From an uncultured Muribaculaceae bacterium (GTDB taxonomy: Bacteria > Bacteroidota > Bacteroidia > Bacteroidales > Muribaculaceae), in contig CAKUJD010000006.1 of NCBI GenBank assembly GCA_934661195.1, positions 1 through 64,000 on the forward strand: a stretch of 64,000 bases of DNA. Direction: 5' to 3'. Both the position numbers and the translations under genes were made by a program. Every line of letters begins with the position of its first letter. Within the stretch, counting starts at the first letter, position 1. Under the pieces are notes generated by a model. That model ran no database searches. It had not been told where the DNA came from and worked only from the letters and a program-made list of their open reading frames with translations. Positions 1 to 64,000 of this stretch are shown here, piece by piece.

Positions 1-44
1 GGCATGCCACGTCCGCCGCAATTCACTGCAAATAAGCTAATTAC
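1..44. repeat. Intergenic palindromic repeat, copy 1 (cut by window edge)
   Basis: The first 13 bases are the right part of an 18-bp palindrome (GACGTGGCATGCCACGTC) that is complete at 20842-20859. The following 30 bases (GCCGCAATT... to the AATTA near position 44) also match the flank of that second copy with a few substitutions. The remainder of 1-321 holds no gene I can support; the short reverse-strand ORF there has no coding character. Confidence 0.6.
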
Positions 45-321
45 ATGTGAATAATTACAGCCAATGGAGGTGCATTTGGTGTCCCTGGGTCTCAAAGCGC
101 GTCGGCAACCCCGCAAGGGCAAAAGCATTATCCATAGGACAACGCCCAAAACACGTGTAGCGGATTGAGCTGTGTTCTGTCCCTTCTGAGCGCTTGTGTG
201 GCTGAAAACGCTAAGGAGAAAAATTGGGCTAATAACTGCCAAAAAAATGCTTGGAAATAATTACCTTTGGTGGTATTAATAAAACCATAATTATAAGCCC
301 ACATAATAATAGTACAATAAT

Positions 322-1389
322 ATGACAACACAAGAACCTAATCGCAGTACAGAGTCATTCGGAGATGCACCGGACATCGGCAATAGGGCAGAACTTTTAG
401 AAAAGTATGGCCAGGTACGCACCATGGCCGATGTGCTTATCAGCATGAATGAGCGTCAGCACTTCAGCAATAGCCAGGATGCTGTGAATGCGGTGGAAGA
501 GTTTGTGCGCTCACAGAACTGGCGTCATTTTGCAATCTCAAAAGACGCTTTTGATCTTATTGTAGACGCATTATATTCACCCACTGCATTTGTGGACGGT
601 AAACTGAATAAGGATGCTTTTCTGCAAAATTTCACCGAGTCGCAGTTTGAACATAACTGGGAAAATGCAGTGTATCGCTATTGTTACGCCAAAATATGGA
701 AACTTATTCGCTATTTCAACGAATTCAGAAGATACACTTCGCCCGACCAGATTTATAGCGACCTGAAAAAAAGCGTAACAACATATAGGTATTACGATTT
801 TGCTGCAGGAATACCTCTGAATTTATTCAGGCGTGCTATAGAAAAGGCATGGGGTGAGATTGCTCCGAATAATTCCATCAATCCAAACTTGCTTGAAAAA
901 TATATGTTCAAAAATCATGAGGAGTCTGTGAGAACTATAGGGCTGGAGGCCACAATTAGAAAAGATTTTGTCCAAAACCCATGTTATGCCGATGTGTTTA
1001 GTCCCCAAAAGGTAGGCACGGCTCCATTTTATCATAGAAGACAGGCAGGAGGCAGAAAGTTGTTCTTCGAATCGTGCGGGCATGGAATGATTGGCTTAAG
1101 TGAAAAAGTGCCGAATGCCAATCCGGAGTTATTTGAATTTAAGTACGCCTATAAGTTGTTGCTTGCTGACCCTAAGTATACTGTTTTAGGACGAGATTCA
1201 TATGGAGATTTTGAGCCATGCTTGTTTGTTCCAAAAGAAGATATGTCTTTGCCTGTTTATTATTGTGATTGCTATAATATGGGTGGAAAAATGCTGTTTG
1301 AAAATGAAGAGGATAAAAAGGCTTATATTGAAAATGCTATGAAGCAAAATTATATTATGGGCGATAAAGATAGAATGGCAGGTATATAG
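322..1389 (+). CDS. Unknown protein, 355 aa
   Basis: This is a complete ORF from ATG 322 to TAG. I do not recognise the family. There is no signal peptide or membrane segment, so the product should be cytoplasmic. It is rich in aromatic residues (many FxxY and YRYC-like stretches in residues 90-165), which suggests a folded helical domain in the middle. Near the C-terminus are several cysteines (a CDCYNMGG stretch) that could bind metal, but there is no standard zinc motif. Base composition is more AT-rich than the following host genes, especially in the last 400 bases, which hints at transfer. It stands alone: the next gene begins 112 bases downstream. A TAnnTTTG-like box (TACCTTTG, 262-269) lies upstream without a good -33 partner. 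Confidence 0.7.
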   Translation: MTTQEPNRSTESFGDAPDIGNRAELLEKYGQVRTMADVLISMNERQHFSNSQDAVNAVEEFVRSQNWRHFAISKDAFDLIVDALYSPTAFVDGKLNKDAFLQNFTESQFEHNWENAVYRYCYAKIWKLIRYFNEFRRYTSPDQIYSDLKKSVTTYRYYDFAAGIPLNLFRRAIEKAWGEIAPNNSINPNLLEKYMFKNHEESVRTIGLEATIRKDFVQNPCYADVFSPQKVGTAPFYHRRQAGGRKLFFESCGHGMIGLSEKVPNANPELFEFKYAYKLLLADPKYTVLGRDSYGDFEPCLFVPKEDMSLPVYYCDCYNMGGKMLFENEEDKKAYIENAMKQNYIMGDKDRMAGI

Positions 1390-1501
1390 TTCCTTCTCGC
1401 CGCAGTTAGGCGCGCGGGGTGTTGGCGGTGTGAGGGAAAATGGTTACCTTAGCACTGCGAATTGACAATTTAGTGTTTTTCCATAAAACTGTTTCAGCAA
1501 T

Positions 1502-2287
1502 ATGATGAAATTAAGACCTGTGCTGGCTGTGGCCCTGGCGGCGCTTACGGCTGTCAACTGCTTCGGCTGGGGCAAGAAAGGGCATGACGTTACAGCCCGC
1601 ATTGCCGAGTGCCACCTTACTGCCAAGACCATGCAGCGCGTTACGGCTGCGCTCGACGGAATGTCGATGGTGTATTGGGCCAACTGGCTCGACGACGCCA
1701 GCAACAACATTGACGGCTACAAGCACACCAAGACGTGGCACTACAAAAATGTGGACGAGGGGCAGACTTATGAGTCGATGCCGCTCAGTGAAAAGGGCGA
1801 TGTGGTGCGTGCCATCAACGAGCAGGCGACGCGCTTGCGCTCGGGCAAACTGAGCCATGAAGAGGAGGCCCTGGCGCTGAAGATGCTCATACACTTTGTG
1901 GGCGATATGCACCAGCCAATGCATTTGGGGCACCTCACCGACCTGGGCGGAAACACCATCAAGGTGTATTACTTCGGACGCGAGACCAACCTGCACTCGG
2001 TGTGGGACAACGATCTGCCCGAGGCCGTGCACAAGTGGAGCTACACCGAGTGGCAGCAGCAAATCGACCGCCTCAGCGACGATGAGTGCAGCCGCATAGC
2101 CGCTGGCACGCCCGATGACTGGGCACGGCAGACCCTTGAACTCTCCCGCCGCGTGTATGCCATGACCCCTGCTGGCACGCGCATCAGCTATGCCTATCTG
2201 GTGGACGCGCGCGAAATAGTGGAGCGTCAGCTTGAGGCTGGCGGACTGCGCTTGGCCTGGCTGCTCAACAGCATCTACGACAAGTGA
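1502..2287 (+). CDS. Secreted S1/P1-type zinc nuclease
   Basis: Single-strand-specific nucleases of this family cut RNA and single-stranded DNA with a cluster of three zinc ions. The 261-aa product begins with a signal peptide (residues 1 to about 22) cut just before a tryptophan, whose free amino end is a zinc ligand in the family. The other ligands are visible in order: the His of GHD near residue 29, an Asp in the WLDD stretch near 63, the His of TWHYKN, the HFVGDMHQPMH block near 130-141, and the His of LHSVWD near 165. Length is normal for bacterial members. It should act in the periplasm or outside the cell, scavenging nucleotides. It is a single-gene unit. Confidence 0.93.
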   Translation: MMKLRPVLAVALAALTAVNCFGWGKKGHDVTARIAECHLTAKTMQRVTAALDGMSMVYWANWLDDASNNIDGYKHTKTWHYKNVDEGQTYESMPLSEKGDVVRAINEQATRLRSGKLSHEEEALALKMLIHFVGDMHQPMHLGHLTDLGGNTIKVYYFGRETNLHSVWDNDLPEAVHKWSYTEWQQQIDRLSDDECSRIAAGTPDDWARQTLELSRRVYAMTPAGTRISYAYLVDAREIVERQLEAGGLRLAWLLNSIYDK

Positions 2288-2328
2288 GGAGCATTCACCT
2301 CTCCCCCTGTTGTTTAAGAAAAAATATT

Positions 2329-2356
2329 GCGGTGGCCGTATATTATAGGCCGCCGC
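2329..2356. terminator. Possible hairpin between nuclease and aspartate kinase genes
   Basis: A 9-bp stem with one G-U pair (GCGGTGGCC / GGCCGCCGC, loop of 10) follows an A-rich stretch 40 bases after the nuclease stop. There is no clear T-run after it on the forward strand, so termination is uncertain. Confidence 0.35.
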
Positions 2357-2429
2357 TTGTGCGTTATATAGTGACGGGTGCTTGTGGCCCGGTGAAATTT
2401 ATATAGAATTTAAATACGTTATACAAGAT

Positions 2430-3320
2430 ATGAAGGTATTGAAGTTTGGCGGCACTTCGGTGGGCACGCCGCAGAGTCTGCGCAATGTGAAGATGGTGGT
2501 GGAGGGCCAGTCGGAGCCTGCCATAGTGGTGGTGTCGGCCTTGGGCGGCGTCACCGACTTGCTGATAAAGGCCGCTGGCAGTGCGGCCGCCGGCGACGCC
2601 GCCGGCTGTGATGCCACTTTGAAGACTATTGAGGCGCGCCATGCCGATGTGATTGACGCCCTGGTGCCGCCCGAGAGGCACGCCGACGTTGAGCACTTGG
2701 CGCAAAAGCTCATCGACGACTTGCGCGCCACGCTCACTCAGGTGCGTGAGGCCAAGAGCCTTGAGCCGCCGGTGCAGTGCCGCGTGGTGAGTTTTGGCGA
2801 GGCGCTGTCGTCGATGATAATAAGCCACGTCATCGACGGCGCTGAATATTGCGACTCGTTCCGCTTCATTAAGACGCGCCGCGGCGCTGATGGCCAGAAT
2901 GTGGCCGACCTTGAACTGTGCGGCCGCCTCGTGACCGACCAGTTCCGTTCGTTCCGCGCCCGTGTGGGTGTGGCTCCGGGCTTTGTGGCCACCGATGCCG
3001 ACAGTGGCGAAATCACCAACCTTGGCCGCGGAGGCAGCGATTTCACGGCCGCCATTGTAGCCGCTGCGCTCAATGCTTCGTGCCTCGAGATATGGACCGA
3101 CGTGGACGGCTTCATGACCGCAGACCCGCGCACCCACGCCGATGCGCGCGTGATGCCGCACATGACCTATGCCAAGGCCAGCCAAATGTGCCGCGACGGG
3201 GCCAAGGTAATCTATTTCCCCACCATCCGTCCTGTGGAGGAGAAAGGCATTCCGCTGTGGGTGAAGAATACTTTCAATCCCACAGCGCCCGGCACGCTTA
3301 TCGACGGCAACGATGACTGA
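2430..3320 (+). CDS. Aspartate kinase, catalytic domain only (no ACT or dehydrogenase part)
   Basis: Aspartate kinase phosphorylates L-aspartate, the first step towards lysine, threonine and methionine. I chose ATG 2430 because the product then starts with the family signature KFGGTSVG. The 296-aa product carries the whole amino-acid kinase fold: the N-terminal FGGTS loop, VVSALGG near residue 41, SFGE near 128, GRGGSDFTA near 196-204 and WTDVDGFMTADPR near 219-231. It ends with NTFNPTAPGTLI, which in ThrA-type enzymes is the last piece of the kinase domain before two ACT domains and homoserine dehydrogenase. Here a normal stop follows and no downstream remnant exists before thrC, 20 bases away. 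The enzyme would lack the usual allosteric domain, so feedback control by threonine or lysine must be absent or different. Confidence 0.9.
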   Translation: MKVLKFGGTSVGTPQSLRNVKMVVEGQSEPAIVVVSALGGVTDLLIKAAGSAAAGDAAGCDATLKTIEARHADVIDALVPPERHADVEHLAQKLIDDLRATLTQVREAKSLEPPVQCRVVSFGEALSSMIISHVIDGAEYCDSFRFIKTRRGADGQNVADLELCGRLVTDQFRSFRARVGVAPGFVATDADSGEITNLGRGGSDFTAAIVAAALNASCLEIWTDVDGFMTADPRTHADARVMPHMTYAKASQMCRDGAKVIYFPTIRPVEEKGIPLWVKNTFNPTAPGTLIDGNDD

Positions 3321-3340
3321 CACACACCTAAAAGCTTAAA

Positions 3341-4651
3341 ATGAGGTACTATAGCACCAACAACAAGACGCTGACCGTGTCGCTTGAGCAGGCGGTGATC
3401 CAAGGACTCGCCCCCGATGGAGGTCTGCTGCTGCCCGAGCACATTCCAGCATTGCCTGCCGCCTTCGTGCGCAACATGGGTTCGATGTCGCTGCACGAAA
3501 TCAGCTATGCCGTGGCCAACTATGCGCTACAGGGCGACATCGACGCCGCGGTGCTGAAGAATGCCGTGGCCGACACCCTTAGTTTCGATTTGCCTCTGGT
3601 GCACCTTGGCGGCAACAAGTATGTGCTTGAGCTGTTTCACGGCCCCACAATGTCGTTCAAGGACATTGGCACGCGTTTTCTGGCGCGTCTGCTCGACTAC
3701 TACAATGGCCGCCACCGGCGCAATATAAGCGTGATAGTGGCCACGTCGGGCAACAGTGGCGGGGCAATAGCCCATAGCTTCAGCGACATTCCCGAGGTGC
3801 GGGTCTACATCCTGTATCCGCGCGGTGAACTCGACGATGTGCAGCGCGCGCAATTTGCCGCCCTGCCTTGTCCCAATGTCACAGCCATCGAGGTCAACGG
3901 CTCGCTTGCCGACTGCCGCAAGCTTGCCGACCAGGCATTCCGCGATCCCGACATAGGCAGCCGCATGATTGTGAACAGCGCCCGCACCGTGAATGTGGCG
4001 CGCCTGCTGCCGCAAATGTTCCACTACTTCTGGGCCGCCGCGCAGCTCATGCAGCGTGAGCAAGACCCCGGCCAAATGGTGGTGGCCATGCCATGCGGCA
4101 ACCTCGGCAATCTCACAGCCGGCATCATGGCCAAGCGCATGGGCCTGCCTGTGAAGCGCTTTGTGGCCGTCAACAATGCCAACGACGCCTTTGTGCGCTA
4201 TCTGCTCACGGGCGACTATGAGCCGCGCCCGCTGCGCCGCACAGCCACGCCGGCCATCGACATAGCCGAGCCCAGCAACTTCACGCGCATCAAAGCCCTG
4301 TATGGCGACAGCCACTTTGAACTGTGCCGCGACGTGGAGCCATACCGCTGCACCGACGCCGATGTGGCCGAAGCCATGCGCCGGCTGTGGACTGAGCACT
4401 CCTATGAGGCCGACCCGCACACCGCGGCAGCCTGTGCGGCCGTTGGCGCATGTCTGCGCCCAGGCGAGGTGGGCGTGGCGCTGGCCACTGCCCATCCTGC
4501 AAAGTTCCGCGCACAGGTGGAGGCCGCCACAGGCCACAGCATAAAGCTCCCTAAGCGCCTTGCCGCCGACCTCGACGCGCCGCAGCACGTGGCCGTAATC
4601 AACTCGGGCTACACATCGCTCAAAAAGTTCCTGCTTCGGCAAGCCGATTAG
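3341..4651 (+). CDS. thrC: Threonine synthase
   Basis: Threonine synthase converts O-phospho-L-homoserine and water to L-threonine and phosphate using pyridoxal phosphate. The 436-aa product shows the family N-terminus (a YYSTNN-type start, then GLAPDGGLLLPE near 27-38), the PLP lysine in HGPTMSFKD near residue 106, and the phosphate-binding ATSGNSGGA stretch near 134. Length fits the class found in Bacteroidota. It follows the short aspartate kinase by 20 bases and is surely co-transcribed with it. A homoserine kinase or ApgM-like gene, often found between the two, is missing here. Transcription ends at the strong hairpin 4692-4745. Confidence 0.95.
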   Translation: MRYYSTNNKTLTVSLEQAVIQGLAPDGGLLLPEHIPALPAAFVRNMGSMSLHEISYAVANYALQGDIDAAVLKNAVADTLSFDLPLVHLGGNKYVLELFHGPTMSFKDIGTRFLARLLDYYNGRHRRNISVIVATSGNSGGAIAHSFSDIPEVRVYILYPRGELDDVQRAQFAALPCPNVTAIEVNGSLADCRKLADQAFRDPDIGSRMIVNSARTVNVARLLPQMFHYFWAAAQLMQREQDPGQMVVAMPCGNLGNLTAGIMAKRMGLPVKRFVAVNNANDAFVRYLLTGDYEPRPLRRTATPAIDIAEPSNFTRIKALYGDSHFELCRDVEPYRCTDADVAEAMRRLWTEHSYEADPHTAAACAAVGACLRPGEVGVALATAHPAKFRAQVEAATGHSIKLPKRLAADLDAPQHVAVINSGYTSLKKFLLRQAD

Positions 4652-4691
4652 CCAACATAAGTGCCCTTAGTCGATATAAGTCACAAAAAAA

Positions 4692-4745
4692 CAAGGGCGG
4701 CCGGCTTGACGCATTTGTCAGCCGGCCGCCCAAGGTTTATTTTAA
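4692..4745. terminator. Bidirectional intrinsic terminator between thrC and mdh
   Basis: A perfect 12-bp GC-rich stem (GGGCGGCCGGCT / AGCCGGCCGCCC, 4695-4706 with 4720-4731) is flanked by A-tracts on the left and T-tracts on the right. It therefore works for both convergent genes: thrC ends 41 bases before it and mdh ends 28 bases beyond it. Confidence 0.9.
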
Positions 4746-4758
4746 GTCCCTATTCGAA

Positions 4759-5751
4759 TTAGAGGTTGGGGTTCATCTCTTTCCATTTGTCAACGGGAGG
4801 AACGATGCCCAGCTCCACAATTTCGTCGCGCATCTTGCACAGGTGCTCATACGACTTGTTGAGGTCGGCAATTTCTTCCTTAGTGCCAGTGGGCTCCACG
4901 AAGTGAACGCCAGTCTTGTCGATAGTGGTGGGCATAGCCATCATCACATTCTTGAAGCCCAGCTTGTCGTGGTTCACATAGCAGCCTGCAGGCAGAGTGA
5001 ACTTCTCGCCGCCCATGGCAGCCTCAATCATCTTCACAGCGTTGTAGGCAGGGCTCTGGAACGAGCTGCGGCCACGCAGCTTGATGATGTTAGAGCCGCC
5101 TTGCACTGTGTGGTGCTTGATCTCTTCCCAGCGCTCGGCCGACAGACCCATCTCCGACAGAGGCTTGCCGTCGATCTTAACCTGCGATGCAAACACTGCC
5201 ATCTGCTCGCCGTGGCCGCCATAAGTGTGCGCGCCAGTCACCTTGTCCTGCTGAACGCCGAACTCCAGTGCCAGAGCCTGCTGCAGACGAGTTGAGTCGA
5301 GGGCAGCGAGCGAAGTCAGCTGGTTGGGCTTCAGGCCAGAGTGGATGAGTGCTGTGAGGGCAGTCACGTCGGCGGGGTTGAAGATAACCACCACGTGCTC
5401 CACGTCGGGGCAGTATTTCTTGATGTTGTCGCCAAACTCAGCGGCAATCTTGCAGTTGCCCTTGAGCAGGTCCTCACGGGTCATACCCTCTTTGCGAGGA
5501 GCACCACCCGACGAGATGATATATTTTGCGCCCTTGAAGGCCTCTTCGGGGTTAACAGTGTAAGTCACGTTAACGCCGGGGAATGCGCATTGCTGGATTT
5601 CGTCGAACACACCATGAACACCGGGCTCATAGATGTCATACAGACAAATGTTGGGAGTGAGGCCGAGCATCAGAGCGCTCTGCACCATGTTAGAACCAAT
5701 CATACCGCCGGCACCGACGATTAAAAGCTTTTCGTTAGTTAAAAATCCCAT
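4759..5751 (-). CDS. mdh: Malate dehydrogenase (NAD-dependent)
   Basis: The enzyme interconverts malate and oxaloacetate. In this group it serves the reductive branch to fumarate and succinate. The 330-aa product has the Rossmann dinucleotide loop GAGGMIGSN at residues 13-21, followed by an acidic residue at the end of the second strand (LYD). It has the catalytic region around AHTYGGHGEQM near 178, with the active-site histidine, and substrate-binding arginines upstream (STRLQQ near 153). It is an LDH/MDH-superfamily enzyme of normal length. It is a single-gene unit with its own consensus promoter at 5825-5856 and shares a bidirectional terminator with thrC. Confidence 0.95.
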   Translation of the reverse strand: MGFLTNEKLLIVGAGGMIGSNMVQSALMLGLTPNICLYDIYEPGVHGVFDEIQQCAFPGVNVTYTVNPEEAFKGAKYIISSGGAPRKEGMTREDLLKGNCKIAAEFGDNIKKYCPDVEHVVVIFNPADVTALTALIHSGLKPNQLTSLAALDSTRLQQALALEFGVQQDKVTGAHTYGGHGEQMAVFASQVKIDGKPLSEMGLSAERWEEIKHHTVQGGSNIIKLRGRSSFQSPAYNAVKMIEAAMGGEKFTLPAGCYVNHDKLGFKNVMMAMPTTIDKTGVHFVEPTGTKEEIADLNKSYEHLCKMRDEIVELGIVPPVDKWKEMNPNL

Positions 5752-5824
5752 AATCAGAATTCTTTAAAAATTAGTTATAATATTAAATTCGATTTCTCGC
5801 CTTTTTTGTGTATTTATTCTATGG

Positions 5825-5856
5825 CAAAATTAGCTAAATTTGGCCGTAAAGTCAAA
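5825..5856 (-). promoter_or_regulatory. Bacteroidales-type promoter of mdh
   Basis: Read on the reverse strand, a TTTG at the -33 position (5853-5856) and TAATTTTG at -7 (5825-5832) are separated by 20 bases, an exact match to the Bacteroidota consensus. It leaves a 5' leader of about 70 bases. Confidence 0.85.
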
Positions 5857-5982
5857 TATTATCATCAAATATAACGCTTAAATTTTGCAATTATTTGTCA
5901 ACTATTTTTCCATTGTCACCGCTATTGCGCATTTGCGCCGCAAGTGTGCCGATTTTCGGCTCTTACATCGGCGTGTGGCGGC

Positions 5983-6013
5983 TTGCCATTGAGCGCGATT
6001 TGCACTAACTTTG
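5983..6013 (+). promoter_or_regulatory. Bacteroidales-type promoter of recR
   Basis: TTG (5983-5985) and TAACTTTG (6006-6013) are separated by 20 bases. The start codon of recR follows 31 bases after the -7 box. Confidence 0.85.
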
Positions 6014-6044
6014 CATCATAATATTATAAAACGACTAACGATTA

Positions 6045-6680
6045 ATGGAACAGGAATTTGCGTCATCGCTGCTCGAAAACGCCGTGAGCGAGTTTGCCAA
6101 GCTGCCCGGCATAGGCCGCAAGACGGCCTTGCGCCTGGTGCTGCACCTGCTCAAGCGCGACAAGGCCGACGTTGAGCAGTTTGCCGCCGCCATGGTGAAG
6201 CTGCGCAGCGAAATACGCTACTGCCGCGTGTGCCACAACATCAGCGAGAGCGAGGTGTGCCCCATTTGCTCCAACCCATCGCGCGACGCCTCCACGGTGT
6301 GCGTGGTGGAGAATGTGAAAGATGTGATGAGCATCGAAAACACCCATCAGCACCACGGGCTCTACCACGTGCTGGGCGGACTCATTTCGCCCATGGACGG
6401 CGTGGGGCCGCAGGACATCGAAATCGACAGCCTTGTCGACCGGGTGAAGGCCGGAGGCGTGAAAGAGGTGATTCTGGCCCTAAGCGCCACCATGGAAGGC
6501 GACACCACCAACTTCTACATATTCCGCCGCCTGGCTCCCTATGCCGATGTGAAAATCACCATGCTGGCGCGCGGCGTGAGCGTGGGCAATGAAATTGAGT
6601 ATACCGACGACCTCACTCTGGGACGCTCCATTCAAAATCGCATTTTGTTTTCCGACACATTCGCTGCCCACCAGCAGTAG
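6045..6680 (+). CDS. recR: Recombination mediator protein RecR
   Basis: RecR works with RecF and RecO to load RecA onto gapped DNA. The 211-aa product has the N-terminal helix-hairpin-helix ([12 protein letters not shown], near residues 19-30) and a four-cysteine zinc finger (CRVC and CPIC pairs near 59-74). A Toprim domain follows, with [12 protein letters not shown] near 89-100 and a conserved [11 protein letters not shown] stretch near 146. Length is typical. It is followed after 19 bases by a very small basic protein gene. Confidence 0.95.
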
Positions 6681-6699
6681 ACACACAGATTATACAATT

Positions 6700-6846
6700 A
6701 TGGCCGACAATTTTCTGGAAAAGCAGCACGACGACTACATGGCGCGCCTTGCGCGCAAAGAGCGCGAGCGCAAGCGCCGCCTGCACCGCTACCTTGAGGC
6801 CTACCGCAAGCGTCTGGCCCAGCAACAAAAGCAGCAGAAAGAATAA
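6700..6846 (+). CDS. Small basic protein, 48 aa
   Basis: A short ORF starts with ATG 6700, 19 bases after the recR stop, and ends at TAA 6846. The product is almost entirely charged: an acidic or neutral start, then a run of Arg/Lys/Glu and a Gln/Lys-rich tail, which predicts one long helix or coiled coil. There is no membrane segment. Co-directional spacing with recR suggests co-transcription. No known family is recognised, and it may bind nucleic acid, but that is a guess from composition only. Confidence 0.55.
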   Translation: MADNFLEKQHDDYMARLARKERERKRRLHRYLEAYRKRLAQQQKQQKE

Positions 6847-7134
6847 AGTTTAAAGTCGAGAGTTTATGGTTTAAAATTTGAGGAATTTCAATCTGTGGAC
6901 TTTCGGCATAAAGCCATATAGCGGCTGACTGGAACACAGACGAAAAAGACATAAAGACAAGTTCTTTAAGGACATGTCGTTTGTCCTTATATGTCTTTAT
7001 GTCTAATAACCTTTTGTCTGTCTTTGTCGTCTAAGAAATATGTCTTTCTGTCGAAAATGCGTCACACCCCCCCAATGTGTCTTTGTGCCGAAAAACAAAA
7101 ATCTGTGCAAATCTGTGAGATCTGTGGGAGCCCT
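6847..7134. repeat. Dispersed intergenic element, copy 1 (about 290 bp)
   Basis: This stretch matches 14403-14726 in the same orientation. Shared blocks are the AAGTTTAAAG/GAGAGTTTA start, CAATCTGTGGACTT, CATAAAGCC, runs of TGTCTTTATGTC and CTGTCGAAAA, GTCGTCTAAGAAATATGTC, CAATGTGTCTTTGTG and finally AATCTGTGAGATCTGTGGGA. The middle differs in copy number of the short TGTCTTT-type units. It contains no believable ORF and lies just beyond the 3' end of a reverse-strand gene, as does copy 2. Confidence 0.75.
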
Positions 7135-7167
7135 AAAAACTATCTGTGGAAGACAAAAAAAGGAGCG

Positions 7168-8181
7168 TCAGTCGCCGTATTCAATGGTGTGCGGAATGCC
7201 GCTGACGCTGCCCAGCACCCCCCAGCCGTTGGTGATGCCGCTGTAGATTTGCACCGGTGTGGAATACACGTCGTCCACGCTGATGCGGTACACCATCAGC
7301 GACTTCAAAAAGTAATACATCTCGGGGCTGATGCTTTGCAGTTCCACTATCATGCGGCGCTTGCTCCAGCTGCGCTTGCGCCCGCTCACGGTGATGGTGC
7401 AGTCCTGGCCGTCGATCAGGTGGTCGTCAAACACATCGCTGAAGTTCTTGTCCCACAGCCCGTAGCCCACAGGCAGACTGCGGTCGAAAAACACGGGCGA
7501 GTCCGACTTGAAAACATCGCCCACCGAATATATCACCATGCCAGGCAGGTCTTCCATCTCGCCAATGTTGCGCACCCTCATGCGGTAGTAGTTTTTCACA
7601 CCTCCGGGGTCGTGAAAGGTGAATGTGGCGCGCATCACCGTGTCGGCCCCATACAGGTCGCGCCACGTGTCGCCCGGATGCGAGTCGCGAATCGAGGGGT
7701 CAACGGCCTGGTCGGGCACAATTTCATATTGCAAGTCGTGAATCTCGATGGGCGCAAGCACGGTGGTCACGGCCGAGGCGTCGTTGAACCCCTGAGCCTT
7801 GGCGGTCAGCGCCACCTCGTCGCCAATGCGCGGCACATAGGCGCAGCGATACGACGTGGTAGTGGTGTCGTAGGTCATCTCATAGCGGTCGCTGCCGTTG
7901 ACCACGGCAGTGACTTGCGCGTCCTTCACCACCATGGAGCTCAGATACACGCGCCGCAGCATGTCGTCTTTGGTTTCAATCACCTGATAGAAGTTTGGCG
8001 ACCTGCTGGTCGAGAAACTGCGCGTGACGTAGGCCTGAAACTGCGCGCCGGCGTTGGCCACGGCATACACTGTGAGCTCGCGGTCGGTGTCGCCCACATT
8101 AAAGTCGAGTTCGCGTTCGCAGCTGCATGTGAGTGCGGCCACTGCCGCCAGCAGCAAGGTGAATATGATGGAATGTTTCAT
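7168..8181 (-). CDS. DUF4249 lipoprotein, partner of TonB receptor
   Basis: The 337-aa product has a lipoprotein signal ending in a TCSC lipobox at about residue 19-21, so it should be lipidated and cross the inner membrane. The rest is beta-rich with the DUF4249 pattern: an ERELDF opening, a VTVV/VNGSDRY domain near 110-120 and a GITNGWGVLGSVS tail that is very typical of the family. DUF4249 genes nearly always follow a TonB-dependent receptor, and here the receptor gene ends 18 bases upstream, so the two form an operon. The molecular role of the family is not established; it presumably assists uptake at the cell surface. Confidence 0.85.
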   Translation of the reverse strand: MKHSIIFTLLLAAVAALTCSCERELDFNVGDTDRELTVYAVANAGAQFQAYVTRSFSTSRSPNFYQVIETKDDMLRRVYLSSMVVKDAQVTAVVNGSDRYEMTYDTTTTSYRCAYVPRIGDEVALTAKAQGFNDASAVTTVLAPIEIHDLQYEIVPDQAVDPSIRDSHPGDTWRDLYGADTVMRATFTFHDPGGVKNYYRMRVRNIGEMEDLPGMVIYSVGDVFKSDSPVFFDRSLPVGYGLWDKNFSDVFDDHLIDGQDCTITVSGRKRSWSKRRMIVELQSISPEMYYFLKSLMVYRISVDDVYSTPVQIYSGITNGWGVLGSVSGIPHTIEYGD

Positions 8182-8199
8182 TGCTCTCTTTGTTTGATT

Positions 8200-10611
8200 T
8201 TAGAATTTGTGCGATAATATCACCGACGGCATGAAGGGGAACGGGCACACGCCTTTAAGCTTGATGTGGGTGCGGTCGTAGCCCAGATACACGCTGCTTA
8301 TGTTTTTTTGGTTATACACGTTATACAGGCTCAGGCCCACCGATGTGGTGCCCAGCCTGTGGGTCACCGACAGCGTGGCGCTCACATCGAGGTGGTGTAT
8401 GGCCGGCAGCACGTAGTTGTTGCGGTGCTTGTAGGTGAACTGCGGCGTGGGCGTGCCGTAGATGTTGCCAAACTCGGTGGCATAGAGGTCGTCGGCGCTG
8501 CCCAGATGCAGATAGTCGGCGCTGCTGTAGTCGTCGAAATACTTGTCGACGCTGAACTCGTGCAGTCCCCAACCGAATATGTAGGCATAGGGCACCGTGC
8601 CGCGGCGGCCGCTCATGTAGGTCCATGCGGCGGTCAGGTCGATTTTTGCGTTTTTGCGCAGAGCAAAGGTGTGGGTCACGTTCAGGCTCAGACTGTTGCG
8701 GCGGTCGTTGCCGGCATAAAACTCGCGCCCGCCCTCAATTTCCTCGCCGGGGCGGTCGAACTTGCGCAGCGACTTCGACCACGTGTAGCTCACCCAGCCC
8801 GTGGTCTGTCCCACACGCTTCGAGGCCATCAGCTCCACGCCATAGCTGCGTCCGCGTCCGCATCCCACCATCTCGCGCCAGTCGCCGTAGCCCACGGTGT
8901 AAGATGCGCTGTTGAGGTATTCCACCACATTGTCCATGGTTTTGTAATATCCCTCCACAGCAATTTCGATGCCGTGCTTGAGGTCTGCCGTCACCCCGGC
9001 GCCATACAGGTTGCTGGTCATTATGGGCACGTCCTTGGTCACGGGCACCCATATGTCGGTGGCCATCACCAGGTCGCTGCTCATTAGGCGGTGAATGCCC
9101 TGCGCCATGCGCGAATACGACGCCTTGATGGCTGTGTGCCTGCCGGCCATCACTCGCAGCGAGGCTCGCGGCTCAAGTTGTGTGTAGGTCTTGCCGTCGG
9201 CGGCAAAGGCCGAGAAGCGCAGCCCATATGCTGCGCGCAGCCACGGTGTGATGGCATAGTCGTCCTCGGCATACACAGCCGCTGTGGTCACCGTGCCGCC
9301 GTAGGCCGACCGCAGCGTGTTCTTGGCCTGACGCTTGAGATAGGCGTCATCGCCCAGCGGCGCCACCAGCGAGTCGGGCGTGTTGAGCGGCGCCCTCAGC
9401 ATCGACATGCTCATTTCTCGAGAGGTCTTGGTGGTGGGGTCAAGGTCTTGCACCGTAACCTTAAGTCCAGCCCTCACGGTGTGGAGGCCGTTGGGTTGCC
9501 ACATGACGTTGGCCGCCAGCGAGGCGTCGCTCACACTCGAGGTGTAGCGGCTGTCGGTGCTCTCGTCATAGCGGTAAAATTCGCGGTAGTTGTCCAATAT
9601 CAGCGAGTGGCGGCTGGTGGAGTAGTTCAGCCGGTAGTCGTAGTGGCTGTAGGCCAGCGTGGCGTCGAGCGAGAGCCGTTTGCTAAGGCTCGCCTCCCAG
9701 TTGAGGCTCGCCAGCAGGTTGCTCCAGCTGTTTTCGGTGGCGCTGCTGCGCTCGTCGCGCGAGTCGCACTGGTCCTTGAAGTCGATGAATTTGTCGCCAA
9801 GCGTGCTCGTCTGCCGCGCTGAGTGCGACGGCGAGCTGCCGTCGGAGTCGTGGCCGAAATACGCGCTTGCGCTCAGCGAGTGGCGGCCGTTGAAGCGGTG
9901 GGCCAGCTTGGCGTTGATGTCGTAGAAGCTCATGTCGCTGTAGGGACGCAGCGCGTCGGGCTTGTCATACACGCTGCGCAGCACCGGCATGGCAATCAGG
10001 TTGAGATACGACATGCGTGCCGCCACGTTGAACGATGTGTGGCCCCGCCACAGCGGGCCTTCGGCCTGCACGCGCGCGGCATACACGCTCGCGCTCACCG
10101 ATCCGTGGTAGCGCTCAAAGTTGCCTGGCTTTATGCCAATGTCGATGATGCTCGACAGCCGCGCGCCATATCGCGCCGGAAACGCGCCGCGGTAGAAGTC
10201 CACGTCCTGCACCACATCGGGGTTAATGGCCCCGACGAATCCCTTCAGGTGCTCGGCGTTGTAGATGGTGGCTCCGTCGAGCGTTATCTGGTTCTGGTCA
10301 TAGTCGCCGCCGCGCACAAATATGCCCGCGGTGCCGTCGTTGGCCATCTGCACGCCTGGCATGTGTTGCAGGGCTTTGAGCACATCGGGCTCGCCGAAAA
10401 ACACAGGGTTGCTCAATATTTGGCTTTGCCCCACGGTCACCGCGCTCATTTGCGGCGACTGGGAGCCAAACTTGTTGCGGCCATACACTGTGACCCGCTC
10501 AAGCCTCACGCCCTTTCCGGCCTGTGAGGCCGTTGAGTCGGCCACCGCTGCCGCAGCTGTTTGCTGCGGCAGCACAGCCGCCAGGGCCAATGCCGTTATC
10601 CAGTGTCTCAT
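8200..10611 (-). CDS. TonB-dependent outer-membrane receptor
   Basis: The 803-aa product is an outer-membrane transporter energised by TonB. I start it at ATG 10611 (an MRHWIT start), which gives a normal signal peptide ending near residue 23. A TonB-box-like VTVYGRN stretch follows near 40. The plug domain runs through about residue 170 (GVQMANDGTAGIFVRGG, ITLDGATIYN, YRGAFPARYGARLSSI). The remainder is a 22-strand barrel ending in aromatic-rich strands and a final phenylalanine (SHKF). No SusC-type carboxypeptidase-like N-terminal domain is present. The substrate is unknown. Its first codons and upstream spacer match those of the small lipoprotein genes at 11120, 11784 and 12552, so its 5' end has taken part in the repeat expansion upstream. 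Confidence 0.92.
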   Translation of the reverse strand: MRHWITALALAAVLPQQTAAAAVADSTASQAGKGVRLERVTVYGRNKFGSQSPQMSAVTVGQSQILSNPVFFGEPDVLKALQHMPGVQMANDGTAGIFVRGGDYDQNQITLDGATIYNAEHLKGFVGAINPDVVQDVDFYRGAFPARYGARLSSIIDIGIKPGNFERYHGSVSASVYAARVQAEGPLWRGHTSFNVAARMSYLNLIAMPVLRSVYDKPDALRPYSDMSFYDINAKLAHRFNGRHSLSASAYFGHDSDGSSPSHSARQTSTLGDKFIDFKDQCDSRDERSSATENSWSNLLASLNWEASLSKRLSLDATLAYSHYDYRLNYSTSRHSLILDNYREFYRYDESTDSRYTSSVSDASLAANVMWQPNGLHTVRAGLKVTVQDLDPTTKTSREMSMSMLRAPLNTPDSLVAPLGDDAYLKRQAKNTLRSAYGGTVTTAAVYAEDDYAITPWLRAAYGLRFSAFAADGKTYTQLEPRASLRVMAGRHTAIKASYSRMAQGIHRLMSSDLVMATDIWVPVTKDVPIMTSNLYGAGVTADLKHGIEIAVEGYYKTMDNVVEYLNSASYTVGYGDWREMVGCGRGRSYGVELMASKRVGQTTGWVSYTWSKSLRKFDRPGEEIEGGREFYAGNDRRNSLSLNVTHTFALRKNAKIDLTAAWTYMSGRRGTVPYAYIFGWGLHEFSVDKYFDDYSSADYLHLGSADDLYATEFGNIYGTPTPQFTYKHRNNYVLPAIHHLDVSATLSVTHRLGTTSVGLSLYNVYNQKNISSVYLGYDRTHIKLKGVCPFPFMPSVILSHKF

Positions 10612-10631
10612 AATCAAAATCCGTTAAAAAG

Positions 10632-10793
10632 TTAGTCTGCCACAATTACTTCAAACCAAAAGTTTCCGAGCAAGAAATCATCCTTGTCGTAAAACTTCAA
10701 ATACATCTCATATATTCCGCTCTTAGTGAAAGTCGCATCTATTTCATCGGAAGAATAGTTGTGAACCACAGCCGTCCCGCGTTCCACCGCATT
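10632..10793 (-). pseudogene. C-terminal fragment of the 12573-13460 gene
   Basis: About 53 codons in one frame (from AVERGTAVV to a TAA at 10632) are nearly identical to the C-terminus of the secreted protein encoded at 12573-13460. The N-terminal 240 codons are missing and there is no start. It sits directly upstream of the TonB receptor gene, exactly as the intact gene sits upstream of lipoprotein copy C. Confidence 0.85.
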
Positions 10794-10794
10794 C

Positions 10795-11120
10795 TTATTG
10801 TGAAAGAAGAGGCTTCCACATAATACGCACCGTCATTGAATAATAGTCCAGCCATTTTTGCTTAAAGCCTGTTCCAAGTCAGCTTGCGTGAAGTTGGTGT
10901 TAGCAGTTATCATTTTGCCTTTTTCCCAAAATATAACGCCTTCGCCATCAGCGATACCATTTCGTGGAGCAAAAAGGCTTGTATCTGGCTTCTCATCACT
11001 ACCAGACCCAGAACCGCCGCCACCGCCATTAGGGCCGTTAGGCTCGTCATTGTCACCTCCACAAGCTATTACAAACGGCATCATCACAGCCATTGCAAAT
11101 ATCATTATCCAATGTCTCAT
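10795..11120 (-). pseudogene. Truncated lipoprotein, copy A
   Basis: From ATG 11120 the frame encodes a lipoprotein signal (MRHWIMIFAMAVMM, lipobox VIAC) and a Gly/Ser/Asn linker. About 60 residues of the domain seen in copy C follow, then the frame stops at 10833. Just downstream in another frame is the family C-terminus (SMTVRIMWKP, stop at 10795). The middle 100 codons have therefore been deleted, and the joint is out of frame. The short ORF could still make an 95-aa secreted lipopeptide. Confidence 0.75.
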
Positions 11121-11148
11121 AATTAAAATCTGTTTTTTAAAAGAAATA

Positions 11149-11784
11149 TTATTCGGGGTTATATCTTTCCCATACAATTCTGATTTTAGTGGAATCTGAA
11201 TCTAAGCCCCTAGGAATGCTGGACCATAGCGGAAATGTACGGTCTGTTATAATGTAAGAAGTAGTATTGCTTAAGTCTAAAGCAACTATAGTATATTTTA
11301 TAGCGGGCTCGAACCTGTTTGATACCCAATCCATATCAACAATAAATCCTTTGCCATAAATTTTGTATCGCCTATATGAATCCTCTGATTCGTTTAGTTC
11401 ATTGAACTTCGCCTCTCCGTTAATTAAATACGTTGGAATTTGTTTGCGGTAATCAGTAAATGCATTAATGTCCGAGATATAGTTCTAATCGTATGCAATG
11501 TAGTATTTCCTCTTCCAATTCATCGCTCCTAAAGCATTTTCCAAATCGCTTTTTGTGAAATTGGTGTTTGCTTCAACAATTTTACCCTTTTCTAAAAATA
11601 CACTATTATTGCCATCTGTAATTCCTTTTCTTGGCACGTAGAGGCTGGTGTCTGGCTTTTCGTCACTTTCTGAGCCAGTGCTGCCACCTCCATTAGGGCC
11701 GTTAGGCTCATCATTGTCACCTCCGCAAGCCATCACAAGTGGCATTATCACGGTCATTGCCAATATTATAATCCAGTGTTTCAT
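11149..11784 (-). pseudogene. Lipoprotein copy B, interrupted by an amber codon
   Basis: The frame from ATG 11784 reads through signal peptide, lipobox (LVMACGG), linker and domain to YYIAYD, then meets TAG at 11485-11487. Copy C has Lys at this place (YDKNYIS), so AAG to TAG is the simplest change. Beyond the stop the same frame continues without further damage (NYISDINAFTD ... GFIVDMDW ... TFPLWSS ... IVWERYNPE) to TAA at 11149, parallel to copy C throughout. It is a recent one-base inactivation. Confidence 0.88.
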
Positions 11785-11804
11785 AATCAATATCCATTAA
11801 AAAG

Positions 11805-11908
11805 TTAGTCCACTACAATTGCTTCAAACCAAAAGTTCCCGAGCAAAAAATCATCCTTGTCGTAAAGCTTCAAATACATCTCATATATTCCGCTCTTAGT
11901 GAAAGTCG
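11805..11908 (-). pseudogene. Short C-terminal fragment of the 12573-13460 gene
   Basis: About 34 codons (FTKSGIYEMYLK through FWFEAIVVD, TAA at 11805) repeat the C-terminus of the intact upstream gene. The fragment abuts the stop codon of lipoprotein copy C, with the joint 5 bases after it, and is followed by the same 20-base spacer and the start of lipoprotein copy B. Confidence 0.85.
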
Positions 11909-11913
11909 TAAAG

Positions 11914-12552
11914 CTATTGAGCATTCGAATTAAACGATTTCCACACGATTCTTACAGTCAGAGAATTCGAATCAATCCCTTTGGGGGTGCTATACCAACG
12001 CGGAAAGGCCCTATCTGTTACCATGACAGCAGTTGAATCAGTCAACTCAAGAGCAATTATATTATATCGGATAGGATTTTCCCAACTACTTGAAAGCAAG
12101 TCTGTGTCGACAATAAAACCCTTATCCATTGTTTTATACTTTCTTGGAATTTCATCATTCGTTGAGCCCAATTCATAAAATCGAACAGTCCCATCAAATA
12201 TATAACTTGGAATTTGATGGTCAGGGTCGCTGAACGCATTAGCTCTGGATATGTAATTTTTATCGTATGCTATATAATATTCACTTTTCCAATGAATTTG
12301 CGTCAATGCTTTTTCCATTTCAGACTTTATAAAATCTGTTTTTATTGTTAACATCTTCCCGTTTTCTATGAAGATAGAGCCGTCACCATCGGTTATGCCG
12401 TTTCTTGGTACGTATAGGTTTGTGTCTGGTTTCTCACTGCTGCCACCTCCAGAGCCGCCATTAGGTCCGTTTGGTTCATCATTTTCACCTCCGCAAGCCA
12501 TTGCAAGTGGCATCATCACGGTCATTGCCAATATTATAATCCAATGTCTCAT
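11914..12552 (-). CDS. Small secreted lipoprotein, copy C (intact)
   Basis: The 212-aa product starts with MRHWIIILAMTVMM and a lipobox ending in Cys near residue 20, followed by a GENDEPNGPNGGSGGG linker. It then has a single domain of about 170 residues without known motifs. The domain contains several aspartate/tyrosine-rich turns (YYIAYDKNY, GFIVDTD) and ends with a VRIVWKSF strand, which suggests a small beta sandwich. I chose ATG 12552 rather than an upstream TTG. This is the only undamaged member of a three-copy array (copies A and B are broken). It follows the secreted protein gene 12573-13460 by 20 bases. Function unknown. Confidence 0.8.
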   Translation of the reverse strand: MRHWIIILAMTVMMPLAMACGGENDEPNGPNGGSGGGSSEKPDTNLYVPRNGITDGDGSIFIENGKMLTIKTDFIKSEMEKALTQIHWKSEYYIAYDKNYISRANAFSDPDHQIPSYIFDGTVRFYELGSTNDEIPRKYKTMDKGFIVDTDLLSSSWENPIRYNIIALELTDSTAVMVTDRAFPRWYSTPKGIDSNSLTVRIVWKSFNSNAQ

Positions 12553-12572
12553 AATCAAAATCCGTTAAAAAG

Positions 12573-13460
12573 TTAGTCTACCACAATTGCTTCAAACCAA
12601 AAGTTTCCGAGCAAAAAATTATCCTTGTCGTAAAACTTCAAGTACATCTCATATATTCCGCTTTTAGTGAAAGTCGCATCTATTCCATCGGAAGAATAGT
12701 TGTGAACTACGGCCGTCCCGCGTTCCACCGCATCATCTCCTTTTGCGTTTTCGATCGTGCAGGTTATTCGTTTTGCCAGAAGTCTTGTTTTCAAACTCGC
12801 GTCAGCGGAATATGTGGCTCTTTTGTAAGGCTCAATTTCACCGTAGCCATTGCTGCAAACTAAAACACCATCCTCTGTGTTCAGAAGCACAAAATATCGC
12901 TTGTTAGTGCCGTATACAGGTGGCACATCATCGGGGAAATGGCGCATAACAGGCAACTGTCCCCATTTTGACTCATAGTATCCGCGTGTCTTGGAAGATA
13001 CGGCTGAATGTGTTATTGAAGCGTCAGCAAAACTATTATCCTTATAATAAACTATTTTCTCCGCAATTTGTTTTATACTGGGGTCAATTTCGATATATCG
13101 GTCATTTGTCCAAAATTTGGATAAGTTCGGAGTATTGCTTTTTATTCTAATGTGTTGTAGCCAGTAATCTGGTGGGTTGTTGAAATTTAATCTCCAAACG
13201 TAAGCATGACAATTGTATTTCACAGAGGCGTCTCCAATAACAACAGCATTAGGGTACATCTTTTTACAATAGCTCTTCAGCTCTTTATTTTCAGAAGCCG
13301 TCATCTCGTGATCAATAGTTTCCGCAAGCACTTGTTGTCCCTTGGGGGTGTAGATGTACTTAACGCCATTCCCGCGGCTTATAATATCGTTTTCGTCAAT
13401 GTCTGCAAATATGCTTAATGCAGATGCAATGAAGAATATGCCAAATATAAATCTTTTCAT
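12573..13460 (-). CDS. Secreted NlpC/P60- or amidase-like cysteine protein
   Basis: The 295-aa product has a signal peptide (residues 1 to about 19, no lipobox). It carries the motif set YNCHAYVW near residue 82, THSAVS near 150 and SKWGQLPVMRH near 164. In other secreted bacterial proteins this order (Cys-His, then His, then SKWG...H) marks a papain-like/NlpC-P60-related fold that binds or cleaves cell-wall or protein amide bonds. I infer that fold; activity is not shown. The last 80 residues form a separate beta domain (TFTKSGIYEMYLKFYD ... NFWFEAIVVD), and it is this part that has been copied twice downstream. Its start lies 11 bases after a relict reading frame of the previous gene. Confidence 0.75.
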   Translation of the reverse strand: MKRFIFGIFFIASALSIFADIDENDIISRGNGVKYIYTPKGQQVLAETIDHEMTASENKELKSYCKKMYPNAVVIGDASVKYNCHAYVWRLNFNNPPDYWLQHIRIKSNTPNLSKFWTNDRYIEIDPSIKQIAEKIVYYKDNSFADASITHSAVSSKTRGYYESKWGQLPVMRHFPDDVPPVYGTNKRYFVLLNTEDGVLVCSNGYGEIEPYKRATYSADASLKTRLLAKRITCTIENAKGDDAVERGTAVVHNYSSDGIDATFTKSGIYEMYLKFYDKDNFLLGNFWFEAIVVD

Positions 13461-13471
13461 AGTGGATGTGC

Positions 13472-13594
13472 CTATTTGCCGGTGAATAATATTCTCGAAA
13501 CTTCTCCCATTCTGTCAAGACTGCCTCCGCAGTTATAAAATGTAGACACAGCCTTAGTCTGTTCTCCGTTCAGGCTGCCGCTTTCAAGGGCGAT
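13472..13594 (-). pseudogene. Probable frameshifted C-terminus of the 13584-14243 gene
   Basis: In a different frame from the upstream gene, 40 protein-like codons (IALESGSLNGEQTK ... FYNCGGSLDRMGEV) run to a TAG at 13472. The preceding gene ends in an unnatural SSLINRP tail exactly here. If one or two small indels near 13590 are undone, the lipoprotein would extend to 13472 and leave 11 bases before the next start, a normal operon gap. Confidence 0.45.
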
Positions 13595-14243
13595 TTATAA
13601 GTGAACTTCTTAGTGACACAGCGCTGAACACGCTTGGGTTGTCGGCTTTCTGCTCAAATTTTTCGTCAACAGCTGCCGTGAGTTTGGCTGCCTCTGTGGC
13701 TTTAGTGAGCTGAGCTATTTCACCCGAAGCCAGCATGAGTTCTACAAACGAAATGCCTGAGTTGCTGTAGGCGTTGCCGTTGCGGTCTTTTAGGGTGATG
13801 GCGTATGGCTCGCTCTGCACGTATGCATAGTCAATGCCGCTGTAAAAGTCCACAAGTTTTTCAGCCGCGTCACTGCGGCTCTTGAGCTCTTGAAAGCCAT
13901 TGAAGTGCGCCATGATGTACTTTGCACCCGTCATAGGGTTGTCGTAGGCATAACAAATGGCGTTCAGAGGGTGCTGCGCGCAAAGTTCCACCAATCTTTC
14001 GGTGGGTAGCTTTTTGAGCAAGTCCTCTGGAATTTGGCATGCTGCCATTTTCTCATCAGGCGTGCGGTAGTTGGCAAAATTGCCCACTACGCCATCAAAC
14101 GTGAAAACGGCTTCAGCCACATTGTCGGTTCTGATTTTGCTGCCAGTAACCATGTCGTCTGAGCACGAACACAGCAGCATTAGGACGGTTGCCAGCACTG
14201 CGATTGCGGGCATCCATAGGTGTTGGTTCTTGAGTCTTCTCAT
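13584..14243 (-). CDS. Lipoprotein of unknown function (probably frameshifted at the end)
   Basis: The 219-aa product has a long basic N-region, a hydrophobic core and a lipobox LLCSC near residue 27, so it is a lipoprotein. The mature part is helical with no motif I recognise. It contains a KLPTERLVELC stretch, GAKYIMAHFNGFQEL and a predicted helix VELMLASGEIAQLTKATEAAKL. It is the first gene of the reverse-strand cluster that leads to the TonB receptor. The final seven residues look out of frame, and a likely genuine C-terminus is readable in another frame down to 13472. The gene may therefore be a recent pseudogene or carry a sequencing error. Confidence 0.65.
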   Translation of the reverse strand: MRRLKNQHLWMPAIAVLATVLMLLCSCSDDMVTGSKIRTDNVAEAVFTFDGVVGNFANYRTPDEKMAACQIPEDLLKKLPTERLVELCAQHPLNAICYAYDNPMTGAKYIMAHFNGFQELKSRSDAAEKLVDFYSGIDYAYVQSEPYAITLKDRNGNAYSNSGISFVELMLASGEIAQLTKATEAAKLTAAVDEKFEQKADNPSVFSAVSLRSSLINRP

Positions 14244-14402
14244 CTCAGTTTATATTATATGGTTAACAATGTGTTAAAGTAGTGAAATATTTGATAAAAG
14301 CAAAGAAATGCGGCAAAATATTTTAAATTTATTGCAAATGCTTGATGCAAAGATGATTGAATGCGTTGCGCTACGCATTGAAATTTTAATGCCGAACAGT
14401 AG

Positions 14403-14726
14403 GTTTTAAAGTTTAAGGTTGAGAGTTTAAAGTTGTGCGATTTCAATTTGTGGACTTCCGACATAAAGCCACATAGCTGCACGATTTGGGTATTTAGACA
14501 ATAAAGACATATTGTTAAAGACATATTGTTGTCTTTATTTGTCTTTATGTCTTTCTGTCGAAAAAACTTTATCTGTCTTTCTGTCGAAAAAACTTTATCT
14601 GTCTTTGTCGTCTAAGAAATATGTCTTTATGTCTTTATGTCGAAAATCCGCCACAGCCACAATGTGTCTTTGTGTCGAAGAAAAAATCTGTGTAAATCTG
14701 TGAGATCTGTGGGAGCCCCCAAAAAC
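14403..14726. repeat. Dispersed intergenic element, copy 2 (about 320 bp)
   Basis: It is the second copy of the element at 6847-7134, same strand. It starts with the TTTAAAGTTTAAGG/GAGAGTTTA block and ends with AATCTGTGAGATCTGTGGGAGCC. Here the unit CTGTCGAAAAAACTTTAT is tandemly duplicated (about 14555-14600) and TGTCTTTATGTC units are repeated, so the copies differ by short-repeat slippage. No ORF. It ends 26 bases before the stop codon of the reverse-strand pantothenate kinase gene. Confidence 0.75.
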
Positions 14727-14751
14727 CACAATAAACCCTCAACATTCAACT

Positions 14752-15579
14752 TTACACGCCGCGGTAGGCGAGGGCGGCGCCCAGAGCTGTGCAATATTCG
14801 GCATGGGCCGGCATGTGGAAGCGCACGCCATACAGGTCTTCCATAATGGGGAATATCACTTTGCAGTCGGGCAGCCGCGTGAGGTTGCCAATCAGCACAA
14901 AGTCGCGCAGCTGGCTGTTGGCCGCCGCCAGCACGGCGCACGACCCGATGGTCTCGAGCACCATGCATATCAGTCCCTTGGCAATGTCGCTCTCGTCGGC
15001 CTTCGAGTTCACCACCTTGCCAAACAGCGACGCTGTGGCATACATCGGCAGCCCCTCGAGCTGATGGGTGGTGATGTCCTTGATTTGCAGGTTGATTTTA
15101 GAAATGTCGCCGCGTGAGGCCATCTCCACCACCTCGGCGATGTTGCTGGTTTTGAGCAGCAGGGCCGACAGGCCGCGCAGCGTGCCGCCACCCATGCTTA
15201 TGCCGCCCGCATGCCTTATCTCGTCGCCCTCTACCCTCACCAGCGTGGTGCCGGTGCCCATCGACACCACCATCAGCCTGTCGAGGCCGCTGTCGAAGCG
15301 CGCCCCGAGGCCGTCGGCCTGAAACTCATCGGCCTTGCTTGTGGGCAGCCCGTAGATGGGCGTGTCCACGTGCGAGCTGCCCACTCCAGTGAGCATCACG
15401 TGCTCCACGTCGGCAAGGCAGATGCCGTTGTCGTACACATATTTGCCAAACGCCCCGAAGAGCGACGTCACAGGGTCGGCTGCCGTGATAAACATTGGCG
15501 ACTTGATGCAGCCGTCGTTGTCAAGACCCACGATTTTTGTGGTGCTTCCGCCCACGTCGATTCCTATCACCAGTCCCAT
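14752..15579 (-). CDS. coaW: Type II pantothenate kinase
   Basis: The enzyme phosphorylates pantothenate in the first committed step of coenzyme A synthesis. The 275-aa product has the actin-like ATPase N-terminus (GIDVGGSTTK, residues 5-14), the second phosphate loop SMGTGTT near 106, GGGTLRGL near 131 typical of type II enzymes, and the C-terminal FVLIGN adenosine motif near 228. The family in Bacteroidota is close to the staphylococcal and animal enzymes, which are weakly or not feedback-inhibited. It is the last gene of the DUF2520-kdsC-maf-coaW operon, starting 29 bases after maf. Confidence 0.85.
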   Translation of the reverse strand: MGLVIGIDVGGSTTKIVGLDNDGCIKSPMFITAADPVTSLFGAFGKYVYDNGICLADVEHVMLTGVGSSHVDTPIYGLPTSKADEFQADGLGARFDSGLDRLMVVSMGTGTTLVRVEGDEIRHAGGISMGGGTLRGLSALLLKTSNIAEVVEMASRGDISKINLQIKDITTHQLEGLPMYATASLFGKVVNSKADESDIAKGLICMVLETIGSCAVLAAANSQLRDFVLIGNLTRLPDCKVIFPIMEDLYGVRFHMPAHAEYCTALGAALAYRGV

Positions 15580-15608
15580 AGCAGTGATTTTTTTCAGTAA
15601 AAAAAGGT

Positions 15609-16199
15609 TTACAGTTTTTTCAGTTCTTCATACAGCCGCTGCACGGGCAGGCCCATCACATTGTAGAAGCTGCCTTCTATGCCGCGTATGGCCGCGCAGC
15701 CTATCCACTCCTGAATGCCGTAGGCCCCGGCCTTGTCGAGCGGACGGTAGCGGTCTACGTAGTAGTCGATTTCACCATCTGAGAGCGGAGCAAACTCCAC
15801 CGTGCTGCTCGCGCCGAATGTGGTGGTGTGGCCACCGTGCAGCAGCGTCACGCCCGTCACCACATGGTGGCGGCCGCCGCTCAGACTGCGCAGCATGGCC
15901 CGCGCCTCGCTGTCCGAGTGCGGCTTGCCCATGATGCGCCCGCCGGCTATCACCACCGTGTCGGCCGTTATCACCAGCTGGCGCTCGGTGGCGTCGGCCA
16001 TGTAGGCGCGTGCCTTTTGCGCCGACAGGAAAAGAGGCACTTCGTCGGGCGGCATGCCGGCCGGATAGCTCTCGTCAATGCCCTGCTTCACCTCCACGGC
16101 AAACTCCACATCGAGTGCCGCCAGCAGTTCGCGCCGCCGCGGCGAGCCGCTGGCCAGCACTATGTCGTATTTCTTTAGATTGTCAAGCGGATTGTTCAT
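15609..16199 (-). CDS. maf: Maf-family nucleoside triphosphate pyrophosphatase
   Basis: Maf proteins hydrolyse dTTP, UTP or modified NTPs to the monophosphate and keep non-canonical nucleotides out of nucleic acids. The product (about 196 aa from ATG 16199) shows the hallmark VLASGSPRRRELL near residue 14, the ITADTVV block near 75 and KPHSDSEARAML near 88. A GTG at 16232 overlapping the stop of kdsC (GTGA) is an alternative start that would add 11 residues. I prefer 16199 because the homologous N-terminus begins there. The C-terminus (GSFYNVMGLPVQRLYEEL) is intact. It sits between kdsC and coaW on one transcript. Confidence 0.93.
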   Translation of the reverse strand: MNNPLDNLKKYDIVLASGSPRRRELLAALDVEFAVEVKQGIDESYPAGMPPDEVPLFLSAQKARAYMADATERQLVITADTVVIAGGRIMGKPHSDSEARAMLRSLSGGRHHVVTGVTLLHGGHTTTFGASSTVEFAPLSDGEIDYYVDRYRPLDKAGAYGIQEWIGCAAIRGIEGSFYNVMGLPVQRLYEELKKL

Positions 16200-16228
16200 A
16201 GCCAAATCGGTGTAAAAGTAGTGTGTCT

Positions 16229-16753
16229 TCACCAGCCAAAGGCGTGGCGGTCGTCAAGCCACAGCCCCTGAGCCTTCATTATCTGCTCCAGCAGGTCGCG
16301 TCCCACGCCATATCCGCCCGCGTAGGGCGAAATGTAGCGTGCGGCCTGCTTCACCTCGGGGGCGGCGTCGGCCGGAGCCACGCCAAGGCCCACATGGGCT
16401 ATCACGTGCAGATCGGGGATGTCATCGCCGGCATAGGCCACTTCCTCGGGGCTGAGGCCGCGGTTGCTCATCCACTGCTGCAGCACTGGCAGCTTCACGG
16501 CCGCGCCCAGAAACACGTCGGTCACTCCAAGGCCGCGGAAGCGCACGTCGATGGCCTGCGTTTTGGCACCGCTCAGTATGGCAATGTGCAGCCCGTGCTT
16601 CACAGCAAGCTGAATGGCATATCCGTCCTTTATGTTCACCATGCGCATCGGTTCGCCCGACGGCGCCAGCGGAATGGTCGACGGCGACAGCACCCCGTCG
16701 ATGTCAAACACCACCCCGCGTATCCGTTTCAAGTCGTAGTCGATTGAGCTCAT
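16229..16753 (-). CDS. kdsC: 3-deoxy-D-manno-octulosonate 8-phosphate phosphatase (HAD family)
   Basis: The enzyme releases Kdo from Kdo-8-phosphate for lipopolysaccharide core synthesis. The 174-aa product is a cap-less HAD phosphatase. It has motif I VFDIDGVLSPS near residue 15-25 with the two catalytic aspartates, motif II ILSGAK near 59, a lysine near 87 and motif III YAGDDIPD near 107-114. Length and the tetramer-forming IKDGYAI loop fit KdsC. It starts 11 bases after the DUF2520 gene and overlaps the possible GTG start of maf. Confidence 0.9.
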   Translation of the reverse strand: MSSIDYDLKRIRGVVFDIDGVLSPSTIPLAPSGEPMRMVNIKDGYAIQLAVKHGLHIAILSGAKTQAIDVRFRGLGVTDVFLGAAVKLPVLQQWMSNRGLSPEEVAYAGDDIPDLHVIAHVGLGVAPADAAPEVKQAARYISPYAGGYGVGRDLLEQIMKAQGLWLDDRHAFGW

Positions 16754-16764
16754 ATAGCTTGTGT

Positions 16765-17556
16765 TTATTGTTTGATCTCCTCATTGTGCCTGGCCGAGTG
16801 CTCGATTATGCTCTCGGTCATCAGGTCGTATATTTGCCGTGTGCGCCCCGTCAGCATCTGGCGCTGGCGATCGGTAACCTCGGTGTCGCCGCGCACGGCC
16901 GGCCCCGTCTGCGACTGTGCCGGGCTGAGCGTGTCGAGCTTAGCCACCGTGGAGCGTATGAGCGGCAGCATCACCTTGAAGTCGATGCCTGCCTCGGCCA
17001 GTGTGTCGGCTGTGAGCGTCCACAGGTGGTTGGCAAAGTTGCACGCCATCACTGCCGCCACATGCAGCCGGGCGCGCTTGTGGCTGTCGGCCGCCTCCAC
17101 GTGTCCCGATATGCTGCGGGCCAGCTCCGTCACCTCGGCCTCGGCCTCGGCGTCGCAGCCTTCCACAAACACGGGCACGCCTCTGAAGTCAACGGGCATC
17201 TCGCGGCTGAACGACTGCATGGGATACAGCACCCCGCACCTGGCGTGGCTCGCGCCCAGCACCGCCAGCGGCTTGGTGCCCGAGGTGTGCAGCCACAGCG
17301 CGCCCGGGCGGTCGGGCACGGCTGCGGCCACCTGGGCAATGGCGTCGTCGCGCACCGCCATCACATAGGTGTCGGCGCCTGGGTCGATGCCGGCGAGGCT
17401 GTCGGTGGCCGCGCCGCAGCCCACCGCCCCGGCCAGCCGCCGTGCGTTGGCCAAGTGCCGGCTGTAGACCTGCACAATGCTGTGGCGGCGTGCCAGCGCG
17501 CGGGCCAGGCTTGCTGCCACATTGCCCGCGCCAATCATCACTATTCTGCGTGTCAT
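16765..17556 (-). CDS. DUF2520 Rossmann-fold protein
   Basis: The 263-aa product begins with a nucleotide-binding loop MIGAGNVAASLARAL (residues 7-21) and has a C-terminal all-helical DUF2520 domain (from about 130; ACNFANHLWTLTADTL near 170). The architecture resembles 6-phosphogluconate and pyrroline-5-carboxylate dehydrogenases, so an NAD(P)-dependent oxidoreductase is likely, though no substrate is known. It leads the operon with kdsC, maf and coaW. The -7 box TAACTTTG ends only four bases before the ATG, so the message is probably leaderless. Confidence 0.85.
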   Translation of the reverse strand: MTRRIVMIGAGNVAASLARALARRHSIVQVYSRHLANARRLAGAVGCGAATDSLAGIDPGADTYVMAVRDDAIAQVAAAVPDRPGALWLHTSGTKPLAVLGASHARCGVLYPMQSFSREMPVDFRGVPVFVEGCDAEAEAEVTELARSISGHVEAADSHKRARLHVAAVMACNFANHLWTLTADTLAEAGIDFKVMLPLIRSTVAKLDTLSPAQSQTGPAVRGDTEVTDRQRQMLTGRTRQIYDLMTESIIEHSARHNEEIKQ

Positions 17557-17560
17557 GCCG

Positions 17561-17592
17561 CAAAGTTACAATTAAATTTCCACTTTCCGCAA
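17561..17592 (-). promoter_or_regulatory. Promoter of the DUF2520-kdsC-maf-coaW operon
   Basis: On the reverse strand TTG (17590-17592) and TAACTTTG (17561-17568) are 21 bases apart. The start codon at 17556 falls where transcription should begin, predicting a leaderless mRNA. Confidence 0.75.
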
Positions 17593-17641
17593 TCAGACTC
17601 GCGGCTAGAATGCCCGGCGGCGCGGCTTTTGGCGTGAATAG

Positions 17642-17672
17642 TTGCGTATTATGATTTTTAGCTCTAATTTTG
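17642..17672 (+). promoter_or_regulatory. Promoter of the PfkB kinase gene
   Basis: TTG (17642-17644) and TAATTTTG (17665-17672) are separated by 20 bases, matching the Bacteroidota consensus, with a 43-base gap to the start codon. Confidence 0.8.
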
Positions 17673-17715
17673 CGGCACGATTTGGTGAAAATTTACAATT
17701 TATATCGATTTACAA

Positions 17716-18591
17716 ATGACTGACATTTGCTGCATCGGGCACATCACGCTCGACAAAATCATAACCCCCCACAGCACAGCCTCGCTCAACGGCGGCACTT
17801 CCTACTACTTCTCCTACGGTATCAGCCGCATGCCCGGAGTGAGCTACAAGCTCGTGACTTCGCTCGCCGAGGCCGACATGCAGGCCGTTGACCGCATGCG
17901 CGGCGCCGGCATCGAGGTTGAGGTGATTCCCAGCCGCCACACGGTGTTTTTTGAAAACTCCTATGGCGAGAACATGAACAACCGCCGCCAGCGCGTTCTG
18001 GCCAAGGCCGACCCTTTCACCGCCCAGAAGCTGAGCGGCGTTGAGGCCCGCTATATACACCTTGGCTCGCTGCTGGCCGACGACTTCCCGCTCGATGCCA
18101 TCGAGTCGCTTGCGGGCCGCGGCACGCTCAGCGTCGACGCGCAGGGCTTTCTGCGCTATGTCGACGGCGACAAGGTGTATCCATGCGACTGGCAGCAGAA
18201 GCGCCAGGTGCTGCAAATGGTCGACATTCTCAAGGTGAACGAGCACGAAATTGAGTCGCTCACCGGCTACTCCGACCTCGAGCCGGCGGCGCGCGTGCTG
18301 GCCGGCTGGGGCGTGAAAGAGGTGCTGATGACGCTGGGCAGCTATGGCTCGGTGATATACGCCGACGGCCAGATGCACCGCATTCCCGCCTACCGCCCCA
18401 AGCAGCTGGTCGACGCCACGGGTTGTGGCGACACCTATGCCACCGGCTACCTGTATATGCGCAGCCGCGGGGCCGGCTATGACGAGGCCGGCCGCTTTGC
18501 CGCTGCCATGGCCACGCTCAACCTCGAAAAAACAGGTGCTTTTTGCGGCACCGAGGCCGATGTGGAGGCCGTGCTCAGCCGCGGCGAGTGA
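17716..18591 (+). CDS. PfkB-family carbohydrate kinase
   Basis: The 291-aa product is a ribokinase-fold sugar or nucleoside kinase. The second signature, DATGCGDTYATGYLY near residues 233-247, contains the catalytic aspartate of GCGD. The ATP-site strand KEVLMTLGSYGSV lies near 200. The N-terminal sugar-binding GGTSYYFSYG stretch is near 28-37, a variant of the usual GG..N motif. The exact substrate cannot be read from sequence. It has its own promoter and is followed by an unrelated secreted protein gene 27 bases downstream. Confidence 0.88.
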   Translation: MTDICCIGHITLDKIITPHSTASLNGGTSYYFSYGISRMPGVSYKLVTSLAEADMQAVDRMRGAGIEVEVIPSRHTVFFENSYGENMNNRRQRVLAKADPFTAQKLSGVEARYIHLGSLLADDFPLDAIESLAGRGTLSVDAQGFLRYVDGDKVYPCDWQQKRQVLQMVDILKVNEHEIESLTGYSDLEPAARVLAGWGVKEVLMTLGSYGSVIYADGQMHRIPAYRPKQLVDATGCGDTYATGYLYMRSRGAGYDEAGRFAAAMATLNLEKTGAFCGTEADVEAVLSRGE

Positions 18592-18618
18592 ATAGGATAG
18601 TTCGTAAATGGTGATATT

Positions 18619-19314
18619 ATGGCAATGAAACTCAGGCAGGCTGCAATGCGGGCGGCCATAGTGGTGGCAGCGGTGGCTGCTTTGGCCAGCCGCGGTGCGG
18701 CGCAGACGGCCGACACGCTGTGCGTCTACCGCTCGTGGCAGTCGATATTCAACCAGCGGGCCGACACAGTGGTGATCGATCCGAAAATTGATGTGCGCTC
18801 GCCATATGACTACGACTTCTCTACTGCCGACAAGCGCGTGACGCGCTCGCTGAGGCAGCAGTCGGTGGCTGTGGCCATCGGCGACAGCACGTGGCTCATC
18901 AGTAGCAACTGGATCAAGGCCAACTTCAAGGGCGACTGCTCGCACTTTTCGCGCTTTGTGCCGCTCTTTTTCTCGGCCAAAGTGGCATTTGTGCAGTGGC
19001 TGCGCGGCGGGCCCACGTTTGGCGGCGTGATGCTCAACATGATGGTGGGCCTCGTCACTGGCATGGACACCGGCGTGGGCATGGGCGGCATGTACAATGG
19101 CGCCACGGCTCCTTTCTACCACCTCGATTTTGCCACCCACACCGTGCACAAGGTCGACAGCGACTACCTCATAGGGCTGCTCGGCGCATATCCCGACTTG
19201 CTGCGCCGCTACACCATGATGAACGACTACCAGTCAACGCCCATGGTCAACAGCTACTTTATGGAATATGTCGACCGCCTGAATTCCGACCCTTCGGTGC
19301 CCTATCTGTTCTGA
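18619..19314 (+). CDS. Secreted protein of unknown function
   Basis: The 231-aa product carries a signal peptide (residues 1 to about 29, cut after a GAA/AQT stretch), so it is exported. ATG 18619 and the in-frame ATG at 18625 are both possible starts. The mature part is 200 residues with a glycine/methionine-rich centre (GGVMLNMMVGLVTGMDTGVGMGGMYNG, broken here by size limits into its key GMDTG and GMGGMYNG parts) that may contact a membrane. A C-terminal helical part ends in PSVPYLF. No catalytic motif is visible. It follows the PfkB gene closely and probably shares its transcript. Confidence 0.7.
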   Translation: MAMKLRQAAMRAAIVVAAVAALASRGAAQTADTLCVYRSWQSIFNQRADTVVIDPKIDVRSPYDYDFSTADKRVTRSLRQQSVAVAIGDSTWLISSNWIKANFKGDCSHFSRFVPLFFSAKVAFVQWLRGGPTFGGVMLNMMVGLVTGMDTGVGMGGMYNGATAPFYHLDFATHTVHKVDSDYLIGLLGAYPDLLRRYTMMNDYQSTPMVNSYFMEYVDRLNSDPSVPYLF

Positions 19315-19449
19315 CTTGGCCGCGGCCGAAGCCCCAAAAAAAAACGATAAATCGTGCAGATTGAAAAATATTTTTAGAAAAACGCTTTGCGGTTACAGAT
19401 ATATTGCGTAATTTTGCAGCGCAAAACGGAAATAGCCGCTATGCGATCT

Positions 19450-19523
19450 GGCCCATTAGCTCAACTGAATAGAGTGTTTGACTACGGATCAAAAGGTTAT
19501 AGGTTTGAATCCTATATGGGTCA
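19450..19523 (+). tRNA. tRNA-Arg (anticodon ACG)
   Basis: The 74-nt sequence folds as a standard cloverleaf: acceptor GGCCCAT / ATGGGTC with one G-U pair, D stem GCTC / GAGT, anticodon stem TTTGA / TCAAA with loop CTACGGA, T stem ATAGG / CCTAT and discriminator A. CCA is not encoded. The stems are unusually AU-rich and the T loop has TTTGAAT rather than TTCGAAT. ACG reads CGN arginine codons after A-to-I editing. Confidence 0.92.
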
Positions 19524-19597
19524 CAAAAAAATCAATGATGGAAGCTAAGCAATTGGCTTCCATTAATTTTTTTATGTGCCATTCTCTCAACAAGCCC

Positions 19598-20686
19598 ATG
19601 CGCAGCATCTTCATTTTCAATCCCGAAAACGATTTGGCCCTGGCCAATGGCGGGCCCAACTACACAGCGCCGCCATTTGCGCAGCAGCTCAGGCGCGACC
19701 TGCAGCTGCTGCCGGCATGGTATGCGCCTGCGGGATCGGCTGTGGTGTGCAAGGGTGCAAAGCGGGCCCAGCGGTGGCTCAATGCCCAGGGGCTCAATGT
19801 TGAGGCCATGGAACCCGAGTGGCTAAGGGGCATAGGCGGCTGCCGCTTCGAGCCGTGGGGGTGGAGCCCGGCTATGCTGCACTGGCTTGAGGGTCGCGGG
19901 GTGGGGCGGGACTGCTTGCCCACAACGGCCCAGGTCGACGGCTGGCGAGGCCTGTCGCACAGGCGCACTTCGTTGGCCATTCACCGCGCCATTGCCGCTA
20001 TGGCGGGCGGGCCGCTGTCGCCCGAGCCCGTTGAACTCGATCGCCTTGATGCCGTGCTGCGCTTTGCCGCCGCGCATCCCAGCTGCTATGTGAAGTCGCC
20101 TTGGTCGGGCAGCGGCCGGGGGGTGTATCGCGTGCTACAGCCCAGTGCGCGCGACTTTGCCCAGTGGTGCTCAGGCATCATCAAGCGGCAGGGCTCGGTT
20201 ATGTGCGAGCAGGCCCTCGACCGCTGCCTCGACTTTGCCCTCGAGCTGCGTTGTTCGGGCGGCGGCTGCCGCGTGGACGGCTACTCGGTGTTTGCCAGCG
20301 ACTTCCACAGCCAGTATGCCCACGGCATTGTGGCCGGTGCCGATGAACTGCGAGCCATGGTTGCGGAGCTGTATCCCGGCTTCGACGCCGTGGAGCAGAT
20401 GGCGGTTGAATCCGTGCGCCGGGTGGTGGCCGCGCGCTACACGGGCTGGATTGGGCTCGACATGCTGCTCTACCGCACATCAGGCGGCACGGTGGGCATC
20501 GACCCGTGTGTGGAGCTGAACCTGCGTCCCACCATGGGACTTGTGGCAGCCGCATGCGGCCGCCGCGGCATGCGTGGCCGCTTCATGATTGCCGCGCCGC
20601 ATAGTGTGGCCGCTGGTGCCACTCTGCTCACTCCAGTCGGTCCCGATTCGGCCTTTTGCGCCGCCGTTGTTCCCGAAAAAGGCTGA
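19598..20686 (+). CDS. ATP-grasp-like protein of unknown substrate
   Basis: The frame is open from within the tRNA, but the product most likely starts at ATG 19598 (MRSIFIFNPENDLALA). The NPENDLALANGG start is characteristic of a conserved but uncharacterised Bacteroidales family. Around residues 160-175 is an ATP-grasp nucleotide strand (CYVKSPWSGSGRGVY, a lysine followed by a glycine-rich loop). Near 200-215 is VMCEQALDRCLDFALEL, and near 300-315 are GLDMLL and ELNLRPTMG, which supply the usual metal-binding Glu and Asn. It probably makes a peptide-like or ester bond on an unknown acceptor. Length is 362 aa. It has no partner in an operon. Confidence 0.7.
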   Translation: MRSIFIFNPENDLALANGGPNYTAPPFAQQLRRDLQLLPAWYAPAGSAVVCKGAKRAQRWLNAQGLNVEAMEPEWLRGIGGCRFEPWGWSPAMLHWLEGRGVGRDCLPTTAQVDGWRGLSHRRTSLAIHRAIAAMAGGPLSPEPVELDRLDAVLRFAAAHPSCYVKSPWSGSGRGVYRVLQPSARDFAQWCSGIIKRQGSVMCEQALDRCLDFALELRCSGGGCRVDGYSVFASDFHSQYAHGIVAGADELRAMVAELYPGFDAVEQMAVESVRRVVAARYTGWIGLDMLLYRTSGGTVGIDPCVELNLRPTMGLVAAACGRRGMRGRFMIAAPHSVAAGATLLTPVGPDSAFCAAVVPEKG

Positions 20687-20704
20687 TGCGCCGTCGCCAC
20701 CGGG

Positions 20705-20735
20705 TTGCCCAAATGGATTAAAAGAACTATATTTG
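20705..20735 (+). promoter_or_regulatory. Promoter upstream of engB, long leader
   Basis: TTG (20705-20707) and TATATTTG (20728-20735) are 20 bases apart. The next good start codon is engB at 20984, so the leader would be about 240 bases and include the palindromic repeat at 20842. I see no gene in 20687-20983. Confidence 0.65.
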
Positions 20736-20841
20736 CATAATATAATGTGCGGGCGCGCACTGGCGAGAGCACTGAAAAAAAACTGCACTTAAGGCGAGTA
20801 GGCGTGTGGTGAATGCGCTAAACAGTGATGAATGCCGTAGT

Positions 20842-20889
20842 GACGTGGCATGCCACGTCTGCCGCAATTTGCTATAAATTAGTCAATTA
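20842..20889. repeat. Intergenic palindromic repeat, copy 2
   Basis: A perfect 18-bp palindrome (20842-20859, GACGTGGCA and its complement) is followed by GCCGCAATT and an AT-rich tail that also follow the truncated copy at position 1. It could fold as a hairpin in the engB leader or be a protein-binding site. Confidence 0.65.
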
Positions 20890-20983
20890 ATTGGCGGCTT
20901 GTCGGCTGCGTTTTTTCAGTGCTTTCGCTCTGGAACGTTGCCCGCCACACGTTGAACCACACAGAAACATACCTCACAACTCT

Positions 20984-21592
20984 ATGGTAATAAAGAAAGC
21001 TGAATTCGAAATAAGCAACACCGACGTGGCCAAATGTCCGCAGGGCAATTTGCCCGAGTATGCCTTCATAGGACGCTCTAATGTGGGCAAGTCGTCGCTC
21101 ATCAACATGCTGTGCGGCCGCAACGGCTTGGCCAAGACCAGCGCCACTCCGGGCAAGACGCTGCTCATCAATCACTTTAAAATTAACGACGCCTGGTACA
21201 TTGTCGACCTTCCAGGCTATGGCTACGCCGCCCGCAGCAAGGACAGCCGCGAGCAGCTGAAACGCATCATCGACAGCTACATCCTGGGCCGCGAGCAGAT
21301 GACCAACCTGTTTGTGCTCATCGACTGCCGCCACAAGCCGCAGAAAATCGACCTTGAGTTTCTCACCTGGCTGGGCGAGCACGGAGTGCCGTTCAGCATC
21401 GTGTTCACCAAGCTCGACAAGCTGGGCCGCGAGGCCGGCCCGCGCAATGTGGCCGCCTACAAGGAAGAGTTGCTGAAGTCGTGGGAGGAGCTGCCGCCAA
21501 TATTCATGACCTCGAGTGCCGACGGCCGCGGCCGCGACGAGGTGCTCGGCTATATCGACCAGATCAACAAGCAAATAAACGGTGCAAAATGA
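20984..21592 (+). CDS. engB: Ribosome biogenesis GTPase EngB (YihA/YsxC)
   Basis: EngB is a small essential TRAFAC GTPase that helps assemble the large ribosomal subunit. The 202-aa product from ATG 20984 shows G1 GRSNVGKSS near 29-37, G2 around TSATPGKT near 54-61, G3 DLPGYG near 76-81, G4 TKLDK near 148 and G5 SSADGRG near 180. The frame is open further upstream, but homologues begin near [11 protein letters not shown]. The stop overlaps the start of the glycosyltransferase gene (ATGA), so engB, the GT2 gene and the GNAT gene are translationally coupled. Confidence 0.95.
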
Positions 21593-22740
21593 CGGCAGAC
21601 GGCGTTGGCGAGTCAATCGACATTAGCGTGGTCATAGTCAGCTACAGGGTCAAGTATTTCCTGGAGCAGACGCTGCTGTCGGTGCGTGAGGCCCTCAAGG
21701 GGCTTCGCGGCGAGGTGTTTGTGGTCGACAACGACCAGTGCGACTATTCGCTTAGCTTTCTGCGCGAGCGTTTCCCCGAGGTCAGGTTCATCGTCAATGA
21801 GCACAACGAGGGTTTCGCGCGCGCCAACAACCGCGCCATTGCCCAGGCCCGTGGCCGCTACACGCTCATCCTCAACCCCGACACCATCATCACCCACAAG
21901 TGCCTGGCCGAGCCGCTCGAGTGGATGCGCACCCACAACCGCTGCGGCGCCATCGGGGCACACATGATCGACGGCAACGGCGTGTTCCTGCCCGAGTCCA
22001 AGCGCGCGTTTCCCACACCGTGGGTGTCGTTTTGCAAAATCTTCGGCCTGTCGTCGCTCATGCCGCGCTCGCGCTGGTTTGCCCGCTATCATCTGCGCTA
22101 TCTCGACGAGCGCGAGGCCCACCGCATCGACATCCTTGCCGGTGCCTACATGTTTTGCCGCACAAGCCTGCTGAAGAGTGTGGGCGGCTTCGACGAAGAC
22201 TTCTTCATGTATGGCGAGGACATCGACCTGTCATACCGCATGGCCAAGGCTGGCTATGAAAACTGGTATCTGCCCGTCGACATGATCCACTACAAGGGCG
22301 AGAGCACCAAGAAGGACTCGATGCGCTATGTGCGCGTGTTCTACGACGCCATGCTCATATTCTACCGCAAGCACTTCCCCGGCTACAGCGCGCTGCTCTA
22401 TCCGCTCGTCAAGGCCGGCGTGGGCGTGCGTGCCGGCATGGCCCGCCTGCGCCGCACGCTGCGCCCCAATGCCAACGCCCGCAGCAATGCCGACACCTCG
22501 CGCGGCCAATGGGTGGTGCTCGCCGCCAACGCGCCCGCAGTGGCTGCCAAGTGCGGCATAGCGCGCTACGCCACCGCCATGCCCGCCTGCGGAGCGGCCA
22601 ATGTGCTCATCGACAACGCCTCGCACTCCTATGGCGAGATTGTGGAGCTGATAGCGCGCTATTCGCGGCCTGGCATCAGCTTTCACATCTATTCGGCACA
22701 AAACGACATGATCATATCACCCAAAATGCAGCAGTCATGA
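21589..22740 (+). CDS. Glycosyltransferase family 2 (rhamnosyltransferase-like)
   Basis: The 383-aa product starts at ATG 21589, overlapping the engB stop. It has the GT-A fold: [19 protein letters not shown] near 14-32, VVDNDQCD near 44, [12 protein letters not shown] near 73-84, the nucleotide-binding NPDTII near 97, and GAYMF...[19 protein letters not shown] near 185-215 with the ED/D base. A C-terminal segment of about 70 residues is less conserved. Enzymes of this type add rhamnose or related sugars to surface glycans. It is coupled to the GNAT gene by an ATGA overlap at 22737. The gene order engB-GT2-GNAT suggests old co-transcription, not a shared pathway. Confidence 0.9.
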
Positions 22741-23258
22741 ACCTGATTTCCGACGACACCGTGGCTCTGCGCGCCCTTGAGCCTGCCGACATCGACACTC
22801 TATACGGCTGGGAAAACGATCCCGGGCTTTGGACGGTGTCGGGCACCCAGGCGCCTTATTCACGCCACTTGCTGGCGGCCTACCTGAGCAGCTACACGGG
22901 CGACATCTACGCCTCACGCCAGCTGCGTCTGATGATCACCCTCTGCACTGATGGCAGCCCCATTGGCACGGTCGACTTCATCGACTTTGACCCGCTAAAC
23001 AACCGCGCCGAACTCGGCCTGCTCATCGCCCCCGGCTGCCAGGGCCACGGCTACGGCCGCCGCGCCCTGCGGCTCATCAAGCAGTACGCCAGCAACCACA
23101 TTGGCCTGCGCCAACTGTATGTTGTCATTGCCGACACCAATGCACCCTGCATCACCATATTCAAGCAGGAGGGCTTTGAACAGTCGGGCCGCCTAAAAGC
23201 ATGGATAAAGCAAGGGCGCGTCTATCACGACGCCACCCTGATGCAGATAGTGTTTTGA
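22737..23258 (+). CDS. GNAT-family N-acetyltransferase (RimJ/RimL type)
   Basis: The 173-aa product is a GCN5-like acetyltransferase with an N-terminal LRALEPADIDTLYGWEND opening (residues 9-26) typical of the RimJ/RimL or SpeG-like branch. It has PIGTVDFIDFD near 78, and the acetyl-CoA loop is present as GCQGHGYGRRALRL near 102-115 (Q/RxxGxG/A pattern). ATG 22737 overlaps the glycosyltransferase stop. The substrate is unknown. Confidence 0.9.
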   Translation: MNLISDDTVALRALEPADIDTLYGWENDPGLWTVSGTQAPYSRHLLAAYLSSYTGDIYASRQLRLMITLCTDGSPIGTVDFIDFDPLNNRAELGLLIAPGCQGHGYGRRALRLIKQYASNHIGLRQLYVVIADTNAPCITIFKQEGFEQSGRLKAWIKQGRVYHDATLMQIVF

Positions 23259-23266
23259 CCAAAAAC

Positions 23267-23503
23267 ATGGACACCATCGACGACTTCACCGATGCGTGGC
23301 AGACGCAAGACGCCATTGCCACCGTAGTCAACGCCTGCGGCCACGAGGTGTGGGACTTGCACTGCAGCGGCGGTGCCTTTGTGCTCGAAACCGACACCCA
23401 CCTCACCGACGAGGCCATCTCCAACCTGTGCGCCCAGCTCCCCCTCAGCGCCGACTACGGCGGCGAGGGCACCCGCGGCACCATAATCATAGTCACCCCG
23501 TAA
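23267..23503 (+). CDS. Small acidic protein, 78 aa
   Basis: A short ORF begins with ATG 23267, eight bases after the GNAT stop, and ends at 23503. The product is acidic, cytoplasmic and mixed alpha/beta, with two Cys (VNACGHE and DLHCSGG) and a C-terminal TRGTIIIVTP strand. Codon usage matches the GC-rich host genes and spacing suggests the same transcript. I do not recognise a family. Confidence 0.6.
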   Translation: MDTIDDFTDAWQTQDAIATVVNACGHEVWDLHCSGGAFVLETDTHLTDEAISNLCAQLPLSADYGGEGTRGTIIIVTP

Positions 23504-23760
23504 TCAATAGCAGCACTGAAAAAGCCGTAATCCCATCAATTTGACAGGATAAAATGCGCCAAACAGGCCAAAAAACATATGGACGAGGCATGCCGAAAGT
23601 ACTGAAAAGGCATAGTGTTTTGCGTAGCTTTCCACAAAATTGCAGCCGGCATTATCCGCGTTAGTGATAAAATATGTGTAGGCCGGTGTTTTGCGTCGGC
23701 TACGCCTCCGCTGCAACACATATCCAATCCCTCCAGGATTTCGCCCTTTAAAAAGCGCAT

Positions 23761-23794
23761 AAAAAAAGGTCATAAACTGGTTAAGTCTATGACC
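23761..23794 (-). terminator. Intrinsic terminator on the reverse strand at the prophage's late end
   Basis: On the reverse strand a perfect 7-bp stem (GGTCATA / TATGACC, 23788-23794 with 23768-23774, loop 13) is followed by seven T residues. It lies 229 bases beyond the last late gene (24023) and would stop the leftward late transcript. Apart from this hairpin and the inverted repeat at 23868, I see no gene in 23504-24022. The reverse-strand ORF 23504-23845 has poor coding character. Confidence 0.7.
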
Positions 23795-23867
23795 CATCTT
23801 GAGTGATCCGAGTGTGGTCGTAAAATATTTTATAATTATATACATATCAGTTAGTTATAAAAATTGC

Positions 23868-23912
23868 TTTTGTGGTACTGTACCACAAAATGGAGAAAAG
23901 TGTACCACAAAA
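23868..23912. other. TACCACAAAA inverted and direct repeats, candidate attachment or integrase arm sites
   Basis: TTTTGTGGTAC (23868-23878) and GTACCACAAAA (23880-23890) form an 11-bp inverted repeat with a single central base. A third identical GTACCACAAAA lies at 23902-23912. This is the AT-rich border between host genes and the first phage tail gene. Clustered short repeats at such a border fit tyrosine-recombinase binding sites, but neither the integrase nor the other end is in the window. Confidence 0.45.
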
Positions 23913-24022
23913 CCTCCATATTTTAGCCGTTTTTAGAGGCAAAAATCCAAACTTGAAAATATTAAACACTTTTTAAGTAATAGGCGTGCTATAAGGCGTG
24001 AATATACATTTCGTTACAATTA

Positions 24023-25855
24023 TTAACTGTCTGAAACTTGCCAAAATTCGCCTTTTACCAACTGCGACATTCCGCTCTCTGAGAATGTGGCTGTAAGCTT
24101 TTCACAGATGTAGCGTTTACCTCTTATAAGAAATAGTGAGCGAGGGTTGGGCAGCATATCAGTCAGGAACTTGAATGTGTATTTGCGTTTGGTGTCTATA
24201 TGGTACACCGAGCGCATTCTATTCGCATTACTGTCGTTTAGCCGCAATGAGGTATGCGGACGGAAGTAGCCGCTCCAGTCCTCGTAGATGACAACATCAT
24301 CAACGTAAGGATATGGTAATTTGCCGTTGTAGTCAGCTGCGCCGTCCCACCACGCAACATAAATCTTGTCGTAGAACTCGCTGCGCTTTTTCGACTCACC
24401 GGCAACGATTGCTTGAACCGATGTTGGCTGATAGAATGTGCCGTCGACACGCTCCTTGAAGTCCTTGATAAGACTGCCGGAACTGCCTACATTCGTTTCA
24501 GAAGATGCGGAACTTGCATCATCGAAACCGGAGAATGAAAGATACAGGCAGTTGCCATAAGTATTGTCTGTATAGTCAATCCACGCCGGTACAAACTCTA
24601 TTTCATTCTGCTCCGCATCTTCACGCTCATCAACGATGCGAGATCCAAAAAGGTTGATAGGTTGCAGTACGCACTTATATGAATATCTGTTCGGCATATT
24701 CTTGTTCTCCTGAACGAGCGTTTTGTGCACCGCGCGGACGACAAAATAAATGTCAAGATCTTTGGCATACAGTAATCTGTTGATATTTGAGCCTCGGTGC
24801 GCCTGGCCGTCCCATACAGCAAAAGACTTATTGGTGGCAAGCAACTGCGACAGTGTGTCATAGACTAAGGCATCGCCATTGCGAGCCTTTATGAACCAAT
24901 CGCAGGAATAGAACTTCCACATCTCATGGTCGCATTCGGTGTATGCGAGGTTTGTAGCCTCTCGGTAGTCACAACGTTCGTCTTCTATGGTAACAGCCAC
25001 ACTATGCTCCGCTATGACCTTATGGATATTAACAGGAGCAAGCAAAGCAAGTTTCTGTTGCGTGTAAGCAAAGCCGATGTGACGTGCCCGATGGTCAATG
25101 TCAAACTCCGCATCAAGAAACAATTCAAGTTTAGAGAAAAACTCCGCCACCGACCAATGCGGCAGTGCATCGGCAAAGTCCGTCATTCCCCACGCCCACG
25201 GCAACGTGTTGCACACGAGCAGATAGCGGTGTTCCTCACGTTCTTCCCAAGAGCGGAAATCGTAGGTATAACCCACCGCAGCGCATATTTGCTTAACAAT
25301 ATATAGAAGATACGGCTGCCACGACAAGCCTTTCGTATCGTTGTGCCAAACGTAAGAAGAACCTGTATATCGGGGACAGTTCTGAATGTTGCCGGACTCA
25401 TTGTTTACCCAAGGCAAGGCGACAAACGAGAGATTGTACACGCCATTGTTCCAAGCATTGGAGGGCGTTATAGCCGTAGGAGATGTGTGTAACGGAGAAC
25501 CGAGGTCAAGTTCATTGATGTAGATGTCATCAAAAGATGAATTGAAATTTGCTTCTGAGCGGCCTTCAAGGAACTGAGTCTTCACCTCGCTGTCGTTGAT
25601 TTCTGTGATGGTGATTGTGCCGTGCTTTACAAAAGAACGGTCACGGATAGAACAATCAAACACCGCCTTGTACGCCACGACATCGGCACGGTTGATGTTG
25701 CCGAAGATAGCAATGTTATGCGCACAGCCACGCAACGGAAAGGTGATAGTCAGTGAATATCCGTCAGAGCCGCTGAACAGACGGTTTTCCTCCACGAACT
25801 GGAAAGAAGTATTTTCTTTGAGACAGGCCTGTCTGCCATTGATTAGAATTTCCAT
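24023..25855 (-). CDS. Phage distal tail / baseplate-type protein
   Basis: The 610-aa product is the last gene of the late region. It begins with a MEILINGRQACLKENTSF-type opening and a LTITFPLRGCAHNIAIFG stretch (residues 33-50). This start is highly conserved in tail proteins of Bacteroidales prophages, where the protein follows the tape measure protein. By position it should be a distal tail or hub protein that joins tube and fibres. A serine-rich linker (DDASSASSETNVGSSGS) near 440-460 separates two domains. No lytic or peptidase motif is visible. It starts five bases after the tape measure stop. Confidence 0.75.
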   Translation of the reverse strand: MEILINGRQACLKENTSFQFVEENRLFSGSDGYSLTITFPLRGCAHNIAIFGNINRADVVAYKAVFDCSIRDRSFVKHGTITITEINDSEVKTQFLEGRSEANFNSSFDDIYINELDLGSPLHTSPTAITPSNAWNNGVYNLSFVALPWVNNESGNIQNCPRYTGSSYVWHNDTKGLSWQPYLLYIVKQICAAVGYTYDFRSWEEREEHRYLLVCNTLPWAWGMTDFADALPHWSVAEFFSKLELFLDAEFDIDHRARHIGFAYTQQKLALLAPVNIHKVIAEHSVAVTIEDERCDYREATNLAYTECDHEMWKFYSCDWFIKARNGDALVYDTLSQLLATNKSFAVWDGQAHRGSNINRLLYAKDLDIYFVVRAVHKTLVQENKNMPNRYSYKCVLQPINLFGSRIVDEREDAEQNEIEFVPAWIDYTDNTYGNCLYLSFSGFDDASSASSETNVGSSGSLIKDFKERVDGTFYQPTSVQAIVAGESKKRSEFYDKIYVAWWDGAADYNGKLPYPYVDDVVIYEDWSGYFRPHTSLRLNDSNANRMRSVYHIDTKRKYTFKFLTDMLPNPRSLFLIRGKRYICEKLTATFSESGMSQLVKGEFWQVSDS

Positions 25856-25860
25856 ATCTG

Positions 25861-28587
25861 CTATTTACGGGATTTCGGGGATTTGTTGCGCATCAGCCGG
25901 TCATAGTCTTCCTGCGCCTTGTTGATGCCCTTGTCGCCTGAAATAGTGGCAATGGTGACAAACGGTGCAGACAATCTTTTGTTCAGCATGGCAAGTGTCT
26001 GCACGATCTTTGGGTCAGTCGAAGTTTGGACAGGAACATTAACGATGACATTGGGCTGAACAGATGGAGAAACAGACTGTGACGCAATCATCATAGGTGC
26101 TGTGATAGAACGTGACACATCGGCGGCTTTCAGCGAGCCGATAGAGTTGGTGCGTTGGGCATAGTCGAGAACCTCAATAAGCGGGCGCATTTGTGGTGAC
26201 TTAACAAGACGCTGCGATGCCACCCATTCCCCGGCGTGTACTATGCCAACAGGTTCATCAGGTCTGCCGTCAGGGGTGAAACCACCGGAGGCATAACCTT
26301 GTGACACCGAAGCTTGCTGTTGCTTCTTGATAGCCGCAATCTGAATCATACCGGCAGCCACTGCCATGCCGGCGGCAATAGGTGCAAGAATGTAGCCGAC
26401 AAGAGGAATGGCGGCAGCCGAGCCATAGGCTGATATGGCGTTTTGTGCAGTCTGCGCCACAGCCTGTATGACCTGCATGGCGAACATCTTTCGGTTTGCT
26501 TCGTTCTTAGCTTTGGCAATCTCACGCTCCTTTTCCTTTTCGAGTTTCTTCACCCGATAGGTGTTGCCATCCGCTGCGGATATTTCCTTTTCGTATCGTT
26601 TACTGATGGCGGCAGACTGTATCTCCATTTCAGACTGCACCAGCGATGACAAAGAAGAAAATATTGCCCCCATACCCGAAGTTAGCGTGGATATTGCACC
26701 TTGCATAGCCTTGCCACCGTCAGAGTTCAGCCACTCAACGGAAGCATCGACAGCCCTCTGTGCGGAGTTGCGCGTGTCTTCCTCGGCAAGCAAACCATAC
26801 TTCTTCTGCAAGGCAAGTTTAGCCTTTTGGAATGCCTCTTCAATGCGCAGTCTTTCGTCAGCGTTGTCACCGGCAGCAGCAATCTCACGCTCATATACGG
26901 TTTGCAAAAGCGCGATGTCAGCATCATATTTCGCTCTACTTTCTGCCAGATTGTCTCCGAAAAACTCCTTTTTCATAGAAGCGAGTTTGCGCTCATTCTC
27001 CTCCACAGTCTTTTGTCTGCGCTGCATCTGCGCAATCAGAAGTTGTTGCAACTGTTGCTCAGCCTGAAGTTTTTCAGATGAACCGTCTTTATAGACAGAT
27101 ATGAGTTTACGCTGATGCTCAATTTCTAGTTCTTCAATGCGGTTGTCGTATGTCTCCTTTGAGATAATGCCGTCAATGTAGAACTGCTTGATTTGGGTAA
27201 GTTCGGAGTTGTAACGGACACTCTCTTTTTCCGCAGACTTTGTCGTGAACTGCTCTGTCTGCTTCTTTACCGCCTCGTGATACTGCGCTTGTATGGTCAG
27301 ACGTTCAGTAGCCGACAGGTCGGTGCGTTTCAGCAGTGCAGAATAATAGTTAACGGAAGCGGTGTTCATTTCATCAAGATACTGCAAGTAATCCTTTTTG
27401 CCTGTTGCATAGTCAATGCGGGTCTGAGCCTCGGCACGCTCACGGGCATCTTTCTCAGCTGCAAAGCGGTCAGTGTTAGTAGTCGTTGCCGAGTTTGTGG
27501 AAGTCGGCGTGAAAGCGCTGTTATTGTCACTGCCATAATCAGCGTTATCCTTATCCATGCCATTGCCAAAGTCACCGCTGCGCTCCGCCTTTTCCCATCG
27601 GTACATCTGCAGCAGTTCCGAAGCTTGCTCTCGCGTCATAAACTGCGACTGCATCGTTCCGTCCAGCTGTATGACAGGTACAAGACCGCCACGTTCCTTG
27701 CTGGTCGCCACACGCTCGGCAATGGTGATGACCGCATCAAGTGTGAGGTCGTTGGCATTCTTTGCAGGACGCACACCATTCTCCATATCGTCAAGATTCT
27801 GCATTCGTGAAATGAAGTCGTTCATCTTGCCGGTAATACGGTTAAAGATGGCTACCGGGGTGCTGCTACGGTCTGTCAGATGCAAAAAAGAGAAAGTTCT
27901 CTGGAATCCGGCAAGTAAGTCTTGAATATCCTTTGGTATTGGCGTGCCAGTTGCCACCTGTTGCGATGTGGCAGACACAATGCGCTGGGCAGTTCGAGCA
28001 TCAGCGCCGAACTTAATCAATGACTGCCGCAGTTCCTCAAGATCGTCCTGAATGTTCTTGGTATATTCAGTAGTGATGGCATCACGTGCGGCTGATATGC
28101 CACGCACTTTGGCATTCTGACGGATAGCGAATGTCAGACGCTTGTAGGCTTCTTCAAGATTTGTGATTTCACCACGCTCGTTAATTAAGCCTTGCAGGTA
28201 TTTGCCGTACTGCTTGATGATACTGTCCTTGGCGTTCTCATACTCCTTTGTGCCTTTTCTTACACCGTCAAGCGTGCCGAACAGTCTGTCAAGGTCGTTC
28301 TTCTCCTTGATGCTCTGCTCGTCAAGACCGGCAGCCGACTTCATTGCACTGTCAAGGGATTGTCTGTACTCATCAGTCTTTGTGGCGAGATTGTAGATTG
28401 CCACTGCCACGGCGGTAACAGCCGCCAGCACCAAACCCCATGGCGAAGCCTTCATTGATTGGTTAAGAAAAGTCATAGCCGTCCCGGCGGTCTTTGCTCC
28501 GTGCGTGAATCGGATAACCGCCACCTCGCACAAACCAACGGCATATTGGAATGCCGACAGCACCGACTTGCCGGCACCCATCACCAA
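25861..28587 (-). CDS. Tape measure protein, C-terminal part (after in-frame TGA)
   Basis: These 908 codons continue the tape measure frame beyond the TGA at 28591-28593. They begin with hydrophobic segments (GAGKSVLSAFQYAVGL; WGLVLAAVTAVAVAIYNLAT near residue 60). A long coiled coil rich in Ala/Glu/Lys/Gln follows (about 330-640), then a membrane-active hydrophobic region (AAIPLVGYILAPIAAGMAVA near 720-750). It ends in the typical GYASGGFTPDGRPDEPVGIVHAGEW block near 770-795. The only starts at the head of this part are weak (TTG, GTG, ATG in a row) and no ribosome site precedes them. It is best read as the second half of one protein of about 1440 residues. Confidence 0.85.
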   Translation of the reverse strand: MVMGAGKSVLSAFQYAVGLCEVAVIRFTHGAKTAGTAMTFLNQSMKASPWGLVLAAVTAVAVAIYNLATKTDEYRQSLDSAMKSAAGLDEQSIKEKNDLDRLFGTLDGVRKGTKEYENAKDSIIKQYGKYLQGLINERGEITNLEEAYKRLTFAIRQNAKVRGISAARDAITTEYTKNIQDDLEELRQSLIKFGADARTAQRIVSATSQQVATGTPIPKDIQDLLAGFQRTFSFLHLTDRSSTPVAIFNRITGKMNDFISRMQNLDDMENGVRPAKNANDLTLDAVITIAERVATSKERGGLVPVIQLDGTMQSQFMTREQASELLQMYRWEKAERSGDFGNGMDKDNADYGSDNNSAFTPTSTNSATTTNTDRFAAEKDARERAEAQTRIDYATGKKDYLQYLDEMNTASVNYYSALLKRTDLSATERLTIQAQYHEAVKKQTEQFTTKSAEKESVRYNSELTQIKQFYIDGIISKETYDNRIEELEIEHQRKLISVYKDGSSEKLQAEQQLQQLLIAQMQRRQKTVEENERKLASMKKEFFGDNLAESRAKYDADIALLQTVYEREIAAAGDNADERLRIEEAFQKAKLALQKKYGLLAEEDTRNSAQRAVDASVEWLNSDGGKAMQGAISTLTSGMGAIFSSLSSLVQSEMEIQSAAISKRYEKEISAADGNTYRVKKLEKEKEREIAKAKNEANRKMFAMQVIQAVAQTAQNAISAYGSAAAIPLVGYILAPIAAGMAVAAGMIQIAAIKKQQQASVSQGYASGGFTPDGRPDEPVGIVHAGEWVASQRLVKSPQMRPLIEVLDYAQRTNSIGSLKAADVSRSITAPMMIASQSVSPSVQPNVIVNVPVQTSTDPKIVQTLAMLNKRLSAPFVTIATISGDKGINKAQEDYDRLMRNKSPKSRK

Positions 28588-28590
28588 ATT

Positions 28591-30183
28591 TCAGGCTACG
28601 TGAGCCGTCTTTGCTGCCAATATGGTAGTGTAGTAAGTGGCGAGCGATGCAATGAGCGGAACAATAACTTTCCGATATTCAATAATGAAAGAGACAATTT
28701 GATTAAGGACTCGCAAGAAGATACCCGAAGACGTGTATATATGCTTCATTGCAGGATATAGCTTTTCACCGAGTTCCACGGCAAGTTCAGTGACACGCTT
28801 CTTCGCCTTGTCAATGGCAGCTTGTGCCGTGGTATTGAAAATCTCGTATTCGTGTGTAGCAGAAGATGCCTCCCTGAACGCCTTGTCTGCTTCACCCATC
28901 TGCCACTTCACCTCGTCAATGTGCTTGGCAAGCGTGGACAGCACCTGCGACACACGGGCTGCGTCAAGCCCCATATCCTTGAACGCCGGAGCGAGAATCA
29001 TAGTGGCATTGGCAAACGATGACTTCTCTCCGATGTCGTGCAAGGCTTGAAGGAACATCATCAATCCGTCCTTTGCGGATTTCTTCAGCGTGGTGTTGAG
29101 TAGTTCTGCATCAAGACCGAGCGTGGCAGCAAACTCGTGATTCTTGTTGGCAAGGTTCATAATCACCTTTTGGATTGCGGTAGCCGACATCTCCACCTTT
29201 TGGCCGTTGGCGTCAAGCACAGCTCCAAAAGCGAGGATTTGCGGAATGGTCAGACTCGCTTGCGAGCCTATGCCCGCCATTCGCTGTGCGAACTCAACGA
29301 GATACGGTTTCGATGCGGTGCAGTTCTGTGAGAGAACATTCACCGTAGAACCTACCGCCAGCATAGCGTCCTTAGTGCCGAGCATCTGCTCCACACCGAA
29401 GATGTTTGTAAGTTTTGCGATCGTCTGTGTCGCCCCCGCACCCAAGTCCACGAGAGCCACGTTGATGATGTCAGCCGCTTCCACATATCCTTGTACGCTT
29501 TCCAAAGTGTTCTTACCCAAACGACCGGCCTCCTGTGCAAGTTCATTGAGCTTCTCGCGAGGAGTTCGGGTGTCAAGACGCATAAATGCCTTATTCAGTT
29601 CTTCAACCGACTTTTCTGTCATACCGGTGTATTTCCGGGTGTTGGCGAGCTGCTCCTCCATTTCAGCGTATGCGTTCACCGCTTTTCTTCCAGCCATTAC
29701 CAAGCCGGTTACGGCAGCCGCAATGCCCATAATGAAAGTCTGTGCGTTGTTGAGCCAATTGTTCATCTTTTCCCATCGGGACTGCTGAACAGCGAGTTGT
29801 CGGTTTACTGCCGATATTTCCTCCTTTACACGTCTGATTTTGGCGATGTGGTCGTTCCAAGCCGCAGAGCCGCGTTCGATGCCGCTGAGTTGCGACTGCA
29901 ATGTCTTGAGTGTTCTCTGAAGTTCCTTAGGTGTAGCCTTGTCAAGCCGTCGAAGCACCTGCTCGGCGGTTGTGGCAGAGCCTTGCAGTTGAGAAATCAG
30001 CCGGTTGGTGGAGTTGAGTTCTCGTTGCAGTTTCTTCATTGATGCCTTGTCGCCGGCAGTGGCGGCTTTGGCGAGCTTTCGCTCGAGTTTGGTTGCCTCC
30101 TCCTGAAGCGAAGTAAGGACTTGCTGCGCCTGTCTGCCATTCACCGACAGGACGACTTTTGCGGTGGTGTTGTATGATGCCAT
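28591..30183 (-). CDS. Tape measure protein, N-terminal part (ends at in-frame TGA)
   Basis: From ATG 30183 (MASYNTTAKVVLSVNGRQ) the frame encodes 530 residues. They comprise an N-terminal coiled coil (residues 15-110), then the TP901-like tape measure core (AEMEEQLANTRKYTGMTEKSVEELN near 170-195, LAQEAGRLGKNT near 215, QILAFGAVLD near 310). A hydrophobic helix follows (VSFIIEYRKVIVPLIASLATYY near 495-515), then a TGA at 28591-28593. The next codon is in the same frame as the 908-codon ORF downstream. Tape measure proteins set tail length and pass DNA into the cell, so a truncated product should give no normal tail. The upstream frame extends 13 codons, but the start at 30183 matches homologues. 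Confidence 0.85.
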   Translation of the reverse strand: MASYNTTAKVVLSVNGRQAQQVLTSLQEEATKLERKLAKAATAGDKASMKKLQRELNSTNRLISQLQGSATTAEQVLRRLDKATPKELQRTLKTLQSQLSGIERGSAAWNDHIAKIRRVKEEISAVNRQLAVQQSRWEKMNNWLNNAQTFIMGIAAAVTGLVMAGRKAVNAYAEMEEQLANTRKYTGMTEKSVEELNKAFMRLDTRTPREKLNELAQEAGRLGKNTLESVQGYVEAADIINVALVDLGAGATQTIAKLTNIFGVEQMLGTKDAMLAVGSTVNVLSQNCTASKPYLVEFAQRMAGIGSQASLTIPQILAFGAVLDANGQKVEMSATAIQKVIMNLANKNHEFAATLGLDAELLNTTLKKSAKDGLMMFLQALHDIGEKSSFANATMILAPAFKDMGLDAARVSQVLSTLAKHIDEVKWQMGEADKAFREASSATHEYEIFNTTAQAAIDKAKKRVTELAVELGEKLYPAMKHIYTSSGIFLRVLNQIVSFIIEYRKVIVPLIASLATYYTTILAAKTAHVA

Positions 30184-30353
30184 AGGTGTATTCAGTGTGA
30201 AACAATGGCAAATTTGAGCCAAAATCTCAGTATCGTAAAAGACACATTCACAGCGTGTAAAGTAGCGTGAAGATGTGTCAAAATTTTATGAGATTTCAGT
30301 CTGTAAAGGGCTGAAACAAGATTACGGCTGATACTCAGCTGATTATAGGGATT

Positions 30354-30373
30354 GTTAAGGGATTTCCCTTAAC
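30354..30373. other. Perfect 8-bp hairpin at the border of the ORF-less region
   Basis: GTTAAGGG and CCCTTAAC flank an ATTT loop. No T-run follows on either strand, so it is not a standard terminator; it may be a processing site or an element of the structured region next to it. The adjoining 30223-30353 is AT-rich and empty. Confidence 0.5.
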
Positions 30374-31195
30374 TACTGTCTGTAAAGACCCCCCACCGCC
30401 CTATGGACGATTGCGACGCCGCTTTCAAAGCCAAAGCGGAATATGCAGAGCCATTGTTGCCATTGTGCGGTGAATGCGTTGGCGTGCGGACCAAAGCCGG
30501 CTCGTCGTGATTTGGTTTCGTATGCCGACACCGCTCTCCCGGCTTGCCGGGGTGATGGCGACGTGCGGTGAAGACAAGGCTGCGGCGCAATGGAGCGGAT
30601 AACGGCGGCAGCGTAACGGATTTGGAGCGGGCGAGCAAGTCAGTGGCGATACCATCGGCGGCGCAGACGGCGAAGCCTTTCCGACAACGTGACGGAGTGG
30701 CTGTATGGTGTCGGCTCGATAAGACTGCCCGACAAGCTCGTAAGCAGTGAAGCGCAAGCCGTCATAGGCGGAATGAAGTCCTGTGCATTGGCTCACTGCA
30801 CATCGGGGCTTGGGGTGGGGACTGATGCGCTTTTGCGATAAATCCGCACTGCCCTCCGGGGCGGACAATGCGAGTGCCGCCACTATCGGGGATAGAAGCC
30901 GACAAAAGTGTAGGCTCCTGTTCGATGTGAAGAACGCAGTGGCTGACCACGACACGCAGAAAGTTGGAGTACAGGCTGACTTCGGGACGGCTTGCCGGAA
31001 GGAATTTGTGTGCTTTGGCGCAATGTCCTGACCTGGACACAGACGATTGCTACTCGGACTGACGTGTCGTAGTCAGAAACGGAGTGCGAAGCGGAGTTGT
31101 GGAGAGACTGCTTTGCCGGCTTCGGGTGGGCGGGCAAATCAGATGGCACTCGCAAAACGAAAAAGCGGCTGATCCTCACGGACAAGTCGCTTGTG
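30374..31195. ncRNA. Candidate large structured non-coding RNA of the phage
   Basis: About 820 GC-rich bases between the spanin and tape measure genes contain no convincing gene on either strand. The longest ORF, reverse 30425-30955, is Ser/Pro/Arg-rich and has no domain. The stretch is dense in short perfect inverted repeats: CCGCTTT/AAAGCGG (30419-30439), ACCAAA/TTTGGT, ACCGC/GCGGT enclosing CCCGG-CTTG-CCGGG, TGTGCA/TGCACA, CCGC/GCGG, CTGAC/GTCAG and TTTGCC/GGCAAA. Higher GC than the flanking phage genes, structure without coding and a place in the late operon resemble the large ornate RNAs known from other phages. Strand is not decided; the late transcript would read the reverse strand. 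Confidence 0.45.
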
Positions 31196-31208
31196 TCATG
31201 AAAAAACT

Positions 31209-31667
31209 TTACTTACTGCGGAGTTTGAAAAAGATGATGGTTGCGCCCATCAATAGGAGAACTAAAACGACAAGCGTGCCGTCAGGTGGCTTATAGCCTT
31301 TAGCCGTGTCGGTAGATTCACGATTGTGACTGTCCTTTGTGCGGTGAGTCGTCAGCGTATCAGACGCAATAGCTACCGACCGCTGTTCTCTACTAATCGA
31401 ATTATTGCGATTGAAAGACGCTCTGCGAGCTTTCAGAAGAACTATACCTGATGGTGAGACGAGCGTATCAGTCGGAATGTAGCAGACTTCGAGACTGTCA
31501 AAGTTGTAGGACAACGACAGTGCCATATCAAGGGCGGAACTGTCTGAAGATATGGTCGCAGTCGTTTTTGACAGGCTGATGTCGTCACTGGCAACGGTTT
31601 CCACTTTGCGGTGTGTGGAACATGAGGCAAGGACAATGGCGGCAATTGAAAAAATCAGAGTTCGCAT
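31209..31667 (-). CDS. Probable unimolecular spanin (outer-membrane lysis protein)
   Basis: The 152-aa product has a lipoprotein signal with the lipobox LASCS at residues 13-17 and a single C-terminal transmembrane helix (TLVVLVLLLMGATIIFF, about 130-147) followed by a short basic tail. A protein lipidated in the outer membrane and anchored by its C-terminus in the inner membrane is the design of a u-spanin, which fuses the two membranes at the end of lysis. It follows holin and endolysin with overlapping genes (its start lies 13 bases inside the endolysin gene), the classical place for spanins. The sequence between the anchors is Ser/Thr-rich. Sequence similarity to known spanins is not claimed. 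Confidence 0.7.
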   Translation of the reverse strand: MRTLIFSIAAIVLASCSTHRKVETVASDDISLSKTTATISSDSSALDMALSLSYNFDSLEVCYIPTDTLVSPSGIVLLKARRASFNRNNSISREQRSVAIASDTLTTHRTKDSHNRESTDTAKGYKPPDGTLVVLVLLLMGATIIFFKLRSK

Positions 31668-32068
31668 AATCCAGATGTTTTAACGTCAAATGCAGGACAT
31701 GCTTTGTTGGCAAACTCGCAATGGCCGTGGACTGTAGCTTTCGGGTATTGTCTGCGCAGTTCGGTGATAAGCCGGACAAGAGAAGCCTTTTGTGCCTGAG
31801 TGCGTGTGTCCTTTGGACGCTTGCCGCCGGCAGTGCAGCCGCCTATGTAACAAACGCCGATCGAGTTGGTGTTGTGTCCAAGACAGTGCGCCCCTACTTG
31901 TTCGATGGGTCTTCCCTTGTAAACTGAACCGTCAAGGTATATCACAAAGTGGTAGCCTATGCCTTTCCAGCCCCGTTGCCTATGCCAATGGTCGATGTCC
32001 GCCACAGTGAAAGGCTTTCCTTCGGGGGTGGCGGCACAATGAATGATAATTTCGTTGATGTTTCTCAT
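31655..32068 (-). CDS. Endolysin: N-acetylmuramoyl-L-alanine amidase (amidase_2)
   Basis: The 137-aa product is a T7-lysozyme-like zinc amidase that cuts the bond between muramic acid and the peptide stem. Zinc ligands are visible: His in IIHCAAT near residue 10, His in GAHCLGHN near 60, and the HCEFANKACPAFDV block near 118-131 with the Cys ligand. The catalytic Tyr is in GIGYHFVI near 39. There is no signal peptide, so it depends on the holin encoded just upstream. Its start overlaps the holin stop and its end overlaps the spanin gene. Confidence 0.93.
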   Translation of the reverse strand: MRNINEIIIHCAATPEGKPFTVADIDHWHRQRGWKGIGYHFVIYLDGSVYKGRPIEQVGAHCLGHNTNSIGVCYIGGCTAGGKRPKDTRTQAQKASLVRLITELRRQYPKATVHGHCEFANKACPAFDVKTSGLCEL

Positions 32069-32265
32069 TTCTGCTTGTATTTATAATGATAGTCAATTCC
32101 GAACAAAGAACCTACGAAAGTGAGAATCTCACCGAATGCGATGAGTACCGAACTGTCAATGACACCCGTAGGCGGAACGAAGAATCCTGCAATGAGCAGT
32201 GCCGTGCCGAGCGTTATCAGCGCGACAGCGCAGATTAGTTGAATTTTACTGACAATATGCTTCAT
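32065..32265 (-). CDS. Putative holin, 66 aa
   Basis: The product has two predicted transmembrane helices (residues 7-28 and 38-55) with a short PPTG turn and a basic, tyrosine-rich tail (YHYKYKQK). Size, topology and position directly upstream of the endolysin fit a class II holin that makes the hole in the inner membrane. The gene overlaps the endolysin start by four bases. Confidence 0.8.
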   Translation of the reverse strand: MKHIVSKIQLICAVALITLGTALLIAGFFVPPTGVIDSSVLIAFGEILTFVGSLFGIDYHYKYKQK

Positions 32266-32417
32266 AAATATTTGGTTGTATTGTGATTAATCACTAAATT
32301 TGCAACGTATTGAAGTGAGCATTGGCTTATTTCTAAGGTTTGCGCTTGCGGCATCGGCTTTAGCGCAGTGTTTGGATGTGGGCCAAGGCTTGCATCTTTT
32401 TTTATTTCCATACCGCA

Positions 32418-33494
32418 TCACTTTCCAAAATACCATTTCATCGTTGCGGTGTCGTAGATGACGGTGAACACGGCGAGATTCGATACCAAACTGCAAGGCG
32501 TGACAGTCTCGCGGTTGCGCTCGTAAGTGCGACCGAAACCGATACCGTATTCAAATCGGAGCATTCGTGGTGAATTGGAAAGTCTGTCAAGGTTCGACAC
32601 CTTAACCTTGCCCCAGTTGACATACAACTCGGTGTCGTCAACAATGCAAGGGCGGACGAGAGCATCGGGCGACTGTGAGTAATTGAACGTCTTACGATAC
32701 AGGTTGTGCCACTCTTCAAGTGGAACATCGGCAAAAGCCACGATACAACTTTTGTTGATATTTACGCACTGCGAACTGCCTCCTATGACGTGCCACCCTT
32801 TGTGCTGCGGACCACGCTTGTTCGGTGAAAGCTCGTGCCGTGTGCGGTTGCGCTTTTTCGTCTTGCGGAAAACAAATGGTATAAATCCTTTGTCAAGATA
32901 GTATTGCGCATTGAGAAGGAGAAGTTTTTTGTTCTCCACAACAGTTTGTATTTCCGGGCGGTCGGTGATTACTTTCAAGGAGGAAATTGACTTGGCATTA
33001 TCGCTGACAGCTTTCTGCGTGTCGGCGACAGTCGTGCCGATCGAGGATAAGCGTGTGCTATGAGTCTGCACTTCTGTTGCCATACTTTGGAATGATGCTT
33101 CAAGGTTGGCAACAGATTTCTTGGCGGTGTTCAAGTCTGAGACCTGCTGCGCGCGCATCACGCCAGCACGGTCGGTTGTAGCCTGACGAATGAAAATCTG
33201 ATCGTTTAATGAAGTAACCGTGCCTTTGAGAATGTTGGCATTGGTGATGTTCACCAACACATCGTTGCGGTCTGTCGAACCTTGCGAGATAGACATAAGC
33301 GTATTGGGCAACGAGGTGATATTGCCCAACAGAGCGAAAAGCGGTTTTGCTTCGCTGTCAGTCGTACATACGGCAAGCAAGTCAGCGAGCCGTTGCAACA
33401 GCGATCCAAGTAATTCCGGTGATATGCTGTCCTTTTGCGAAAGGGCGCGGAAGTCCGCGATAAGTGTGTTCAGTGCGGTTGTGTCAATAGCCAT
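32418..33494 (-). CDS. Phage fibre-like structural protein with coiled coil
   Basis: The 358-aa product has an N-terminal helical region, a trimeric coiled-coil-like stretch (about residues 118-175: repeated SDLNTAKKSVANLEASFQ, VQTHSTRLSSIG, DTQKAVSDNAKSISSLK units) and a compact beta-rich C-terminal domain (180-358) rich in Arg, Tyr and Trp. This layout is that of tail fibres or spikes that touch the host surface. It sits between the tail-completion protein and the lysis genes, so a receptor-binding role is plausible. No known carbohydrate-binding fold is recognised. Confidence 0.65.
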   Translation of the reverse strand: MAIDTTALNTLIADFRALSQKDSISPELLGSLLQRLADLLAVCTTDSEAKPLFALLGNITSLPNTLMSISQGSTDRNDVLVNITNANILKGTVTSLNDQIFIRQATTDRAGVMRAQQVSDLNTAKKSVANLEASFQSMATEVQTHSTRLSSIGTTVADTQKAVSDNAKSISSLKVITDRPEIQTVVENKKLLLLNAQYYLDKGFIPFVFRKTKKRNRTRHELSPNKRGPQHKGWHVIGGSSQCVNINKSCIVAFADVPLEEWHNLYRKTFNYSQSPDALVRPCIVDDTELYVNWGKVKVSNLDRLSNSPRMLRFEYGIGFGRTYERNRETVTPCSLVSNLAVFTVIYDTATMKWYFGK

Positions 33495-33547
33495 TATGTT
33501 TCGTTTTTATGCGAATTTATTGAGAAACCGCATTGTAGTAAAAGACA

Positions 33548-33967
33548 CTATTCCGTCAAATTGTGGCGCATCATATCGGGGTTGAGAGCGTTTGAGATGG
33601 CGTTGCAGAACTGCCGTCCGAGATTGTCGGCATAGAACTCCTGGATATTCATCACCGAGGCAAAGTATTTGCGAGAGAACCAACGGCGGCGTTTACGCAC
33701 CTTGTCATGAGAAATATCGCCCGAATTTCCTCTCGGTGTTTCCTTTCCTGTTCCATAGTCCTGAAAGATTCCGTATGCGTTGAACAACTGCGACAGCGTG
33801 ACTTGCGTGAACTTGCCATCGGCTTTCATACTTACGGCGAGTGTCGAGCGGTACAGCATACCGGTGTCAATAACGCCCAACAGCGAAATCTGCTCACGCC
33901 AAATCCGTATCATTGTGCTGTTGAAAGCAAGCACATACTTTCTGCGCTCTTCAAGGTCTCTCTCCAT
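33548..33967 (-). CDS. Phage tail completion / connector protein
   Basis: The 139-aa product (ATG 33967, overlapping the previous gene) resembles the neck or tail-completion group in size and place. It has a helical N-terminus (MERDLEERRKYVLAF), a GVIDTGMLYRSTLAV turn typical of HK97 gp10-like proteins near 35-50 and a basic RKRRRWFSRKYF stretch near 95-106. The frame is open 16 codons further upstream, but that part overlaps the preceding coding region. The role is inferred from place and the TG-x-LR/YRS-type motif. Confidence 0.6.
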   Translation of the reverse strand: MERDLEERRKYVLAFNSTMIRIWREQISLLGVIDTGMLYRSTLAVSMKADGKFTQVTLSQLFNAYGIFQDYGTGKETPRGNSGDISHDKVRKRRRWFSRKYFASVMNIQEFYADNLGRQFCNAISNALNPDMMRHNLTE

Positions 33968-34667
33968 GTCTGACAATTTTGAATGTGGCGAAATCCGCAT
34001 CTTTGATTGACGCAAGAAAAATCTCCTTTTCCGGTGGCAGAATACTCTCTTTAATCAAACAAGGGGCATTGTTGACATCATCAACGGCTTCGCCAAGAGA
34101 GCATTTCAGGTAATCACGCAAAAACTTCATACACGTTGTCCGTTTACTCACTTCCATAAGCCAAATGTCAAACTCATAGCCGAGCCACTCGTCATAACTG
34201 AACCGTAAGTCGGTATAGACATCGACTGCAATCTGAAAGTAAGCGCAGGCGCAGCCGGAAAAGAAATATCTGTCAATCTCGTTGAATGATATTCGTGGGT
34301 CGAGATAGATGCAGTCCTGCTCCAGCTTGACGCGTTCAAGCGTCAGCACCGACATCAACTGCCGGAACAGTTCGCGCATTGTTTCCATACACTCATTACG
34401 AGCGTCCATATCGTCAATGGCGTGACGCATGGCAAGGAACACCGTCTTTACCCTGCGAGTGCGAGGCGAGTTGTTCAACTCGGTGTAGCCGTCGGCAATG
34501 TCCGACACACAGCAGAAAGCAGTATGGCTTTGTATGGCGTGAAGTGCTTCCTCGAGGCCTTCGAGCCCAGATACCTTGCAGAAGGTGAAATTTTCAGCAT
34601 TGGCGAGTTTGTTCTTAGCAATCAATTCGCTGAAGAATTGGGTTGCGTTCCAGTCACTTTTTGGCAT
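33951..34667 (-). CDS. Phage protein, possibly tail terminator
   Basis: The 238-aa product is conserved in character but not assigned. It is acidic, mixed alpha/beta, with many Cys in pairs (TAFCCVSD; FSGCACAYFQ) and phenylalanine-rich segments. It starts 14 bases inside the previous gene and ends inside the next one, so it is tightly coupled within the head-tail connector set. By order (portal, connector, this gene, tail completion) it could be a tail terminator or neck protein, but nothing in the sequence proves it. Confidence 0.55.
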   Translation of the reverse strand: MPKSDWNATQFFSELIAKNKLANAENFTFCKVSGLEGLEEALHAIQSHTAFCCVSDIADGYTELNNSPRTRRVKTVFLAMRHAIDDMDARNECMETMRELFRQLMSVLTLERVKLEQDCIYLDPRISFNEIDRYFFSGCACAYFQIAVDVYTDLRFSYDEWLGYEFDIWLMEVSKRTTCMKFLRDYLKCSLGEAVDDVNNAPCLIKESILPPEKEIFLASIKDADFATFKIVRHGERP

Positions 34668-35409
34668 TGATTTGTGCGTTTATCTGTTTGTATTCTTTTG
34701 CTTGCGCATTGAGTTCGGTCAGTGCCCGCCATGTGTCGAGCGAGAGAATTTCACGCTCCTTGGTGATGTCCCCTTTGGTGAGCGCACGGATTTGTGCGTT
34801 CATTGACTCTTGTAAACGTTCACCGATGTCCGGTGATGTGCCAAGCATATTCTCTGATGCCGCATTTACCGGCTGGAAGAAATCTGAAAAGCGTTTTGCA
34901 AACATATTTTTCAGCGCAGCAATCCAATAGAAAATAGAGATGCGCTCCTCTGAAGAAAGTTGCGCTTTTAAGCCTGGATAAAGAACGTGTGCGATTTCGT
35001 CAAGCATAGTGTCCTGTTTTGTGGTGAGAAAACCTTGATAAAGATTCTCCACAATAAGGAACGTTTCAAACGGAACGCCCTGAAAATCCGATGCCACAGA
35101 GTTGCGGTTGCGGATTCGTCCAAGACAAACAGGCGACTGCGGAAGATTGTCAAGCCAGTAGAGAAAAGGCAACAGCTCGGCAATCTGATTGGTGATGATT
35201 TGGAAAATATCCTTGCCGTTTTTGATGATAAAGCCACCATCTTTGCTTTGGACAACAACTTTGCAGCCGCTCCATTTGAGCAGTGCGAGTGTCTTGATCT
35301 CATCAAGCGAAAAGTCGTTTGCGATAAGCGAATAGGAGTATCGCAGTTGTTTGTCGTCAAGTTCGTTCCACGATTTGGGTATAGTGAGATTTATTGAGAG
35401 CGTTTCCAT
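34654..35409 (-). CDS. Phage structural-cluster protein of unknown role
   Basis: I start it at ATG 35409 (METLSINLTIPKSWNEL), two bases before which the preceding gene ends with TGA. The longer upstream frame has no coding quality. The 251-aa product is helical, with a cysteine-poor central domain (IVENLYQGFLTTKQDTMLDEIAHVLY near 120-145) and an IFYWIAALKNMFAKRF stretch near 165. It has no signal or membrane part. Proteins of this type lie between portal and tail genes in Bacteroidales prophages, and the exact function is unknown. Confidence 0.6.
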   Translation of the reverse strand: METLSINLTIPKSWNELDDKQLRYSYSLIANDFSLDEIKTLALLKWSGCKVVVQSKDGGFIIKNGKDIFQIITNQIAELLPFLYWLDNLPQSPVCLGRIRNRNSVASDFQGVPFETFLIVENLYQGFLTTKQDTMLDEIAHVLYPGLKAQLSSEERISIFYWIAALKNMFAKRFSDFFQPVNAASENMLGTSPDIGERLQESMNAQIRALTKGDITKEREILSLDTWRALTELNAQAKEYKQINAQINAKK

Positions 35410-35410
35410 G

Positions 35411-36241
35411 TCAGAACCAGTAGCCTTTGTTTTCTTTCTTGTTGGTGAATTTCGGTGGCGAGAATAGTTTGGCGGTAGCGGAGTTATGCCATTGAGGAAA
35501 ATCATTTGGGTTGTTGCGAATGATGTTTACGATGTCCATCATACGGCGTGTGCTGATTATACCGTCTTTCAGCACATCAACCACCTGCGATTTGATACCA
35601 CGAATCACAGCGGCAATATCCTCATTTGAATTGCCATCGATGACGGATTTACGGAGTTCGTTCATCAGTTCGGGTGAGACAAATTCCTCGGCAAGCGAAG
35701 CCTCTATGCCGATAACTTGTTCCCGCAGTTCAAGGTATTTCTCCAAACGGTTAGAATTGAAGCCGCAAAGCGTGGCGAGATTGATGTTCGGGAACAATGT
35801 TGCCGAGAAGAAGCGGTATTGCTTCGACTCTTTCCATTTCGATGCCCCAACGAGCATCGGTATGAACACTTCAAGCAGGTCGTCACGCTGTGCAGTAAAC
35901 GAATTGATGAGCCTTGCCACACGCTCCTTGCTTGCAGGAGCAATGTTCTGGTTGCTGACTACACCGAAGCCGTTAGGCGTAAGCACGAGGTCGAGCGACG
36001 GCACGGCATTGCGCAGAGCCTCGCAGACGATGATGCGCTCCGCAGTTGACTTGGTCGGGTTGTCTTCTGTATATCCGCAGATGGTGTTGAATGTTTTCTG
36101 TGAAGCGAAGTTTCTGATGAGCCACTGCTCGGCAGAGGAGAGGAACGGAGCGAGTTTGTCAAAGAGCGGAGCCTCGCCCTTGACGTTGGAGAATACATTC
36201 GGAATGAGTTCTCGCAGTTGTTGGTCGTTATTGATTAGCAT
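35411..36241 (-). CDS. Head-tail connector-like protein (DUF6712-type)
   Basis: The 276-aa product begins inside the last codons of the portal gene (14-base overlap). It is largely helical with a conserved core VVCEALRNAVPSLDLVLTPNGFGVVSNQNIAPASKERV near residues 70-105 (key parts: the LTPNGFGVV turn and NIAPAS). That pattern belongs to a family found directly after portal genes in Bacteroidota phages. The probable role is head completion or adaptor between portal and tail. It ends with TGA, which shows that TGA is a normal stop in this phage. Confidence 0.65.
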   Translation of the reverse strand: MLINNDQQLRELIPNVFSNVKGEAPLFDKLAPFLSSAEQWLIRNFASQKTFNTICGYTEDNPTKSTAERIIVCEALRNAVPSLDLVLTPNGFGVVSNQNIAPASKERVARLINSFTAQRDDLLEVFIPMLVGASKWKESKQYRFFSATLFPNINLATLCGFNSNRLEKYLELREQVIGIEASLAEEFVSPELMNELRKSVIDGNSNEDIAAVIRGIKSQVVDVLKDGIISTRRMMDIVNIIRNNPNDFPQWHNSATAKLFSPPKFTNKKENKGYWF

Positions 36242-37535
36242 TGTTGTTTACTTGTTTTGCGTCTTGATGTTCGTCGAGCGTGGTGAGTTGAATGAACGGA
36301 CATTCAGGCACTACACCATTCCAAACATTGAATCGGATAATGATGCGATGCACGGTGAAAAGCAGGTCGTGGTAAGGCTTTTGCAGGGCTTGTGCAATGG
36401 TGTAGAGTTCCCGCTTGTCCGAGCCGGAGTTGTTGGTCTGCGCTTTTCCCGGCACAGAGCCTACGAGATTTGAGTGGACACGGAGTGTAAAGCACATCAT
36501 ATTGACCGCCTCCTGAATGTCGGTACTCCAGTCACCACCCTCCTTAGCATCGTCAATCTTGTTAATGACCACATCGTGCTGTTCCTTGCCATCGGGTGTG
36601 ATGTAGAACGTGGAGAACCACGCCTTGCCGCTGTTCTCCGCCCCTGTGAGGAAGTCGAGAATACTCTGCTTCTCCTGCACGATGCGCTCCTGCTGCTTTC
36701 GTCGGTCGGTGATGCCCTCTGAGCGGAAGATACTCTCCCAATACTTCTGCGAAATCTCGATTTGGTATTTGATTGGAGCGGAGTTTTTCAACTTCGACTC
36801 CTTGGCGATTCCGATAAGTTGCTTGATGTTGTACCATTTTCCCTTGAACAGCGAGGCATAGTAGGGAATGGGATAGTAAGTGCTGTCAGGTGTAGGTACA
36901 CGGCTGACGATGGCGAATTTTCGGCAAGCGGTGCCGGTCGCAAGTCTACATTGAATGTCCTGCCACGGAGAGGCTGTGTCGAGTAGTTCAATTACCTCAA
37001 TGTCCTTGGCATCGGAGATGCATTTGCGCCAGTTGGCATAGAGGATTTTGAGTATTCTGCCAGATTTGTCGGCAGGGACGAAACGACAGTAGCAAGCCTC
37101 CTTACGCATCAGCCTCACGATTTTCTTGCCGTCACGGGATAGAATAATGACGCTGACAGCGAAACCGAAGTGTTTGAAGTCTTGGCACACGCCAAGAAAA
37201 TAAGATGAAAGGTCGTTGTCGAGGAGAAATTCATCAACTGCGGCTTTCGTTTGGGCGGTGGCAGCATCGCAGTTATACTGCAAGCCGCTGCCGTAGCACA
37301 CCTCGGCATTGAACATTTGGCAAGTGGACAGCGTTTCATCGTCCTCGATGAGCCGCAGAATGTTAAAGGGCATGTTGTTGTCACCACCCCACGGCATATA
37401 TGATAGTTTGTCGTCAATGGCGATTGGAAGAATGTCAACATCTTCCTTGAACACTGAAGCCGAATTGACTTGAAATGCTGCTCGTGCATTGCTGCTGGGC
37501 AGGTTTTCGACAGAAGAAAAATTAAGCGAGTCCAT
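36228..37535 (-). CDS. Phage portal protein
   Basis: The 435-aa product is the likely portal, the dodecameric ring through which DNA enters the head. Supporting features are the length, the position at the head of the connector genes, an N-terminal clip region with YMPWGGDNNMPFNILRLI near 46-63, CYGSGLQYN near 81-89, and C-terminal crown helices. A SILDFLTGAENSGKAWFSTFYITPDGKEQH stretch near 290-320 (key part TPDG) and a GxVPGKAQTNNSGSDKREL motif near 365-383 are typical of portal proteins of Bacteroidales phages. It is separated from the terminase by the cargo region rather than following it directly. Confidence 0.75.
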   Translation of the reverse strand: MDSLNFSSVENLPSSNARAAFQVNSASVFKEDVDILPIAIDDKLSYMPWGGDNNMPFNILRLIEDDETLSTCQMFNAEVCYGSGLQYNCDAATAQTKAAVDEFLLDNDLSSYFLGVCQDFKHFGFAVSVIILSRDGKKIVRLMRKEACYCRFVPADKSGRILKILYANWRKCISDAKDIEVIELLDTASPWQDIQCRLATGTACRKFAIVSRVPTPDSTYYPIPYYASLFKGKWYNIKQLIGIAKESKLKNSAPIKYQIEISQKYWESIFRSEGITDRRKQQERIVQEKQSILDFLTGAENSGKAWFSTFYITPDGKEQHDVVINKIDDAKEGGDWSTDIQEAVNMMCFTLRVHSNLVGSVPGKAQTNNSGSDKRELYTIAQALQKPYHDLLFTVHRIIIRFNVWNGVVPECPFIQLTTLDEHQDAKQVNNNANQ

Positions 37536-37600
37536 AACTTGTTGTGATTTGCAACAAAGTTATGAACCCGCAATGCGTTTTGAAAAGACATCAATGTTTA

Positions 37601-38182
37601 TCAGAAGTCATCGTATATCTGTTTGACAGATGTTGTAGAGAAACGTTCAACCATCAATTTCCTACATTTTGAAATAAATTTCCCTAATTTGTCTTTTCCC
37701 CAAGATTTTTCGTTATATGAGCTTCGAGATGAAATCCTAATTTTTATGATTCCCAACTCTTCAATTTTACAGAATTGCTCTTCTGATAGTGCAAATATAG
37801 CACTGTAATAGTCTGCTGTCCGAGAAGGCGTAAAATACGAAATGTTGCCTATACTATAAGAATAGGATGGTTGATTGATTTGACCTATATGGAGATTGTT
37901 TATTGGTAAAGACATAACCTCGCTATTGCTTAGCTTTATTAGTAGCATCGCATTATTGGGTATATAATTAAAAGAAGAAACTAATAAACACCAGTCTATA
38001 GATCCATATTGTTCATAGGCTTTCACTGTAAATTGGTATTCTACGCCATCAAGTTTTTCCTTTTTCCCTGAACTCATAAGTTGTCGTCTTCCATCATCTT
38101 CTATTCTATCAACTGTTATATCCTGAGCAAATAAATCAAAGGAAAGAATAGTAAGGAAAATGATTAAAATGTACCGTGTCAT
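37601..38182 (-). CDS. Secreted moron protein of unknown function
   Basis: The 193-aa product has a clear signal peptide (residues 1-19, cut after LFAQ) and should be exported from the lysogen. The mature part is beta-rich with no family I know. It contains a GVEYQFTVKAYEQYG strand pair, a PSYSYSIGNISYFTP stretch and a basic C-terminus (KFISKCRKLMVERF). The gene is much more AT-rich than the flanking phage genes and has its own perfect promoter (38202-38232). It interrupts the structural operon just upstream of the portal. These are the marks of a lysogenic-conversion gene acquired recently. It may alter the host envelope or exclude other phages, which is a guess. Confidence 0.7.
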   Translation of the reverse strand: MTRYILIIFLTILSFDLFAQDITVDRIEDDGRRQLMSSGKKEKLDGVEYQFTVKAYEQYGSIDWCLLVSSFNYIPNNAMLLIKLSNSEVMSLPINNLHIGQINQPSYSYSIGNISYFTPSRTADYYSAIFALSEEQFCKIEELGIIKIRISSRSSYNEKSWGKDKLGKFISKCRKLMVERFSTTSVKQIYDDF

Positions 38183-38201
38183 AAGAATTGTGTTTAATAG
38201 A

Positions 38202-38232
38202 CAAAAGTAATTAAAATATAGGATTTTACAAA
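38202..38232 (-). promoter_or_regulatory. Promoter of the secreted moron gene
   Basis: On the reverse strand TTTG (38229-38232) and TACTTTTG (38202-38209) are separated by 19 bases, an exact match to the Bacteroidota promoter. The gene starts 20 bases after the -7 box, so it can be expressed in the prophage state independently of late transcription. Confidence 0.85.
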
Positions 38233-38259
38233 AAGACTAAATCTGTTATAAAACATATT

Positions 38260-38493
38260 TTAGAGGAAAACTTCGCAATCGTTGATTGAAAATATGCAGC
38301 AGTCACGGATTTTGCGGATTTGCCCGCTGTTGAGAATTTTGATGTTGCGAGTGCCGGCATAGAAATCGTAACGGAGCGAGATGCAGTTGCGCAGGTGGAT
38401 GATCTCTCCATTTGCTTTCCATACGGATATATCCACAGGGCCCCCGCTGTTGAGCATCGTGCGCGCGGTGGTGATGTGTACAGACTTAGCCAT
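38260..38493 (-). CDS. Small phage protein, 77 aa
   Basis: The ORF begins with ATG 38493, overlapping the TAA of the preceding gene (TAATG), so it is translationally coupled to it. The product is beta-rich and basic, with two Cys near the C-terminus (RDCCIFSINDCEVF). It has no membrane segment. It is probably a structural accessory protein; function unknown. Confidence 0.6.
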   Translation of the reverse strand: MAKSVHITTARTMLNSGGPVDISVWKANGEIIHLRNCISLRYDFYAGTRNIKILNSGQIRKIRDCCIFSINDCEVFL

Positions 38494-39677
38494 TACTTGA
38501 AGATGAAGTTATAGGGTTCGGTGAATATGCCGTCGCCGATTGGATTCTGCATAGCGATGTGATTTCTGTTGTGTTGCCAAGTGAGCTTTACGGAGTTTGG
38601 TTTCTCTGGCAAGTCGGCTATTTCGCAAGTGGATTCTGTGATGAGTATCGGTTGCAGTGCGTCAAAGTCGGCATCGTATGGTTGGCTCTCGTATGGTATG
38701 CGGACATCTTCAGATGTGAATAGTTGCTCGGAGAGGAGGCACTCATCAGAGGTCAGGGCGGCAGACTGCAATTCAAACTCTTGCTTTGGTGTGCTGTCGT
38801 AGAATTGCGAAGTGTCGAGAAGAACAGCAATAGAGCGGTCTGTGGTTGTCTTTGCCGTAGCAATCGCAGGAATGAATATCTGGTCAGGCGCGTTGAAAGC
38901 ATTACGGAAATAGAAGCAATGTCCATCGGCAAGCGACCGGTCGATGAAGAACGTTGTCGCCCTGTCACCGCATCGGACGGTGAACGCAACAAGTTCCACT
39001 TCCTGTTTGGCGAGTTCAGAAACTCGTTTCTGCACATTATCGCAGAGAATGGCAATGGTCATCACATTGTCCTCCACCGCGTTTACGTTGGCATAGCCAC
39101 CGATGAAAGATGTATGCCACGGTGTGCCGTCTGCCTTGTAGTCGCAATAGATGTGGTAAGCCAAACGTTCGTTTTTTCGAGCGAACCACGATACGAAAAC
39201 AAACGAGTTAGGTGCGATGCGCCGTGAACTTGCTGGAGTGAGGAAATGGTTGAGAAACAACGGATCAATGTCGTAAAGGTCAATGTCTCGGTCGCAGTGT
39301 ACTGCGATGAATGTCGTTTCGGCTTCTTCATCATCATAAGCGGCACACAAGTTGAATTGCTCCACGGAGAAGCCTGTCGCTTTGATGGCTTGCTCGATGA
39401 GTGAGCGTAGGTCATAGAGATACACCTTGCCTTTGTAGGCATAGAACTTTCCAGAAAGAAGGGTTTCAGTTGGTGTGCCGAACTCCACTTCCACGGAACC
39501 GTGGTCGGTCAAAATTGTCACTTCTCCAATTTGGCAGGAGAGCAGCGTGCTGGGTATGGCGGAAATTTGGATCATAAAGCTAAGGTATTGCAAAAGATGC
39601 CACGAGGAAAAGACATCTTTCGGTTTGGGTAGCGTTGCAAGTTGCGGAGCGACCGCAACCTGCAACCAACTATCCAT
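38493..39677 (-). CDS. Large phage protein, beta-rich, possibly virion-associated
   Basis: The 394-aa product starts at ATG 39677, sharing one base with the TGA of the upstream small gene (TGATG coupling). The longer open frame to 40202 overlaps a non-coding region and is not used. The protein is almost entirely beta-strand (for example TEFGTPTETLLSGKFYAYKGKVYLYDLR near 55-80, cut to its GKFYAYKGKVYLYDL core). It has repeated domain-like blocks and a C-terminal VKLTWQHNRNHIAMQNPIGDG strand set. This suggests a decoration or fibre-type virion protein. No known domain is recognised. It lies between the cargo region and the moron/portal genes. Confidence 0.65.
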   Translation of the reverse strand: MDSWLQVAVAPQLATLPKPKDVFSSWHLLQYLSFMIQISAIPSTLLSCQIGEVTILTDHGSVEVEFGTPTETLLSGKFYAYKGKVYLYDLRSLIEQAIKATGFSVEQFNLCAAYDDEEAETTFIAVHCDRDIDLYDIDPLFLNHFLTPASSRRIAPNSFVFVSWFARKNERLAYHIYCDYKADGTPWHTSFIGGYANVNAVEDNVMTIAILCDNVQKRVSELAKQEVELVAFTVRCGDRATTFFIDRSLADGHCFYFRNAFNAPDQIFIPAIATAKTTTDRSIAVLLDTSQFYDSTPKQEFELQSAALTSDECLLSEQLFTSEDVRIPYESQPYDADFDALQPILITESTCEIADLPEKPNSVKLTWQHNRNHIAMQNPIGDGIFTEPYNFIFK

Positions 39678-39958
39678 CAATCGTGAATCTCGGCTTTGAT
39701 TCTGTCGTAGATGTTCTGGCTGATGACCGCTCCATAGCGATGTTTGAGCAAGTGCATATAGCGTATTGCGCTTTGGGCAGTCTTGCAGCCACAACCCACA
39801 TTGTCCTTGGGGCGCACGCCTTGGAAATAAACATACCATCTGTCGTACTTGCGTTGAGCCACGATGAGCAGCGGAGTAACTGTAGCTTTCGGAATTACGA
39901 TTTCCTGAACGTTTTGCTTTGCGACCTTTGCGGCTTTCTTTGAAACTTTCTTTACCAT
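39677..39958 (-). CDS. Small basic phage protein, 93 aa
   Basis: The product has a Lys/Val-rich N-terminus (MVKKVSKKAAKVAKQN) and a compact domain with RKYDRWYVYFQGVRP and a CGCKTAQSAIRYMHLLKHR motif (residues 55-73). The Cys pair and basic helix suggest nucleic-acid or metal binding. Small genes of this type occur in Bacteroidales prophages upstream of structural genes. Its stop overlaps the start of the next gene. Function unknown. Confidence 0.65.
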   Translation of the reverse strand: MVKKVSKKAAKVAKQNVQEIVIPKATVTPLLIVAQRKYDRWYVYFQGVRPKDNVGCGCKTAQSAIRYMHLLKHRYGAVISQNIYDRIKAEIHD

Positions 39959-40091
39959 GATTCAATGAGTTTTGATGATTCAACATTGACGCTGATGCGC
40001 CGTTTATTTTACGTGCAATCAAGTGGACGAGAAAGCGGAGATAATGCAAGGATGACTGACGCATTTTTCGCCAAGCATTAGCATAAAAATT

Positions 40092-40146
40092 GGAGGAACA
40101 CAGCGTGCAAACTTGTCCTTGCAGCCGAAGCGTCGTCCTAACTTTG
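40092..40146 (+). promoter_or_regulatory. Repeated forward promoter-like segment, copy 1
   Basis: The block GGAGGAACAC, GTGCAAAC, TGTCCTTG, then TAACTTTG (40139-40146) and GTAAAA is shared with 57221-57285. TAACTTTG is a consensus -7 box on the forward strand. The nearest TTG (40119-40121) is 17 bases upstream, slightly short for a -33 box. It faces two tiny forward ORFs and opposes the reverse-strand phage operon. Confidence 0.5.
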
Positions 40147-40156
40147 CAAAGTAAAA

Positions 40157-40246
40157 ATGAATGGTGCGGAAAGGCGAAAAACAATGTTGCAGTCAAAACC
40201 ATCGTGGCAAATAGAAAGGCAGCCTAAAAAGGCAGTAAAACGTTAA
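40157..40246 (+). CDS. Tiny basic ORF, 29 aa
   Basis: ATG 40157 lies 10 bases after the -7 box and the frame ends with TAA at 40246. The product is short, Lys/Arg/Gln-rich and has no domain. It is listed because it is the first frame behind the repeated promoter-like segment and is followed directly by another small ORF; it could also be a leader peptide or chance. Confidence 0.3.
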   Translation: MNGAERRKTMLQSKPSWQIERQPKKAVKR

Positions 40247-40248
40247 TA

Positions 40249-40389
40249 ATGACATCACAGAAAGCGTTGGTTTGCTGCTGTGGCGCGAAAGTACGGCTTT
40301 ATGGTATGTGCGATGTGTGCGCCAGTCAAAGTGGGTTTAGCCAAGAGTGTGTAAGGTGGTGGCACTTGCTATCGATTGGGCGGTCGTAA
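40249..40389 (+). CDS. Tiny Cys-rich ORF, 46 aa, possible zinc knuckle
   Basis: The frame begins with ATG 40249, two bases after the preceding tiny ORF stops. The product starts with a CCCGAKVRLYGMCDVC pattern (two Cys pairs about 12 residues apart), as in a small zinc ribbon, followed by a Trp-rich tail. The arrangement is encouraging, but the size makes chance possible. I see nothing more in 40390-40538. Confidence 0.35.
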   Translation: MTSQKALVCCCGAKVRLYGMCDVCASQSGFSQECVRWWHLLSIGRS

Positions 40390-40538
40390 GCTAAGAGAAC
40401 ATCTCATCAAAGCCGAGCCTCGATTGTGGGTGATGCAGGTGCTGTTGTTTCGCAGTTTGTTAGGTGTTCCGCATCAATAGGTTTGTGAACAAAAAATAGT
40501 CACCCGTTTGGCTGACCATCTTTCGGAATGGGATTGGC

Positions 40539-40736
40539 TTAGTAAATGATTGTGTAGTCCGCATTGCCGACCATTTCGGCTGCCTTTTCCGAGGCTTCTC
40601 TTTCGTTGTGGGCTTCAACAGTCACGATTTCGCTGTCGCCGTCGAAAGTCACGACTTCCACTTGATATTCATTCATTTCATTGCTGTTTGAGTAAGCGTA
40701 AGAGTTCATTGTGGCGAATAAAGAGATATGTGTCAT
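40539..40736 (-). CDS. Small acidic phage protein, 45-65 aa
   Basis: The C-terminal 45 residues (from Met at 40676: NEYQVEVVTFDGDSEIV, VEAHNEREASEKAAEMV) have strong coding character and resemble small single-domain proteins common in Bacteroidales mobile elements. ATG 40736 and ATG 40697 are earlier in-frame starts that add a serine/asparagine-rich lead, and I give the longest. The role is unknown. Confidence 0.55.
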   Translation of the reverse strand: MTHISLFATMNSYAYSNSNEMNEYQVEVVTFDGDSEIVTVEAHNEREASEKAAEMVGNADYTIIY

Positions 40737-40940
40737 TTTTGTAAGAATTTGATTGTTAATAACTGTGCGCCGGGGCGCCTTTGATTTACATTGCAAAAAG
40801 GAGCGAATGCAATCAACGGCTCCGCCGTGACAGACAAAGACAAGGGGCAGCCCAAACCGGAAGGCTTGAATACTCGTTTTTCTGGCACAGAAAAAAGGAA
40901 GATTTTTGAGACTGACTTGCCTCGCCCTTGACAGGCTGGA

Positions 40941-40963
40941 TACATCGCTAACTTAGCGATGTA
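40941..40963. promoter_or_regulatory. Perfect 10-bp inverted repeat, operator- or hairpin-like
   Basis: TACATCGCTA and TAGCGATGTA surround a 3-base centre. There is no T-run. It lies in the 475-base gap before the cargo region (40797-41271), which otherwise holds only a doubtful small membrane ORF. A repressor-binding site is a reasonable guess. Confidence 0.4.
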
Positions 40964-41174
40964 AACTCAATGCAGCCTCGCGCCTGCACAAAGTTATCCC
41001 AATCAAACTCTTGATACACGCAAATGACACCCACACCACCTCGCCACCAATAACCGCTACTCCACCCAAACAGCACCGCCACAGAATATCAAAAAGAAGC
41101 CGCAACAAAACTGCACAGACCACAATAACGTAGATGCCCACAACAATAAGTAGCCAAACATTGCTTTTGCCCAA
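40953..41174 (-). CDS. Doubtful small membrane protein, 73 aa
   Basis: The frame encodes one or two hydrophobic helices (VWLLIVVGIYVIVVCAVLLRLLF and LGGVAVIGGEVVWVSFA, each shorter than the usual pair) and a basic end. Hydrophobic composition could be genuine, but no homologue or regulatory site supports it, and the inverted repeat at 40941-40963 overlaps its end. Confidence 0.3.
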   Translation of the reverse strand: MGKSNVWLLIVVGIYVIVVCAVLLRLLFDILWRCCLGGVAVIGGEVVWVSFACIKSLIGITLCRREAALSLHR

Positions 41175-41259
41175 TCATATATAAATTTACATCGAATCGG
41201 AGCTCAAAAAAGACTGATTGATTTTTGGAATTTAGTTATCTGAATTAATGCCTTTTTTG

Positions 41260-41267
41260 TAATTTTG
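41260..41267 (+). promoter_or_regulatory. -7 box just before the sce7726-like gene
   Basis: TAATTTTG matches TAnnTTTG and ends four bases before the GTG start, which would give a leaderless message. No good -33 TTTG is present at 19-21 bases. Confidence 0.4.
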
Positions 41268-41271
41268 CAAC

Positions 41272-41889
41272 GTGAAACTATATGACGTGACATCTGCAGA
41301 CTATATAAAGTGTAAATTCATTGATTACTTATCTGAACGACCAATTTTGTGCATAGGGAATGAGATTATGTATGGAATAAATAAAATGGTTGCGGATTTA
41401 GTGTTTTTAATGGAGGGGAAAACTTATGCAGTTGAAATAAAGGCACAAAATGACAATCTCATAAAAATTCAAGATCAGTTAAGTAACTATCGTTTAGTTT
41501 TTGATTATGTAATAGTTGTAACTACTGAAAACCATATAAAACAGCTAATGAGTATCGTTGATGACTCTATTGCTGTCTTTGTCATAAAAAAAGATAACTC
41601 TATAACTTTGATTCAAAGAGGTAGAATTCAAAAGTTAGTAGATAAACAATCAATTTTAGCCACACTAAGTGCACAGTTCATTTCTTTTAAATTCGGTTGT
41701 AAGTTGTCTGAAGTGGACAATTTTAGGTGCGTGACAATTCGAAGGAGCAAGGATTTTATAAAAAAACTTCTCTTTCAGTTTTTTGAAGGACGACTATTAA
41801 AACAATATAATGTTTTTTTGAATGAGAAAGGGGCACAGACACATATTGAAGACTTGGGGGCTCTATCTCATTACAACTATATTGAATAA
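41272..41889 (+). CDS. sce7726-family PD-(D/E)XK nuclease-like protein (Gop-like candidate)
   Basis: The 205-aa product shows the restriction-endonuclease-like core ADLVFLMEGKTYAVEIKAQNDNL at residues 41-63: an Asp, then the ExK of VEIKA, with the following helix DQLSNYRLVFDYVIVV. This is the sce7726 pattern, related to nucleases. It should be a nucleic-acid-cutting or -binding effector in the cytoplasm. It starts with GTG. The gene is AT-rich, on the opposite strand to the phage operon, and converges with the Beta-family gene with a 13-base 3' overlap. sce7726 genes are often neighbours of Beta-family genes, so a toxic-effector role controlled by Beta and/or the ImmA-type protein is inferred. 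Confidence 0.7.
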   Translation: MKLYDVTSADYIKCKFIDYLSERPILCIGNEIMYGINKMVADLVFLMEGKTYAVEIKAQNDNLIKIQDQLSNYRLVFDYVIVVTTENHIKQLMSIVDDSIAVFVIKKDNSITLIQRGRIQKLVDKQSILATLSAQFISFKFGCKLSEVDNFRCVTIRRSKDFIKKLLFQFFEGRLLKQYNVFLNEKGAQTHIEDLGALSHYNYIE

Positions 41890-42968
41890 ATCCTTTTACA
41901 TTGTTGCTCTAAGTGAATACACATTCTTACTGATATCCAAAACGACGGTGATGAAGAAGGTGCGGCTCCTTCAGCGCAATTAATAATTTGAGTTATTCCC
42001 CAATTATCTTTTAGCTTCGGGAACTCTTTTGTTCGTATTATTTGCCTTGCGACTTCAGAATATGTTGTGGCATATTTAGAAACACCTTTTGGACGCCGTT
42101 GCCGAATATAATAGATGCGATCCTCCAAAGGTATATCTATACGAGGAATCCAACCACGAGCCATAATAATCTTGTCATTTCGAATCGGGTTTACAGATGC
42201 ATAGTCTGAATATATTACAGAATGATGTTTCTTTTTTATTTCTTCGAAAATTTTAACCTCACTAAGAAAAAATTCGTCAGAAATATCATCTCCAATATCA
42301 CTGATATTTTTAGGGAACGATGTGCCACAAACTATATAGGTTTTAATGGAATTAGAACTTAATTCATTTAGGTTGTCTATCCTTGAAGACACTTTTTTTG
42401 AAACCTCACTCCTTTGCGGCTGTATAACATAGTCGCAATCAATTAAAACTATAATCTTATTGAGATACTGATTAAGTAGTGACAAATCAGAATAACAATT
42501 TTCATCAATAATAGAACTTCGATATATAAAATTCCCAAAATTCATTATTAGCGAATCTGCTTGTTTTTTCAGATTCTCTGTGAAATTGACATCAGTTCCA
42601 TTTATAATGAGACAAGGCGTTATTTTATGGAACACGTTTTCTTCCTTTAATTGACGCAAGAAACCAATCCAATGTTCATATCCATTATTAGGATTGTATA
42701 GTTGAATTATTTGTTCATTTAATAAGGCTTCATCTGATGTTAAATCAATAGCTATGTCTTTGTCCTTAAAGATGTCCTTTATTCGAGCCAATCGTTTGTC
42801 AAAAGGATAAAGCTCTGCTTCTTTCTTTCTACTTGCTGAAACGCTTTTCCGCCCTCTTGTTATTTCTATTATTGGTTCTATATGGTTGAGAACCATATCT
42901 GAGGATTTTTCTAGAGCTCTTATCTCTGCTTCTCCAAGTTTAATAATTGGCTGATATAACTTAACCAT
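41877..42968 (-). CDS. Beta-family protein (phage P4 beta-like)
   Basis: The 363-aa product has the layout of the Beta_protein family, named after the beta protein of satellite phage P4. It has an N-terminal YQPIIKLGEAEIRAL and HIEPIIEITRGRK (residues 4-40), a TIM-barrel-like middle (IAIDLTSDEALL; VLIDCDYVIQP) and a C-terminal GWIPRIDIPLEDRIYYIRQRRPKG near 268-290. It ends in WISVRMCIHLEQQC near 344. In P4 beta takes part in the gop-beta-cII module that has been described as a killing/anti-phage unit. Here it is the last gene of an operon with the ImmA/IrrE gene two bases upstream. The molecular activity is unknown. Confidence 0.82.
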   Translation of the reverse strand: MVKLYQPIIKLGEAEIRALEKSSDMVLNHIEPIIEITRGRKSVSASRKKEAELYPFDKRLARIKDIFKDKDIAIDLTSDEALLNEQIIQLYNPNNGYEHWIGFLRQLKEENVFHKITPCLIINGTDVNFTENLKKQADSLIMNFGNFIYRSSIIDENCYSDLSLLNQYLNKIIVLIDCDYVIQPQRSEVSKKVSSRIDNLNELSSNSIKTYIVCGTSFPKNISDIGDDISDEFFLSEVKIFEEIKKKHHSVIYSDYASVNPIRNDKIIMARGWIPRIDIPLEDRIYYIRQRRPKGVSKYATTYSEVARQIIRTKEFPKLKDNWGITQIINCAEGAAPSSSPSFWISVRMCIHLEQQCKRIYSI

Positions 42969-42970
42969 TG

Positions 42971-43513
42971 TTATGATTTTAATTTGTAACCTAATGCAAC
43001 AACTCTGTATTTTATCGCAGCTACCGAAACATTAAATATTGTAGATAGCTTTTCAATGCTTTTTACACCTGATTCAACAGCCGCCTTAACTCTATCTTCA
43101 GGCATTAGCAGGTTTGCAGCAAATTCATTAGCACTATACTCAATTGAAGTGCTGTCGTTGTTCCTAAAGAATGTAGTATCTTCAAAATCTACATTTTTCT
43201 CTTTGTGCATATAGTAGTGCCCTAGTTCATGAGCGATTGTAAATCGTTGACGTTTTGGATTGTGCATACTATTTACTCCGATTACCCATTGTCCATCAAC
43301 TATTTTTAAATAGCCAGAAATGGATGAATCCATTTGATCATATACAATATTTATATTTTGCCATTTAGCTATTTGTTCAATGTCTACATTACCCCTGCTG
43401 TCAATCCACTTTTTGTTAGTCGCAGTAGATATAATATCATTAACATCTCTTATTAAAATAGGTTCAGAGTAACTGTTATTTGTCACTACAGGTCTTCTTC
43501 CAAACGTTCCCAT
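42971..43513 (-). CDS. ImmA/IrrE-family metallopeptidase
   Basis: The 180-aa product carries the zinc peptidase motif HELGH at residues 95-99 within FTIAHELGHYYMHKE, and the third ligand Glu in YSANEFAANLLMP near 123-135, the hallmark of ImmA/IrrE. These enzymes cleave repressors or antitoxins after a stress signal. There is no fused HTH domain at the N-terminus, although the C-terminal VKSIEKLSTIFNVSVAAIKYRV resembles a helix-turn-helix-like tail. Seven bases separate it from the membrane protein gene and two from the Beta gene. It may be the sensor or switch of this module. Confidence 0.88.
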   Translation of the reverse strand: MGTFGRRPVVTNNSYSEPILIRDVNDIISTATNKKWIDSRGNVDIEQIAKWQNINIVYDQMDSSISGYLKIVDGQWVIGVNSMHNPKRQRFTIAHELGHYYMHKEKNVDFEDTTFFRNNDSTSIEYSANEFAANLLMPEDRVKAAVESGVKSIEKLSTIFNVSVAAIKYRVVALGYKLKS

Positions 43514-43520
43514 AACTAAT

Positions 43521-44027
43521 TTATTCTATTTCTGTTTCACGAGCATTTTCAAGTTCATTTATCCGTGCGCTAAGAGCTTCTAATTCATTAGAATGGTCAT
43601 CTTTACTTACATAGTGAGAGTCAAATTCGCCAGATAATGAGCTGACAATCTCCTGCCTGAATATTTTAGAATCGTTAATGAACTCCTTTACAACTTTCCT
43701 TGTTTCCTTGGCATTATTGTCTCTTATTATTATATAAGATGCTATTGAAAATATAACTAACACAATGCCAACAAAAGTCAACAACACATTATAGAAACTA
43801 ATAACATGGTTCGTGTATTCACTTGGAGTTAATAGCAAGCCACAATCTTCAAGCCTCTTCAAATTTTTTAAGCTCTCTAAAGAAAGATTGCACTTGTCCA
43901 CATCAGAGTTGAGTATATAAATACATTTAAAATCATATATGCCGCAAAACATACCAATGAAGACAAGTAACAAAACTATAATAATAGCCCCTAATGTACC
44001 GCAGATTAAATATTCTTTTAATTTCAT
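43521..44027 (-). CDS. Two-helix membrane protein with cytoplasmic coiled coil
   Basis: The 168-aa product has transmembrane helices at about residues 9-31 and 77-101 and a soluble loop between them with Cys and charged residues. It ends in a charged, coiled-coil-like tail (about 110-168, rich in Glu, Asn, Lys). No enzyme motif is seen. It begins one base after the stop of the cytosine methyltransferase gene and precedes the ImmA/IrrE gene. Membrane proteins in such positions often execute abortive infection or anchor the complex, which is an inference. Confidence 0.7.
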   Translation of the reverse strand: MKLKEYLICGTLGAIIIVLLLVFIGMFCGIYDFKCIYILNSDVDKCNLSLESLKNLKRLEDCGLLLTPSEYTNHVISFYNVLLTFVGIVLVIFSIASYIIIRDNNAKETRKVVKEFINDSKIFRQEIVSSLSGEFDSHYVSKDDHSNELEALSARINELENARETEIE

Positions 44028-44028
44028 A

Positions 44029-45291
44029 TTAGCGTAAAATTAAGTCACCATTAGAATATCTCACAGCCAATCCAATTGCTTTGCCCAAAAGAGGGGGAAC
44101 AGCATTGCCTATTTGAACAAGTTGTTTGTTCTTTGGCCCTTCAAAAATAAAGTCGTCAGGGAATGACTGCAAACGTGCCATTTCTCGTGCAGTCAATACA
44201 CGAGGTAATTTGGGGTGTATGTTAACTCCACCATGATTTTCCTTAATCGTACATGAAGCTTCGTCCCAAGGGCATTTCTTCCACGCATCGGAATAACCTT
44301 TATAAAGGCTCTGCCCCTCTGGTAACTCCAACATACGCTGTGCCATATCTGGGCGGTGCTTGGTTGGCACATGGTTGAAAGCCTTGTTTTCTGGCATTTC
44401 CATCAAATCGGCAATAGCTGCGCCTGTAGTTATGTATTGCGTTGGTTGTAGGATTGGCTTGGGGTGAAAGTTTTTCAAACCTTTGCGATTACCTATAAAA
44501 ATAACACGTTCTCGTTTCTGTGGTGTATAATAATCAGCTGCGCAAAGTGTCATAACATTCATTTCATAGCCAATTGCGTGGAAGTCGTCAATTATTTTCT
44601 TTTCAACAAGCCCGTTCAGCATACTGCGCAATCCCTTTACATTCTCACAAATAACAAAATCAGGCTGTAAATGCTTGACTATTTCAATAAGTTCAAGATA
44701 AAGAGAGTTGCGCGGGTCATCAACAATTCTGTTGCCAGCCATACTGAAGCCCTGACAGGGGAATCCGCCAGCAACAATGTCAAGATGTCTACCATTAAGC
44801 TGCTTCTTAACGGTTTCATAGAATTGCTCTTTGATTTCTGGAGATTTTATATCTCCATTTACAAATGGGTGGTCAAAGTTGCGGCTGTATGTCATACAAG
44901 CTTCCTTGAACCAATCAAGGCCACAAATTCCTTCAAGGCCAGACATTTCAAGACCTTTAGACAAGCCTCCAGCACCACAAAACAAATCAACAAAAGTCAT
45001 TTTGGATTTGCCTGGACTCTGCCACCATTCAGAGATGTCCGCCAAATTTGGTGCTTTGGGCGTATATATTTGTGTAGATGTATCAGGCTCTCCAAACAAA
45101 TTCAATTGAGATGCTTCAACATCCTTTGCCTTACATTGCGCTTGATAATTTTCCAAAGCTTGTTTACTGATAGAATATCTTGTGCCGACTTTGGAACTCT
45201 CAATGTCTCCACTTGCGACTATGCGACGCACGGCTTTTTGGGTGGTTTTAAGAATTTTAGCTACCTCTTGAATACTATATACTGTGCTCAT
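44029..45291 (-). CDS. DNA cytosine-5 methyltransferase with N-terminal HTH
   Basis: The 420-aa product has two parts. Residues 1-55 are an excisionase/MerR-like helix-turn-helix (YSIQEVAKILKTTQKAVRRI). Residues 95-420 are a C5-cytosine methyltransferase: motif I TFVDLFCGAGGLSKG near 98, motif IV GGFPCQGFS near 176-184 with the catalytic Cys, motif VI CENVKG near 217, motif VIII QKRERVIFIG near 260 and motif X QIGNAVPP near 395. It protects host DNA against the partner endonuclease. The HTH could let it regulate its own operon. Its ATG overlaps the endonuclease stop (ATGA), so the two are coupled. Confidence 0.93.
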   Translation of the reverse strand: MSTVYSIQEVAKILKTTQKAVRRIVASGDIESSKVGTRYSISKQALENYQAQCKAKDVEASQLNLFGEPDTSTQIYTPKAPNLADISEWWQSPGKSKMTFVDLFCGAGGLSKGLEMSGLEGICGLDWFKEACMTYSRNFDHPFVNGDIKSPEIKEQFYETVKKQLNGRHLDIVAGGFPCQGFSMAGNRIVDDPRNSLYLELIEIVKHLQPDFVICENVKGLRSMLNGLVEKKIIDDFHAIGYEMNVMTLCAADYYTPQKRERVIFIGNRKGLKNFHPKPILQPTQYITTGAAIADLMEMPENKAFNHVPTKHRPDMAQRMLELPEGQSLYKGYSDAWKKCPWDEASCTIKENHGGVNIHPKLPRVLTAREMARLQSFPDDFIFEGPKNKQLVQIGNAVPPLLGKAIGLAVRYSNGDLILR

Positions 45292-45992
45292 TTGTTGTCT
45301 TTAAAAAGTTCTGGATAGAGTTTTCTCATAACAAAGTCTACGCTTTGTAGTATTGCTTCTTCGCTTAACTTACGAACAGTTTGTATTCGGTATTCAACAG
45401 GATCATATTGGTAACAACCCTTACACCCTAACTCTTCAGTATATTGCTCATCACCTTCATAAAAAGAGTAGGGGTTGCCTGAAATGTTTTTTGCATCCCA
45501 ACGCCTGTCTGTCATTTTGCAAAGTTTGCAAATTTGTCGTTTTATGTCATTAGCGGCTTTACATAGTGGTTGGAAATCTTCAATTTTTTGCGTTGCTATA
45601 TCTGACACTCGCATATCCTCTTTTCTTCCGTCTTTGTGGTCAACTTCTATGATTGTATTTTCAGAACTGCCATTGACACCAAGCATAACACACTTGCGTT
45701 TGCTAATTGCGTCTTTAATGTCTTGTCTTATGTTTTGGCTGAAATGAGCGTCTTCGTTGTATCCCACCAATCTAATAGCAGTAATGGCATTTCCTTTGCC
45801 ATCTCTTTTTACTTCAACTTTATACTTGCGCTGAAGCCTTGACGATTTTCGTCCCCAACTCCAGCCATTACCAAGTACAAGGTCTTTATATTTATCTACA
45901 AATTCAGACGTATAGACCCAACGGCTTTCGCCAGTTTCCTCATTCGGTTTGGCTAATTCCAAGAACAAATCTATTAAATTATTCTTTGCCAT
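45288..45992 (-). CDS. Type II restriction endonuclease, HNH class (ScaI-like)
   Basis: The 234-aa product has an HNH-like catalytic core IEVDHKDGRKEDMRV near residues 115-130, followed by DFQPLCKAANDIKRQ near 140, which supplies the Asn, and a CKLC zinc pair near 155-160. The tail NPYSFYEGDEQYTEELGCKGCYQYDP (key parts: a GDE-YT-ELGC-GC set, 175-200) closely follows enzymes of the ScaI group. An N-terminal helical region probably recognises DNA. The recognition sequence is not deducible. It lies between the two methyltransferase genes, 9 bases after the first. Confidence 0.87.
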   Translation of the reverse strand: MAKNNLIDLFLELAKPNEETGESRWVYTSEFVDKYKDLVLGNGWSWGRKSSRLQRKYKVEVKRDGKGNAITAIRLVGYNEDAHFSQNIRQDIKDAISKRKCVMLGVNGSSENTIIEVDHKDGRKEDMRVSDIATQKIEDFQPLCKAANDIKRQICKLCKMTDRRWDAKNISGNPYSFYEGDEQYTEELGCKGCYQYDPVEYRIQTVRKLSEEAILQSVDFVMRKLYPELFKDNK

Positions 45993-46001
45993 ATAGTTAT
46001 A

Positions 46002-46790
46002 TTATTTTGAAGTTTTCTTAAATACAAAAATATATTCGTGCTTAAAAAGGAAATTATCACTTTTTAAAGCTCTGTACCTCCAAAGAGACTCTATGCCTAT
46101 TTTCGCTCTGTTGCCAACCATATCTTTAACAACTATTCCTTTTAATTTGCAATTAAAGTTACGCTTAATTGCATACATTAAATAGAATCCCAATGGAACG
46201 ACCTCGCTATCTCTATAGATATCGCCAATCACCAGACAAAAATATTTGCCGACTTTTAGGTATTGCCAAACGTTATTCACGGCCTCTATAAATTTTGTTA
46301 TGAAGTCATTAATATTGGTGATGTTTGACAAGTCTTCTTTCTTGTCTGTAAACTGCACAATGTCCAAATATGGTGGGTGTGACATTATTAGGTCTACTGT
46401 CCGTTTTCCTATTTCTTTTAAGTCTGTTTCTATCAGATTTTTGACTTTTTTCTTTGCAAGTATATCACAATTATGGATATAATATTTTATAGGAGAAGTG
46501 GAATCCATTTTAGATTCAACGTGATTGATTATATCATCATTTATATCAAATCCTATATAATTTCTGCCAAGTGTTTCACATTCAAATAAGGTTGTGCCAC
46601 TTCCCATAAACATATCAAGAATCGTTGCATTCTCGTCTGCATATCGGCGAATCATTTGATTGGGAATTTGAGGCACAAAGTTGCCATGGTAAACATTTTC
46701 ATGTTTACCGCCCTTTGCTCTCGGTCCGATAATCCACAGACTATCCGTGTTGATGTCAAGTTCCTTCCATTTGGACTTGTCAAATTTCAT
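46002..46790 (-). CDS. DNA methyltransferase, N4-cytosine / N6-adenine type
   Basis: The 262-aa product has the AdoMet motif DMFMGSGTTLFE near residues 58-69 and the catalytic motif IMSHPPYLDI near 132-141, i.e. an N4/N6 amino-methyltransferase. The His in place of the usual Asp/Ser before PPY is a variant. The order is motif I before IV. A C-terminal segment (GNRAKIGIESLWRYRAL near 220-236) may help recognition. It is the first gene of the R-M operon. Together with the C5 enzyme it suggests a site that needs two kinds of methylation, for example one type per strand. Confidence 0.88.
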   Translation of the reverse strand: MKFDKSKWKELDINTDSLWIIGPRAKGGKHENVYHGNFVPQIPNQMIRRYADENATILDMFMGSGTTLFECETLGRNYIGFDINDDIINHVESKMDSTSPIKYYIHNCDILAKKKVKNLIETDLKEIGKRTVDLIMSHPPYLDIVQFTDKKEDLSNITNINDFITKFIEAVNNVWQYLKVGKYFCLVIGDIYRDSEVVPLGFYLMYAIKRNFNCKLKGIVVKDMVGNRAKIGIESLWRYRALKSDNFLFKHEYIFVFKKTSK

Positions 46791-46794
46791 ATAA

Positions 46795-46941
46795 AATTAA
46801 AAACTCCGATGTAGCATCTGAAGGCGACCAAACCCACACAACTACAAAGGAGTTTTCTTCTAAAAGTTACCGGCACTATTGCCGTTATATGTTCAATTCT
46901 TTGGTCATTTTCAGAATTTAATGCTTCAAGAAGCAAAGTTA
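46795..46941 (-). promoter_or_regulatory. Promoter and structured leader of the R-M / ImmA / Beta operon
   Basis: On the reverse strand TAACTTTG (46934-46941) is a consensus -7 box, though the -33 partner is weak. The leader of about 140 bases holds a small CGGCA/TGCCG hairpin near 46870-46890. A larger one next to the gene pairs AAAACTCC with GGAGTTTT, with TGTAG/CTACA inside (about 46800-46858). The second ends in a T-rich stretch a few bases before the start codon and could attenuate transcription or mask translation. The rest of 46790-47121 is AT-rich and empty. Confidence 0.5.
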
Positions 46942-47121
46942 CGAATTTTTACGATAGCGTGGTTTACTTCTCCATTAAAAAGTTATAAACACTATCATTC
47001 ATCACTTTCATCACTTTCATTTCTCGCCGCAAAGATAGTATATTACCTGTGCAATACTAATGCACACACATATATAATTATGTTAATAATTTGGTTGTCA
47101 AAATAATTATTGCTTGACAAT

Positions 47122-47152
47122 TTTGCCTAATGTCAAATTATTGCTAACTTTG
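47122..47152 (+). promoter_or_regulatory. Promoter of the AbiF-type RNA/gene unit
   Basis: TTTG (47122-47125) and TAACTTTG (47145-47152) are 19 bases apart, a perfect consensus. Transcription should start near 47158-47160, directly before the hairpin RNA. Confidence 0.88.
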
Positions 47153-47157
47153 CGCTC

Positions 47158-47217
47158 AATATGACCTCCCACGCTTCTCGTTAGATCAGCGCACCCGGGG
47201 AGGTCTTCGAGTTTTAT
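47158..47217 (+). ncRNA. Small hairpin RNA preceding the Abi_2 gene
   Basis: Between the predicted start of transcription and the ATG lies a compact structure: GACCTCCC (47163-47170) pairs perfectly with GGGAGGTC (47198-47205) around a 27-base loop, and a short U-rich tail leads to the gene. HEPN-containing AbiD/AbiF genes have been reported to be preceded by a conserved small structured RNA that acts as an RNA antitoxin. Position, size and the closing stem fit that here. Exact ends are not known. Confidence 0.65.
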
Positions 47218-48168
47218 ATGGACTATACTAAACGACCACTTACATTGCAACAGCAAGTTGCAAAATTGAAGAGCCGTGGATTGCAGATTGATGATGAGCA
47301 ACTTGCGGCACGTTACTTGTCAAATATCAGTTATTACCGTCTAAGGGCATACACATACCCATTTCAAGACAATGTGAATTCCGAAGCAGACCATAAGTTT
47401 ATTAGAAAAGATATTCATTTTTCGGATATAATCGACTTGTATTGTTTTGATCGACGGTTACGCTCATTGATGTTCAATGCCATTGAGAAAATTGAGGTTG
47501 CCGTGAGGGCTAAAATTGTGCAAGCGTATTGTGAATCAACTGGAAGTAGCCATTGGTTCACCGATAGAAGCCTGTATAAGGACAAGGAAATCTTAGACAG
47601 AAACAGAAACCGCATATCGGCTTTTGATGCCTTGATGAAGGATATTGAAGGTGAAATTAAAAGAAGCAATGAAGATTTCATCAAACATTATTACAGCAAA
47701 TATGATAATCCTCCGATTCCTCCCGCTTGGATGACGCTTGAAGTGCTGTCGCTTGGCACGTTGAGTAAAATGTACCAATTACTGAAGAAATCTCCACAGA
47801 AAAAAGCAATAGCCAAAGCATTTGGACTGAATGATGACCGAGTGTTTGCCAATTGGCTTCATGCGATAGCTGTTTGGCGTAATTGCTGCGCACACCACAG
47901 TCGTGTATGGAATAGGCGATGCATCATAAATATTACCATGCCCAAGAATGCAGACAATCCTTTCCTTGACAGACAAACTTTGTCCTCAATCCACCCTAAT
48001 AAAGTTTTCACGGTGCTTTGCTGCATCAAATATATCAGCAACATCATCAGTCCTGACAGCGATATAAAACGAAAAATTCTATCCATAATAGGGGATGGAG
48101 GGAATTTGCTTAATCTCCAAGAAATGGGGTTCCCACGTAATTGGAAACTTCTTGACGTATGGAAATAA
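47218..48168 (+). CDS. Abi_2 family abortive-infection protein (AbiD/AbiF, HEPN)
   Basis: The 316-aa product starts with KRPLTLQQQVAKLKSRGL and the SYYRLRAYTYPF block (residues 37-49) that define Abi_2. The HEPN ribonuclease motif R-x4-H is RNCCAH at 221-226, followed by SRVWNR. A conserved PPAWMTLEVLSLGTLS lies near 168-183. Abi_2 proteins cut RNA and stop phage growth by halting the cell. The gene has its own promoter and leader RNA, faces against the phage operon, and its stop codon lies three bases from the terminase stop. It is therefore a self-contained cargo cassette placed exactly behind terL. Confidence 0.93.
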   Translation: MDYTKRPLTLQQQVAKLKSRGLQIDDEQLAARYLSNISYYRLRAYTYPFQDNVNSEADHKFIRKDIHFSDIIDLYCFDRRLRSLMFNAIEKIEVAVRAKIVQAYCESTGSSHWFTDRSLYKDKEILDRNRNRISAFDALMKDIEGEIKRSNEDFIKHYYSKYDNPPIPPAWMTLEVLSLGTLSKMYQLLKKSPQKKAIAKAFGLNDDRVFANWLHAIAVWRNCCAHHSRVWNRRCIINITMPKNADNPFLDRQTLSSIHPNKVFTVLCCIKYISNIISPDSDIKRKILSIIGDGGNLLNLQEMGFPRNWKLLDVWK

Positions 48169-48171
48169 CGA

Positions 48172-49794
48172 TTACAATACTCCTGAAATATTTATAGTTA
48201 GGGTTTCTCTAAACGGGAACTTTTCGCAGCCGATATAGAGTGTGTCGAACGCATCGGTGCCGTCGGTGCGATGCTGTAATAAATCCTCTTCGCTTTCGGC
48301 GAGCTTTTCACCGCCTTTGTCCTTGCGGAAACCGTTGCGGCCACGGCTCACGCCGGCTGACTGAATGGCAAGGATTAAGTCATCGTTGTTTTGGCGGTTG
48401 AAGAACGGCATCAGACGTTGCTTGCCGGCGAATCCCTGGTTGATGAGCAGATACTTTTCATCGTGGCGCATAGGGTTGCCGATATATACCGCCTCCACAT
48501 GCCAGCCGTGGCGTTCAAACTCGTGAATTACCACCCAGCGAAAATCCTGTTCGTTGACGGCATAGTTCGAGCCAAGAGCGGTGGCATCGTAGTAAAAGAC
48601 CACCGTCTTGCAGCGATGCTCCGCATAGTAGGAGCAGAAGTCATCAACGAGTGCCGGTATCTTGCGCTCGAACTTCACATAGAATGATTTGATGACGTTC
48701 AGCCGTCTGCCATCCGGCTGACCGGCAACAATCCAGTTGATGTTGGCGTTATAGTCCATACCAATGCAGATGGGTGCGTCAGGGTTCACGTCCTTGTCGG
48801 CACGAGCGTTGAGCGTAGAGAAATCGTAGTCATAGCCGAGCGTGTCGAGGTATTGGTTGTCGTTGGCATCATACTTGTGTCCCTCACGCATCGAGGAATA
48901 GAAGCCGTCTTTGGCAATGCCTATCCGCTGACAAAGGATAGAGGTTTGGAACGTCAAGGGCGTGAGGTCGCGCTTCATCTGCTTGATGTAGTTCTCGCCA
49001 AGCAACTGCAGATTCTCGATGCTGCTGTATTCCTTGTAATAGACAGCAACCGACCGCATCTGATTTAAGTTGCGGTCAAGACGGCGCAGATAATTTTTGA
49101 GATATGGCGGAACAGCCTCGCCTTTGGCGGAAAGCATGCGGACATGACTTTTGATGCGCCATATCTCATATACCGTACCCTCAATGGTGCGTATAAGGTC
49201 AGCGTCCATCTTGTCGCGGTAGTGCAGAAACCACGAGCCTTTCTGCGTCTGTGGCATATCCGACAGCACCATCATCGAGTGATTGAACGAGTGCTTGCCG
49301 AAGTGGCTCTTGATGCCGCCATTAGCCGGCAGCGTCTCGTCTTTCAGTTTCTGGTAGTCGATGAACTTCGCCTCGTCAACGAGTAGCCAAGAAAGCGTCA
49401 GCGAGTTTGACGAGCCCGGACGGTCTTGCGAGATGATGACCGCACACGAGCCGTTGTAGAACAATATGACGTGTTCATAGTCGTTAGGCTCGATAATCGG
49501 GCGTTTGAACGACTTTGGCGGACGGCGACCGACCACATAGTGCAGTCCGTTAAGATATCCCCAACGCTTCCACGCTGCGAGCAGACCGGGAATCGTGTTT
49601 GTCAATCCGTGCTTGAAGGTAGGCACAACGATGCCACCGGTAGATCCGGGCATACGCTGCATATTGCGCAAGGCAAACGGAGCCGCTATGCTGTCCGTTT
49701 TCCCTGTACGTCGTCCGGCGACAATGACCGTGGTGTTCGCACCAATCAACTGCGTAAGCCTTTGCGGATTATTGAAGTAAATCTTCTTTTCCAT
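48172..49794 (-). CDS. Phage terminase large subunit
   Basis: The 540-aa product packages DNA into the head. The ATPase has Walker A VAGRRTGKTDS at residues 25-35 and Walker B SWLLVDEAKF near 131-140, and a coupling segment follows. The nuclease domain has the acidic residues of an RNase H fold in GMDYNANIN near 345, FYYDATALGS near 402 and HRTDGTDAFDTL near 510. Length and domain order are normal. Upstream are two small-subunit-like genes. The portal gene, normally next, is displaced by about 10 kb of cargo. Confidence 0.94.
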   Translation of the reverse strand: MEKKIYFNNPQRLTQLIGANTTVIVAGRRTGKTDSIAAPFALRNMQRMPGSTGGIVVPTFKHGLTNTIPGLLAAWKRWGYLNGLHYVVGRRPPKSFKRPIIEPNDYEHVILFYNGSCAVIISQDRPGSSNSLTLSWLLVDEAKFIDYQKLKDETLPANGGIKSHFGKHSFNHSMMVLSDMPQTQKGSWFLHYRDKMDADLIRTIEGTVYEIWRIKSHVRMLSAKGEAVPPYLKNYLRRLDRNLNQMRSVAVYYKEYSSIENLQLLGENYIKQMKRDLTPLTFQTSILCQRIGIAKDGFYSSMREGHKYDANDNQYLDTLGYDYDFSTLNARADKDVNPDAPICIGMDYNANINWIVAGQPDGRRLNVIKSFYVKFERKIPALVDDFCSYYAEHRCKTVVFYYDATALGSNYAVNEQDFRWVVIHEFERHGWHVEAVYIGNPMRHDEKYLLINQGFAGKQRLMPFFNRQNNDDLILAIQSAGVSRGRNGFRKDKGGEKLAESEEDLLQHRTDGTDAFDTLYIGCEKFPFRETLTINISGVL

Positions 49795-49827
49795 AATAAT
49801 CAGAAGCCTGTTGCGTTAAATAATAAT

Positions 49828-50010
49828 ATGAAAGTATTCATCATATCAGGTGTAGTAACGTTCTTGACAGCAATCTTCACATATCGCAGAATGGAAGCAG
49901 TTGTCGAGAAGAAGAAAGCTGGTTGGTGGATTGGCTACAAGTGCATAACACTCGTTTACCTTGTACTATTCGTCTTGCTTGTCATTATTATTGATACTTT
50001 GTGGAAATAA
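49828..50010 (+). CDS. Doubtful small membrane protein on the forward strand, 60 aa
   Basis: From ATG 49828 the frame predicts two hydrophobic helices (IISGVVTFLTAIF and CITLVYLVLFVLLVIII) joined by a Lys/Trp-rich loop, a topology common for tiny phage membrane proteins. It starts in the gap between the terminase genes but overlaps the 3' end of the 49966-50601 gene by 45 bases on the opposite strand. No promoter of quality is seen. Confidence 0.35.
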   Translation: MKVFIISGVVTFLTAIFTYRRMEAVVEKKKAGWWIGYKCITLVYLVLFVLLVIIIDTLWK

Positions 50011-50601
50011 AAGGTCAAATTCCAAGTCAGCCTCCTCAAACTCCACATCTTCAATGTCGAGCGTTTCAGCGCGGTATTTGGCAATCATATCCGAAATTTT
50101 CTTTTGAATGTTCGGTATCGGCTTGATGCCGAGAGCAGATGGGTCGGAAGTGGCGACAAACGGCTGCACCACAATCATTTCATAAGGGACAGCCTGCTCG
50201 TCCTCCAAATCCACACGGTTGTATTTGGCGTAAGAAGCGGCAGCGCGCTCCATCGTCTTGGTGTCCTTGCGCTTCTGAGCCATCTTGTAGGTGTTCATAA
50301 TCATCTCGTTGAACCGCCAGCGGTGGAAGTCACGGTTTGAAGAAGCGAGGAGCGGCAGAAGTGTCTTGACCACAGCGAGGTCGGAATAAGCGGTGACCTT
50401 GGAAACATCATGGCGTTGCAGCAGCTCAACCACAAACTCGCGGTCAGTGCTGTCGGGATTTGAGATAAACCAACAGTACATTTCGCGCACACGAAGAACC
50501 TTATCCACAACAGACTGCGGATAATTCTCACGCAACTCGTCCTCTTTCGTGAAGAGGTCGGTGCGGCATACTTCAAGCGCGCTTGGTGTGGGCATTGTCA
50601 C
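49966..50601 (-). CDS. Terminase small subunit-like protein
   Basis: The 211-aa product lies two genes upstream of the terminase large subunit. It is helical, with an N-terminal region LRENYPQSVVDKVLRVREMYCWF (residues 23-45, split into two helices) and a DVSKVTAYSDLAVVKTLLP helix-turn-helix-like unit near 69-87. It has a central KDTKTMERAAASYAKYNRVD stretch typical of small terminase proteins of Bacteroidales phages, and an acidic C-terminus (IEDVEFEEADLEF). It probably binds the packaging site. Confidence 0.65.
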   Translation of the reverse strand: MTMPTPSALEVCRTDLFTKEDELRENYPQSVVDKVLRVREMYCWFISNPDSTDREFVVELLQRHDVSKVTAYSDLAVVKTLLPLLASSNRDFHRWRFNEMIMNTYKMAQKRKDTKTMERAAASYAKYNRVDLEDEQAVPYEMIVVQPFVATSDPSALGIKPIPNIQKKISDMIAKYRAETLDIEDVEFEEADLEFDLLFPQSINNNDKQDE

Positions 50602-50873
50602 TCGTCATCTTCCATGTCAAGCAGATTGCGGTGAGCATTCTCAATGGCAAGCGGCGAGCCGACCTGTGCAAGCATCATTTCCTGTGAGTGGAGTTTCACC
50701 TTAGATGCAGCCTTGCCACGTCGGTACGCCTTGCTCACATCGCTTGTGCGGTCGGCAATGTCGTCGCGCAGCACATCGGCAGGAATATCAAGAATCACCG
50801 CCATGTCGGATATTTTGAGGTAGATGCTCGCAAACTTCTCAATCTGCTGTAATGCGTTGGTTGAATAATTCAT
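50598..50873 (-). CDS. Small DNA-binding phage protein, terminase-associated
   Basis: The 91-aa product contains a helix-turn-helix-like element (ISDMAVILDIPADVLRDDI, residues 21-39) and a conserved tail AYRRGKAASKVKLHSQEMMLAQVGSPLAIENAHRNLL (key part GSPLAIENA). Such short HTH proteins sit just before terminase genes in Bacteroidales prophages and may be a terminase subunit or its regulator. Its start overlaps the PLD-like gene by 35 bases and its end overlaps the next gene by four. Confidence 0.65.
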   Translation of the reverse strand: MNYSTNALQQIEKFASIYLKISDMAVILDIPADVLRDDIADRTSDVSKAYRRGKAASKVKLHSQEMMLAQVGSPLAIENAHRNLLDMEDDE

Positions 50874-51360
50874 TTAGAGGCACGGAATGGTTGATGATTA
50901 AATCATTGACTTGCGCAAATAGCGAGGCGAAAATCTCCGGGTCGGTGCTGATGAAAGCACTTTCGGCACGGTTGCCTCGTGTGAGGTTCTGTGAGGTGAC
51001 CACCGAGACGGTATCGCCACGCTCCGACTTCACAAGCAGAATCTTGCTGTGGTTGTCGGCAAGATATGTTCGCTCAATGACCTGCGTGATGAACGCCCAA
51101 AGTTTCAGCGTCTTATTGGTTGCCTTATGGTCGAGGACAAGATTGATGCGGCTCACTGTCTTGTCACGGCAAATAAAGTAGAGTCTGCGGAGGAACTCCT
51201 CGGAAATTGAGAACGAAGTCTGCCATATTTCCGAAACACCAACTTGTGACAGAATCCAGTCCAAGATGTCAGCCACCTGCACGGCATTGGAAAGATACGC
51301 CTGGTTGGGCGCGGCTTTCAGCGGACGGAGAATGTCACCGATGTCGGCAGAGCGTTTCAT
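50839..51360 (-). CDS. Phospholipase D-like domain protein
   Basis: The 173-aa product has one PLD half-site: NHSKILLV near residue 104 (the HxK) followed by TSQNLTRGNRAESAFI near 122-137, which matches the HxK...N-x-R pattern of PLD-type nucleases and transferases. Two such half-sites are needed, so the enzyme would act as a dimer. It may cut DNA or RNA. It lies between structural and terminase genes and overlaps both neighbours. A packaging-related nuclease or an anti-host factor are both possible. Confidence 0.65.
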   Translation of the reverse strand: MKRSADIGDILRPLKAAPNQAYLSNAVQVADILDWILSQVGVSEIWQTSFSISEEFLRRLYFICRDKTVSRINLVLDHKATNKTLKLWAFITQVIERTYLADNHSKILLVKSERGDTVSVVTSQNLTRGNRAESAFISTDPEIFASLFAQVNDLIINHSVPLNELFNQRITAD

Positions 51361-51932
51361 TTTGTGGTTTTGGCAGAGCGTTTATGCGAAGGTGCGGCTT
51401 TGGGAGAAGAGACAACAAAATGGCCGTACTCCTCCCAATTTTTGTGCATCTTCTTGTCCAGCTCGATAAGCTCCTTCAGAAACGGATAGCGTTCCGAGTC
51501 GGGGCAAGGAGAGGTGTCAAGCGACAGCGAGCGCAGTTTCAGATGCACCTCCCGCATACGTTGGAGAATGGAAAGGTTCTCCACATATTTAGCCTTGATT
51601 TCATCAGGCAGAGAATCATGGTCGTCACGCTTGCCACGCTGGTGTATGTCGGCATTTGCCGCAAGCGGGATATGCTCTGTAACGATTTCATCAACTTGTT
51701 GCTGCATCTCCTCCACCTGTTCGTGTGTCAGCGACTGCACACGGAAGTTGTAATACTTCTGCAGCCGATACTCGATAAACTCCGCCCTTGCCGACGGATT
51801 GGCCACGAGGTTGCGGTACATAATCTGGTTGCCGGAGAGTTTCAGCAGATACAGCGCGCCAACGGCATAGTCGCGTTGGTCGTTAGGCGTTTCAAGCCAT
51901 TCCTTTATAAGTTCTGTGAATTTGTTGTCCAT
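51357..51932 (-). CDS. Phage protein of unknown function, 191 aa
   Basis: The product is helical, with a conserved N-terminal YAVGALYLLKLSGNQIMYRNLVANP region (residues 22-46, key part LLKLSGNQ), a charged middle and a basic, proline-rich end. It has no motif. ATG 51932 overlaps the stop of the phosphoribosyltransferase gene and its own stop overlaps the PLD-like gene, so the four genes 50598-52603 form a coupled block. Confidence 0.6.
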   Translation of the reverse strand: MDNKFTELIKEWLETPNDQRDYAVGALYLLKLSGNQIMYRNLVANPSARAEFIEYRLQKYYNFRVQSLTHEQVEEMQQQVDEIVTEHIPLAANADIHQRGKRDDHDSLPDEIKAKYVENLSILQRMREVHLKLRSLSLDTSPCPDSERYPFLKELIELDKKMHKNWEEYGHFVVSSPKAAPSHKRSAKTTK

Positions 51933-52603
51933 TATAGTTTATTGTTGATTCCGGCAAAGAACACGCAGTTCTTGCCGAGTGAGACGAGCAGGTTCTGCAT
52001 CGACACGAGCGTCTGCCCCGTAGTGACAAAATCATCGAACACAATGATATTGCGGTGTGGCGGAATATTGTTTGCGTTGAATATAGTCCCGACACGGTGC
52101 TTCGACGGAGCGAAAGCACAGTCCTCATAAAACGGCAGACCGAGCGTTTCAGCGATGCGGATTGATATAAGCGTGGCGAAATTACGCACCTTGTGCCGCC
52201 GCTTCGGTGTGGTGACTATCGCATAATCCTCTGGAGAAAGAAACTGGCCGAGTACAGAACGGATAAGAGGTGCGATGTTGTCGGCAAAGAAGCCGACCAT
52301 GCCGTCATCGCCCTTGATGTCGGTAAGCGTCCGCCCATAGACCGACTTCTTCCACAGCGATATGAAGAACACACCGCCACGGTTGGTTATCTTCATACGG
52401 CTCGGAGAAAAGTCACAGCGCGCCTCTGCGGTATCAAGCTGCTTCCACGCCTTGCGCTTCTTCTCCTCAAACAAGTCTTTGGTCTTGTCAGAAAAAGAGG
52501 AAACGCCAAACTCGGGTACTTCAAGAGATGGCACATCGATACCGTCAAGCATCTCGTCCAGGTCTATCGCACCGCTGTTGGCGTTTCGTTTTTCCATAAG
52601 CAT
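51932..52603 (-). CDS. Phosphoribosyltransferase-like protein (ComF-type)
   Basis: The 223-aa product has the PRPP-binding loop IIVFDDFVTTGQTL near residues 190-203 and an upstream YAIVTTPKRRHKVRNFA strand near 127-143, as in ComF-like type I phosphoribosyltransferases. The first 80 residues are a separate low-complexity and helical lead. In Bacteroidales prophages such genes lie among late genes. Their role (base salvage, DNA modification or protein binding) is not known. It follows the tail-tube-like gene directly. Confidence 0.75.
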   Translation of the reverse strand: MLMEKRNANSGAIDLDEMLDGIDVPSLEVPEFGVSSFSDKTKDLFEEKKRKAWKQLDTAEARCDFSPSRMKITNRGGVFFISLWKKSVYGRTLTDIKGDDGMVGFFADNIAPLIRSVLGQFLSPEDYAIVTTPKRRHKVRNFATLISIRIAETLGLPFYEDCAFAPSKHRVGTIFNANNIPPHRNIIVFDDFVTTGQTLVSMQNLLVSLGKNCVFFAGINNKL

Positions 52604-53176
52604 TCACTCCTTGTCAGAGCAGTCAATGTCACCGTCCGCAGTCTCGATAGTCCCCTTGTAGAACGGAGCCGGCACCTCGTCAGTGGCTTCCACACAGATT
52701 GTTGTGGAAGTGTTGCCGGTTGCGCCTTGACCGAGGTCCTGTGCTACAGTGGACTTGGTTGCCCACTTATCATTGCCCAGAACGCGGTAGTTGCCCTTCA
52801 TATCCTCCACGATGAACACATTGTCGGAGTTGTTGATGTAGGCGGCAGCCGCAGAAGCCTCCGCGCCCACGCCGGGGTGTACGGCAGTCAACTTGTTGAG
52901 CTGAGTCTGGCTCGGAAGTTCGCCCTGTGCCTCACTTGTGAGCTGCGACTTGTCGGGCAGAATGTCGATATACTGCCATTTTTGGTCGGAGACGAGAGTG
53001 AACGAGCCGTCAAGAACTGCAGATGTCGGTCTGCCGTTCTCGTCACGGGGCAATTGAGGGAACGCCACAATCGCACTTTTTGCGAGATAGTAGATGCGAC
53101 GCTTAACGCCCGGCAGCTCCGGAGTGCCTTGACACCAGGCGAGAGATTTCTGTATTGAGTTGCAAGTCTTTGCCAT
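52604..53176 (-). CDS. Probable major tail (tube) protein
   Basis: The 190-aa product is beta-rich with an N-terminal TPELPGVKRRIYYLAKSAIV strand pair (residues 18-37), a DGSFTLVSDQKWQYIDILPD block near 55-75 and a C-terminal FYKGTIETADGDIDC strand. Size, beta content and the place 12 bases after the major capsid gene suit a tail-tube subunit or head-decoration protein. No tail-tube motif is certain. A PRTase gene follows with a one-base junction. Confidence 0.55.
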   Translation of the reverse strand: MAKTCNSIQKSLAWCQGTPELPGVKRRIYYLAKSAIVAFPQLPRDENGRPTSAVLDGSFTLVSDQKWQYIDILPDKSQLTSEAQGELPSQTQLNKLTAVHPGVGAEASAAAAYINNSDNVFIVEDMKGNYRVLGNDKWATKSTVAQDLGQGATGNTSTTICVEATDEVPAPFYKGTIETADGDIDCSDKE

Positions 53177-53188
53177 AGGTATAGTGTT

Positions 53189-54151
53189 TTATACAGTTTT
53201 CAGTTCAATTGTTTTGAAGCGCCGTTTGTCAAGCGACTCAAACTGCACGCCGAAGAACATTGTGGCAATGTACGAGAGAATGAACGGCTCGTACTCCTTC
53301 ACCATAACGTTCTCGATGTCGCCCATTTGGTCAAAACCTACAAGCATGTTGCTCTTGGTGGTAACGTGCATGAACTTTGAGTTCGCCTTGTTGTATAGCG
53401 GCACGAATTTCAGTTTGCCGTTAGATCCCTCCACGGCTTGTTGTCCGTACTGCGTGTTGTACGGAATGCCGCCGTGCGTGAGCAGGTAGCCCTCATTGTA
53501 CTTATCCACGAAGTCCTGCGAGCAGTAGAGGTATAGGTCTTGTGAACGCAGCCGTGGGTCGAGAGAGAAAAGAATCTCCTTGGTCACATCAACAGCGTTG
53601 GCGGAGGAAAAGTCCTCGGAGAGCTTCATATAGTTGCCCTTATCGGCGGAAATTTCACCGGCGGTGATTTCGCTTTGAGTAATGGTGTCGAAGCCATTGA
53701 ACAAGTCTTTGGTGGTCGTGCCGTTGGCATTGCGCACACCGTTCCAGATGGCATCGTTCAGGTGCTCCGACAGGTTCTTGGCTATAAGCGAGAGAACGTG
53801 CTTCGCAGTCGGGGTTGACATCTGTCCGTCGCCTTTTGTTGCACCTGTGCCGAGTAGGGTGGAGATAGCTGAGTTGGGTTCAAACTTCGCCACCACAGAA
53901 CCAAAAAACGTCTCGATTTCACGATACGAGAGGTTTAGGTTGTAGTCTGTGGAACGAGAGGGGTTGTAGGGAGCGAATTGAGCGTCGCCGGTCATCGTGC
54001 CGACACGTTCCTTGTAGCGAATGCCGGGACGGGCCGTCATATACTGGAGCGTGTCCTGACAGCCGATGATTGGTAGCATAAGCAGTTCGGAGCGGTACTT
54101 GATTGCCGCCTCCTGATAGTCTTTCGGGGTGAATGAGAATTTACCAGCCAT
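53189..54151 (-). CDS. Major capsid protein (HK97-like)
   Basis: The 320-aa product follows the head protease-scaffold gene by 33 bases, the classical order in HK97-type heads. It has an N-terminal helix (SFTPKDYQEAAIKYRSELL, residues 6-24), an E-loop-like RPGIRYKERVGTMTG near 41-55 and helix-rich P-domain parts (TAKHVLSLIAKNLSEHLNDA near 115-134). The C-terminal A-domain strands lie around MLVGFDQMGDIENVMVKEYEPF near 270-290 (key part FDQMGD). Length is normal for a coat protein without a large delta domain. Confidence 0.8.
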   Translation of the reverse strand: MAGKFSFTPKDYQEAAIKYRSELLMLPIIGCQDTLQYMTARPGIRYKERVGTMTGDAQFAPYNPSRSTDYNLNLSYREIETFFGSVVAKFEPNSAISTLLGTGATKGDGQMSTPTAKHVLSLIAKNLSEHLNDAIWNGVRNANGTTTKDLFNGFDTITQSEITAGEISADKGNYMKLSEDFSSANAVDVTKEILFSLDPRLRSQDLYLYCSQDFVDKYNEGYLLTHGGIPYNTQYGQQAVEGSNGKLKFVPLYNKANSKFMHVTTKSNMLVGFDQMGDIENVMVKEYEPFILSYIATMFFGVQFESLDKRRFKTIELKTV

Positions 54152-54184
54152 ATAGCATTGTGGGTTAAGGGTTACAGATTATTG

Positions 54185-55177
54185 TTAAACCTCGTTATAG
54201 AGTTTGCGTGCGGCGTTGATGCTGTCGCAAAACTTCTCGTAGTCGTTCTTTTCGGAAGCAGTCGTAGGGTGTTTGCCGTTGTCAACAACCGTTGTCGTAG
54301 ATGCGGCAGGTGAGGCTTTTAATGCCGCGACTTGCTCTTCAAGTTCGGTTATTGCAGCGGTTTTGAGACTTAGCGCGGTTTCGATTGCGTTCAGTTGCTC
54401 GTCAGTCAGCGAGGCCTTGCCATCGGTGAGCGTGATGCTGTCCACGGCAAGCAGCTTGCAGACAGAGTTGTAGATCTTGTTCATTTTTGTATGTGATTTA
54501 GGCTTGTTGGCAAAAAAAGATGACAGCCGGTCGAAGAAGGCGCGCATTGCGCTGTCTTTGTCCTCGATAGGAATATTCGGCAACGGAATGCCGGCGGCAG
54601 CCATTGCCGAAGCCACATTGTCTGTGAGTTTTGGAGCCGTTTCACTGGCTATGTCGGTGATTTCATCAACGAATCCCCATTCAAGAGCCTCCTTTGCCGA
54701 GAGCCAGCCGCCAATATGCATCAAGTCAAGTAATGACTGTATACTTTTCTTGCACTTTGAAGCATACATCGATGCGATATTTACGTCAAGTTTATCGAGG
54801 TCGGCAGCCGCCTTTTCGCAATCGGCGATAAGCGTGCGGAACTGGTCGGCATTGAGCGACCCCCACTCAAAGAACGAAGACGAGCACTTGTGAACGAGAT
54901 ACATCGCGTTTCGGTCAATCGATATATGCTTCGCTCCGAGAGAAGCGATGGTGGCAGCAGATGCGTTCATACCAACGAAATGAACGGACACCGAGCCATG
55001 ATTGGAGAAAGCCGAAGCGATAGAGAGTGCGGTGGCAAGATTGCCACCGAGCGAGTCGATAAGGACTTTCACTTCCTTACCATCGTTTTTGGCAAGAATG
55101 AAGTCAACGAAATCACGGTCGAAGTCGGCACCGCCGACGAAGCCTTTTAGGTGTAGGTTGTATTGAGTTTGTGGCAT
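54185..55177 (-). CDS. Head maturation protease (ClpP-like) fused to scaffold
   Basis: The 330-aa product has a ClpP/crotonase-like serine protease (residues 1-185): an IDSLGGNLATAL loop near 41-52, the nucleophile region GMNASAATIASLG near 69-81 and the histidine in YLVHKCSS near 93. From about 230 the rest is a charged coiled coil (LSLKTAAITELEEQVAALKA) and a linker. An in-frame ATG at 54484 (MNKIYNSVCKLL) could start a separate 99-aa scaffold from the same gene, as in other phages with nested protease/scaffold genes. It cuts the scaffold and prohead proteins during head assembly. Confidence 0.82.
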   Translation of the reverse strand: MPQTQYNLHLKGFVGGADFDRDFVDFILAKNDGKEVKVLIDSLGGNLATALSIASAFSNHGSVSVHFVGMNASAATIASLGAKHISIDRNAMYLVHKCSSSFFEWGSLNADQFRTLIADCEKAAADLDKLDVNIASMYASKCKKSIQSLLDLMHIGGWLSAKEALEWGFVDEITDIASETAPKLTDNVASAMAAAGIPLPNIPIEDKDSAMRAFFDRLSSFFANKPKSHTKMNKIYNSVCKLLAVDSITLTDGKASLTDEQLNAIETALSLKTAAITELEEQVAALKASPAASTTTVVDNGKHPTTASEKNDYEKFCDSINAARKLYNEV

Positions 55178-55260
55178 ATCAAATGTTTATATGCCACGAA
55201 GATACCTTTATATAATACGTTGGGAAAAGACACAAAAACGGAGACAATGCCCCCTTTATA

Positions 55261-55306
55261 AAAAGAACGCCCCTCAAGTATGCTGTCTTGCGACTCGCCT
55301 GAGGGA
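55261..55306 (-). terminator. Hairpin between the second Abi_2 gene and the head genes
   Basis: On the reverse strand CCCTCA (55300-55305) pairs with TGAGGG (55271-55276) around a 23-base loop and is followed within seven bases by five T residues. It could end the Abi_2 transcript or control read-through into the head operon. The rest of 55178-55391 is empty. Confidence 0.45.
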
Positions 55307-55391
55307 CTTGTTATCTTTGAAAATAAATGTTGTCTGCTTTTGTGTATGCAAATTTATGAACAATTCGTTTAACTGCAAAATTTTTTATGAC

Positions 55392-56357
55392 TTATTTCAA
55401 ATTTCGCCATAAGATTTCTTCTTCCCAGTTGTCAGGGAATCCCATTGCACCCTTTTTTGCTTCAGGAAATTCAACGAACAGTTCCTTTAATCTTCTTGTA
55501 AATGACGAGTCAGGATTGACCGTCTGTAGAAGATAGTTTATCATGGCGATGAAGTAATACAACTTCCTTCGGTTTTCAGATGTCGGATTTGAAAGCCACT
55601 TGTGTCTTTTGGAAAAACTCAACAATGCCGGCTCAATGTTAATCTCCCTGTTCCACAAACGGGCGTGATGTGCGCAAAGATTGCGTACATAGTTCATTGT
55701 GTGGAGCCAAGATGTGAAAATTTTGGGAGGCAAATCAAAGAACGCTGCGATATCATTCAAATCCGAACGTTTGGCCAGCGAGGTACAGATGCGAGAAAGA
55801 TGTTTGAAGTACATCACTTCCACGCACATCCATGATGGCGGGTTGGTCGGGGATTCATAAGTGTTTTTATAATGTTCAATGAAAACCTCCGGAATCTTTT
55901 TGGACAACTGGTCTTTGATGTGATTTTGAATCTCGCTGAAAACGTCAATTGTTTCAATCGAACCGTCAGACAACACTTTGCGTCTGACTTGGAAAATAGA
56001 GGGAACATCTTGCCAATGTGAACCGTACTTGTGGCTGAGTTGATATACAATTTGGCAACGAATGGCGACCTCGATTTTCTCTATCGCGTCAAAGATGAGA
56101 ATGCGGAGTTTGCGGTCAAATTTATATAACGAGTATATTTGGCTCCAAGTTGTCCCAAACTTGAAATCATCGGCTATGCAACCACCTGATTTCTTCTTGA
56201 AAGGAATCATATATCCGCTAAGGCGATAATAAGAAATGGTCATCAGCCGCATTTCCGCCTTTGCTTCCTGCTCAGCGCTCTCAAAAATCAGACCGCGAGA
56301 TTTTAATAGTTCAACCTGTTGTCGATATGTCAATGGTGGCTTACTATACTGTTTCAT
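55392..56357 (-). CDS. Second Abi_2 family protein (AbiD/AbiF, HEPN)
   Basis: I start it at ATG 56357 (MKQYSKPPLTYRQQVELLKSRGL), because upstream codons run through a terminator. The 321-aa product has the SYYRLSGYMIPF block near 42-53, the HEPN motif RNLCAH followed by HARLWNR near 230-243, and the family C-terminus GFPDNWEEE. It differs clearly from the first copy at 47218, so it is not a recent duplication. A TAAATTTG box ends five bases before the ATG, which suggests a leaderless message without the hairpin RNA seen at the other copy. It lies between ardA and the head genes. Confidence 0.92.
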   Translation of the reverse strand: MKQYSKPPLTYRQQVELLKSRGLIFESAEQEAKAEMRLMTISYYRLSGYMIPFKKKSGGCIADDFKFGTTWSQIYSLYKFDRKLRILIFDAIEKIEVAIRCQIVYQLSHKYGSHWQDVPSIFQVRRKVLSDGSIETIDVFSEIQNHIKDQLSKKIPEVFIEHYKNTYESPTNPPSWMCVEVMYFKHLSRICTSLAKRSDLNDIAAFFDLPPKIFTSWLHTMNYVRNLCAHHARLWNREINIEPALLSFSKRHKWLSNPTSENRRKLYYFIAMINYLLQTVNPDSSFTRRLKELFVEFPEAKKGAMGFPDNWEEEILWRNLK

Positions 56358-56425
56358 ATCCGCAAATTTACGAAATATACAAATTTTTGGCAGACAAAAA
56401 ATTGCTAAAAATGAAATGTCAAAAA

Positions 56426-56451
56426 CAAAAAAAGCCGCCATTGCGGCGGCT
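56426..56451 (-). terminator. Intrinsic terminator after ardA
   Basis: On the reverse strand AGCCGCC-GCAAT-GGCGGCT (56451-56433) is followed by seven T residues. It lies 22 bases after the ardA stop and separates early genes from the Abi_2 and head genes. Confidence 0.9.
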
Positions 56452-56472
56452 ATTGGAGAGAGATTGGCATCA

Positions 56473-57093
56473 TCAATAGCGACGGAACACGAAGCCGTCA
56501 TCGAAGTAGTAGTCACTCATAAACAAGTCGCGTGCGAAAGCGGCGTAGTCGAAGTAACAAGCGAGATTGCCCATCAGTCTGTCAAGGTCATAGCACTCGT
56601 CAATCAGCTCCTGCGCATAGTCCTCCTCGCTTTTGTATTCGCCCACATAGCAGTCGTCGAAGTGCTCCAGCTCCTCGCAGCCCCAACCCATAAAAGCGTC
56701 CACGGCCTCCTTTGAGTGCTTGCCGCAGAGCTCGCTGTACTCTTTGATGTTGTTGAATATTTCTTCATCAAAGCATGTTTCCGAATACCATTCGCGAGGG
56801 AAACCCTCATAGTCCTGGAACATCAGTTCCGGATCGTTCTCGTCAGCGTGTATCGCCTTGCAGAAGATAATGAACTCGTCATAGTCATCGAAAGAGGACA
56901 AGTCAATCCAAAGGCCGCAGAGATTGCCGTCATTGTATTTGGCGTATGTGCCGCAATATACGCTCGGCTCGCCTGTCAGGCTGCTTTTGTGATAGCCCAC
57001 GTCCATTTTGAGAGTTTCAGGCGTATAGCCTAATTCTTCGAGGCGAGCCACTTCTTTGTCTTGGATAATCAGTTGTCCGAATTGTAGTTTCAT
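56473..57093 (-). CDS. ardA: Antirestriction protein ArdA
   Basis: ArdA mimics B-form DNA and blocks type I restriction enzymes when phage DNA enters a cell. The 206-aa product has the family opening VYCGTYAKYNDGNLCGLWIDLSSFDD (residues 45-70; key parts CGTYAKYN and GLWIDL), the antirestriction motif region and very many Asp and Glu residues (net strongly acidic) through the end. Length is slightly above the usual 165-180. It is separated from the primase genes by a cluster of tiny forward-strand ORFs and has a terminator behind it. Confidence 0.92.
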   Translation of the reverse strand: MKLQFGQLIIQDKEVARLEELGYTPETLKMDVGYHKSSLTGEPSVYCGTYAKYNDGNLCGLWIDLSSFDDYDEFIIFCKAIHADENDPELMFQDYEGFPREWYSETCFDEEIFNNIKEYSELCGKHSKEAVDAFMGWGCEELEHFDDCYVGEYKSEEDYAQELIDECYDLDRLMGNLACYFDYAAFARDLFMSDYYFDDGFVFRRY

Positions 57094-57220
57094 AACAGTA
57101 AAAATTTGAGTTTAACAATGTAGTCAGCGTAAAAGATTTTCTTTTACACTGCCACAAAATGGCTGTGGCAAAGCGCACCGGACACAAGGAAGATAGCCGT
57201 TCTGCAACGGAGCGAAGAAC

Positions 57221-57276
57221 GGAGGAACACGGAGTGCAAACCTGTCCTTGTGGGTAAGCGCACAGCCATAACTTTG
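57221..57276 (+). promoter_or_regulatory. Repeated forward promoter-like segment, copy 2
   Basis: The block GGAGGAACAC, GTGCAAAC, TGTCCTTG, then TAACTTTG (57269-57276) and GTAAAA matches copy 1 at 40092-40154. A TTG (57248-57250) lies 18 bases before the -7 box. It reads into a set of small forward ORFs and away from ardA. Confidence 0.55.
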
Positions 57277-57481
57277 CGGCGTAAAAGGAAACTTGCTGAC
57301 CACAGCAGTAACTCAATCGGTTATGGAACTACGGACAACGACCAAGACAGAGAAGTGTCGATAAATAGAAAACTGCTTGCAAGAAACTCAAAAAAATGGT
57401 GGCATACAAACACAAAAGGTGAGCCGAGCTCCGATATAAGGCTTTCTCCATACCACTTACAGCAATCTCCCTTTGGTGAAA

Positions 57482-57610
57482 ATGATTGTCTGTTTCGATG
57501 ATTATGATTCCATATTGAGCGCAAGGTACAGCAGTGAGGACTTTCCGCTTAGCAAGACTAAGTTTCTCTTGTTGTATTCGGAGTGCGGTGAAAAAACACA
57601 ACTTCAATGA
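57482..57610 (+). CDS. Tiny forward ORF, 42 aa
   Basis: The frame starts with ATG 57482 and encodes an acidic-to-basic peptide with MIVCFDDYDSIL and FLLLYSEC stretches that look protein-like. It follows another open frame with a KKWWHTNTKGEP stretch (about 57365-57501) whose start is unclear. Its stop overlaps the next ATG (ATGA), the sign of a real coupled pair. No function is known. Confidence 0.4.
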   Translation: MIVCFDDYDSILSARYSSEDFPLSKTKFLLLYSECGEKTQLQ

Positions 57611-57702
57611 ACAGCAGTTCGCAAACACAAAAAAACGCCGTGACACCTTTTTGTTGGAGCAAGAGGAACGAACCAGATGACGGAATAGGTGAAATACAAT
57701 AG
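57607..57702 (+). CDS. Tiny forward ORF, 31 aa
   Basis: ATG 57607 overlaps the stop of the preceding tiny gene and the frame ends with TAG 57702. The peptide is polar with one Cys-Trp pair. Coupling and uniform direction are the only support. Confidence 0.35.
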   Translation: MNSSSQTQKNAVTPFCWSKRNEPDDGIGEIQ

Positions 57703-57724
57703 CGAGGAATAAATAATTACGCAG

Positions 57725-57964
57725 TTGACGAGTGCCATTACCGACTGTCGGCAATCTTGCTTAGACATCACTTCTGTTTACGACTTTATGAGAGCCAACT
57801 ACGAAGATAACGTGCTGTTTCTTACGCCATCAAGCCAATCCTATAAGAGCCGCTACAATGGTGGCTTACCGATTAAAACAGCCGTCTATTCATCACGAAC
57901 CGACAGTGGAACAATCTTTCTCACAAAATATCAGATGAAGGTTTCTATCAGATGTCGCACTTAA
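57725..57964 (+). CDS. Small forward protein, about 79 aa
   Basis: The frame 57725-57964 encodes a mixed alpha/beta peptide (SVYDFMRANYEDNVLFLTP, YKSRYNGGLPIKTAVYS, SGTIFLTKYQMKVS) with good coding character. It lacks an early ATG: TTG 57725 or the ATG at 57788 (MRANYEDNV) are the possible starts. It is last in the forward cluster and its end overlaps the reverse-strand gene at 57948 by 17 bases. Such small phage genes next to ardA are often anti-defence or early takeover factors. Confidence 0.45.
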   Translation: MTSAITDCRQSCLDITSVYDFMRANYEDNVLFLTPSSQSYKSRYNGGLPIKTAVYSSRTDSGTIFLTKYQMKVSIRCRT

Positions 57965-58373
57965 CGAGCGACTTGATGGCCGTATGTGTGATTTCGTACT
58001 TCACTCCCGCACATTCGTTGGCGGTATTGCCAAACGATATTGTACGCTTGATGACCGGGAACGGAGTTTCGCGAGAACCGATGATGTATGAACCGCCGCT
58101 GATGTCGGTTACGATAAAAGCTATATGGGCGTTTACCGGCAGCACGTTCTCCGAGGAGAACTTCAGCGTAGCCGTGTCAAGGCGGTTGCCATTGTCATTT
58201 GTGGTCATACACTCGCACTTAGGCTCATCAAAGAATGCCACGTCATGAATGTCGGTTAGAATAGGCACCGGCATACCTGCTATGCCTCGCAATGCGATGT
58301 CGGGTATCAGTCTGTCAGCATATACCCAACCAATGAACTTTACACCGGGAAGAATTTGTTTGGTGGTTCTCAT
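57948..58373 (-). CDS. Phage protein of unknown function, 141 aa
   Basis: The product is beta-rich with GVKFIGWVYADRLIPDIALRGIAGMPVPIL in the first 40 residues (key part IALRGIAGMPVPIL), an acidic CECMTTNDNGNR loop with a Cys pair and a SGGSYIIGSRETPFPV strand. It has no signal peptide. It sits in the early region downstream of the primase gene. No family is recognised. Confidence 0.6.
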   Translation of the reverse strand: MRTTKQILPGVKFIGWVYADRLIPDIALRGIAGMPVPILTDIHDVAFFDEPKCECMTTNDNGNRLDTATLKFSSENVLPVNAHIAFIVTDISGGSYIIGSRETPFPVIKRTISFGNTANECAGVKYEITHTAIKSLVKCDI

Positions 58374-58410
58374 TACTGCATCAATCGTTACAATCGTATC
58401 ATCAATATTT

Positions 58411-58899
58411 TCAGGCCTTGAAATCCGAACGATTTCTGCGCATTTTCTTCACACGCTCATACGACTTGTATGAGTTGCGCTTGCGTTGGTAGCGTTTCGC
58501 AATGGCGTTCCAATTTGTTTCCGTCATCTCGATGCCGTTCTTTTCCATGAACGCATAGATGAGTTCGTCCATTCGTCTGAACACTGAAACGAACTTGTTG
58601 AGCGAAGTCCACATGTCAATATCGAACCGGTTGCGAATGCAAGATACCAACAAGTCCTCCGCTGCCTTGGGTAGATAGAAGAACGTTTCCGGCGGTTTGT
58701 GCTTGAACTGAGGAATCACGATGGCAAGACCGCCATTGCGGCTGGTCTGCGGAGCAACGCCATCGGGAAGTCTTTGCAGGAACTGTTCGAGAATGCTCCG
58801 CTCGATGCTGCCGCGCATCAGGCATACAGGATTGTTGCCGCCCTGCTCATGCACGAACCATTGGGAAAGATATGGGTCAAGGGTAATATATACGTTCAT
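58411..58899 (-). CDS. Phage early-region protein, 162 aa
   Basis: The 162-aa product has an N-terminal beta domain (MNVYITLDPYLSQWFVHEQGG) and a helical C-terminal half with a very basic end (KRYQRKRNSYKSYERVKKMRRNR). This suggests DNA or RNA binding. Proteins with this start and basic tail appear in early regions of Bacteroidales phages. Function unknown. It starts about 150 bases from the iteron-like cluster. Confidence 0.6.
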   Translation of the reverse strand: MNVYITLDPYLSQWFVHEQGGNNPVCLMRGSIERSILEQFLQRLPDGVAPQTSRNGGLAIVIPQFKHKPPETFFYLPKAAEDLLVSCIRNRFDIDMWTSLNKFVSVFRRMDELIYAFMEKNGIEMTETNWNAIAKRYQRKRNSYKSYERVKKMRRNRSDFKA

Positions 58900-59049
58900 A
58901 TCAAGAGTTGATTAGTATTGCAAAATTACTGATAGTTAGGCTATTTGCATAGAAGTAAAGGGCGACAAAGGGCGAAGCGACAGCAAACGCAAATAAGCCG
59001 AACAACAGGAGAACAAAATATTGGTCTGGAAATACCATATAAATAAGGG

Positions 59050-59276
59050 TTGACAGCGTTGACCCGTTGACAGCAGAAAAAAGTCATAAAATAGCCGTTG
59101 ATATACAACTACTTATCTTTTTCTTTAAGAAATAGATATAAAGGAATGTGTCAACCTTTGGCTGTGGATTTTATGAATTGTCAACGATTTGACTACCTTT
59201 GTCAACGTTTGTCAATGCGATAATTTCTCATAAAGATTTGAATATGAGCAATGTCAACCTTGTCAACACAGTCAAT
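59050..59276. repeat. Iteron-like GTCAAC cluster, candidate replication origin
   Basis: Eleven copies of GTCAA(C/T) or its complement lie in 227 bases: TTGAC at 59050, 59059, 59067 and 59189, and GTCAAC/T at 59150, 59180, 59201, 59211, 59253, 59262 and 59271. The last sets form two near-identical units (TGTCAAC, 3-4 bases, GTCAATGC). The surroundings are AT-rich. Short clustered repeats behind a replication gene are typical of an origin bound by an initiator or primase. Nothing else is seen in 58900-59367. Confidence 0.55.
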
Positions 59277-59367
59277 GCAAAATAGTCGGCATTGTTTTTT
59301 TGAAGCAAGGTTGTTGAAAAAAACTTCGGCTTGTTCGCCCGAAGTCATAGATATAATATAAGCGTGA

Positions 59368-62300
59368 TTAAAATGGCAGTTCCTCTTGCTGTGGAATTGG
59401 AGTGGCTTCGGAAGTTGAAGCATCCTGTTGTTCGTCGATATCAAAGTCCGTCTCACGGATAGAGGAAGTTTCAAGGTTTAGAGAATACTTCTCTTTCAGC
59501 ATTTCGTAGTCGAAACATAGAGCCTTTGGACGGTTCACTTTCAATTTGCGTACCGTAGAGCCGTTCTCGTTCTCCACAGTGTAGTCAAATGAGCCGTTGG
59601 GCAACAACAGGTTGAAACGGTCTTGTTTCAAGCCGAGGAATGATGGTTGGACTTTCAGATATGTCATCACCGTAGCCCAGTTGCCGACTTTGCCGTTCAC
59701 CACACCGCCCACAATTCGCCCGGTATAGAGTGATGACACCGCCGGGGCGTTGAGAAAAAGAATCGGTTTGGCCTTGGCAAATCTTATAGCCTCGCTTCTG
59801 CCAATAGCACGGAACTCCGTGAGATACTTGATGCGAAAGTGCGCCTTTTCAATGATGCGTCCTTGTGAGTGCAACGAATCAATCACTTCCCAGAACTCGG
59901 CCATTTCGGTATTCTTCTTGCAGCCGTCATTCTGATAGCGTATGCCGGCAACAGTAATGTCGAACATGTCCGTGTATGAGAACGGCAGACGCAGTACTGA
60001 TTCAAGTGTGCGGAACGTGGCGAGCGGCACGACCCAGTTGTCAAGCACGCGGTCTTCGATTTCTTCATCAGAAAGGGCATTTGACAGTTCCTTGCGCACA
60101 AGCGAGTGGTTGGCCTTGTAGCCACTCTCCATCACTTTGCGTTGGTTCAGCACCTGTATGGCAAGATGGGTATTGCCGAGATTGCCGATGTCTTTGAGGT
60201 CGTCATATCTTCTGCGTTCCTCCTGTGTGAATGACGGACGTGTGAATGTGAGGTGTATAACACGAGAGTATAGGGCAATATCACGTGTCGGCAAGTCCTG
60301 ACCGCAGATGCACACGGCGGCAGTGACGACAGTGTGCGCAGCCTTGCCGTCTCCGTTCATATTCTTCTTCACTTGACCTGTGCCACCCCATAGTGCCTTC
60401 AGGTACGCTATTTTGCGCTCATCGATGTCGTTCTTGTATTCATCGAACACCACCATTGCGTTTGTAACTTGCGACACCCTGTCGTTCATTGACGGAATGG
60501 AGGTTACAGCAATGCTTGGAGGGTCGATGCCGTGAATGAAGAAAGACTGCAAGGTGGTGGCAAGTGAAGTTTTGCCTGTCCCTTTAAGACCGAACAGATT
60601 GAGAATGGGAAAGCAGTTCTTTATTGGATAGATGATGTCGCGGAACAGCGAGGCGAAAAGGAAGCAAAGCCCGACTTTGCCGTTGTCGCCGAACACGTCA
60701 ATCACTTTCTGCGAGAAGTCGAAAAGAGATATGGCGCTGCGGTTCTCATGCTGGAACAGTCGCTCAAACTGGAATATGGACGGATTTCTGCGATACATCA
60801 CCGATGTGGCAGGAATATAGAACTTGTGGCGTGCGTCAATCCGCACGATGCCGAGGTCATCGACTTTCATAAACTCGCCGTCTTTCAGTATTCCATTGCC
60901 GAAAGCGTAGAACTCGTGAACAGCATCCCAGCCCATATCCTTTACAAGTTCTGCCGTGTCGGTAATGGTGTACAGCAGTTCCTTGACCACATTCAGTTTG
61001 TCAATTTTCGCTTTCCAGATGAAGTTGCCGAGACTGCCGACTTTCTGCTGGAAGTTGGTCAGCGAAACAAGCTCGGCCTCGCGGAACTCCACAACTTCCT
61101 CCACATTGTACTCGTTGCGGATTTTGAAGATGCGTGTGCCGTTGCTGTCGTCCTTGATGTGGTACATCGGCTCAAGAATGAAGTTTGAGAGTCTTACCGG
61201 CTCGTCTTCTGATGCGGAGAAGTACATGTTGTTACGGATATAGAGGTTGAACTTCTTCAGCAGGTCTTTAAGTGTCGGCTCCGCATTCTCCACCAGCATA
61301 AGCTGACGTTCCTGTCCGAGCCGCTGCGCCTTGGCATTGGCGCAGGCATCGCGCCACATCTTGGGTTTGCCATAAACTGTTGTAAGTTGCTCGATACATT
61401 CGTCAAAGAGCAATCTGTCGTCAATGAGTGAAAGCAGTGAGGATATTTCCGTCACAGTCTCTCGTGTTTGACGAAGTGTGGTCGCTTGCGGAAACCGCTT
61501 CTCCGCAAGCCATACGACAAAGTGTTTTTCTTGTAGGTGGTAGAATGTTTCTGCGGAGTTGATAAAACAGTCTGCATCGTTCTTCGTAGGCTTGCCATCT
61601 GCATCAGTCCCAAACGGAAGCTCTCTGACCGTCACGTCAAAACCTCTGCGCATCGCTTCCGCACCATTTTTCATCACGGCAAGAAATCCTGCGCCGAAGA
61701 CGTTGCCGCCCTTTGGCGTGTCGCTGTCAGGAATGAAGCATAATGAAGATGCAAGTGGCTTGATTGCATCGAAATGTTTTTCTGACCATGCCGTGCCGAG
61801 TGTGGCGATGGCGTTTGTTAATCCTATGGATTGAAGTCGAAGTACATCGGGTGCACCCTCTACGAGAATGAGAAAACCTTTCTCCTTTGCAGAGCGTGCT
61901 GCAATGTTGATGCCGAAAACCGATTCGCTTTTATTGAATACAGCCGAATTGGGCAGGTTGAGATACTTTATATTTGAGTTTCCGATAGTTCTCGCGGTGA
62001 ATCCTATTAACTTGTTCACACGGTTGAATATCGGTATTGTGATACGTCCACGGAGTAAAGAGAATACACTGCCGTCCTCACCTCTGGCGAGTACGCCAAG
62101 TTGTAGAAGAATGTCCTTGTCTATGGATTTGCTCTCGCAAAATTTAACGAGCAAGTCAGACGAATAGGGACTGTAGCCGATACCGGCTTTGATGCAAAAA
62201 TCTTGCGGCCATCTGCCGTAGGCATAGTTGCTTGCCTTTTCGGCTTCTGGGTTGTTGACGGATAGTTGCCGGACAAAGAACGTTTGGACTTGTTCAAGAG

Positions 62301-62649
62301 CAATGGACATAGCCTCACGGCGTTTGTCTGCGATTATCTGCTCATCGGTTTTGTCCGACTTTACATATTCAATCGGTACACTGCAACATTTGGCGATTTC
62401 CTCAACTGACTGTTGGAAGTCACAGCCGTTCTTCTCCTGTACAAATGCGATAGTATCGCCGCCTTTACCGCAACCGAAGCAGTGCCACAGGTTCTTTGAC
62501 GGAGTGACGGAAAGCGAAGGCGTATTCTCTCCGTGGAAAGGGCAGCAGCACACGTAGTTCGCTCCCTGACGTTTGAGCTGGACGAAATGAGAGAGTACAT
62601 CGACTATCGGCAGTTCTCTGACACGGTTTATAGTGGAAGTGGCAATCAT
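59368..62649 (-). CDS. Phage primase-helicase (CHC2 zinc finger, Toprim, AAA+ ATPase)
   Basis: The 1093-aa product combines priming and unwinding. Residues 1-90 form a DnaG-type zinc finger (Cys36, His39, Cys57, Cys60 in CPFH...HCFGC). A primase core and Toprim follow near 260-330 (ILVEGAPDVLRLQSIG, CFIPDSD), then a linker. A P-loop ATPase starts near 650-700 with Walker A NLFGLKGTGKTS and Walker B VVFDEYKND. A C-terminal winged region ends in an acidic Gln-rich tail (EQQDAS...QQEELPF) that could bind SSB or polymerase. ATG 62649 overlaps the previous gene (ATGA). The iteron cluster directly downstream may be its target. Confidence 0.93.
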   Translation of the reverse strand: MIATSTINRVRELPIVDVLSHFVQLKRQGANYVCCCPFHGENTPSLSVTPSKNLWHCFGCGKGGDTIAFVQEKNGCDFQQSVEEIAKCCSVPIEYVKSDKTDEQIIADKRREAMSIALEQVQTFFVRQLSVNNPEAEKASNYAYGRWPQDFCIKAGIGYSPYSSDLLVKFCESKSIDKDILLQLGVLARGEDGSVFSLLRGRITIPIFNRVNKLIGFTARTIGNSNIKYLNLPNSAVFNKSESVFGINIAARSAKEKGFLILVEGAPDVLRLQSIGLTNAIATLGTAWSEKHFDAIKPLASSLCFIPDSDTPKGGNVFGAGFLAVMKNGAEAMRRGFDVTVRELPFGTDADGKPTKNDADCFINSAETFYHLQEKHFVVWLAEKRFPQATTLRQTRETVTEISSLLSLIDDRLLFDECIEQLTTVYGKPKMWRDACANAKAQRLGQERQLMLVENAEPTLKDLLKKFNLYIRNNMYFSASEDEPVRLSNFILEPMYHIKDDSNGTRIFKIRNEYNVEEVVEFREAELVSLTNFQQKVGSLGNFIWKAKIDKLNVVKELLYTITDTAELVKDMGWDAVHEFYAFGNGILKDGEFMKVDDLGIVRIDARHKFYIPATSVMYRRNPSIFQFERLFQHENRSAISLFDFSQKVIDVFGDNGKVGLCFLFASLFRDIIYPIKNCFPILNLFGLKGTGKTSLATTLQSFFIHGIDPPSIAVTSIPSMNDRVSQVTNAMVVFDEYKNDIDERKIAYLKALWGGTGQVKKNMNGDGKAAHTVVTAAVCICGQDLPTRDIALYSRVIHLTFTRPSFTQEERRRYDDLKDIGNLGNTHLAIQVLNQRKVMESGYKANHSLVRKELSNALSDEEIEDRVLDNWVVPLATFRTLESVLRLPFSYTDMFDITVAGIRYQNDGCKKNTEMAEFWEVIDSLHSQGRIIEKAHFRIKYLTEFRAIGRSEAIRFAKAKPILFLNAPAVSSLYTGRIVGGVVNGKVGNWATVMTYLKVQPSFLGLKQDRFNLLLPNGSFDYTVENENGSTVRKLKVNRPKALCFDYEMLKEKYSLNLETSSIRETDFDIDEQQDASTSEATPIPQQEELPF

Positions 62650-63011
62650 AGGTTGGAGACCTTTTTCCAGCAGTCAATGATAGACTGCCCGGAGTATTTG
62701 AAACGAGAGGGATTTCCGTTGATTGGCGTGATAAGTCCCAAACGGCGGTACTTCTGCAGCGTCTTCTTGCAAACGTCAAGTGCGGCGCAAGTCCTCTTGA
62801 CGCAGTAAATTCCCTGTGGGTCGCATTTAGGAATGGATTCTGTCATGGCATTTATGATGAGAATTCGTCCGTCCATATAAAGATTTCCTTTCCTGCGACA
62901 GATTCTATTATTTTCTTGGCGAAAACAGGTATTCTGCACGACATGTATTTCCAGTTGTAGAAAGTCTTTGAGCAGCTGCGCCTCAATGATCTTGATTTCA
63001 TTGTTGGTCAT
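62646..63011 (-). CDS. HTH DNA-binding phage protein
   Basis: The 121-aa product has a C-terminal MerR/excisionase-like winged helix (GIYCVKRTCAALDVCKKTLQKYRRLGLITPI, near 67-97; key parts AALDVCKKTLQKYR) and an N-terminal helical lead. Many Cys residues are unusual for this class. It is co-transcribed with the primase gene and may control early expression or take part in excision. Confidence 0.65.
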   Translation of the reverse strand: MTNNEIKIIEAQLLKDFLQLEIHVVQNTCFRQENNRICRRKGNLYMDGRILIINAMTESIPKCDPQGIYCVKRTCAALDVCKKTLQKYRRLGLITPINGNPSRFKYSGQSIIDCWKKVSNL

Positions 63012-63031
63012 TTGTGGTTGTATTGAATAAT

Positions 63032-63304
63032 CTATTTTTTTTGATGGATTTTGATGCCGACTCTTTTGACGACTTCAATGTATGAGAGTTTGTAAGCCCT
63101 TGCGGTCTTGTGGGCCGGTATATTTCCGTCGTGGATTTCCTTCCGAAGCGCATTCTCGGAGATTCCCAAAATCTCGGAAGCCTCTTTCACGGAAATCAGC
63201 CTGTCTTCCACGATATTTCCGTCATGGCATTCAAGGATTCTGTCGAGTTTCTTTTCAATCAGCCTTAGTTTTGTATTGATTGTTTTTATGTCTTTATTAT
63301 CCAT
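63032..63304 (-). CDS. Excisionase-like HTH protein
   Basis: The 90-aa product has a coiled-coil N-terminus (residues 5-30) and the HTH_17/Xis motif LISVKEASEILGISENALRKEI followed by GNIPAHKTARAYKLS (about 36-72). It is the first reverse-strand gene, divergent from the repressor at 63481 with 176 bases between. It is therefore the counterpart in the lysis-lysogeny switch, acting as Cro- or Xis-like factor. Confidence 0.75.
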   Translation of the reverse strand: MDNKDIKTINTKLRLIEKKLDRILECHDGNIVEDRLISVKEASEILGISENALRKEIHDGNIPAHKTARAYKLSYIEVVKRVGIKIHQKK

Positions 63305-63362
63305 AAATGTTTATATTTTCTAAAATGTTCGCGTGGTTTATGATGGAATTACAAATAATATT

Positions 63363-63370
63363 TATATTTG
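63363..63370 (+). promoter_or_regulatory. Possible repressor promoter -7 box
   Basis: TATATTTG matches TAnnTTTG in the divergent intergenic region. No good -33 box is at the right spacing. The 63305-63480 interval should hold operators for the switch. Confidence 0.35.
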
Positions 63371-63480
63371 CATTTATCATTATATAGGCAAATTTAGGTT
63401 TATATATCATTCAAGCCAAAACTATTGAATGGAATATGCCGATTGCTAAGATTTATTGGAAAAATATAAACATAATATAT

Positions 63481-63924
63481 ATGGAAGCAGACAAGATGCG
63501 GTGTGAGAGGGCTCGCAGCGTGGTGCGGTGGCTTATGTTCAATGGCGTTTCAAGCACGCAAAAGGGAATAGCCGAGAAACTCGGCTACAACCATGCGGTG
63601 CTTTCACAGATACTCAATGGCAAAGTCCCGATGTCAATGAAGTTCATTGACCGTTTATGTGCAATGAGTGGGTGCATCAACAAGCGGTGGCTTGTTGACG
63701 GCGACGGTGATATGCTCAATGATGATACTGACGACCTGCCTGAAGTGAACGGTGAGGAACAGCAGAATGACGGCATCAACAACAGAACCCTTGTCCGCAT
63801 ACTGGAAAACCAGACAAAGGTCATTGATCGGCTTACGATACAAGTAGAGGCGTTGATGCTCTCCGCCAGAAAGCAGCAGGAGCAGATAGAACATCTGAAA
63901 GAAGAATTGAAAAACAAAGGGTAA
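63481..63924 (+). CDS. Phage repressor-like HTH protein with coiled coil
   Basis: The 147-aa product from ATG 63481 has a helix-turn-helix of the phage repressor class (STQKGIAEKLGYNHAVLSQILNGK, near 23-46). A conserved SMKFIDRLCAMSGCINKRWLVDGDGDML block and a C-terminal coiled coil (LVRILENQTKVIDRLTIQVEALM) for oligomerisation follow. It has no peptidase domain, so induction would not be by RecA-type self-cleavage. It is the only clearly host-expressed regulator of the prophage in this window, and it diverges from the Xis-like gene and ends at a terminator. Confidence 0.8.
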   Translation: MEADKMRCERARSVVRWLMFNGVSSTQKGIAEKLGYNHAVLSQILNGKVPMSMKFIDRLCAMSGCINKRWLVDGDGDMLNDDTDDLPEVNGEEQQNDGINNRTLVRILENQTKVIDRLTIQVEALMLSARKQQEQIEHLKEELKNKG

Positions 63925-63948
63925 CCGCCCGGCTACCCTTTGCATTTT
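63915..63948 (+). terminator. Intrinsic terminator of the repressor gene
   Basis: CAAAGGGTA (63915-63923) pairs perfectly with TACCCTTTG (63934-63942). A GC-rich loop lies between them and a T-containing stretch follows. The hairpin overlaps the last codons of the gene. Nothing further is seen to the window end. Confidence 0.75.
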
Positions 63949-64000
63949 CAAGATGAATGTTGGTTTACATCATATTCTTAGCTTGTGAAAACCTGAAATA

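Follow-up and report, generated by a model that had tools for sequence, protein, structure and literature searches.

A prophage-borne 2TM-M78-Beta-cII cassette of an uncultured Muribaculaceae bacterium: a candidate M78-containing sister of the P4 gop-beta-cII anti-phage module

Introduction

Do four small genes that lie together in an uncultured Muribaculaceae bacterium form a phage-defence module, and how are they related to the gop-beta-cII unit of phage P4? The genes lie in a stretch of 64 000 nucleotides (contig CAKUJD010000006.1), the whole of which is referred to here as the window. The passages available from PMC9122126 report that P4 gop-beta-cII guards against lambda and P1 and that Gop is toxic without beta; those from PMC11291487 merely list gop beta cll. 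A second relevant system, PD-lambda-2, is described in the accessible part of PMC9519451 as an abortive defence system consisting of a HigB-like protein, an Xre-M78 peptidase and a relative of P4 beta, in which the Xre-peptidase is toxic alone and is rescued by the first gene, while the Beta protein is required for defence and dispensable for neutralisation. The mechanism of both systems is left unsettled by these published passages, and the cassette described here ties the two together. On balance, we lean towards the view that the locus is a prophage-borne, toxin-antitoxin-like abortive-infection module directed against phages, an M78-containing sister of P4 gop-beta-cII with a protease-switched membrane toxin. 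This upholds in part the original prediction, made from the DNA letters: the locus is a conflict module of the gop-beta-cII kind to which a peptidase is added, while several details are revised below.

Gene layout and protein families

Open reading frames, strands and families were re-derived, and the four genes were found where they had been predicted.

41260..41267, + strand: TAATTTTG, candidate Bacteroidota-type -7-like element from a pattern scan, 4 bases 5' of the cII start codon; could be a chance match
41272..41889, + strand: cII/sce7726-family protein, 205 aa, GTG start, predicted PD-(D/E)XK fold
41877..41889: 13 bp shared by the 3' ends of the convergent Beta and cII genes
41877..42968, - strand: Beta-family protein, 363 aa, TIM barrel by model
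42971..43513, - strand: stand-alone M78 (ImmA/IrrE) zinc metallopeptidase, 180 aa, HELGH motif
43521..44027, - strand: 2TM membrane protein, 168 aa, proposed toxin/effector in Gop's place
44029..46790, - strand: restriction-modification operon, a neighbour outside the module (families by profile)
44029-45291, - strand: C5-methyltransferase of this operon
45288-45992, - strand: ICEA-family gene of this operon
46002-46790, - strand: N4/N6 methyltransferase of this operon
47218..48168, + strand: Abi_2/AbiD gene, carried in the same insertion as a separate piece of cargo (PF07751, E 1.8e-62; PADLOC AbiD, 5.7e-76)

The gaps of 1, 7 and 2 bases between successive genes were reproduced, with the C5-methyltransferase frame ending at 44029, and the sce7726 gene is convergent with its neighbours as predicted. 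The call of TAATTTTG depends on what we take to be the Bacteroidota -7-like consensus. Positions 44142-44173 (- strand) match the pattern of a possible internal promoter. Pfam, NCBIfam and PADLOC name three of the cassette proteins (Beta_protein, Peptidase_M78 and sce7726/cll); no family in these collections scores above its cut-off for the 168-aa protein.

The Beta protein matches PF14350 with an E value of 2.2e-51 (175.8 bits against a cut-off of 27) and, among the PADLOC models, scores higher with beta (116.7 bits, 2.3e-34) than with PD-Lambda-2_C (79.8 bits, 5.1e-23). The structure model is a TIM barrel with a predicted pocket around Arg150, Asp177 and Asp255. A Foldseek search with this model gave no match at E<=0.001, with a Rossmann-type dehydrogenase ranked first, so the fold class rests on VIA and strand order; the Beta profile has no significant match among PDB sequences.

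The peptidase matches PF06114 (E 1.2e-25) and PADLOC capP (1.9e-34). His95, Glu96, His99 and Glu125 are invariant in an alignment of 29 sequences, which bears out the HExxH motif of the original prediction and provides the zinc site with its downstream glutamate, so that catalysis is predicted. Among solved structures, the M78 profile finds its closest sequence match in the CapP protein of CBASS (7t5t, E 2.7e-17); capP is the one CBASS family among the PADLOC matches listed for nine window proteins (the best 25 for the methyltransferases), with no cyclase or CBASS effector family. The 180 residues show no HTH match, and PADLOC PD-Lambda-2_B aligns only over its positions 292-373 of 402.

The sce7726 protein scores 79.7 bits with NF033832, above the curated cut-off of 70. 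Glu31, Asp42, Glu55-x-Lys57 and Gln69 are invariant among 39 aligned sequences, confirming the conservation of the predicted ExK motif. Both features of a PD-(D/E)XK nuclease, the fold (by model) and the D...ExK residues, are present in this putative nuclease. The cassette thus offers concrete residues for mutation in three proteins.

Comparison with P4 gop-beta-cII

In the P4 record (NC_001609), gop (247-648, +) and beta (651-1718, +) are followed by cII (1746-2540, -). The original prediction held that order and strands differ from P4; the mutual order and strands of Beta and cII are in fact identical, with Beta followed by a convergent cII/sce7726 gene in both. Since the P4 record labels cII as a 'sce7726 family protein' and the PADLOC cll model matches both proteins (4.9e-17 for the window protein and 3.2e-113 for P4 cII), sce7726 is, at the sequence level, the counterpart of P4 cII. 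The same two lines of evidence rule out Gop, with which the prediction had paired it; its proposed refutation, a lack of kinship between sce7726 and P4 Gop, therefore addresses the wrong pair. The three genes of Pasteurella phage Pmp11 also follow the P4-type order. As in P4, the window cassette is mobile-element cargo and a small, polar-tailed membrane protein leads its operon. Unlike P4, which has no M78 gene between gop and beta, the window carries the stand-alone peptidase at 42971-43513, which is the genuine addition.

The membrane protein, a coiled coil in the wording of the prediction, which had described it as an addition, sits instead in Gop's place at the head of the operon. It has two hydrophobic segments (19-residue hydropathy peaks of 2.98 from residue 12 and 2.66 from residue 83) and a 67-residue C-terminal tail, and four homologues at E<=0.001 in the protein collection. 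In P4 Gop (133 aa) the two peaks reach 2.01 and 1.56 and a polar tail comes after them; the loop between the peaks is very short, about 4 residues compared with about 52 in the window protein. Neither hmmsearch nor hhalign (probability 0.6%) detected a sequence relationship of the 2TM family to Gop; an hmmsearch E value of 0.0025 for the Pasteurella phage protein came from a two-sequence file and carries little meaning. The PADLOC gop model matches neither the window protein nor five 2TM relatives, a silence that counts for little because the model equally misses the Pmp11 protein in the gop place. The window protein has no match to any PADLOC model or to HigB. Given that no kinship was detected and that the builds differ, the putative effector role of the 2TM protein rests on its position and rough build.

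Conservation across genomes

We assembled 47 loci (38 from genome contigs and nine from viral contigs) by Beta alignment only, such that the M78, cII and membrane genes played no part in the choice. The search patterns came from an alignment dominated by window-like Betas, and the sample therefore describes that branch; it contains near-copies (e.g. L006/L007 and L044/L045). A full-length Beta was retained in 39 loci, the other eight being cut by contig ends (five) or broken (three). In all 39, the gene immediately upstream of Beta encodes an M78 protein with HExxH. The cII gene was found in 36, convergent in 33 and co-directional in three, and the 3' ends of Beta and cII overlap by 4-33 bp in 32 of the 33 convergent loci; the profile search found no cII in L010, L041 and L042. 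By script, the product of the gene preceding M78 has one or more hydrophobic segments in 37 of the 39 loci and two in 34. Inspection of the remaining two by eye showed two segments in L016 and, in L033, a 145-aa two-segment frame followed by an overlapping 97-aa frame. L018 is cut by a contig end and L010 starts 62 bases from one.

The predicted co-occurrence of the four genes in other genomes is thus borne out (M78 39/39, cII 36/39), and the 2TM-M78-Beta cassette with convergent cII is conserved beyond chance. It occurs in seven phyla (Bacteroidota, Bacillota, Melainabacteria, Elusimicrobiota, Omnitrophota, Planctomycetota and Pseudomonadota), although many loci are MAG contigs and the phyla represented by a single MAG (Bacillota, Melainabacteria, Omnitrophota and Planctomycetota) could reflect binning errors. 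Clustering of unrelated cargo genes by accident, for which the incidental look of the adjoining restriction-modification operon and Abi_2 gene might speak, is ruled out by this co-occurrence in seven phyla and has a vanishingly small probability. This widespread cassette unites a membrane protein, positioned where P4 has Gop, and the kind of peptidase seen in PD-lambda-2. A search of the literature, its reach ending short of subscription papers and preprints, found no description of the cassette. Within that search nothing contradicts the claim of a system not described for this phylum as to the cassette itself, but two relatives are published, and complete cassettes are present in 12 named Bacteroidota loci (L003-L009, L012, L014-L016 and L021). 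Searching viral_contigs with the window Beta alone gave eight pattern matches, none of which was confirmed. The L030 cassette has no near match among complete E. coli genomes, and its Beta detects two distant relatives among plasmids.

Draws of genomes made independently of the cassette contained PF14350 in 7/395, 8/369 and 4/393 genomes; these tallies are lower bounds, with at least one Beta missed (G289, found via sce7726). Three of the 19 were preselected centres (G001, G003 and G004) and were left out. Among the remaining 16, of which G397 and G848 carry broken or partial Betas, M78 lies directly upstream of Beta in ten and sce7726 adjoins Beta in 13; in G106 and G110 sce7726 was absent from the ORF calls and was recovered by NF033832. 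The 2TM-M78 type accounts for two of the 16 (G445 and G561) and an HTH-M78 type for six, so the window type makes up a single branch within a larger family and is rare in a random genome.

In a phylogeny of 56 Betas, the 2TM-M78 label was given to 41 rows, and 40 of these, the window's among them, share a branch (96/94); the labels of L016 and L033 were assigned by us beforehand. Two P4-type Betas and L239/L240 join this branch in a 44-row group (100/98) with an unsettled inner order, while the HTH-M78 (PD-lambda-2-like) and Xre+M78 Betas form a separate group with three Betas that lack M78. This grouping, which is to be read with the long branches of L239, L240 and L230 and the midpoint rooting in mind, places P4 beta nearer to the window Beta than the PD-lambda-2 type.

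These counts also bear on whether cII is an active nuclease and itself the effector, degrading DNA, with the 2TM protein as sensor or anchor. Its invariant residues and PD-(D/E)XK fold are what such a role would require. Against it, cII lies on its own strand, the profile misses it in the three loci named above, NF033832 has no match in three of 12 Beta genomes (G445, G559 and G639), and the product reported as toxic in P4, in the passages available, is Gop. It is thus the most dispensable part, and we consider an effector role for it improbable.

Prophage setting

The locus is prophage-borne and belongs to the variable cargo that this phage of gut Bacteroidota carries close to its terminase. 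The cassette has a portal gene (36228-37535) on one side and a terminase gene (48172-49794) on the other. We retained 80 of the 333 relatives that the terminase has in IMG/VR; 30 loci (including several contigs fetched twice) contain both genes, with a terminase-portal gap of 1.4 to 8.1 kb in 25 and a reversed order in five. In six relatives, two of which include the portal, PADLOC names nine of ten ORFs downstream of the terminase, hand-picked by size or similarity, as methyltransferases, a type II endonuclease, a type IIG enzyme and AbiD. The GC content is 0.33 to 0.40 at 40001-48000 compared with 0.46 to 0.53 at 30001-40000 and 48001-54000. With a variable cargo site and low GC, the restriction-modification operon, the Abi_2 gene and the cassette look like separate cargo in one spot. 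The original prediction saw the cassette as welded to the restriction-modification operon: the close gap is real in the window, but the linkage was not seen in 65 other Beta loci, where flanks of up to about 6 kb contain no relative of the window's operon proteins at E<=1e-5, and on this ground the operon is rejected as part of the system. Speaking against this rejection, L229, which carries a Beta of another type, has a gene for a 1116-aa N6-MTase/Eco57I-type protein directly upstream of it. The DNA at 40300-48200 gave two short matches to phage records, one in a methyltransferase gene and one unannotated.

Some mobile elements are regulated by M78 peptidases (ImmA with ImmR), and the cassette, prophage-borne here and found at nine viral-contig loci, might accordingly serve stability/addiction or regulation and not act on phages directly. 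This is unlikely: the cassette has no repressor gene, the same site carries restriction-modification or AbiD cargo in relatives, and gop-beta-cII and PD-lambda-2 are both reported as anti-phage in the passages available. The last two points together support the anti-phage reading.

Proposed mechanism and related systems

By analogy, the cassette may be viewed as a variant bridging gop-beta-cII and PD-lambda-2, from which its anti-phage function is inferred. The module reading draws on the M78 gene and its HExxH (each 39/39 loci), cII (36/39) and a membrane-type gene (37/39). Given the observed gene content, architecture, catalytic-residue conservation, predicted fold classes and cargo position, the following mechanism is proposed. 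The 2TM, M78 and Beta genes would form one operon, with the convergent cII transcribed separately. The two-segment membrane protein would be the effector, damaging the membrane once freed. Keeping the module silent and reporting infection would fall to Beta, probably assisted by the nuclease-fold cII in a DNA-linked role. The M78 protease would be the switch, its trigger perhaps being single-stranded DNA, which activates another M78 peptidase, PprI/IrrE, according to the available part of PMC10904395. Once active, it would free the effector by cutting either Beta or the membrane protein's tail; the infected cell would halt and the resident prophage would exclude rival phages. The toxic protein, the cleaved protein, the trigger and the anti-phage activity are all proposals, the cleaved protein being the least supported step. 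Counting against this reading are the dissimilarity of the 2TM protein and Gop, a cassette that has no repressor-type gene as substrate, the three of 39 loci where cII went undetected and the Foldseek outcome for Beta.

PD-lambda-2 resembles the window in its toxin-antitoxin-like organization, with M78 directly upstream of Beta and a Beta-family protein as third component (for window Beta, PD-Lambda-2_C is a weaker match than the P4 beta model). It differs in its HigB-like first gene, in place of the 2TM protein, and in its Xre-M78 fusion, in place of a 180-aa M78 protein without HTH. In the HTH-M78 loci L228, L235 and L236 sce7726 is convergent with Beta, but the genomes of two PD-lambda-2-like loci (L237 and L238) yielded none. 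These likenesses raise the alternative that M78 itself is the toxin, with the 2TM protein and Beta as its membrane anchor, neutraliser or activator, in a PD-lambda-2 variant where a 2TM gene has replaced the HigB-like gene and the HTH. The toxicity of overexpressed Xre-M78, its rescue by the preceding gene and the need for Beta in defence, all from the accessible passages, are in its favour, as are the small gene before M78 and the Beta after it in the window and the M78-Beta adjacency in ten of the 16 drawn genomes. The window Beta nevertheless prefers the P4 beta model and groups apart from the HTH-M78 Betas, and neither an HTH in M78 nor a HigB match in the upstream gene was detected, so we judge this alternative rather unlikely and retain the membrane protein as the preferred toxin. 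Since in PD-lambda-2 toxicity comes from the peptidase and is neutralised without Beta, although defence requires Beta, according to the same passages, this system also speaks against Beta as a plain antitoxin.

A further relative emerged from the draw of Bacteroidota genomes, in which NF033832 matches in 26 of 395 (25 over the cut-off). In all seven Beta genomes of this draw sce7726 adjoins Beta; in at least 12 others it adjoins a protein of 311 to 317 aa, which belongs to the NCBIfam sce7725 family in the two examined. In one comparison, hhalign aligned 300 columns of the sce7725-type profile and Beta (94.7%, E 6e-8). Like the window, the two sce7725-sce7726 operons examined (L272 and L273) pair sce7726 with a Beta-aligning protein; unlike the window, they run on one strand throughout and have a RES-domain protein as the third gene, with no M78 family match among the three proteins tested. 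The passages available from PMC13414232 and PMC12457778 place sce7726, beta or sce7725 proteins among strain-specific genes and give no function.

This distribution suggests a Beta-cII core with exchangeable toxins. It is possible, though on present evidence doubtful, that Beta/sce7725, a TIM barrel whose polar pocket is conserved, and the PD-(D/E)XK protein cII/sce7726 constitute a shared two-protein sensing and control core to which unrelated toxins are fitted: the 2TM protein with M78, Gop, HigB with Xre-M78, or RES. If so, gop-beta-cII, PD-lambda-2 and sce7725-sce7726-RES would belong to one defence superfamily, and Beta would be an enzyme or ligand sensor and not a plain antitoxin.

Prophage setting

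The region between the terminase and portal genes (36228–49794) is a cargo spot of variable content. The phage family concerned is common among gut Bacteroidota, and relatives carry RM or AbiD genes as cargo at this position. Two features of this region are as follows.

41260–41267: candidate −7-like element (pattern match), four bases 5′ of the cII start codon
44029–46790 (−): restriction-modification (RM) operon encoding an ICEA-family protein and two methyltransferases of different kinds; C5-methyltransferase with an HTH

Two ORFs of the one prophage, 47218–48168 and 55392–56516, display similar Abi_2-like stretches close to the N-terminus, recognized by family scan in the former and only by eye in the latter.

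Start of cII

The cII gene of the window (41272–41889; sce7726 family) was entered in the protein collection (P0008) as a 167-residue protein starting at the internal Met39. The GTG start at 41272 is favored, since Lys13 and Glu31 are conserved. The candidate −7-like element, four bases 5′ of this codon, would make the cII mRNA nearly leaderless.

Related loci

The M78 peptidase–Beta pair is present twice, in tandem, at a single locus (L240), and a search for sce7726 in that genome found none. The gene preceding the cassette at three other loci (L029, L033 and L040) is, from inspection by eye, presumably guaA-like and is a possible integration spot.

A protein with an F-L-D-V-L-G-F motif, which we take to be reminiscent of nucleotide cyclases, adjoins or lies close to Beta and cII in L241, L242 and L274; the L242 and L274 copies have no NCBIfam match. 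In L274, from a genome overlooked by the survey for the Beta family (PF14350), three genes adjoin one another: one with a SocA/Panacea domain, sce7726 and one for a distant Beta.

Operons of the order sce7726–sce7725–RES, in which the sce7725 profile aligns with Beta, occur in L272 and L273. A 518-residue ORF with an HELMH motif adjoins the L272 operon.
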